Shown: piece after piece, positions 1 to 40,593 of the stretch
Numbering within the stretch: position 1 is the first letter of the stretch
Layout of the letters: every line of letters starts with the position of its first letter
Assembly (NCBI RefSeq): GCF_000003605.2
Contig: NW_003141829.1
Span: 80,396 to 120,988 of the forward strand
Direction: 5' to 3'
DNA length: 40,593 nucleotides
Source: Saccoglossus kowalevskii
Taxonomy: Eukaryota; Hemichordata; Enteropneusta; Harrimaniidae
Notes under the pieces: generated by a model
What the model was told of the DNA's origin: nothing
Seen by the model: the letters and a program-made list of their open reading frames with translations, nothing else
Database searches by the model: none
Made by a program: the position numbers and the translations under genes

Positions 1-101
1 TCGTCCTACCCTTGATGTCATTAAGCATTAGAAACAATATTTGAATACTTTCTTGGAAACAAAAGAAAAGTTGCTCAATGCTCAGACAGGTATTAACAAC
101 G
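1..101 (-). CDS. Possible TTL-like exon 9 (partial, does not join in frame)
   Basis: Minus-strand frame open from 101 to the left edge, encoding VVNTCLSIEQLFFCFQESIQ and further residues. Val-Asn is what the TTL signature needs after Glu485 of exon 8. However, the only nearby acceptor (CTCTAG|C at 101) gives a one-base frame clash with the phase-0 donor of exon 8. A second acceptor (CATTGAG|CAA at 73) does join in frame but loses Val-Asn. It could be real with a sequence error or unusual splicing, or the true exon may lie off the edge. Confidence 0.35.
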
Positions 102-3100
102 CTAGAGCCCAAATAGAGATAAAAAGGATCAGTGTTTCAGAGACTTACCTCCACTACTATAGGATGCAAGGACGCATTGAATATAAGATCAAATCCTAAT
201 AATTGGAAACAGTTTCCACATCTAAAAAAATAACATAGAAAACAATAATAAAATTTGCAGGATTGTTTCACCATAAGATAATGTATACATACAGGAATTG
301 AAAAAATGTATATTTAAAATCATTTTTTATATTCAACCTCACATCTAGTTCTGACTGCAGCTCACCTGTAAAGATCATCTGATGGGAAGTCTGTAAATCC
401 AGCGAAATGAGCTGCTAGCGTAGACTCTGCAACCAACAAAGTCTGAACTATGATAGATTCCATATTTTTGAATGCCACTGTGGCTGCTTCTGGTCCATGA
501 TTATGTTTCAAGTACTGCTTCAATTGTGCAAAATACCAGGTTCTGTTAGGTACCTAGTAAACAACATTTTTAAGTCAATAATAAAACATTTACATATAGA
601 CAACACACCAGTGCTGATGTAGAATTGTCTTCATCTATAAACATTATTTAACGTATCACTGTATATCATCCATTATAATCGCTATCAAAATCTAAATTGC
701 AGCACGTCTTATAAGAAGTCTTATAAAGCTGTAGACCGTTTTCACTTTAAAGACAGGCGCCCTCAGCAGTTGACAGTGAGCCAACAATTCAGAATGGCCT
801 CTACATATATTTTCAGGGTAAGCCCATCAGTGAAAAGATGGTGCATCATTGTACATCACCTGTTTTTAGACTTTGCCTAAATAAGGACTAATAATGAACT
901 TTTGCCAATCCATAATGAACTCAAGTACACTTTGTTACTCATGTGGCACAAAGTGTGCTTGAGTTGGCCGGATTGTTTTATTGTGACCTACAATTTTGTA
1001 CATCAACGCATAAAATGAAAAAAATGTTTTTTAGGGTACTTATTACTTTGATGATAATCCTGTTTATATGCAACAAAATAACTTCACATTGCTGGTTTTC
1101 ATAACTAGAACATTCTTTTTATTATAAACAGCGACCTCACTCTGTTGGTTTACTTTTGAAACAGTTCTTTTATTTTTATTGCAAGTAATTTTTTTTAAAT
1201 ATGGACCAACAAAATATAAAATAACTCTTTTATTTGTACTATGCTGTACTATGTAAGTTGAGGAGAATAATTAAAAAGATAAAGAACTCATAATTGAAAA
1301 TTTGCATTCACATCAGTGTCATTTTTATAAAGAGTGTAATCAGTATCAGGGATAATATACACAAGAATGCTGACTGACTAATAATATATTTCTGTCTATT
1401 GCATCATTGATTTATATCAGCGATCATCAATAGCTAATACTTCTTGTTCGTTAAATGACATAACGAAATACATGCTGAGCAGATCGTTACACAATTGGAA
1501 CAAGTTGGGTCAAACCGACCTCAAATTAGAAGCACAAGATAGAAGATGCAAACACCTTTCAATTTATTTCATCCAATTATATTACTTGCCGCAAGACAAA
1601 ATTATGACAAAATTATGACAAAATTATCCAAACAAATTAAACAAAATGTATGTAACAACGCAGTCTCACATGTCAGGATATAATCCCTGGTGTTTCTAGT
1701 GCATGACATAACGCTAGTACAAGTGTGCCTCATAAAAATAGATCTAATTATTTCTAATTACATAACGAGCATGCCAAAGTAAGTATGCCAATATATTCAC
1801 ACCTGTATTACACTAACATTGGCTTAAAGGGACACAGATGTGGACATGCTAACAATCTGACTGAAAATAACAAGTTTGCATGAAAGTCATAAACCAGTTG
1901 ATGACCTAATATTGAAACCCACCTTTTTAAAACTTTTTTGGTCTTGTCTATAATGCACTAAGCCTTCTGAGTGTAAAAATGCTCTAAGTGGAGACACTGA
2001 GCTCACTAAAACGTAGGCTCTTATATTCACTGGCATACCAAATATCAACAGAGGATTGGCAAAATATTGTTGAACAACGGATTTCTTGTTTTTATACCTA
2101 AAATAAAAAGACATTAAAAGAAAAGAATATAGTGCAAGTCTTACACAGTTACAGCACAAGTCTTGAGATGTATGTCGCTATATCTAGACAAAAGGTGAAT
2201 TTAAATTTGTGAACAGACATACTAACATATCAGACGAAATACAATACAACTTGTTTAAGAGCAAAAACTCATGGAGGCGAGTGTCGGGAAAAAAGAATCC
2301 AGGCAAGTTAACAGAAGATTATCCCTCAGGCTGTATATCCCAATTATAAAATTCTACAATCAAAATACACGACTTACTGTTTAACTTTGGAAAAATCTTT
2401 TTCTTTAGTAGGTTGTAATATTTGTATAGTTCCACCTGGATTTGGTGATTTGAAGACCCACTTAGCATCAGGACCCAAGGCATCAGCTACACTTAGAAAC
2501 TGTTCATACTGTGTTGGTAGAACCCAACATAGTGGTGATAACTCACTCTTCCTCAGTGCTATTAAAGAGAAATTCAATTTATTTCTGAAAGTGTCAAATG
2601 TCAGTACTGTGTAATACTTCTCACAAACAGATGACAATGACATGAAGCTCTGTACTATATCTTCCGTGCTGACATTTTTATTGTTTTGTAAACATTTAAA
2701 TTACTTTTGAATGTTTTTAAAATAAGACCACACATATGGTAATGTCAATTTGACTTTTCAATTGTATCTTCTTCTCAGCACTTCTCCTGTGAATTATGAA
2801 TCCCCCCCCCTTTGGTGTTAAATCAAATAATTTAGTTTTACAACTTACAGGGAAGTCTTCTTGCAGCTCCCATCATAAGGCAAAAACTGTCCTTCTTCCA
2901 AAGAGTATTCCTAATACCTGGTATACGATTTACCTGGGCAAGTATAGAAAATAAAGTAGAACAAATTGTGTATCTCATTCTTTGAGTATAATCAATCGTA
3001 AAACTGTTTTATGAAGTAATTTTTTGGGGGACAGTGTACTTCAATATAAGAGATTGGGACAAATATACACATAAAGCAATGATACTGATAGACAGACAGG

Positions 3101-6100
3101 CTTGGCATCATTTGTATACTTTTACAATGTAATCATTTGGTGAATGTAACATATGATTTGATTTTAATTTCAAATTAAAAAGATCTGTTTTGGACATCGT
3201 GACATCAGAAGAATGGTGTGATGATACAGTTTTGTTTTATTTTACTATTCTTCGTTTCAAACATTCTAATTTTAATAATATTGTAATAGTATTAATTTCT
3301 AGGGAGAGGTTATGAGAACACAGTTTATCCTGTGTTTGAAAGTGGTATACAAATGAATCATCTTACATAGCATGACTATGAATATTTACCTTTTGATATG
3401 GTTCAAGGTGCGCATATGATGATTGGCTAAGACATGTAGAGCTATCCCCATCAGTAAATGTCATACATAACAATACCATCCATCCTTTCAATTCATTATT
3501 AGATATTAACTGTTGCTGTTGTTGCTGACTCTCAATATCCTCTTCAATTGCCTCATCTACAAAACATAATACCCACATGTCACTTGGTGATCTATAATTT
3601 TCATATTTCATGTCAACAGACCTATTTTTTAATAACACACCCCCTTACACAGGGATCCCACCAAAAGACCCAACTTCCAGGATACAGATATTCCAAAAAA
3701 GGACTCTTTTTATCTCAAAAGAGATTGTTGTAACATGGACACATGCAAAATTATATACAAATGTAATAACTTGTGATAATTGCAGATCATTCTACCTAAG
3801 TTAATAAGTTCTGTGTTTAATAAGTTTAATCTTAGATTTCTATGATATCAATGATGATATTATTATTATGATATAGCACACATATATAACAATATAACCC
3901 ACCTTCATTATCACTATACACAGTACCATTGCTTTCAACCAGTCTACCTGCAGACTTATAACCACTGGCAGTTTTCACTTCAAATCCATGCTTACTAAAT
4001 GCTTGTTCATACACTGGCAAATCCCGATTTATCACATTGGGTTGACCTTTGACCTTGACTATGGCTTCCACTTGGTCTGTTTGATGCAGAAGTCTTTCTT
4101 CAATCTTAAAATATATGAACAGAAAAACGCAAGAACTATTGATGAACTATTAAAAGTAGGGTACCAGTCAACAATCCTGAAATGGTAGTGTTGTTTATTT
4201 ACATAGTTACAGTGAGTACATCTCAGTTGTACTGCCATGTACAAGGAGATTGGTTGCTATGGTTTTCTGGGACAAAATGGTTTAATATATGATGCATCAT
4301 TTCATATCTCACACAGCTTAAAATAATAAGTCCTCTTGAGGTACCATACATACTACATGTACAGCACACTTTATGGTTTACAAAAATTGTAGATGAAAAA
4401 AGAGTTACAAAAATGTAACACAGGGCATAAAAAGAGATAACCAAATATGATATTCACAAAGATATGAGTGTATATACCGGTAGTGGCACAGGGAATTAAT
4501 TAGCCATCGTTTCAGTATGGTTTCTAAAATGTTTTTTGTTCCTGAGTGAGAGCAGAACTGATCCAGGCAGTTCTAGCTGTCTCATCAATAATTTTTTATT
4601 AAATGTGTTTTTTTTTTTAGTTTTGTTTTACATTTGATACTTCATTGAACCAGAGAATCAAAAGTCAATACAGATTAATGATAATAATAATACATGATTT
4701 TATTATTTGACGCCACAAGTAGCAACATGATTTACAAATTACATCATGGGTTAGTACCCGGTAGTATTATGAGGTTATTACAAGGATACTGCAAAGTATG
4801 CACGAAAACAATTATAGGAATATCGACAGACGTGCAGCGGAGGTCGATGCGACTGAGTACTGTCTCAGTGATAACATGTATGTAGTATAGTATAGTATAT
4901 TTTATTTGACTCAAATTAATGAATTGGAAAGACATTAACCATGGTCAATAATCATACACAAAAAAAACAACACAATAACAAGAAATACAGATATAAAAAA
5001 TAAAATATAACACTAACAACTATAAGGTATTACATTGTAAAATTATGTTAATAAACTTTCCTAGACTATGTATGTTTATATTGAACAGAATTAATGCACT
5101 TATGAAATTAATGTAACAGCAAGATACAAAAAACACAATAAAACTGATGGACAATCTTGATAAAAGTATGAAAGCCATGCAGTGGTGCATGTACAGATAT
5201 AGTACTACATGCATGAGTACACTACTGCTATACCATCTGTTGATGTGAGGTCTTTCATCATACATGGCTACCCATGCAAGTAGTAAAAACCCACACCCTG
5301 ATGCTATCATGCACTGTAGATGCTAATATGCCGCTCCTAATTTAATTAGGAATGTGCTAATTGCCTGCAGCCAAAATGCCAATTTAAAAATTAATGTTAT
5401 TGATGTTTTCACATTTTAAAGAACACATCTGGTTATGGGTAAAAAATGATGACTAGAAAGGTATGTCAAATATCTGTAAGTGAGTGTTTCGCAATTATTC
5501 TCAAAAGTATGTAGCTATAGATGGAAATGGAAATATGCTTAAATCAACTGTTGTCCTAATTTTAAATTAGGTTGCATGTAAGTCGGATTGATGACCTGTA
5601 TAGTGATTGACAGCAGAGGATAGATGCAGCTGTGTTTAATATACCTGACTTTGTCACTTGACACTAAACATGATATTCCACATGCAGATAGATTACTAGA
5701 GTTTAAAAAAAAGATTTATCTAAATGATTTTGTGGCTTCCTAAACTGAAACAGATACTTTTCATGCTAGACAAATGATAGAACAAGAATGTATGTTATTT
5801 TTTTTATGTTCCTTTGTGCTGCACAAAACCTGGTGCTGGCTAATTATGTATTTGTCTGCTGACACTGTCAAATTTAATTTTGAAATATTTAAAAACAGCC
5901 ACTGTAAAAACAGTTAGCAAGACATCTAAGCTTTATGAATGCATCTCTAGTATTTTACCAATGCCAAGATAATTTCATTGATAGTTATCTTGAGTTTCAA
6001 AATTATGCCAGTTTTATAATCCTGTCTGAAACAGGAATGTGACATTATGAAATATCATACAAGGTAAAGTGACACTTAATTAATTAATCAACCTTGGGTT

Positions 6101-9100
6101 AGTTTGACAGCAAGATTTAAAGCTATTAATGAACTAGCAATAAATTACTTACCAATTAGGGACAAATCAATAAATGTGCTTTCTTGGTTCATTTCGGGGT
6201 GGGGAATTGTTATGAAAACATAATAAAATAACAATATATATTTGGTTGTATGGTTGTAATGAAAATGTAATAAAATAAAGATGTATTCCATTGTAACTAG
6301 AATACTAGAGAGTGATATAATACCACTGATGTACAATCCCTTAATTAGCAATATTGGTTCATCCTTTAAACTGTAAATGGACCACACAGTAGGCATTGTG
6401 TTTTGATCACATCCCAAAGAGGAGAGTTTAAGGTCAACACAGGTATGCTTTAACATAACACAAAGTGAGGACTTTCTAAGTTGTGATTCTGCTCATATTT
6501 AAATATATGTATTCCAAATTATACATTGAGTCTAAAATTATACGAGTTAGTAATTAACATTTTTGGATAAATAGAAAATGACTATGAAAGTGAAAAATGG
6601 TCATTGCCATGACAACAAAAATATAAAGAAAAACATGCCCTCAACAAGTCTCACGCTTAGAGCAAGTAACTTTTCTCGGTGCCACAAGTAAACAATGCAT
6701 GTAATTTGTACAATACACTGCACAAGAATACCCATCATGCCCTCGCTTTCATATATAATATAGCAGAAAATGGCAAGTTATAAAAAGAATACATTAATCA
6801 TTACTTTAATGAGACAATTAGTAATTACATAATTACTACCATCAATAGTCATTAGAGTAAATTCAATTAACTGTTTTGGTATGAATTGATAAGGTGAGGT
6901 GCATGAGGTCACCATCACTATCTGTCTATAGAACCTTACAAAATTTCACACACAAGACATAACACTAGCTGTCATACAATATTGTGACTGTACTAAACCA
7001 TGTACATACATCAGGTTGATATAGAGTTAGACAGATAATGTATAACGCCATAATAAATTCAAATTTACCATGCTAATAAACCTTAGGGACAAGCGGTTTT
7101 CTATTATTGTTATTAATTATGTCATTAGTCACAGGGGATTAAATGAAGCAGACAGCCTCTTGAGATATTAGTATTAAATGAGACTAGCCTGACTTTATTA
7201 CAATGCCAAGTTACACTCACAATATTTGAATTATATAATGCAAACTGAGCAAATTTACTGAGTGTCTCCTCAGGCTAGAATTATTGCATTTTCTAGGGGT
7301 TGAAAAGAGGTAGGAGAAAAAATTGCATGTTTAATTTTCATCTGATAGCCTAGAATATGCGCAATATTCCACTTGCTATATACAATACTTCACTAATGTC
7401 TAGAAATAATGCAATTAAAGCATGGTGTCATCATGCCACACATGTGTAAGATTTGATTGATTTCCCAATACAATACAATCCACTTTTCCTCAAGGCAAGC
7501 ATGAATGCAAGTTTTCATATGAATGTGTTGTGCATTAAATATTGACTTTAACTTCTTAGAATATTCTTTGATGAATTCCAAAAAGCCTAAAGACCCTTTT
7601 TTTTTGTACTTGTTGATCTGGACAACACTCGCCATTGTATGGGACCCACAGCTCATGCAATAAGCAGTGGGATGACTATCGCTCTTTAGCAGTTAGCTTC
7701 TGATTGGCTGAATGAAAATTTTATCAGTTTAAACATCTGAGATTGTATTATGATGAGGAACATTTCAACGGCCAATGAATGGAAGTACAAGAATGTATTC
7801 TTTTTCTTGGAATTATTATTGCATAAATCTGCATGAGTAATGAGATATTACAGTACTAGCATTGTAGCTAGGCATTAAAAGACTATGGAAAGTAAACATG
7901 CCAATAGATTTTATTTGGGGAAAAAATACCAAGTTTAACACAGCTTCAGATAAGATTAAATGTTTATATGTTGTACGGTAGTAACAGAAATAGCTATATT
8001 ATCAACCACACAAAAACACAACAAATAACAACAATAAAATGCATTTTCCTGCACTTTCACTCAGTAAAAGTTTTGAAGATTGACTAAAGATTAGTACAAT
8101 AGAAAACAAATTGTAAATTTAATTGGGCACCCCCTGCAGCAAAACTAGTATCTACTTAGATAAAGTAGTTTCCAATGTGTTGGTTTATCAAATAAAGCAC
8201 TATAAAATGCCACAAACAGCTCTGAGGTACATTCAGCAGGGGTGGTACAATCTAATCTTACACAATTTAATAATTCAAATTATAAATTCAATTCAACTAT
8301 CTTAACAGAATCAGTACCTTGGAGCAGTTTTGCATCCAATATTGACTTAAAATGAGCACTGTAATGGATGAGAGACAAACAGACAGACAGACTGATAACT
8401 AGATGTACAACACATTAATAACATAAATATGTGTGTTAATTAAACACAAAGTAATATTCAACATGGATTAGACAATATACATACATATATTTTATACAGG
8501 TAATGAACTGATGTGAAAATTTTGGTCAATATTCTCTGCTAACCATATGGTAAATAGTGTATTTAGTAATGATACTATTAAGTTAAAAATAGGACAAGTG
8601 CTTTTCAGTCAGCAATTGTATACTCTCTCAAGTGAAAAATTACAGTCAAAAGGTCTGGGTACAAAATCTATTAATCACTGCAGATTAAACCTGCTTTCAA
8701 TTTACTTGAGACTGTCTGACAGGAACTAAATTATATTTTTTGATTACATTTGTATGTGGCATTCAGTGTGAAATTGCAAATGTTAGTACTTCCTGAAGTT
8801 TGTTCAAACACGTTGGTGTAATGCAATTCTTGTAAAATGGATCGATTTGACTTATCTTGATGGATCAACATGCGGTTATTTGTATTTACATGTACATATA
8901 CCTATAATGTTGCATGTTTTCTCAAAGCTTTTTAGTTCAAAACCACTCACCAAAGGTGTCAAGCAGGAACTTATCTTGTTTTTGGTAAAACAAGTCATGA
9001 CATGAAACAGCTCCCTGTCATTTTTAATGAAAGAGTATATTTGAGTGCACGTGAACATAACTGTAAATTGAATGTTTCGTCATATGTACATATACATGCA

Positions 9101-12100
9101 ATCTCTCGAAATAAAACTCTGGAAAACAGATTTTAACAAAATCCATCAATGAATATCTGAAAAAAGGTCTCATTCTGTTCAATATATATACCAAGTTTAA
9201 ACCATTCACACATGACATGAGATCCAGTCCCAGAATGTTAGAAATGTGTGATTTTGATGCACTTTCCATCTTGAATCAGTTCATGACACAAATGCACAAT
9301 AATGTACAACTAATAGACCAAATACCGGTATACTGAGTACCTACAGCTTTCTGTAGTTCATTAGTTCATAGACTAGCTTTGCTTGGACAGAGTCTTTTTT
9401 TTCAAAAGGTTCAATAGTTAATTGCTCTGGATTCAAGTTACAATTCATCGGCTTCAATCTTCAACAAGCATTTTAAGTTACTGTGACATCATGAGACATG
9501 GAAATATGCACGTATTAACTTTGTTTACATACTTATACAAGTACTTGCAAGACATTTTACGCCTTATTGCATAGTACTCAATTCTCAACAATACATTGAA
9601 CAGCATATTTAAAATGTTAAACTAGGATGTTGTTAACTTTCCCAAAATGTTTTGGCTATCATACATGTACCTCAGAAACAGCCGAACGACTAATACTACT
9701 ACAAAAAGAACACACTGAATACATAAATACATTATCTATTTATACAATTATTAATTCTTAGAATGACTTATTAATATCTATTTCTAACAGTATATATAGC
9801 AACAAAAAATAAATAAATGAGATCAACTAGGGATTACATAATTTTCATGTTTTTCATTTCTTAGTGAGAAGGTATTTTGTATAAATAATCCTACAGACTT
9901 GATATTTTTATCTGTGAACAACAAAACTCATCAATTTAACCAGTTCTCTATAGAAACTATGAAACACCAACAGCATTTGTGTCCCTTCTCTTTAAATCAA
10001 AACTGAATCAACCAGAATATAGTTCTTCCCCTAATCCAGAAGTGAGAATATGGCCCTTTCCCTCAATTCAAAACTGAACCATCAAGAATACGGCCTCTCC
10101 CCTTAATTCAAAACTGAACAATCAAGCATACAGCCCCTCCCCTTAATTCAAAACTGAACCATCAAGAATACGGCCCCTCCCCTCAATTCAATTCAAAACT
10201 GAGCCATCAAGAATACAGCCCTATCCCTTAATTCAAAACTGAACCTTAATTCAAAACTGAACCATTGAGAATATGGCCCTTCCCTTCAATTCAAATCTAA
10301 ACCATTGAGACTATGGCCTTTTCAGAACAGAATTTATTAAAACCAATTTTATCCCAAACTGCAAAACAAAATGACGTAAAACAAAATATCATAATGTATA
10401 TACCAAGTTTGAACAAATTTCGTTGATCCTTGATTTTGATGAATGCTGAGCACTAAAATGGCCACCTTTAATCATACTAAATCAGATTACATAACAAAAT
10501 TCACTAACATATGTGTGACATGAAGTATGTTATATGTGTAAAATCTGAGCATAATCAGATATAGAAAAGCATGAACAAACACATGCACAGAGGTGAATCT
10601 ATAAGCTTTCTGACTTTAACTAAACAGGGACTAAAAACGCTTCAATGTTTTCAGTAAACCAGTACATAAATCAAACTATGATCTATCTGTATATGGCAGT
10701 GAGATGCATGCTCACTTAGATTGCAAAAAAACACAGAGATGTTTAAGGAACTCTTGAGCCTCTTGACTGAGACTGCTATTACCAATGCACATTTCACAAG
10801 CAATCTGAACAAATCTTAGACGAGTCCACACAAGGTACATGTACACAAATAAAGCAATTAAATGATTTTTAAGATGAAGTGAAAAATATCACTTTTTACC
10901 AAAAATGACAAAAATATTCATCAAAATTAGAGAATTAAAGATATAATCATGAAATGAACAAAACTGAGAGAAGTCCACCTCAGGTACCCATATGTATAGT
11001 ACCAGAGCAATTTGACTTGCGGTTTTAAAAAAGTTGAAAATAACACTTTTTACCAAAGATGACACAAATATTCATCAAAATGAGAAAATTAAAGATATCA
11101 TCCAGAAATGAACAAATCTGAGAGAAGTCCACCTCAGGTACCCATATGTATAGTACCAGAGCAATTTGACTTGCGGTTTTAAAAAAGTCAAAAATAACAC
11201 TTTTTACCAAAGATGACAAAAATATTCATCAAAACAAGCCATGCATGGCACAGTCCTCGTTAGTTATCAAATTTAAGATATATAGTTTTGTTTATAGTAA
11301 TATAGCTGGAATATAACAATGTCAGGAATATGATTTTTTTAACATTAAAATGATTGACATTTGTATCTGATCGTCAAACAAGTACTTGTCCATATATATA
11401 TATAACATGATGTATAACGAATATATAAAATTTGAATATAATCAAAGCATTTAAGAGATATGGCTCTAGAAGCCCAATCATTAAAACAAAATGGCCGCCA
11501 GTCAGCCATTTCGAATCCAATCTGAAAAATAAAATGACGTGCATCAGGAACCTGTACTGTCTAATGTATGTTATAAGTTTGAACAAAATCCATCCATAAA
11601 TGCAAGAAATGCTTGATATTTGATGATTTTTTAGCACAAAAATGACCACCATTCGTCAATTTTGAATAGGATCGTCAAACCAATATATCTGTCTATCTAT
11701 AACATGATGTATAATGAATATTTAACATTTGAACATAATCAGTCAAACCAAGTTGGAGATATGGGTCTAGAAGCCCATTCATTAAAACAAAATGGCCGCC
11801 AGTCGGCCATTTTGAATGTTATCTGAAAAACAAAACTATTTGCATCAAGGTCCCATAATGTTTAATGTATATATCAAGTTTGAACAAAATCCATCTGTAA
11901 ACAGCCGGGAAATGCTTGATTTTTAAGATTTTTTAGCACAAAAATGGCCGCCATTCGGCCATCTTGAATCAGATTGTAAAACAAAAAGGTGAGCATCAAG
12001 GTCCTATAATGTCCAACGTATATACAAGGTTTGAACAAAATCCATCTGTAAACAGCCGGGAAATGCCTGATTTTGATGATTTTTGGCCATTTTGAATAGG

Positions 12101-15100
12101 ATCGTCAAACCAATATATCTGTTTATCTATGACATGATATATAATGAATATTTAAAATTTGAACATAATCAGTGAAAGCAAGTCAGAGATATGGCACGAG
12201 AACCACATTCATTAAAACAAAATGGCCACCAGCTGGCCATTTTGAATTTTATCTGAAAAACAAAATGATGTGCATCAAGATCAGGGTCCTATAATGTCTA
12301 ACGTATATACCAATTTTGAACAAAATCCATCTGTAAACAGCTGAAAAAATGTGTGATTTTGATGATTTTTAGCACAAAAATGGCTGCCATTCGGCCATCT
12401 TGAATCAGATCGTGAAACAAATTGATGTGCATATGTATAATATCATGTACAAATGTATGTTGTATGTGTGAAGTTTGATTGTGGTTGGTCCAGGAATTTC
12501 TAAGATACAGGTCCGGACGCACACACGCACAGACACACGGAGGTCAAAACATAAGTCTCCGTTTTCGAACTGCATCCAAACGGGGACTAAAAAGTTGACC
12601 CGGATGCAGACAGACACCTAACAATCTGTAGTACTTGTGTGGTGGAATCAAAGGCAATATTGTCTTTGGTGAAATACACCACATCAGTCTGCACATATAC
12701 TGGTAACTTTTAACAGAACATTAATCTACTGATTCTATTGTTTTTTATTTATGTAATTAATGTAATTAATGGTATAAACAGACTGATTTTTGACCTTCTC
12801 TAGAAGAAGAATTAAGAAGATTTAAAATAAGTCAGCATCATCTTAGCTGATTCATCTGCAATTTTTTACATGGATATTGGATCTTGGATAACCTTTAGAT
12901 GGAAAAAAATTATCTCTCCAAAGACAAGTAAATTATTCAACAATTTTGAAAATAATATTTACAAAATTATTTTTCTAAATCTATAGAAGAAACATAGTTT
13001 CATTTGAAAATATATATAATTTTCAAACACTTCAAATGAAATTCATAGTTTTGAATATACATGTAAGTGTCAACGAACATTGGTCTCATCCATAAGCATT
13101 TTAAATGAATTTAATAGTAGTCTCAGACTATAAGTATCAACTTAACTTAATTAAAATCAGATGTTTTCAAAGTTTTTTTTATCAAAAACAAAAAATATCA
13201 AAGTCCATACCATTTATTAAAAAATGACTGTTAAAATGCTTGCTGGCAAAGATAAAATTCAAATTAGTTAACTACTACAAAGTTGGGAGTAGAGTGAATG
13301 ACCTTGTAAATATGGCATTTAAAGAAAGTGACTGCAGCTGAGACTCTTAAGAAGTAGGAAGGTGATAGTCTGGGAATGTTTTAATGCCAAGTCATATTAA
13401 ATAGAGACATGGATAGAAAACAATGATATGCTATTTTACAGTAAAACCACGAGAAGACTATTGAAGTAGGACAATGTTCTAAAGTAAATAGCATCTTCTT
13501 TCTCTTCTGATGAAAAGAAGGACTGAATGGGGAGAAAAGGAAATCTCTAAGTTCCTATATTCAGCATACCCTTCAAGTTAATTGCCTCTTTAGGTAAAAA
13601 TGTGACTATACTATAAACTGGGATGCCTTGAATCTTGGCAGTAGTCATCCAGGCTTCAGGCAATATAGTGAATCATTAGCTGAACTGGTGGTACACATCA
13701 TTATCAGTGCAGGGTATGAGCAGTTTGTAAGGATGTTATCAAGACCCTGGTATCAAGATAGCTGGACTACATATTGATTTATGTGTTAATAAAGTTATTT
13801 GCAATGTTAACTAATCTGTGCTTAAGGTAGAAGCTTAGTCATAATTTAAGACCAAATTGGTCATAAATCGCATTACAATGTTCACTAGTTTATTATGTAC
13901 AATCATGAAGCTAATGTCCCATGGTACAATGAAATACCATTATTTTGTGTGTTACAGTTATGCTTTTTGAGAAACGTGTCCTAATATTTCTTAAAAACTG
14001 CTATTTTTAGAACAATTCCATAGAACACAATGTTAAAGAAAAATTGCATTTTTTGACACTTTTTAAAACCCAGATTTTTCAAATAATTGAGAACAACCAA
14101 AAGTACTTCATCATTAACAATATATGATTTTTTCAGCCTATGTCACCAGAGTAGATTTTGAGATATTGCATAATATCTCTGCCATAGGAACCTGTTATAA
14201 AAGTGCTATAATAGTGTCAAGATGGCGACTTTCCACTAAAATACAACCATCCATTTCTCCAAAAAAAGGCTGGTGACCCCCAAATTTTTTTAGGTCAATA
14301 TCCTTATATTGCCTTGGAGTACAATTTATTGTAAAATGAATAAATTCTGGGTTTTTTAATTTATGAGTAGGCTTCTACCTTAAGTATACAATTTGTGTTC
14401 AAAGATATAAATGTTTTGGCACAATCAATGCTTTTTCCAGTTATAATTTTAAATTTATAATCAGACTTTGTGATAATTTACTATCAATAAGTATTACTAT
14501 ATATATTTAATATTTGACTTTTTCACATGTTACTATAATAAACAACAATACTTAATTACTGGGATATATTTCTCTAAACTTATTACTATATTAAATTCAT
14601 AACAGTTTTCTGTTATTGTTTGAACTGGTAGCATATAATTACAGTTTTAACCATCATACATGCTTGGGAAAAAATGGCTTGATATTATACGGGGATAGGT
14701 AACAGTGAGAAATATAAATCATATAGTAAAAAGATATTCCTCCTTTATATATACTGTATTATGAACCATACAGACCTCAGTTACTTTAGAGGATCTATGG
14801 ATTTAAAGACTTTTATAATGCTTGTATTGTAAATCACTTCAATTTCAAATATTTGAAATATTTGCAAATTACTCAAGTTAGTTAACTGGCAAAATTTCTC
14901 TGGGATTCCGAAGAGAGTGATTTTCTCAACATTTATCCTCACAAATGTCCTCAAATATTAAAACGATGAAAACTGATAGAGGTAAAAACTAGTTAATAGT
15001 ACATAAAAAGACATTGGTTGAAATGTTTAACAGTACCAGTAACAGTAGCTGCCATTCATTATATTTATCAATCAATCTACTGATACTTGTTTGTTTTCAC

Positions 15101-18100
15101 ACTACTTCATTTCAATGATTTATTATTTCCGTTTTAAATTACTGAACAGTAGGGGAGATACCAAGCAGGTACCAGTATTTTTTTTATTTGTGATATGCTC
15201 CGTTCACCCTTTATTTAGTTGTAAAGCAGTCAGTGCAGCACAGTTCTAGGTTATGTTGCAGGTACAGGGCTAAAACAATGTTATTCAATAACACCACACC
15301 AACTAGATGTGCAGCAGTATGTGTTCTAACAATTACATTCAGAGATTTTCCAAAATTAAGTTTAGAAATTAGAAGATGAAGACCTTCATCATTTAAATTT
15401 ATTATTGACATTAATGATACATGCACTAGATACTGCCTAATATGGGATGGGATGGAGAAGTTAAATGTTATTTACTTGGGATAAGTACAAAATATATTGG
15501 ACTGAAACAGCACTGCATGCTGTTAATTCTCATGAATTGGCTCTTTGTACATCTTTATAAATACCAATTATGTTTATTTTAAAAGAATTTTAGCATTTTA
15601 ACTTGGGTATTCTGATATTATTTGAAAACTACAGTCAGTACAGGATTATAGCAGAACAACAATATATCCCTGGTTATGCCATCACTAAGGGGTGGACCAT
15701 TTGAAAACTTGGGGAGGGGTGGGAAAAAAATTACATTCAAAATCTTATTCATGAATATTTAAAATATTCATGAAAAAAAATTAAAATGTAAAATAAGACA
15801 CTGTGAGAAGAAAAAATTCCACTGGTTACACTCTTCCAGCTACCCCAATGATTTCATATCGTTGTAATCTGGTGGTTTCACACTTTTCACTCTCTGTATC
15901 AAAAAACACACCCCTATCATACAACACATTTGTACATGTAAAGACACATGGGAATTAGACCATTAGTTACATCTGACCTAGGGTGTTAAATGTTTAGCTC
16001 AAATATCACACCAGTGACTTGCCAGGGGAGAATGACCAGATTCATTTACTCTTGCAAATAATTGATGGTTCACAGGTTGTACCACAAAGATGTACATGGA
16101 ATCATGTACATTAGTGGAAAGTCTGCATGGTAGATAAATTAGTATCATCACCCACATGAATTCAATAACACAAAGTCAATAACAGAGTGGCATCCTATAG
16201 CACATACAATATTCTCTTCAATAAATTGAATTAAACATTAATTATTTGATGCAATAAAAGAAAAAGTTCCTATAACACTGTAACACTTCACCAAGCAGTT
16301 TAGTGGTGAATCTTAAAGCTGCACACTAATACTGTATTTGCGCTAATTAAATACATCTCCAATATAGTTGCATTTCTTTCTGCTAATAATGACAAGTAGT
16401 GAAAGACTGAAAAAAATATTAAAATATACATGTACAATGTAGCACTAAATTTATGTAGGTTGACTTGGATATTTGAAAATAATATAACTGTTAAAGCTAA
16501 GTTCAAGTCCAATAAGTGCTATTTTAACTTAGTGGTATTTGAAATAATAGCACAAATATATGCAGCTCACATTCAAGGGTGGTTCATTATTAAACATAGA
16601 GTTTATTTTTGATCCATATTGAAAGTTTTATCAAAACATTACTACCAGGAAAGGAAACATTCATATTCTATTTTATTCTATCTATTCTATTCTATTCTAA
16701 GCACATTTCATACACAACTTCAAAATCTAAAATATACCGGTATTATTTTTCTATAATGAAAAATTTTTGGTATGGATCCTGAAAAGGGTTGACAATGTAC
16801 ATTGTAAGCCTACAAAATACAGCATAGCTTGCATGTGAAACTATAAACTATCATGAATTTCAAATATCCAAACTCAGTGATTTTATTACAACTCACTTTA
16901 TCATCAAATTACTAACATTTCTCGTGGTAATGGTTATACAATATACAATGTAAGTCATTTGACAATGTGAAGTTCCAACACCAGAGTTACTAAAGTTTAC
17001 AACCAATTCTTCAGAGCAATTGGGCATGCAAAGTAAATATGGACGGAGGCGACAGATTTAAACAAAACTTGGAAATCAAAACATCTAAACACCAAGAACA
17101 ATCCCCTTACAGAGAAATGATAATCTGTTCTCCTTTAGGAGTAAAGCCTTGATAAAAGATGTAACCCACCATACTATACCACCCACAGACTACCGGTACA
17201 CTAAAGAGTCAATACTTTGCTTTTCATAGGGATATGCAATGGCAACACAACAGTGGTTTGACTGGAAGGGGATGTTATTAATACTAAAATGTACTGGGCC
17301 ATTTACAACACCTCACTGAAAAAGAAAAATCCATAAACTCATCTCATTAAAGCATAAAGTTGATTCAACAGAACATAAATGTTTATGCACTTCTGTAATT
17401 AGTTCATAACTTGTCTTGTAATTGTACACACATTGCTGTGATTTTGGCAGTTTTGTCATCTAACTATAAACTTGGTGTCACCAAATTGAAATATGACTTA
17501 GTCTACAAGTACAGTAAAATAGATCTTATAGCAAAGTATGTTTTTGTAGCTAATTTATCTAATCTGTAATTTTGATTTAAAATGTAGCTAATCTAAAATT
17601 AAGTATTTTCTCATAATGAAATTAATGTTAATTCATTAATCGAGTCAAATATGCTAAAATGACATGTAGCTATTATTTCAAAGTGGACGTCTCTGAAAAT
17701 GTTTCGTTACCACATGATCTATGTAAGTATCAAGCAGCTTGCACTACAAAAGTTATCTGATCAAGTACATGTACAAGGTTACTCATTAGTAAATTAGGGG
17801 GAGCTGGACGAATGTGACTTAATTAATATACATGTACTTTATTCACCCCTACAATTTGCATTTTCCCAATCCTTTCATTATTATATAGCTACTATGCATT
17901 TTCTGTTTTGATTCATCACTTTTTATGTCCTTCAGCACAACCCCAGTTTTTAAAATTGGAACCCATAATGATGTCTAATTGATTTTGATAATACTTTACA
18001 TTATACCAGTCTATTAAAGTTGTATATGGAGCAGTGACAATGGTGCTCAAATTATGATTCCAAAATACTAAATATAAGTAATGGTAATAATACAGATAAT

Positions 18101-18764
18101 AATAATCTTTATTGCAAAATCATTTTCATTTTGGATATTGACCTGAGGGAAATGTACAATAAAGATGAAGAATTGAGAAAGAAGCAAACATGCAACTAAA
18201 AACGTTTGAAAGAAAATTAATAAATTTACTTTGGGGCAGCTGGTAGTATTTTTAAAATGATTTTCTCTAGTATTGCTAAGTTGATTATTGTTTGACTTAA
18301 TGTTTTAACATTGTTGTTGAACTGTTTTAAATTTATTTCCTTTAACAGTCCCCAAGTAGGAAGTACATCTTACCTTCTACCCAATTTTGGTATATTGCAC
18401 TTTAACTGGCCTTTCTTTTTTCAAAGTGTGATAACTAAAAATAGTTTTAAATTTATAACAATAGTATATTACTTACCTCCCCTAGTCTCTGTAACAACGG
18501 CGACATCTCCCTTGCATTTTGAGTTATTTTACTGCTATCCAATTCCATGCCCTCTAAGATATTCCTCTGTGCACCATTACTATCATCAAAGTTGGAATTT
18601 TTCATATAGACACCATCGTTAATGGAAGATGGAACGATTTTATCTCCTGCAGTAGCACCCATGCGGTAAGTCAAAAAAATGGAGAAAGTACTCAAAGCAA
18701 TCACGATAATGAAGATATCTCTTGAAGAAAAATAGCATCGACATAGTCGGCTCCGCCACCTCAT
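1..18764 (-). CDS. TTL-domain (tubulin-tyrosine-ligase-like) membrane protein, TTLL15-like; 3' end outside window
   Basis: Multi-exon gene read right to left; eight exons join with matching phases into 485 codons. Residues 1-16 are basic (five Arg) and residues 17-33 are hydrophobic (IFIIVIALSTFSIFLTY), a type II signal-anchor pattern. A Gln-rich linker (Q174-179) precedes the TTL domain. TTL hallmarks seen: WVFKSPNPGG (313-322, ATP-grasp nucleotide loop), VVQQYFANPLLIFGMPVNIR (347-366), YVLVSS (368-373), CFQLLGFDL (465-473) and IVVE (482-485). TTL-family enzymes use ATP to ligate Tyr, Glu or Gly to tubulin or other proteins. Four N-glycosylation sequons (N155, N275, N401, N476) lie after the hydrophobic segment, which fits a luminal domain. 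The nearest named group I can suggest is the membrane-anchored TTLL15 type; this is family knowledge plus inference. The substrate cannot be told. The family is confident; the exact subfamily and a complete exon set are not. Confidence 0.85.
149..221 (-). CDS. TTL-like gene, exon 8 (metal-binding strand)
   Basis: 73 bp. The first base completes Arg461; the end is phase 0 at GAG|GTAAGT. It encodes CGNCFQLLGFDLIFNASLHP followed by IVVE. This is the TTL signature C-F-E-[LV]-L-G-F-D ... P-W-L-L-E-V-N, with the metal-binding Asp (472) and Glu (485) present. The sequon NAS is at residue 476. The following Val-Asn would be in the next exon. Confidence 0.88.
366..553 (-). CDS. TTL-like gene, exon 7
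   Basis: 188 bp, phase 0 in, two bases over (TACAG|GTGAGC). It encodes VPNRTWYFAQLKQYLKHNHG and a helical stretch to FTDFPSDDLY (residues 399-460), like the W-x-L-x-x-Y-L segment that precedes the last TTL strand. The sequon NRT is at residue 401. The family's HLTN-type segment, normally between exon 6 and this point, was not found. Confidence 0.85.
554..1922 (-). other. TTL-like intron 6 (1.37 kb)
   Basis: AT-rich intron. The TTL segment that usually carries HLTN should be encoded between the flanking exons, but no phase-0 exon with good splice sites was found on reading. Positions about 745-865 look like a dispersed-repeat fragment (starting GCGCCCTCAGCAGTTGACAG), with no second copy recognised here. 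Confidence 0.5.
1923..2097 (-). CDS. TTL-like gene, exon 6 (core TTL motif)
   Basis: 175 bp. Its first base completes Gln340; the end is phase 0 at AAAAAG|GTGGGT. It encodes YKNKKSVVQQYFANPLLIFG and MPVNIRAYVLVSS, corresponding to the family's VVQxYIxNPLLIxGxKFDLRxYVLVTS block, then SPLRAFLHSEGLVHY, the next conserved strand. The usual Lys and Asp of KFD[LI]R are replaced by Pro and Asn (PVNIR); Arg366 is kept. Confidence 0.92.
2378..2654 (-). CDS. TTL-like gene, exon 5 (ATP-binding part)
   Basis: 277 bp. The acceptor GATATAG|TA is the one that both keeps the frame and matches the phase of exon 4; the donor is AAACA|GTAAGT. It encodes residues 249-339. LCWVLPTQYEQFL matches the pre-loop segment of TTL domains, and WVFKSPNPGGTIQIL (313-327) matches the family's W-[IV]-x-K nucleotide-binding strand and glycine loop. 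The sequon NFS is at residue 275. Confidence 0.9.
2849..2933 (-). CDS. TTL-like gene, exon 4
   Basis: 85 bp, phase 0 in, one base over. It encodes VNRIPGIRNTLWKKDSFCLM and a following arginine-containing stretch (residues 220-247). The acceptor is TGCCCAG|GTA and the donor CCCT|GTAAGT. Position and content fit the start of the TTL core. Confidence 0.85.
2934..3389 (-). other. TTL-like intron 3
   Basis: 456 bp AT-rich intron between exons 3 and 4. No repeat, gene or RNA recognised. Confidence 0.7.
3390..3556 (-). CDS. TTL-like gene, exon 3 (polyglutamine linker)
   Basis: 167 bp. The first two bases complete Asp164 with the last base of exon 2; the end is phase 0 at AAAAG|GTAAAT. It encodes an acidic stretch, six Gln in a row from mixed CAG/CAA codons (residues 174-179), and then ELKGWMVLLCMTFTDGD up to HLEPYQK. 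The mixed codons argue against recent slippage. Confidence 0.85.
3557..3902 (-). other. TTL-like intron 2
   Basis: 346 bp intron between exons 2 and 3. Nothing recognisable apart from simple AT-rich sequence. Confidence 0.7.
3903..4104 (-). CDS. TTL-like gene, exon 2
   Basis: 202 bp, phase 0 in, one base over at the end (GAAG|GTGGGT donor). It encodes residues 97-163, from IEERLLHQTDQ to VYSDNE, with a first sequon NGT at residue 155. The acceptor is TATTTTAAG|ATT. The phase fits exon 1 directly even though 14.4 kb separates them. Confidence 0.8.
9976..10330. repeat. 40-bp minisatellite, about eight copies
   Basis: Tandem repeat with the core AATTCAAAACTGAACCATCA followed by AGAATACGGCCCCTCCCC. 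Copies of ATTCAAAACTGA start near 10066, 10106, 10146, 10191 and 10231, spaced 40, 40, 45 and 40 bp. There is one 18-bp internal stutter near 10250, and more diverged copies lie at both ends. Confidence 0.85.
10756..11234 (-). mobile_element. Family A element fragment (A0), old copy
   Basis: Minus-oriented copy with the 3' region (a decayed stem-loop at about 10755-10775, then the GTGCATTG-like segment) and diverged tandem units containing TGACTTGCGGTTTT and AAAATATTCATCAAAA. It lacks the 5' hairpin and stops where B1 begins at 11235. Sequence just beyond B1 (about 12589-12625) faintly resembles the A 5' region, so B1 may have inserted into A0. Confidence 0.65.
11235..12588 (-). mobile_element. 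Family B hairpin-ended element (B1), Helentron-like
   Basis: Minus-oriented. The 5' end (right side, 12554-12588) is a hairpin whose outer arm reads AGTCCCCGTT on the minus strand. The matching arm near the 3' end is AGTCCTCGTT at 11252-11261. Beyond it lies the perfect palindrome GCCATGCATGGC (11238-11249), then CTTGTTTT read outward. The body has alternating units with AAAATGGCCGCCAGTCGGCC and AAATGGCCGCCATTCGGCC type cores (11489, 11632, 11786, 11940, 12220, 12380) and a CpG-rich GCACACACGCACAGAC stretch next to the 5' hairpin. No coding capacity. Confidence 0.75.
13821..14384. mobile_element. Family C MITE (C1), TTAA-bounded
   Basis: 564 bp with terminal inverted repeats. The first 24 bases begin CTTAAGGTAGAAGC, and the reverse complement of the last 24 bases matches with two mismatches. 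TTAA lies at both ends (13822-13825, 14380-14383), as in piggyBac-type target duplications. There is no coding capacity. The classification as a piggyBac-like MITE is inference from TTAA and the repeats. Confidence 0.75.
15748..15774. repeat. 27-bp near-perfect palindrome
   Basis: Arms TTCATGAATATTT and AAATATTCATGAA around a single A. It can form a cruciform or hairpin. No link to an adjacent feature is seen. Confidence 0.8.
16666..16699. repeat. TATTC pentamer microsatellite
   Basis: Short run of imperfect ATTCT/TATTC pentamers in TTL-like intron 1. Confidence 0.7.
18477..18764 (-). CDS. TTL-like gene, coding exon 1 (start, signal anchor)
   Basis: 96 codons ending in phase 0 at a GAG|GTAAGT donor. 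The ATG at 18764-18762 has A at -3, and an in-frame TGA lies 9 bases upstream, so the start is well supported. It encodes MRWRSRLCRCYFSSRD, the hydrophobic anchor, then a Ser/Asn-rich polar stem ending in LLQRLGE. The next exon begins IEERLLHQTDQ and continues naturally. A weak acceptor (CCACAG) immediately precedes position 18779, so untranslated exon(s) may lie further right. Confidence 0.85.
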
Positions 18765-18770
18765 TGTAGC

Positions 18771-18779
18771 TCAGTTCAT
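18771..18779 (-). promoter_or_regulatory. Two-codon upstream ORF (Met-Asn-stop) before the TTL-like start
   Basis: Reading the minus strand, ATG AAC TGA occurs six bases before the main ATG and in the same frame. If transcribed, it is a minimal upstream ORF that could lower or tune initiation at the main start. Whether it is in the mRNA depends on where the 5' UTR begins. Confidence 0.4.
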
Positions 18780-21160
18780 CTGTGGTTGAGTCTGTTTAAG
18801 TTTACTGAGTAGTATTGTCACAGTTCAGTGATGTAGATTGTTCTGTCAGAGTTTGCTAGTACACCATAACTGCATGTAAGCTGCAACCACAGTATTATGT
18901 ACCGTCCAACGCATTGCTCATGATACACAAGACACCAATATAGAATTACACAGCAGCATTTACTCTGCTGATCAATATACTAACTTCAGGGCAAAAAACG
19001 ATTAACAATTTAGATCTCTTTCAAATGATATAACTCAGCTGTATAAAACTGTCCAGTAAAGTGCACATATTTTTATTTCCTTTCTTTTCGAGTTTCCTGC
19101 CAGGATGAAGAGCATGACACACTCCAGCCTCCAAGTTAATCAGGCATCCTGTGGATTTCAACAAAAGAGGAAATAATTAAATATAACAAACATTTCTTGA
19201 AAAAAAAACATTACTTCATATCACAAAGATAAATATTCTATAAAACACGATTGTACAAAATACTGTGAGAAAATAAAATTGCTGTAATGCATGCCTTCTA
19301 CTCTACGTTTTACTGTTATTGGAACCTGTTACATATCACAGAGAATTTAAAAAAAAATAGAACAAACTATTTGATCAAATGGGTAACAGGGTGGAACAAA
19401 CCATTTTGTAAAATGGGAAAGGAAGGAGAAAAAAAAAGAATATAATGTTTAAAGTATCAGTATATGAAAATTACCATTTTAAAAGATTAATTTCATTCAC
19501 AACATATCTGCAACCATGCACATTAAGAAAATAAAAGAATTCAATGACTTTAAGAGTAACACAACATTGGGCATACTACAACAAAGTAGTTTCCAATAGT
19601 AAAAAACTGAACTATGTCAAACTTTCAAATTACGATGATGGATGGTGTACACCCAAGTACACTACTGGTGAGCTGTCAACACTATAAACCAGAACTTACT
19701 AAAAACAATACTCCTTATGCCAATAATTACTATTACAAGACCACCTAACACACTGACATTTACCACTGGGTATGTAGAGTACATGTGGTGGAACGCTATT
19801 ACCGGTACCTGCTATGGTCAAGCGAGATTTTCAATAGACAACCAGGAGACCATGGGATAGTAATTGGAAGAAATGACATAGAATTATAGATGAAAAGAAA
19901 AGGTCAGGAGGAGTGAACCATGGGGTGACTGGAGTAAATGAGCTAAACCCAAAGGATGCAGTACTTAGTAATAACAACACTGTAAATGGCATACCATGTA
20001 ATTTAATATTAACCACAACACTGACTGAACTCACTGCTGACATCATATAGATTAAAAATAGACCCAAGATATATATAGCCGGTTGTATATAACTTTTATC
20101 ATCAAATTTATTTAAATGTACTTTATATATGGATCAGTTTTAAATAAGTATTAAATGCAAATAACCTTTGCACTGGTAAAACAAGATAGTGAGATATTCT
20201 GATTCATTTTAGTGAGTATTGATATAAAAAGTGATAAAGTAGCTTGCTATTATCGACCACCCTTCCCCTCCAGGCATAACAATGAATTTCACACACATGT
20301 ACATGACACCAATTTGTCTTTCTGACCTGGCTGAGTCCTGCTATCACCAACGAACACAATGCAATCTAGGCATAGACTTCATAGTTATAACATATTCACT
20401 TCCCAGTCTAGCATTCTGTGGCCATCAAGTTTCATATATACATGATGTACCCATATTCATAAGAGGACAAGAGAAATTAATTTACCTAACATATGAAAAG
20501 TTCATTTTGTTACTCCGAACTATTTATCTACTTTGTACCTTGATCACTGCAATGTATTATGGGAAATATTTATCTGCCAGCTTCCAATTAACAGATATTT
20601 ATGTGTGATTAATGTGTGCAGTGATAACCTTACATCCGGTGATGTAATGTAAGTGTGTTATTCTTTGTGAAACACATGCCGACATCCTACACACCATCAC
20701 CCAATTAACATCAACTCATTAGAGAAGGGATTTCCTAAGGGGTAGTCTTAAAATAAACCATGGATTGATAAAGGTAATTTTATCATTTACAAAATATTAA
20801 CAAAAATGTAAAGAAGCAAAATCGTAAAATTAAGATAGCAATATTGCTTATTATTTTTCAGTAAACAAAAAGAAACTTCTTTTTCGAATCTGTCCTGACC
20901 CAAAGCTGCACTGCCAACATGAGACCCATAACATGTATGACATATTGGTATCAAACTTGATACACGTCTGACTGATTTCGTTCTACCATGATATTCAGAA
21001 ATGATTTACACAGTATGACTGCACACATATTGAGGATTTTGATGTACATGTACAAAGTGAAAGTAAAAAGTTCAGCAGCTGAAACCGAAAACAAACAGGA
21101 TTTTTGAGACCATTTTTAAGAATACCATAACTATCAATAATGCAAAGTGTTGTGTGCAAA
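18780..21160. other. Intergenic or 5' UTR intron, nothing recognised
   Basis: AT-rich sequence to the right of the TTL-like start. Open frames of 78 codons (20067-19831, minus) and 108 codons (20282-20608, plus) have no recognisable motif, splice context or codon signature, so I do not call genes. Confidence 0.55.
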
Positions 21161-21370
21161 TAAATTGTACTCCTAGACAATATAAGGATATTGACTTAAA
21201 AAAAGTTGGGAATCACCAGTCTAATTTTCAATAAATTGTACTCCTAGACAATATAAGGATATTGACTTAAAAAAAGTTGGGAATCACCAGTCTAATTTTC
21301 AATAAATTGTACTCCTAGACAATATAAGGATATTGACTTAAAAAAAGTTGGGAATCACCAGTCTAATTTT
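21161..21370. repeat. 71-bp tandem triplication inside C2
   Basis: Units start at 21161, 21232 and 21303 with TAAATTGTACTCCTAGACAA and end in CAGTCTAATTTT. The three copies look identical on reading, so the expansion is recent (or is an assembly artefact). Confidence 0.9.
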
Positions 21371-21736
21371 AGTGGATAGTGTCCATATTAACAGTATTAA
21401 AAAACTTTCACCATAGGCTTTTATGGCAGAGATAATATGTCATATCTCAAATTGTAGGTTGGAGGCTGAAAAAATCATATATTGTAAATGATGGGGTATT
21501 TTTTGTTGTCCTGAATTATTTTAAAAATCAGAGTTTTAAAAGTGTCAAAAAATGATTTTTTTTTTTTTTAAAAAAATATTACCGGTAGGACAAGTTTCTC
21601 AGAATACATCACTGTCCTACAAAAGAATGCTATTTCCTGGTGCAATGGGACAATATCTTCATCATTTTACATAAGCCAATGCACATTGTGAATTATGACC
21701 AACTTTCTCAAAAATTGAGTAAGCTCCTACCTTAAG
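21161..21736. mobile_element. Family C copy (C2), truncated, opposite orientation to C1
   Basis: Reverse-complement relative of C1. It ends in AAGCTCCTACCTTAAG with TTAA at 21732-21735, and its interior aligns with C1 over long stretches (for example AATATAAGGATATTGAC). The left terminal repeat is missing. The first part has been expanded into a 71-bp triplication. Confidence 0.7.
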
Positions 21737-24700
21737 CATCAATCAATTATGCACAGACACAAATCTTGTGACAGGCAAACAGTAATAAACCAGTACAATA
21801 AAATATCATTTGATACAGAGCCCCTACAGCACTTAGTATTGTAGCTTTATGTGACGACCATAGCATTAATAAATTCATTTTACAAATGCAAACTGACATA
21901 AATGTTTGCTTTTAAATACGTATGTCTAGCCTGTGAAGTAGAAATCATTGTTTCCATGGGAACAGTTTACTTACGTAATACAGTGATGTTAAATGTGAAG
22001 TGAGTCAGTTAGGTATATTTGTGTTGCAAATAAAACCCACTACATCAATTGTAAAGGCAAATAGTAATAAATTACCATACATTATTTAGCAGAGTTCTGA
22101 TTTATAAGATAAGACTTGTTCTTGTGTAAAACATATCTTTAATTTGCATAGTCTCAATCAGATAATATATCTTATTTTTTGTTTGTTTATTAAAGATAAT
22201 ATTTCCTGGTGCAATGGGACATTATTCCACGAAAGTTGAATGCACTCAATGTACAGTCAGTGTAGATCTATAAAAAGATTTATTACTAAAATTACAGCAT
22301 GAGTTATAGCATAGAGTAAATCACTTAAAGTTTATGTATTTTAATTATATTTAATAATGTATGTCATTTATTGAATAGAAAAAATGTAATTAGTATAGCT
22401 TAAGATTTAACTATTTCACTTCATTGTCAAGTCACTATCAAAAAAGTGGCCTGTTTTAAATATTTATTTGTTATGTCCAAAATTAATCATGAAATTATAA
22501 AATAAAAAATGTCCAAATACGCCAGATTGACACATTCAAAAATAGACTAAAAATATCAGAAGAATTGGTGTGCAAATTAGAAGATTAGTTACCGGTATAT
22601 ACATTGTATCATATCCTTGTATCAATTTGTAAATGACATAGTCCCTGTTACATATATTTTATACTGGATAGATAAAATTGATGAGAATAACCTACAGTCA
22701 TATTGGTAAACATAACAGGAAATGACATGAATCTGTAACTATGTAGGACCATCATGTAAAGTTACAATAAATTAGTCTTGATGACTTTGAATAACACAAG
22801 TATATATATAAAAGCTATGCACATGGAGATGGATGGATATAGACAAATGTAAATCCACATTTACGAACACAGGAAGACAAACAATTGCTGCCAGACATCT
22901 ATCAAATCTATTCTCATTTTATTATGAAAGTAAAGGGTTATGACATGATACAAAATTAGATGAACCAATCCATCATTGTATATGCTAATGTAATATACAC
23001 TAGAGACAATACACATGGATGACATAATTGATGAGATTTTTGTATATTTTTGTAAACTGACATCACTAAATGATTTTTGTGACAAGAGAAACAAGATTTT
23101 ATGACAAGTACACATATACATGTATCTGTAGCAGGAATTTTACAACCACATTGTGACAAGAGAAACCATACAGAGTTAAGATTTTATAACTGAATACACA
23201 GATATCTGTAGTTGGAATTTTACAAACATAGTCTGTGTGAAGATTGATTAAGTGTCAACAGAGACATATGACAAGAATTCATCAGTTCAAATCAAGGGAA
23301 CACACACTGAGAAGGAATACCTCTGGTAAACACATTAAAATAATTATACATAGAACAATTATTGAGAAATGCAGTATCAACTTGTGAGATGTAAATTGAC
23401 ATGATATTCATTGTAACCATTTACTGACGTGAATACTATGTGGTTATTACTGATACACTAGTATACTATACATGTACTACATGTAGTGTAATTATAGTGT
23501 ACTGTTTAGAGCAGACATGTAATTTGTAATATTCCTGTCATCTGCTACTATACAGATTTGTATTACAAACCTAAAGTCACCAGTAAATGATATAGAAGCA
23601 AGTGCAGTGACTGGAAGCTACAGGTAAATTAATTTATTAACAACTTCAATTAAAAATATTTGTATAAAAAGCTATGACAATACCAAATTTACGCTGTTTG
23701 CATGCACTTGAGCAGCATTTCTGATATGCATGACTATTACCTATAATGTGTGTATCATTATTTTTCTATGGCTTGCACTGTTTGAGAGAAATTTAGCTTG
23801 TTTCCAGACTGGTCTATACTTATTTTATTTTGGTAGCCTATACAACCCAAAGAAAATAAATAAATTATTAGATACAAAGTTTACAAATGGATATGATTGG
23901 GTGAAGAATATGATTACAATATGCATGTGATTGCGCTGTTAGAAACGATACAGTGATAGTAAATTTATTCTCAAAAGTCCATCACAAGGAAGAAGTTAAA
24001 AAGCAGTCATCATGTCTTACATGCTATAAAGTTTGATATGCCAAAAAATATACGAGACAATCAATATTCTAAACATGGGAAAATATAGGAAAGAACCACC
24101 ATGATCAATGCAATAAAACTGGTTATAATCTTAAAACTACACTACTATAGTTTTTATGGAAAGAAGAGATGAAATATCAATGACATTGTTTCATTATAAT
24201 ACCCTGGCTGCAAATGTCAAAAATAAATTTAACCACAATCCAAATACATTAGATGGAGTACATACTATTAAACAACAAGACTGATATGTCAAATGGTCAG
24301 ATGATATGAAACAAAAAACTTCAATTTCTAAATAAGGGTAATACTGATGTATGGAGATTAACTTACCCATCAAATAAAATCCCACTTCAAGATATCTATG
24401 ATTAACTCAGATGGAACAGTATAGCCTCACAAGCTATGTTGAATTAATTGAATCAAACTAACATTGAAACAACTGATAATGCCATTGGATTGGTTCATTA
24501 CTTACCCAATGAGGTAACTGGGGCATACTAAGCTATATAGCACACCATGGCATAAATTGGAGTATTCCAATGGAATGTGTTTATGCTAACAATCTGAAAT
24601 AGATCTCTGTATACTTAAACCTTTAACTATTTTAAAGCTGCATTACCATGGCAATGATTACTAAATAATTTCTTTCGGTTGTTACATCAATTAATTGCTT

Positions 24701-25669
24701 GAAGTAATGTGTATATAGACTAAGTAATTAAAAAAAAACTCATTTCTGTAACAAAGATTATCAAATAGGCTAACAATCTGGGGTATGTCAGATGGCAAAA
24801 GCTATCATTTTATTGGTGGACTTTGATTAGTGTATTTTAAATAGGGTCATCATATAATCAGAATGTGATCTCTTGGGATCCTAGGAAGAACATTTTTGAT
24901 TATTTTCACTGAGGTAATTTCTGTAAATGTTTAGAGAATCCTCCTGACAATTCAATGACAGTATAGTTACTCCAGAGATGGAAGAAAAGAAAACAACATA
25001 AAAAGTAAGTCAATAATGAGAAAGATAATGTTACTTATGTTTATAGGACTTTCAACCTTATACATACACATACTGATTTGTTTTATAAACATATGAATGA
25101 ACAACATCAATTTAAACTTGACACATACTGGGGGATAACCCTTTTTCTTTTAAAGAAGGGATTTGCAGCACTGTGAAAATCAAAACAGAAATCATAATTC
25201 CCCCCCAGATCAAATGAATGGTATACCAATTCATGGTGTAAAAAATGTATGCTTTGAGCAAGGTTTGGCATTTCTGAATCAAATAAGAACACATCATATT
25301 ATGTGTGTAGTTGATGCACTCCCAATAAAATCAAAAGCAATCTCAAACATAGAATCAACAAACACAGAGTGCAGAGGGCATACTTTGCTTTATCTTTTAT
25401 GTGTTACATAACAGCCCGAAATGCCAGCAAAAAGTTTTTGTGTCTACACCATCGTTTGCTTTCAGTGACATAATTATATTTTAGTTATGCACATTGTTGC
25501 ATATGAAGAAAAGTGTTCAATGTGAGGTAAAGATTCAGTATAAAATATTTTGCACTAAACATGGCGAGTTATGTCATTGGCCTTCAACAGTACAATACAG
25601 TACAGCTCGAAAAACCAAATCATGCAATAGTACCATTTTTCATCGCTGACATGAAAATTTCTGAATAAA
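21737..25669. other. Intergenic or 5' UTR intron, nothing recognised
   Basis: AT-rich sequence. A short C-family fragment (ATTTCCTGGTGCAATGGGAC, about 22201-22220) repeats the text at about 21633. No gene, RNA or complete element seen. Confidence 0.55.
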
Positions 25670-26561
25670 CAAGCAGCCTCTCAACTGAGATAGCTCCGCT
25701 GTTAGCAATGCACATTACAATTAAAGAACTAAAGATATCATTAGAAATGAACAATATATATATAAAAAACAACGGGAAAAATCTGAAAGAAGTCCACACG
25801 TAGTACGTATATATGTAATATAAAAGCAATCGGACTTGCAGTTTTCAACAAGAAGTCAAAAATATAACTTTTCACCAAAAATGACAAAAATAATCATTAA
25901 AATTAAATAATTGAAGATTTCACAACAAAATTAACAAATCTGAAAGAGGTCCACATGTAGTACCTATATACGTAATATAAAAGCAATCAAACTTGCGGTT
26001 TTTAACAAGTCGAAAATATCACTTTTTACCAAAAATGACAAAAATATTCACAAAAATTAGAAAATTAAAGATATCATTACAAAATGAACAAATCTGAGAG
26101 AGGTCCACATGTAGTACCTATATATGTAATATAAAAGCAATTGGACTTGCGGTTTTTAACAAGAAGTCGAAAATATCACTTTTTACCAAAAATGACAAAA
26201 ATATTCACTAAAATTGGAGAATTAAAGATATCATTACAAAATGAACAAATCTGAGAGAGGTCCACATATAGTATCTATATATGTAATATAAAAACAATTG
26301 GACTTGCGGTTTTTAACAAGAAGTCGAAAATATCACTTTTTACCAAAAATGACAAAAATATTCACCAAAATTAGAGAATTGAAGATATCATCATGAAATG
26401 AACAAATCTGAGAGAGGTCTACCCAAGGTACATATACACCAAGTATCAAAGCATTCAGGCTTGTAGTTTTCAAGAAGAAGTCGAAAAAGTAAAACATTGA
26501 CACGGACGACGGACAATCACTCATATTATAAGCTCCGCTCGACAAAGTCGACAGCGGAGCT
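25670..26561 (-). mobile_element. Family A hairpin-ended element (A1), Helentron-like
   Basis: Complete minus-oriented copy. The 5' hairpin is at 26531-26561 (arms AGCTCCGCT and AGCGGAGCT). The same arm recurs near the 3' end (AGCTCCGCTGT at about 25692-25702). The 3' hairpin, read on the minus strand as CAGTT-GAGA-GGCTG, is followed by CTTGTTT. The body consists of tandem units of about 157 bp (AATCTGAGAG-type starts at 25937, 26091, 26248, 26405). The 5' flank ends in TT. No coding capacity. Confidence 0.82.
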
Positions 26562-29395
26562 AATAACAATTACTCACAAGATGCAATGACAATTCATAAT
26601 AATGACAACTGAAAGTTTATATTGAAAAAATATAAAGAATGATAGTATTGTTGGTGATTGCAAAAAGCATCACAATATTAATTTCTTCCAGTTGGCAAAG
26701 TTGAAAATTGTATGAAAGATACAAATTATACCCAATGATGCATTAGATGCATATTTTTTCTAATGAAATTGATTATTTTATCAATGAGTTTAACCAGAAT
26801 TCTAAGTTATTTACATCATCATATAGAATGGTGCTTTCAATGAACAATATAAATGGCAGGTTAGGGGGTACATTAGACAAGATAATAGTGATTATAGAGA
26901 CAAGTTAGGGACTCTACTTTATGAGGTTAACAAAATGAAATTACTTTATGCAGTAATTACAAAGGAATATGTTGTGTATGATGACATAATTTACTTAGCT
27001 ATTTTTATCTAATAGGCACTTTGGGGATAGTCTAGTCATAAAATGAAAGACTGGCTGGCCAAAAACTACTTAATGTATATATTCGATAATGAGGATAAAA
27101 ATAAAAGATTAATTGCTACATTACAATTTGTGAAAAAGGTTAACAGAAAAGTTGCATCATTGTGAAAATAAAGGGCAATCATAGAAAACAATTCATTGTT
27201 ACCAACAGTTAATTTGAAAATAAACTTATAGTACCGGGGTATATAGTTTAGCTGAGATATGTTTTTGATTAAATTGCATTCTATAGAGTGTGAAAAAAGT
27301 GTCAAGTGTTTCAGCCAGCTTGATTACACAGAGAGACATTGTGACCCAGGAATATCAATGTTGAGTATTGCTGCAACATTATTAGTTGGGTTTATTTTCG
27401 CTTATTTTACTGATAGTTAAATGCAATAAATTAGAACACAGTGAACAATAATAGTTGATCACAAAATTTATTTTTTCCTTCACAAAACAATGAATTTAAA
27501 ACCAACATCGAATCTGATAAAATTAAACTCATTTTTTTTTTTATTTCTACAGTATTTACTATTTGTGCAGATATTAATTAACAATATTTATTGCCTTGTA
27601 CTTTTCTATTTGTTTTTTCAAAATCTTACCACAATTCCAAATTAGCCATTCTCTCAACTTGTGTTTTAAGTATGGTTGGTCAAATTTAAACACTCCCAGA
27701 GTTTGATTTGATTTTATATGAAAGTTTAACCATATACAGTATAATTTAACTTTGATATTTACCACAATTGCGTGTCTTTCCTACTACTATACTGTGGTTA
27801 TACTATGGTTTAACACTATGCTTGTGGCTTGTTTATAAACAATAGACTATTGTTTATAGTGTGTTTTGTTCTCTTGTTAGGATGTGTTAAAAAGCTGGTG
27901 GAAACGTAATTATGCTTACTCAGTTATTAAACACTTCTCATGATAATATATGAATTAATCAAAAACATAATTTAGGGACTCTGACTGCCCACTAATCGGT
28001 GTGTACTTAATAATCATGCCTATTTGAAAATATTACCATTGAATTTTGAAATATCACTGATAGTGTTTTTGAAATTTAATTCTAATATGCAAATTATATG
28101 TCAAATTTTTAATTTCTGAGTCAAAATCCCCTCTGGTTCTGGAACACTGGTTGAAATTGTATTACATTCTGAACTACCAGTATAGGATGGTGAATAAAAA
28201 TAATTGAACTCATTTTGTAAAGAGGACATACAGTATACCTATTGTTATACAGGCACAGTTATAAAAGTAACTGTATTCATTGCAAGGCAATAGACAAACA
28301 CTAATTTCATTGAAACCAAATTAAACAAAGTAATTGCCCTGGGTATGGTAATTTCACCCATAGAGGCTTGGTTTCAATGACAAAGTATACACTATCATCA
28401 TTCATAAGACATGCTAGTTTAATTTCATGCATTTTTTGTTCGGTAAATTGTTACAACTTAATTTGGGATAATTCAGTAATTTACTGTTTTATTTTAGTTG
28501 AAACATTCAGATTTATATTTTTCGCTGAAAGGAATTTTTCACAGTAGACTCTACAGCCTATATAGAGTCAGATGAACCACAAAAAATGTCGATATTGAGT
28601 CTATTAACTGGTTTGGAAAACAAAAGTACATAATTTGTGACTTAATTATTTCGCCTTTGGAGTCAATAAGACTAATTTAAAATTAATGATATATATTGTT
28701 GAAAAAAAAATGTGTGGTATGGTTAAGTGAAAAAATGAAGTGCACACCACATGTAGATGAAAATCCAAAAAAGTTCCATGCAATTCATTCACGTCGGAAC
28801 AAGTTTAATAATATGTAAGTGTATATGTACACCTTCACGGGCTTTTCTAGATTGTGAAAGATATGATGCCACTACGGTATAACTTTACGATCTATACACT
28901 GTCTGGTACTTTCACTGTATTGTCGGATTGGATCATCATCATTATACACACTGAACAACAAAAGCAACAATCAATGAAAACATCTCATGCTGGAAATCAA
29001 GGATCGAACTGGGAAGCTAGATCCAAATAAACACAAAGAAAGTTTAGACACCTACCCAATATCTTCTAACGTGCATATCATCGATATTATGAAGGTAATT
29101 GTGAGCGCCAATGAGATGTGGCTGCAGAGGGCGACAGACAAAACTTCGTGGTAAACTGCATGTCCGCGGCTCACCGCGATCTACACACTACTAGCATTTA
29201 CATTTTGTTCAGCACGAAGTACATCACTGAACGATCCTTTAACGAAGAAACAAACACTCCAATTGTGCAGTAACATGATTCGAAATTATTTTCAAAATAT
29301 TCAGTGAAGAATTTATGAGCAGCATAATATTAATACATATTACATTATTGTTCGTCATTTTAACCGTACACATTAATTTCTAATCAAGATTTGCG
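26562..29395. other. Intergenic region before the phosphatase promoter
   Basis: AT-rich with no gene recognised. G+C rises at about 29100-29200. On the minus strand, CGCG|GTGAGC at 29175/29174 could be the donor of an untranslated first exon of the TTL-like gene, but nothing else supports it. Confidence 0.45.
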
Positions 29396-29403
29396 TATAT
29401 AAA
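29396..29403 (+). promoter_or_regulatory. TATA-like box for the phosphatase gene
   Basis: TATATAAA, about 100 bp upstream of the YY1-like site and 171 bp upstream of the phosphatase start codon. Plausible only; TATA-like strings are common in DNA this AT-rich. Confidence 0.3.
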
Positions 29404-29496
29404 CACCCACAACACAGTGTAGTTAGTCCTGTCGACCATACAGGCTGAAAATATCGAATTAACTTTTGATCACATGACCTATTAAAAACATTACCG

Positions 29497-29508
29497 AAAG
29501 ATGGCGGA
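29497..29508 (+). promoter_or_regulatory. YY1-like site (AAAGATGGCGGA)
   Basis: Matches the YY1 core AANATGGCGG, which in animal promoters often sits just downstream of the transcription start. Its ATG also opens a 16-codon upstream ORF (29501-29551) that ends before the main start. Confidence 0.5.
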
Positions 29509-29573
29509 TGCTTTGACATTTAGAAGTTATTTTGCCGTCATTGATTTTTAGTTTTCCGCGGGACACCGACAAG

Positions 29574-29809
29574 ATGATCAACCGGTTTAGGTCTACTGTA
29601 AACAACGTGATTGCCAATCTTCATCCTATACCACGTTCTCCTGAAAAAACGCAAAGGGCCGAGGATTTGCCGGTAAAGTTTCCGTACAGTCGTCCCGAGT
29701 TTTTAAATTTAAGTGACGAGGAAGTGAAGGTGTCCGCTGACCATGTTTTGAGACCAATTCTAGTACCCCGCGATATAGCAAGGTTACCATGGTACAGTGG
29801 CTATTCAGA
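29574..29809 (+). CDS. PPM1H: Phosphatase exon 1
   Basis: 78 codons plus two bases; donor TCAGA|GTAAGT. The start chosen is the first in-frame ATG (A at -3); the frame is open upstream only from a TTG at 29532. The N-terminus MINRFRSTVNNVIANL spaces hydrophobic residues at 2, 5, 9, 12, 13 and 16, as an amphipathic helix would. It is followed by a polar linker and then DLPVKFPYSRPEFLNLSDEE to LPWYSGYS. Confidence 0.93.
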
Positions 29810-32800
29810 GTAAGTACAACGTGTTATAATTACGCATAGTAATTGATTGATACTGAAAACAGATATGCAAAGAAAGCGATCGACGTCGTCGTCCCGTCCC
29901 ATTCAGTCATTACGGTGATTCACCGCGAGTGTAATTTGTTAGTTCTGGAGACAAGAAATTGAAAGTACGTCTTATGTACACTTAACATTACTTTCACTTA
30001 TTGCCATATCAATAAACAAATGTAGTTTTTTTTTTTTTGTTTTTTTTGTTTGTTTTTTTAATCATCAACATGCCGCTTGACATTCATAAAGTGAGTGGGC
30101 GTTTAGTGTATGTCTTCAGCGTTCAGGAGCATCAATCCTTTAATTGTGTCTAGCTTTTATTTCTGACACTAGAAGGTGCGACATTTCTTGAATTATTTTG
30201 GCAATTGCTCTTTATCAATATAAATTCAAACGAATAAAGTTTTTTTTACTGAGATTCAACCGATATAAAGACGATGTGATGTCTATTATTAAACCACCTT
30301 CTGTAATAATATAATGGAACTATTATTTATGCTAACAACATGAATGATTGTCCCACATTTCATTTAAATGTTTGTTTTTTTCAAAAATTCTGAATATATG
30401 CCCCAGATGTAGCTCTCATAGCATCAATAGGATTCCATATTCCTTTAGTATTGCTAGATCATTATCATGTCTTAATTTTTATGCTGCCAGTTGTTTATGA
30501 AGTTTATAAATATTTTTTTTCACAATCACCATCAGTAGATGTAGTTTCTAACAGGACTGATTTGTAGGAAATCTGAGTCACAATGAAACACCAAGTTGAG
30601 TCACCTTCGTGACTGCTGGGGAGAGAGGTATTCAAACAAAAATAAAGATTGTTTGTGGCTGTAGGGAACACAAAATTTTACACTTCTTTTGTTGATAAAA
30701 TGTGAATATTGTTTTTCTATATTACAAATTTCCAAACTACTGTAAGACGTTTTTGAAGATCCCTATCTATCAATTTATGATTGTCTGACACAAAAAATCT
30801 ATGGGTCAGTGACACTTCATATCTGCTTAGAGGGCACACCGCTCTGAAATATTTTTCATACTAACAAGACACTTTGCGATGGGCATCATTCTTGATCAGT
30901 GATATTTACAAAAATATTTGTTCACAATTTTATAAACCAGCTTGGCAATTCCCACCACCAGATAGTGTCACTGCATTGAACTGCATGTATTTTCTAACAA
31001 ATCCATGATCATTCTCGATAATTTTGTTCAATTTGCATGTGCACTATGTTTGCATTTGAAGTTCTGATGTGTATATATTTTAATACATACAGGTACACTC
31101 ACAAAAATACCCATACAATTTTAATAAGAAAATTTATTTCCGTTAGTACCTTCCTGTGATCATACATATTGGGTTGTAGGTAAGTGCTAAATCGTCATTT
31201 TTACATGTCCCGAGCTGTTTCTCAGAGATGACTTGGCCGATTTGGATCAAACTTGCTATGATGATCATACATATTTGGTTATAGGTGCACGTCATACTTT
31301 TTCCGTGATTCAAACAAATATGGCCAACTGGCGGCCATTTTGCTTTTTTATGGTACCCATGGTACTTTCTCTTGAATGCCATAAACGTTTCTGTTTAAAT
31401 TTTGTACAAAGACAGTATATCAATAAATACATCAACATGAACATTATTTATTAATTATTAATCTCCTATTAATGGTTTCAATCTAATCTCAATGACTTCA
31501 TCAGCATCAAATTGATATGTCAGATCACAAAATTTTGGACGAGGACTGTGTCATTAACAATGACTTGTTCTTACTAATTAAACTACACTGTGTAGGGTAC
31601 TCGACAGTTGTTTTTTGTTTTGTCGATTATGTCAGTCATTTGTTTTGTGTTCTTGGACAAAAATCAACAACGGTTAAATAGGTATATTATTTCCACTTTG
31701 CAGTATATCGTATCCAGTACTTGTATACTGTGTTCCCCAGCTTAAATATAAGACTGTTCGAAAACATAAGATTGTAATGTCAATTTCGTTCATTAATGTT
31801 GTATGATGTTTGAACCATTACTGTTATGCATATTATCATGTCATGTGACATATATGGATATGTGGCATGTTAGTCATACAATGTATCTCTTTTCTGATGT
31901 CCCCATTATGGCACTAGTTGCATGTCCTTATCTGCAACAGTGCTTACAGTGATATTACACTTTTAATACATTGATTTCATTGAAATTTGACCAGTGGTTG
32001 ATATTTTGGTGGAAAAGGCTAATTAATATGCAAATTATGTAATTAATATTTACAGATTGCAACCTAAAACTATTCAGGTTTGATCATTATCCCAGATCAT
32101 CTATATTTCCTTGAAAAGGTCTCAAATTGGCTGTGATGTGCACATTAGGTAATTAATAGGCATAGATTTCAACCCAAAACTAATCAGGTGTACACATTTC
32201 AATGTATCAAAGACCATTTATGTATTAAGTTCCATTGAATCTGTTGAATAGTTCCTGAGAAAAAAGTGAAAAGACTTAAAATTGTCTAATTAATATGCAG
32301 ATTAGGTCAATAATACGCACAGATTTCAACCAAAAACTAATCAGGTGTGCACATTATCCAAGACCATCTATATACCCCTGGTACTAAGTTTAATTGAAAT
32401 CTATTGAATGGTACATAAGAAACACAGGAAAATTACCTTATTAATATGCATAATAATTTTTTTTTTCTATGTTGTTGTTTTATATAAATCATGATGCAAT
32501 GAACTAAATAGTAATAATAGTAACATAGGTAACATCTGTGACACACACACTGTGATTACGGTATAATACATGTACTAGTGATTCATAGCCTTGATTTTTT
32601 TAATCAATATATTGTTTATCCTATTATCTCAATGTTGACTTTGATCTGAAGCAAGGTGACATATTGCAGTATGCATGCTGTGTTCATAGGCTTCATAGCA
32701 ATGCTATGATGAAATTCAGCTACTACATATTTTGTTTATTTCACTCAATGATATATTGCATCATGTCCATTGCAGCTAATACTTCTGATAGATTGCTCGC

Positions 32801-35800
32801 ACTTTCTTTATACATGTAATCAGATAGTGTAGATGTGAAAGTGTCTATATTATCTATAGAAAAAAACACACATATAAAGTGTGTTCGTGTCATTTTAGTG
32901 ATGTCAAATGCAAATAGTGTATAGAAATTTGTTATTATAGTTACATAAACATTTCTGACTCGAGTTAGTCTGATAAATTATAATTTCATGCTTGGTTTGA
33001 AAATTATATTAGTACCATTAGTGATTATATGTAATTACTTGGTAATGATTGCTATTTATTATTGTCATATTACAGTAATGAGCATTGTATGCTATCATTT
33101 TTATTAATCAATTCACAGTATTAATTTCATATACAGTGGCTTTCCATCATCGTCATCACAATAATAATGAAATATTAATTATAGTATTTGAATAGTAGTG
33201 TCAGGCTTTAAAATTGAAATATATTGCCATTCATAAAGTAATGTACATATGTGCTCTGATAAGAATTTAACAGAAATTTTAAATTTCCTGCTAATTAATA
33301 ATGGCTCTTATGATTTCTGCTTTCCAATTAGTGGCTGTATGTCATGTGAGTGTGTTCTTTGTTACCAAAGTTATGCCTTATTAGTCTGTATGGTTATTAT
33401 TGGTATTTTAAGTCCATGCAAACATTACGTCCATCGGTCACAACTATTTTGGGGGGTTTGGAAAAAAAAATCAAATTAAAAGCAAAATTTTATGACACTT
33501 AAACTAAAATAAATATTAATGGGTCTGCATCAATTTTGGAAAACAATTTGATCACTAACATTTAATTTTTAGCTCCGCTGTTGACTTTGTCGAGCGGAGC
33601 TTATCATACATGTATGAGTGATTGTCTGTCGTCCGTGTCAATGTTTTACTTTTTCTTCTTGAAAACTACAAGCCTGAATGCTTTGATACTTGGTGTATAT
33701 ATACCTTGGGTAGACCTCTCTCGAATTTGTTCATTTCATGATCTTATCTTCAATTCTCTAATTTTGGTGAATATTTTTGTCATTTTTGGTAAAAAGTGAT
33801 ATTTTCAACTTCTTGCTAAAAACCGCAAGTCTAATTGCTTTGTTATTACATATATAGGTACTACATGTGGACCACTCTCAAATTTGTTCATTTCATGATG
33901 ATATCTTCAATTCTCTAATTTTGATGAATATTTTTGTCATTTTTGGTGAAAAGTGATGTTTTTGAATTCTCGTTGAAAACAGCAAGTCCCATTGCATTGA
34001 TACTATGCATATTGTTCATTTTCTAATGATATCTTCTGTTTTTTAATTGAAATGTGCATTGCTAACAGCGGAGCTATCTCAGCTGCGAGGCTGCTTGTTT
34101 TATTTAGGCCTTAATAATGAAACAGTTAGATTGTACATTGCATTTTTGATGTATGTGAGTGATACACACTAGTTATGCAAAGATAAATACTTGTTTATTT
34201 CAATGTATGTAAAGATTTTGGAAGATTCAGTAAAAATGTACCTACCATGATTCAGCTGTCCATTTGCCAGACTCCTCAGTACACATAAAACAATCATAGT
34301 TTTTTCATCACAATGAGTAGCTGATTACCGCAAGATGACTGGAACTTGATCTCAAAAATATAATTCAATGAAATGTTTTTCTTCATTTTCTGTGAATGCA
34401 CTAGATATTTCATCATCATGTTTTATTATTATTTTTAGAGTGATAAATGCTGGTAAGAGTTTGTACAATGAAGACCAAGCTGCCATTGGTATTTTTCATC
34501 TAGGAGAATCATCATTTGATTCACAAAATCAACCTGCGGCAAAATCTGGTACCTCAGACACTCCTTCCAGGGAAAACTCACTGGTGCAGATGTAGTTTAT
34601 TTCTTACTATTTTAAACCGAGTAAACTGGTCCACTTTAATGTTTGTAAACTTATAGATGGGGATTACTGGTAGTCCATCCATTCACCTATCTCGCTGACC
34701 ATATTTGATCAGTTTAAAATTCATATTGTTTCATATTGTTTAGAATTTGTTCCAATTTAGAATAAAATGCATGACAAATAAAACAAAATGTTGTGCATCA
34801 GTAACTCATCATGTGTGTTCTTCATAAGTTGCGCTGTAGCTGACCCAGACATGCCCTGGAAAGTAATCAAGATGAAGGACTGCAGGGGAGTCTAAAGAAT
34901 CAATGTCGTCATGTCTTAAAACCAAATTTAAAAATCATGCATCCCATGCATCTACAATTACAGGAACTTGAACTAATCTATAAAGTCATCTGTTTGGACT
35001 GACCAGGAACTGATAATGAGGGAGAGACGAGACCCAAATAAAATTGATCATGAATGATTTTCTTATTCCCATATTGTTTTTGATCTGTAGGATCAGGATG
35101 ACAACACATACACATATTTTGCCATCTATGATGGTCACGCTGGGAATGCAGGGGCAGTTATGGCAGTCCATACATTGCACCTACACATACAAGAACACTT
35201 AAATGCTGTGGCAAATATATTAATAAATTCACCGCACTATAGCCTTCCTGAGGGAAATACCGTACATATCCACAATGACAAATATCACGGCAGAGTTAAG
35301 TGGCCTTTCCATGAAAGGGATCTTCCAACTGAGAGTCTTATATGTGGTGCACTGGAGAATGCATTCTGGGATATGGTAAGTTGAAATTTATTTGCATTAT
35401 ATTTAAGTATACATTTAGAATAATGACTTCATACAGGGACTCTTCTAAGATATAAAGTCCAACCTGAGGTAAAATGTTTGAGACTGCAGTTCATGACATG
35501 TTATTATGGTAATGACTTCATATCCAAAAAAGTCTGAGTACAATGGTGTTATCTGACTTAAAAATATCATATAGCATGAAAGCCAATGAACGCCATTCCA
35601 GATAGGTCAAAGGACAGTGCTCCCTTTTTGATGTCTCATGATCTACAGACAAGTCCTACGATAATTTATGAGAATGAAGGTACAATTTATGTAAGAGATT
35701 TGACTTAGGAAAATGAGTCTGGGTCAGGACATTTACCATATATATAAAGTCCTGCAAAGAACATTTCAATTGGTATAAAAGTATTACTAGAGTTTTATGT

Positions 35801-38800
35801 ATATTATTAGTCCCCGTTCAGACGAAGTCCGAAAACGGGGACTTATAATTCGGTCCCCGTCCGTGCGTCTGTGCGTCCATCCGGATTCATATCTCAGAAT
35901 CCCTTGGGCCGATTCTGTTCATTCTTTGCATGTGCCTAGTACTTTATGTGGGACATATGCACATGCAGTGGTTTAGCGATTCGATTCAAAATGGCCGACT
36001 GGCAGCCATCTTGGTTTTTGAAAATGTTGTATTTTGGACATGCTTTGTCAGTTTTCATTCAAACTTGGTACATAGATTATACATGTTAGGATACATGTCC
36101 ATGACGATTTATTTCACAATTGGATCAAAGATGTTCGACTGGCAGCCATCTTGTTCTTTGAAAATGTCGTATTTTGGACATGCTTTGTCAGTTTTCATTC
36201 AAATTTAGTACATAGATCATACATGTTAGGATACATGTCCCCGACCGTCCGTGAGTTCCTGAGTCTGTCTGTCCGTGCGTCAGTCTGTCCAGTCATATTT
36301 CAGAATCCTGTGGACCGATTACGTTCATTCTTTGCATGTGCCTAGTACCTTATGTGGGACATATGCACATGCAGTGGTTTAGCGATTCGATTCAAAATGG
36401 CTGACTGGCAGCCATCTTGTTTTTTGAAAATGTTGTATTTTGGACATGCTTTGTCAGTTGTCATTCAAACTTGGTACATAGATTATACATGTTAGGATAC
36501 ATGTCCATGACGATTTATTTCGCAAGATGGACGACTGGCAGGCATCTTGTTTTTTTTTTTTTTATGCGGTATCTTGGACGTGCTCTGTCAGTTTTCATTC
36601 AAATTTGGCATATACATGTACTTTATACATGTTAGGATGCATGTCCATGACAATTTGTCAGGATGGCCGATTGACAGCCATCTGACTTTTTGGCCTTACT
36701 ACTATATTTCCACAATTTATGTATCATTTTCATTCGTATTTGGCACATATATAATACATATCAGTGTGTTTCATAATCAGATCAAAGATGGCCGAATAAT
36801 GGCTGTTTTTATTTTTGGCCATATTACTACTACATGGAACATGTGTTTTGATGTAAATAAACAATCTGTTATATACGCCACTTAGAACTCAAATTTCAAG
36901 GACACGCTTGCGACAACCCTTCTGCTTTAATATGACGAGCACAAAGAGAACTTTCAAAAATTTAACGGGGACTGTGTCATTTTCATTGACTTATTTAAAA
37001 TCATAGGTTTGATTCATGTTTAAATCCTAAAGTAAATACATCATTCAGGACTATAAGAAAACATGTTTCAGTACCAACTTTTATGTATTGATTTCACAAG
37101 AGATATGGCTTTGTGAATTTTTGATGGCAGGAAAATTTCAGCTTTCATAGAATTGAGAATTTCACTGTGGAAATTGAGTCTCCGTAATGGCCATTCAATT
37201 GTCAAATAAAAATAATTGATTCAACCTGCATCCTGATGCAGATACTATGTACTTAAAAGTAGCAAGACTTGTAAATTTGAAATGAATGACATCAAGTACA
37301 TCTCTGATTACCAACTGTAGACCAGTGTTCTCTCTAACAAAACTGATTTTGTAAGGATCCTCAGTCAAAATGAAATCCTCCAAAATCAAATTGAGTCAGT
37401 TTCTTGACTGCTAGGGAGGAAAGAAAAAATAAAATTGTATGTGATGGACCAAATAAAACCTTTGTTCATAGAAGGAATTTTGTTTTACCAAATTATAACT
37501 TTGTAAGTATAATAAGATTGTAAGATATGCCAGTGAATCAGCATAACTACATGTACATGTGTAGTTGAGTCACAGCAAATTTCTGTGCGTCAATGGCATG
37601 TCATATCGGCTTAGGGGTATGTAATCGAGGAAACATACAAACTAATATACAATGGTCAAAGTATTCACACATTGACAATGTCAATCTAGTTTACTAGTGG
37701 GGCTAACAGACTGCAGTACATGTCCCTGTAATTCAAATACCATGTTGGGTTATCTACTTGCCCTACCAACACATGTACATGTATAACCCAATCAACATAT
37801 TAATACATGACATTGTTGCTTCCCTGATTATTATAAATTACATGTTATAATAATAATTTTGTTTGATGCACAGGATGAACAGATAGGTCATGAGAAACAC
37901 ATCTTCCGTATACCAGGTGGTTGTACTGCCTTAGTAGCAATATTTCTACATGGTAAACTATATTTATCGTGTGCAGGTGATTCAAGGTAAATATCCCATG
38001 TTATCAGAATGCAGTCAAACACAGTCATTTTGGCCCTACAGTAAAGTATGACCCTATATTTGACAACTTATTTTTACTATGCCATCTGAATTATTCATTT
38101 GTTATCACATCAGTGTTTGTTATGACAACTTATTGAAAACTATGTTTTGTGTACTTCTAGCTGGGTTGAGAACATTTTTAGTAAATCCTGAATTTGTTTA
38201 GCTTGGTCACTACATTGGGGAAAATATTGTTAAAATTATGGTCATCGAATGGGTTTTAACAGTGACTTATGTTCTGACCATTGTGCATCTATTTCTATAT
38301 CTTGAGCATGCCTGGACCAATTACATTCAAACTTCAAACATACATCCTGCATCTTGGGATACATATGCTTGCCATTGGTTTTACCAATGAATCAAACCAA
38401 ATCTTGGTCATGTATTAATTGATTATATTCAAATTTAATTGAACATTATGGGACTTATGAATTCAAAATGGCTGACTAGTGGTTCTGAATGCAGTTCTGG
38501 AGACATGTTTTGACTGTTAATTTTCAAACTTTATATATACATCATGCTCTGATTCAAGATGGCCAAATCGCAATTCTATCAGTGTTAAAATTTCATCAAA
38601 ATGTATGTACATTGAATGTTACACACCTTGATACACATCAGATTGGATTCAAAATGGCAGACTGGCAGCCATTTTAGCTAATGCAGCTTTGGAGAACCAT
38701 TCATGTTCAAACTTTATTTCTCAAACTAATGCAATTACTTATTGATTTCAGAGCAATCATAGTGAGGAACAATGAAATAATAGAGATGTCACAAGAATTT

Positions 38801-40593
38801 ACACCAAGTACAGAAAGACAAAGATTACAACATTTAGCATGGATCCAACCATGTTTATTAGATAATGAATTTACACATTTAGAATTTCATCGACGAATTT
38901 ACAAAAAAGACATTGGTAAAAGAGTATTATACAGAGATAAACACATGACTGGATGGTAAATATTGTCAGATTTGAAATACAATATATATGCTTTTTTTTA
39001 TTTCATATTTTATTTGCCAGGTGATATTTATTAACATTTGTTTAGGAATTACACTGTGAATGAACTGAACACTGTAAAATATATCTTTTTTTAGCTTTTT
39101 TGTAGCTTGCTATCTCAGAGTGTTTTATAGTATGATGACATTTGGCAATGTGTTCATTAATAAAAATACAAGCTGGGTGTCTATAACACAATCCTTACAC
39201 AAATGTATTTGTAATCAAGACTGATCCAAGCTGTGAAGCAATAATGCTGTAGGATGGAGTCAATTTATAAGATGTTTGACACTATGCTAGTCACACAATG
39301 TATTTTCTCGGTTTCATTAGGGCTCATAAAATAGTAACTGCAGAAGACACCAAGTTTCCTTTGATATATGGAGATGGTAAGAAATCTAGAATGTTAGCAA
39401 CAATAGGTGTAACCAGAGGATTCGGAGATCATGAACTTAAAGTACATGACACAAATATTTACCTGAAACCATTCCTTAGTCCTATTCCAGAGGTGAGTTG
39501 GCATTCTTTTTTAGCTCCGCTGTCGACTTTGTCGAGCGGAGCTAATCATATGAGTGATTGTCCGTCGTCGTCCGTGTCAATGTTTTACTTTTTCGACTTC
39601 TTCTTGAAAACTACAAGCCTGAATGCTTTGATACTTGGTGTATATGTACCTTGGGTAGACCTCTCTTAGGTTTGTTCATTTCATGTTGATATCTTCAATT
39701 CTCTAATTTTGGTGAATATTTTTGTCATTTTTGGTAAAAAGTGATATTTTCGACTTCTTGTTAAAAACCGCAAGTCCAATTGCTTTGATATTACATATAT
39801 AGGTACTACATGTGGCCTCTCTCAGATTTGTTCATTTTGTAATGATATCTTCAATTCTCTAATTTTGGTGAATATTTTTGTAATTTTTGGTAAAAAGTGA
39901 TATTTTCAACTTCTTGCTAAAAACCGCAAGTGCAATTGCTTTGATATATTATACATATAGGTACTACATGTGGTCCTCTCTCAGATTTGTTCATTTTGTA
40001 ATGATATCTTTAATTCTCTAATTTTGATGAATATTTTTGTAATTTTTGGTAAAAAGTGATATTTTCGACTTCTTGTTAAAAACTGCAAGTCCAATTGCTT
40101 TGATATTACATATATAGGTACTACATGTGGATCTCTCTCAGATTTGTTCATTTTGTAATGATATCTTCAATTCTCTAATTTTGGTGAATATTTTTGTAAT
40201 TTTTGGTAAAAAGTGATATTTTCAACTTCTTGCTAAAAACCGCAAGTCCAATTGCTTTGATATTACATATATAGGTACTACATGTGGACCTCTCTCAGAT
40301 TTGTTCATTTTGTAATGATATCTTTAATTCTCTAATTTTGATGAATTTTTTTGTCATTTTTGGTAAAAAAGTGATATTTTCGACTTCTTGTTAAAAACCA
40401 CAATCATTTATGGTGAAAAATTATATTTTTGAATTCTTGTTGAAAACAGCAAGTCCCATTGCTTTGAGACTATACATATTGTTTATTTTCTAATGATATC
40501 TTCTGTTCTTTAATTGAAATGTGCATTGCTAACAGCGGAGCTATCTCAGCCGAGAGGCTGCTTGTTTCAGTCCTATTCCAGAGATGAGTTGCC
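29574..40593 (+). CDS. PPM1H: PPM1H/J/M-type PP2C Ser/Thr protein phosphatase; 3' end outside window
   Basis: Six exons (29574-29809, 34439-34583, 35091-35375, 37874-37986, 38752-38955, 39321-39492) join with consistent phases into 385 codons. Metal-dependent PP2C motifs seen: NEDQ (89-92), FAIYDGHAG (137-145, Asp141 metal ligand), GGCTAL (237-242), AGDSRA (256-261) and ATIGVTRGFGDHELKVHD (Asp364). Segments specific to the PPM1H/J/M branch are present: FPYSRPEFL (36-44), SADHVLRPIL (54-63), EFTPSTERQRLQ, NEFTHLEF and KFPLIYGDGKKSR. Human PPM1H is about 514 residues, so roughly the last quarter is missing. Vertebrate PPM1H dephosphorylates LRRK2-modified Rab GTPases; that role here is inference. 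Vertebrates have three paralogues, and this gene may represent their single invertebrate counterpart, so the symbol means the group. Confidence 0.95.
30567..30850. repeat. Family E dispersed repeat, copy 1
   Basis: Shares a series of blocks in the same order with 37350-37630: GAGTCACAATGAAA, TTGAGTCA, GTGACTGCTGGGGAG, and near the end CATATCTGCTTAGAGG. It is diverged and no ends are defined. Confidence 0.55.
31146..31567 (+). mobile_element. Family B element (B3), 5'-truncated
   Basis: Body with AAATATGGCCAACTGGCGGC and a 3' end reading GAGGACTGTGTCATT. The 3' hairpin GTCATT-AAC-AATGAC (31550-31564) is followed by CTTGTT. The left hairpin and most tandem units are missing. Confidence 0.6.
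32010..32455. repeat. Family D diverged tandem array
   Basis: At least three related units, each with AATTAATATGCA-like text, GATTTCAACC, AACTAATCAGGTGTGCACA and CAAGACCATCTATAT. Cores start near 32055, 32166 and 32323. Unit lengths vary (about 110 and 157 bp), so this is an old array or repeated insertion. Confidence 0.6.
33571..34097 (+). mobile_element. Family A hairpin-ended element (A2), Helentron-like
   Basis: Complete short copy, 527 bp. The 5' hairpin is at 33571-33601 with the inner pairing region TTGACTTTGTCGA. The opposite arm ACAGCGGAGCT is at 34065-34075. The 3' hairpin CAGCT-GCGA-GGCTG is at 34080-34093, followed by CTTGTTTT. It contains about two tandem units, fewer than A1 and A3. 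The 5' flank is a T run. No coding capacity. Confidence 0.85.
34439..34583 (+). CDS. PPM1H: Phosphatase exon 2
   Basis: 145 bp; acceptor TTTTTAG|A completes Glu79. It encodes VINAGKSLYNEDQAAIGIFH and then a Ser-rich variable insert to SRENSL. Donor CTG|GTGCAG is weak but is the one that keeps phase 0 with exon 3. The open frame continues to 34595, and a GT there would break the frame. The 3' boundary is therefore less certain than the exon itself. Confidence 0.82.
34584..35090 (+). other. Phosphatase intron 2
   Basis: 507 bp between exons 2 and 3. No repeat or further exon recognised. Confidence 0.7.
35091..35375 (+). CDS. PPM1H: Phosphatase exon 3 (DGHAG motif)
   Basis: 95 codons, phase 0 both ends; acceptor ATCTGTAG|GAT, donor GATATG|GTAAGT. 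It encodes YFAIYDGHAGNAGAV, the PP2C metal-binding motif with Asp141, then a helix, a His-rich variable loop (residues about 176-196) and ESLICGALENAFWDM. Confidence 0.93.
35809..36993 (+). mobile_element. Family B hairpin-ended element (B2), Helentron-like
   Basis: Complete plus-oriented copy, 1185 bp. The 5' hairpin is at 35809-35843 (AGTCCCCGTT ... AACGGGGACT with an inner CAGAC-GAA-GTCCG stem). The matching arm AACGGGGACT is at 36964-36973. A 3' hairpin GTCA ... TGAC (36976-36990) is followed by CTTATTT. Internal units of about 140 bp carry GACTGGCAGCCATCTTG. The CpG-rich segment near the 5' hairpin recurs at about 36240-36300, so a larger block is also duplicated. The 5' flank ends in TT. 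Confidence 0.82.
37350..37630. repeat. Family E dispersed repeat, copy 2
   Basis: Same block order as the copy at 30567-30850 (TCAGTCAAAATGAAAT, TTGAGTCAG, TTGACTGCTAGGGAGG, CATATCGGCTTAGGGG). Both copies lie in phosphatase introns in the same orientation. Confidence 0.55.
37874..37986 (+). CDS. PPM1H: Phosphatase exon 4
   Basis: 113 bp; acceptor GATGCACAG|GAT, donor TCAAG|GTAAAT. It encodes DEQIGHEKHIFRIPGGCTAL and then VAIFLHGKLYLSCAGDS, the central PP2C beta-sheet. Gly-Gly-Cys-Thr-Ala and Ala-Gly-Asp-Ser-Arg are family signatures. Confidence 0.94.
37987..38751 (+). other. Phosphatase intron 4
   Basis: 765 bp. The right half (about 38290-38690) is a decayed B-like body with AAAATGGCAGACTGGCAGCC and related strings but no recognisable ends. 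It stops about 60 bp before exon 5. Confidence 0.6.
38290..38690 (+). mobile_element. Decayed family B fragment (B4)
   Basis: Three relics of the B core (AAAATGGCTGACTAG, AAGATGGCCAAATCG, AAAATGGCAGACTGGCAGCC), with GCATGCCTGGACCAATTACA resembling the B 5' body. Hairpins are absent. Confidence 0.5.
38752..38955 (+). CDS. PPM1H: Phosphatase exon 5 (flap region)
   Basis: 204 bp; acceptor GATTTCAG|A completes Arg260, donor GGATG|GTAAAT. It encodes AIIVRNNEIIEMSQEFTPST, ERQRLQHLAWIQPCLLDNEF and THLEFHRRIYKKDIGKRVLY, then RDKHMTGW. This long flap-like segment is characteristic of PPM1H/J/M. Confidence 0.95.
38956..39320 (+). other. Phosphatase intron 5
   Basis: 365 bp, AT-rich. Nothing recognised. 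Confidence 0.7.
39321..39492 (+). CDS. PPM1H: Phosphatase exon 6 (last exon in window)
   Basis: 172 bp; acceptor TTTCATTAG|G completes Trp328, donor CCAGAG|GTGAGT, phase 0 out. It encodes KFPLIYGDGKKSRMLATIGV and TRGFGDHELKVHDTNIYLKP to SPIPE. Asp364 of GFGD corresponds to the metal-binding Asp of PP2C enzymes. The next exon should encode the ATDGLWD region and is outside the window. Confidence 0.95.
39513..40564 (+). mobile_element. Family A hairpin-ended element (A3), Helentron-like
   Basis: Complete plus-oriented copy, 1052 bp. The 5' hairpin is at 39513-39543. About five tandem units of 155-159 bp follow (GATTTGTTCATT-type starts at 39670, 39825, 39984, 40141, 40298). The opposite arm is at 40532-40542. 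The 3' hairpin CAGCC-GAGA-GGCTG (40547-40560) is followed by CTTGTTT. It begins 20 bp after the last base of the exon 6 donor region's first G (39493) and is preceded by a T run. No coding capacity. Confidence 0.87.
40569..40593. repeat. Imperfect copy of the exon 6/intron 6 junction
   Basis: 25 bases matching 39478-39502 with two mismatches; it may continue past the window edge. The GT of the splice donor reads AT here, so this copy cannot act as a normal donor. Confidence 0.8.

Follow-up and report, generated by a model that had tools for sequence, protein, structure and literature searches.

The closest described counterparts of the elements reported here are non-autonomous Helentron families (HINEs). 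According to the available text on Cg_HINE of the Pacific oyster, a subTIR of normally 11-12 bp is accompanied by a complementary IR of 7-12 bp at a distance of 1-12 bp, followed by a GTCY/GTCC/GTCK microsatellite, central tandem repeats with a consensus of 138-181 bp and a 3′ subTIR with a palindrome, and the elements prefer TT and insert without target duplication (PMC7492417). The Ts at HINE ends vary in number, and canonical Helitrons are defined by a 5′ TC, a 3′ CTRR and an A-T target, as given in the accessible sections of PMC4067079.

Here, we describe a dispersed repeat family of the hemichordate Saccoglossus kowalevskii, called family A, which is very probably a non-autonomous Helentron family (HINE). 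Three full elements were found in the window, that is, the whole stretch of 40,593 nucleotides that was analysed, and copies were searched for in the complete assembly (572 Mb in 4830 contigs; the window's contig ends where the window ends). A HINE-like, non-autonomous Helentron was also the class named in the original prediction, which was made from the letters of the window, and it has gained support from the structure of the ends, the recurrence of copies, the insertion into T-runs, one empty site and the presence of Helentron-type protein frames in the genome.

Structure of the family A elements

Read from 5′ to 3′, family A begins with TT(T/A)TT, followed by AGCTCCGCTGT, an 11-base spacer, AGCGGAGCT, a GTCC/GTCG stretch and the 157-bp units, after which come AATGTGCATTGCTA, ACAGCGGAGCT, a small hairpin, CTTG and TTT. 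AGCGGAGCT pairs with the first nine bases of AGCTCCGCTGT, and this 9-bp IR yields the 5′ palindrome. The GTCC-like stretch is a direct reading of the sequence, and the small 3′ hairpin has a 5-bp stem, in the A3 form CAGCC-GAGA-GGCTG. The following family A features lie in the window:

39508..40567, plus strand: A3, full element including the T-runs, with the subTIR at 39513-39523, the IR at 39535-39543, the 3′ subTIR at 40532-40542 and CTTGTTT to 40567
33566..34100, plus strand: A2, full element with about 1.8 tandem units
25667..26566, minus strand: A1, full element with the 5′ variant TTATT
10757..11230, minus strand: A4, degenerate remnant without a 5′ end, adjoining the 3′ end of the family B element B2
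39658..40403, plus strand: 157-bp tandem array of A3 (TRF, 4.7 copies; a 315-bp unit scores too)
25779..26419, minus strand: 157-bp tandem array of A1 (TRF, 4.1 copies)
33713..33999, plus strand: 157-bp tandem array of A2 (TRF, 1.8 copies)

Thus oriented, A1 runs along the minus strand of the window, opposite to A2 and A3. The features that had been predicted for these three elements were all recovered, namely a shared start in a nested 5′ hairpin, tandem units of 157 bp (4.1 in A1, 1.8 in A2 and 4.7 in A3), and an opposite arm that is placed not at the tip but before a small 3′ hairpin and CTTGTTT. AGCTCCGCTGT occurs twice per element, as a 5′ copy and an inverted 3′ copy, giving six exact occurrences in the window; with up to two mismatches, 14 matches were counted against 2.0 expected, a number that none of 100 shuffles reached.

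The 5′ hairpin has a folding energy of -13.0 (A1), -11.3 (A2) and -13.0 (A3) kcal/mol, each below all 1000 mononucleotide shuffles, and for A2 none of 200 dinucleotide shuffles folded as low either (z -6.4). By energy the 3′ hairpin is weak and stands out in A3 only: equally low values occurred in 8 (A3), 72 (A2) and 243 (A1) per 1000 shuffles, and the whole 3′ end was matched by 44 (A3), 50 (A2) and 84 (A1) of 200 dinucleotide shuffles. In the 35 copies with clean ends (see below), 166 of the 175 cells of the 3′ stem are Watson-Crick pairs, 7 are G-T pairs and 2 are broken. Across the 3′ end, variation peaks at a base of the hairpin loop, which is changed in 17 of these copies. A scan for the whole architecture (the 11-mer, a nearby 9-bp partner and an inverted 11-mer 300-1300 bp off) on both strands of the window returned the three family A elements and one unrelated match, CAAAATGGCCG; scanned on one strand only, 4 of 200 dinucleotide shuffles gave at least one match.

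Genome-wide copies and insertion target

With A2 as query, its own genome yielded 3167 first-look candidates, and the best 40, the ones scored, place the family at no fewer than 41 places, A2 and 40 others at 88-92% identity. Some of those 40 are partial, as one covers only bases 145-529, three start at 43-45 and one at 18. We examined 42 copies, consisting of 40 loci from the A2 search (A2 included) together with A1 and A3, the duplicates L009-L016 having been dropped beforehand. By a cut-off that we set ourselves, 35 of the 42 have clean ends, i.e., TT(T/A)TT, then AGCTCC...CTTG, then TTT; the others are L023, L035, L041, L044, L045, L046 and L047. Apart from A1 and A3, copy lengths are 518-542, near 530 bases, because the examined copies are those most like A2.

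In the 35 clean copies, the base upstream of the element is T in 35 at position -1, 34 at -2, 29 at -3 (A in 5), 34 at -4, 34 at -5 and 16 at -6, and the base after CTTG is T in 35 at +1, 33 at +2, 31 at +3 and 22 at +4. Since T is near-constant from -1 to -5 but present in only 16 of 35 at -6, and falls off at +4, the terminal Ts look partly element-borne, which has also been reported for HINEs (PMC4067079); the elements accordingly reach a few bases further than in the original prediction, whose layout of the ends stood. The two 11-bp repeats are perfect in 26 of the clean copies and differ by one mismatch in 6 and by two in 3, and one copy (L005) carries an identical change on both. The 3′ inverted repeat lies 22 bases inside CTTG throughout the clean copies.

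Target-site duplications had been named beforehand as one of two findings that would speak against a Helentron, and none that was consistent was seen beyond the Ts in the 35 clean copies. When the T-runs were stripped, two flank bases were shared in 4 of 35 (1.5 expected) and three in 1 of 35 (0.2 expected), and four or more in none of them; when the Ts were kept, flank matches were near the level of re-paired flanks, for example 16 against 13.2 for four bases. Family A inserts in T-runs without consistent target duplication, a pattern with which a duplication of Ts only is compatible.

A second family and a paralogous empty site

Another family with the same layout, called family B, was recognised in a relaxed 9-mer scan, which also lists matches in CAAAATGGC-type and other tandem repeats. 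Its members, and the empty site discussed below, are the following:

35809..36996, plus strand: B1, starting with AGTCCCCGTT folded on AACGGGGACT, with a GTCC-like stretch, tandem units, an inverted 3′ repeat and CTTATTT
11231..12588, minus strand: B2, with ends differing by single mismatches from B1, plus CTTGTTTT
31538..31572, plus strand: B3, a 3′ end with a degenerate inverted repeat, a 6-bp hairpin and CTTGTT
36341..36841, plus strand: paralogous empty site for the family A insertion L029, inside B1

The 3′ end of B1 has the order AACGGGGACT, hairpin, CTTATTT, and CTTGTT is present at two of the three observed family B 3′ ends; a 5′ end of B3 was not located. The number of AGTCCCCGTT-like matches is by itself not remarkable (16 in the window with up to two mismatches, 9.4 expected, 16 reached by 2 of 100 shuffles), and family B was called because of where the exact AGTCCCCGTT-type matches lie. 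Energies as low as those of the 3′ hairpins occurred in 109 (B3), 188 (B2) and 502 (B1) of 1000 shuffles, and the 5′ hairpins performed better (2 and 44 of 1000). By eye, one compensated pair (GCCAT/ATGGC against GTCAT/ATGAC) distinguishes the hairpins of B2 and B3, whose folding energies are ordinary. A third dispersed repeat (13808-14335 versus 21296-21749) showed no such ends by eye.

Comparison with empty sites had been proposed as a check, and one paralogous site was obtained. The joined flanks of the family A copy L029 match window positions 36341-36841 with 89.7% identity over 525 bp across the joint, and the empty site in B1 has 14 Ts where the filled site has 6 before and 7 after the element, i.e., the insertion lies within a poly-T and no T was gained. 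The joined flanks of L008, L042 and L045 also spanned a match, at 64-74% identity, which we judged to be due to chance or AT-richness; L045 has no 5′ end.

The two families also adjoin each other elsewhere. B2 was probably inserted into A4 (74.6% identity to A2 across 457 bp), as suggested by the 3′ junction, where the 3′ end of B2 adjoins A4 sequence. The same 3′ boundary is present in L006. On the 5′ side, the B2 flank was compared with the 5′ region of family A, and its scores were reached by 11 (A2), 33 (A3) and 122 (A1) of 500 shuffles. In L021, a family B 5′ end comes straight after the 3′ Ts of a family A copy.

Rep, helicase and endonuclease frames in the genome

No protein-coding capacity was seen in the family A elements, and none of ten single ORFs from the window had a Pfam match at E 0.001. 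In its own genome, the Pfam model Helitron_like_N had 8 matches on 7 contigs. On contig C2261, a 977-codon Rep frame (Helitron_like_N, E 3.9e-31) is followed by a PIF1 frame of 502 codons (E 3.7e-24) and an endonuclease/exonuclease/phosphatase frame of 238 codons (Exo_endo_phos, E 5.1e-12); the domains lie in three separate frames and are known as a row rather than as a fused protein. The motif region of this Rep, FYRVEFQQCGSPHTH, has FYR and an S between G and P, which fit the Helentron signatures published in the accessible part of PMC4067079. The Rep motif on C238, FEFQSSGALGNRPHVH, has no Helentron GSPH and does not fit them, and C3364 carries a decayed Rep frame, YRVEFQHRRSPHIH in our own reading.

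The original prediction had suggested a search for longer copies encoding Rep and helicase between the same ends. Rep, PIF1 and endonuclease frames do exist in the genome, but no Rep was seen between two intact family A ends in the readable sequence around the 8 Rep matches, which extended up to about 10 kb either way (parts of C2261, C3364, C2109 and C1873 consist of N). C3364 contains remnants of both families and one intact family A 3′ end about 8 kb upstream of Rep; on the same strand, the decayed Rep has a degenerate 5′ region of family A upstream of it and, downstream, an A-like stretch that lacks hairpin ends. As the latter includes a 5′ interior of its own, the two are read as separate remnants, with a decayed partner as the alternative. 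Two A-like 3′ ends were found on C1873, one downstream of a Rep fragment and the other (L069) with a different interior that continues into unreadable sequence. Inverted 8-12-mers flanking the C2261 Rep gene gave matches only without a hairpin. Just past the endonuclease frame of C2261, a hairpin followed by CTTG makes a candidate 3′ end.

Based on the established knowledge of Helitron-like elements and on the HINE papers, family A would be mobilised in trans. Rep, helicase and endonuclease made elsewhere would recognise both ends, the 5′ one able to form a hairpin and the 3′ one with its inverted repeat and hairpin, one strand would be peeled off by rolling-circle replication, and this single strand would presumably be transferred and joined into a T-run without target duplication. 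We infer that a particular autonomous element moves family A in this way.

Alternative explanations

Inverted repeats, the non-coding interior and Ts on both sides would also suit a MITE mobilised by a DDE transposase of the cut-and-paste type, the duplicated target being a short T-run; such elements were formerly called MITEs (accessible parts of PMC4067079 and PMC5139131), and the slight excess of two to three shared flank bases after T-stripping points the same way. We consider this very unlikely, as MITEs carry their repeats at the two tips and have a fixed duplication, whereas here the 3′ repeat is set back by the 22 bases inside CTTG, flank matches are near those of re-paired flanks and the empty site, 14 Ts against 6 plus 7, shows no gain. 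The satellite-like 157-bp units might instead suggest satellite DNA, or repeats derived from retroposons, in which hairpins arose by chance. The family has fixed ends against unrelated flanks, however, the number of units varies between these constant ends, and neither a poly-A tail nor a consistent target duplication was seen, leaving this origin with hardly any probability.

Just as improbable is a non-autonomous family of canonical Helitrons, to which insertion without target duplication, the 3′ hairpin and a CTTG tip recalling CTRR would conform; against it, family A starts with AG after Ts instead of 5′ TC, its CTTG end is followed by Ts where a canonical element would have CTRR and an A-T target, and it has paired inverted repeats. 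To our knowledge, canonical Helitrons are without such paired repeats. The assignment to the HINEs, which we prefer, agrees with 11-bp inverted repeats, of which the 5′ one is near the tip and the 3′ one lies further in, with a 5′ palindrome and a 3′ stem-loop, with T-rich or TT insertion lacking a consistent duplication, and with internal microsatellite and tandem repeats.

A3 and its flanking repeat in a PPM1H-like gene

Four exon translations (34350 to 39492), when joined, matched the PDB chain Protein phosphatase 1H with an E value of 4.5e-73, and A3 looks like an insertion in an intron of this PPM1H-like gene. The first of the four exons begins about 250 bases past the end of A2, and A3 starts 20 bases past the apparent splice donor at 39493. 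The exon end next to A3 is repeated on the other side of the element:

39478..39500, plus strand: exon end and splice donor of the PPM1H-like gene, repeated at 40569-40591 (22 of 23 bases identical)

The 23-base repeat begins one base past the CTTGTTT of A3 (its local score is 41, and the highest among 500 shuffles was 20) and is a near-repeat that T-run insertion does not explain. Similar flank repeats were sought for A1, A2, B1 and B2, with nothing above shuffles; the other family A copies were checked only for duplications touching the element. The repeat reaches as far as the end of the contig, which makes an older duplication or an effect of the assembly end more likely as its cause, and it seems very improbable that the insertion of A3 gave rise to, or picked up, this copy of the exon end and donor. 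If it did, a copied splice site could land beside a new insertion, a target-site outcome of which the accessible parts of the HINE papers PMC4067079 and PMC7492417 make no mention.

Comparison with known systems

The kind of element presented here is already known, since its anatomy has been published feature by feature, including the unit length, the GTCC-like microsatellites and the T-rich targets, and at most the family itself may be new. Three terminal 10-11-mers and an interior 18-mer were searched in the full text of the literature (exclusive of figures, supplements and Repbase); 35 papers contain one or more of them, and no title on such an element was among the 20 that were listed. The 31-base 5′ hairpin had 0 matches each in IMG/VR and in a prokaryote genome collection, as expected for an animal element. 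Family A leaves the general picture unchanged and is one more dispersed family in support of the view that Helentron passengers carry short arrays of satellite-like units around invertebrate genomes. Within one 40-kb window, two families have a layout but not a sequence in common, with 3′ tips that are mostly CTTG followed by TT, and the nesting of A in B provided an empty site without a second individual.

With the HINEs and Helentrons of mite, Culex and Drosophila, as far as the accessible sections of PMC4067079 describe them, family A has in common the subTIRs, the palindrome near the 5′ end, the 3′ stem-loop, the variable number of end Ts and the absence of target modification. Rep-helicase-endonuclease partners exist there and such frames exist here; in those species coding partners with matching ends were found, whereas for family A none was found around the 8 Rep matches. 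The pearl elements of bivalves (CvA, DTC84) are likewise modular and carry short internal tandem arrays, a likeness by description only (available text of PMC5139131). Compared by description and not by sequence, family A resembles Cg_HINE of the Pacific oyster in all the features listed at the outset from the available text of PMC7492417.

A second family of HINE-like elements and other repeats in the window

A second family of elements, family B, is HINE-like and shares its layout with family A, the probable non-autonomous Helentron family of the window. Its ends are AGTCCCCGTT and its tandem units are of the CAAAATGGC type, and it was located at the following positions:

35809-36996, plus strand, family B (B1)
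11231-12588, minus strand, family B (B2)
31538-31572, plus strand, family B (B3)
about 38250-38400, family B, body match only, with a possible degenerate end

A third dispersed repeat was observed at 13808-14335 and, inverted, at 21296-21749, with ~70% identity between the two copies, and a 71-bp unit occurs three times, with one base changed, at 21159-21371.

Surroundings of family A copies and possible partners

The family A copy A3 lies between two near-identical stretches (39478-39500 and 40569-40591) that comprise the end of an exon of a PPM1H-like gene together with its splice donor; the repeat reaches the contig end. Elsewhere in the genome, GTGAGT or GTAAGT, candidate splice donors, shortly precede the copies in L024 and L026 (left flanks), as at A3, and the loci L004 and L024 each contain two closely spaced family A copies.

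In L069 (5453-5487 of that stretch, minus strand), a different interior is joined to a family A-type 3′ end that adjoins masked sequence, and this element is a candidate relative or partner. On contig C3364 (L060, about 640-1600), a decayed Rep frame passes into a minisatellite with units of ~30 bp. On contig C2261 (L057/L058), an RVT_1 reverse transcriptase fragment, scoring below Pfam's cut-off, lies ~3 kb upstream of consecutive frames of the Helentron type, namely Rep, PIF1 and endonuclease.
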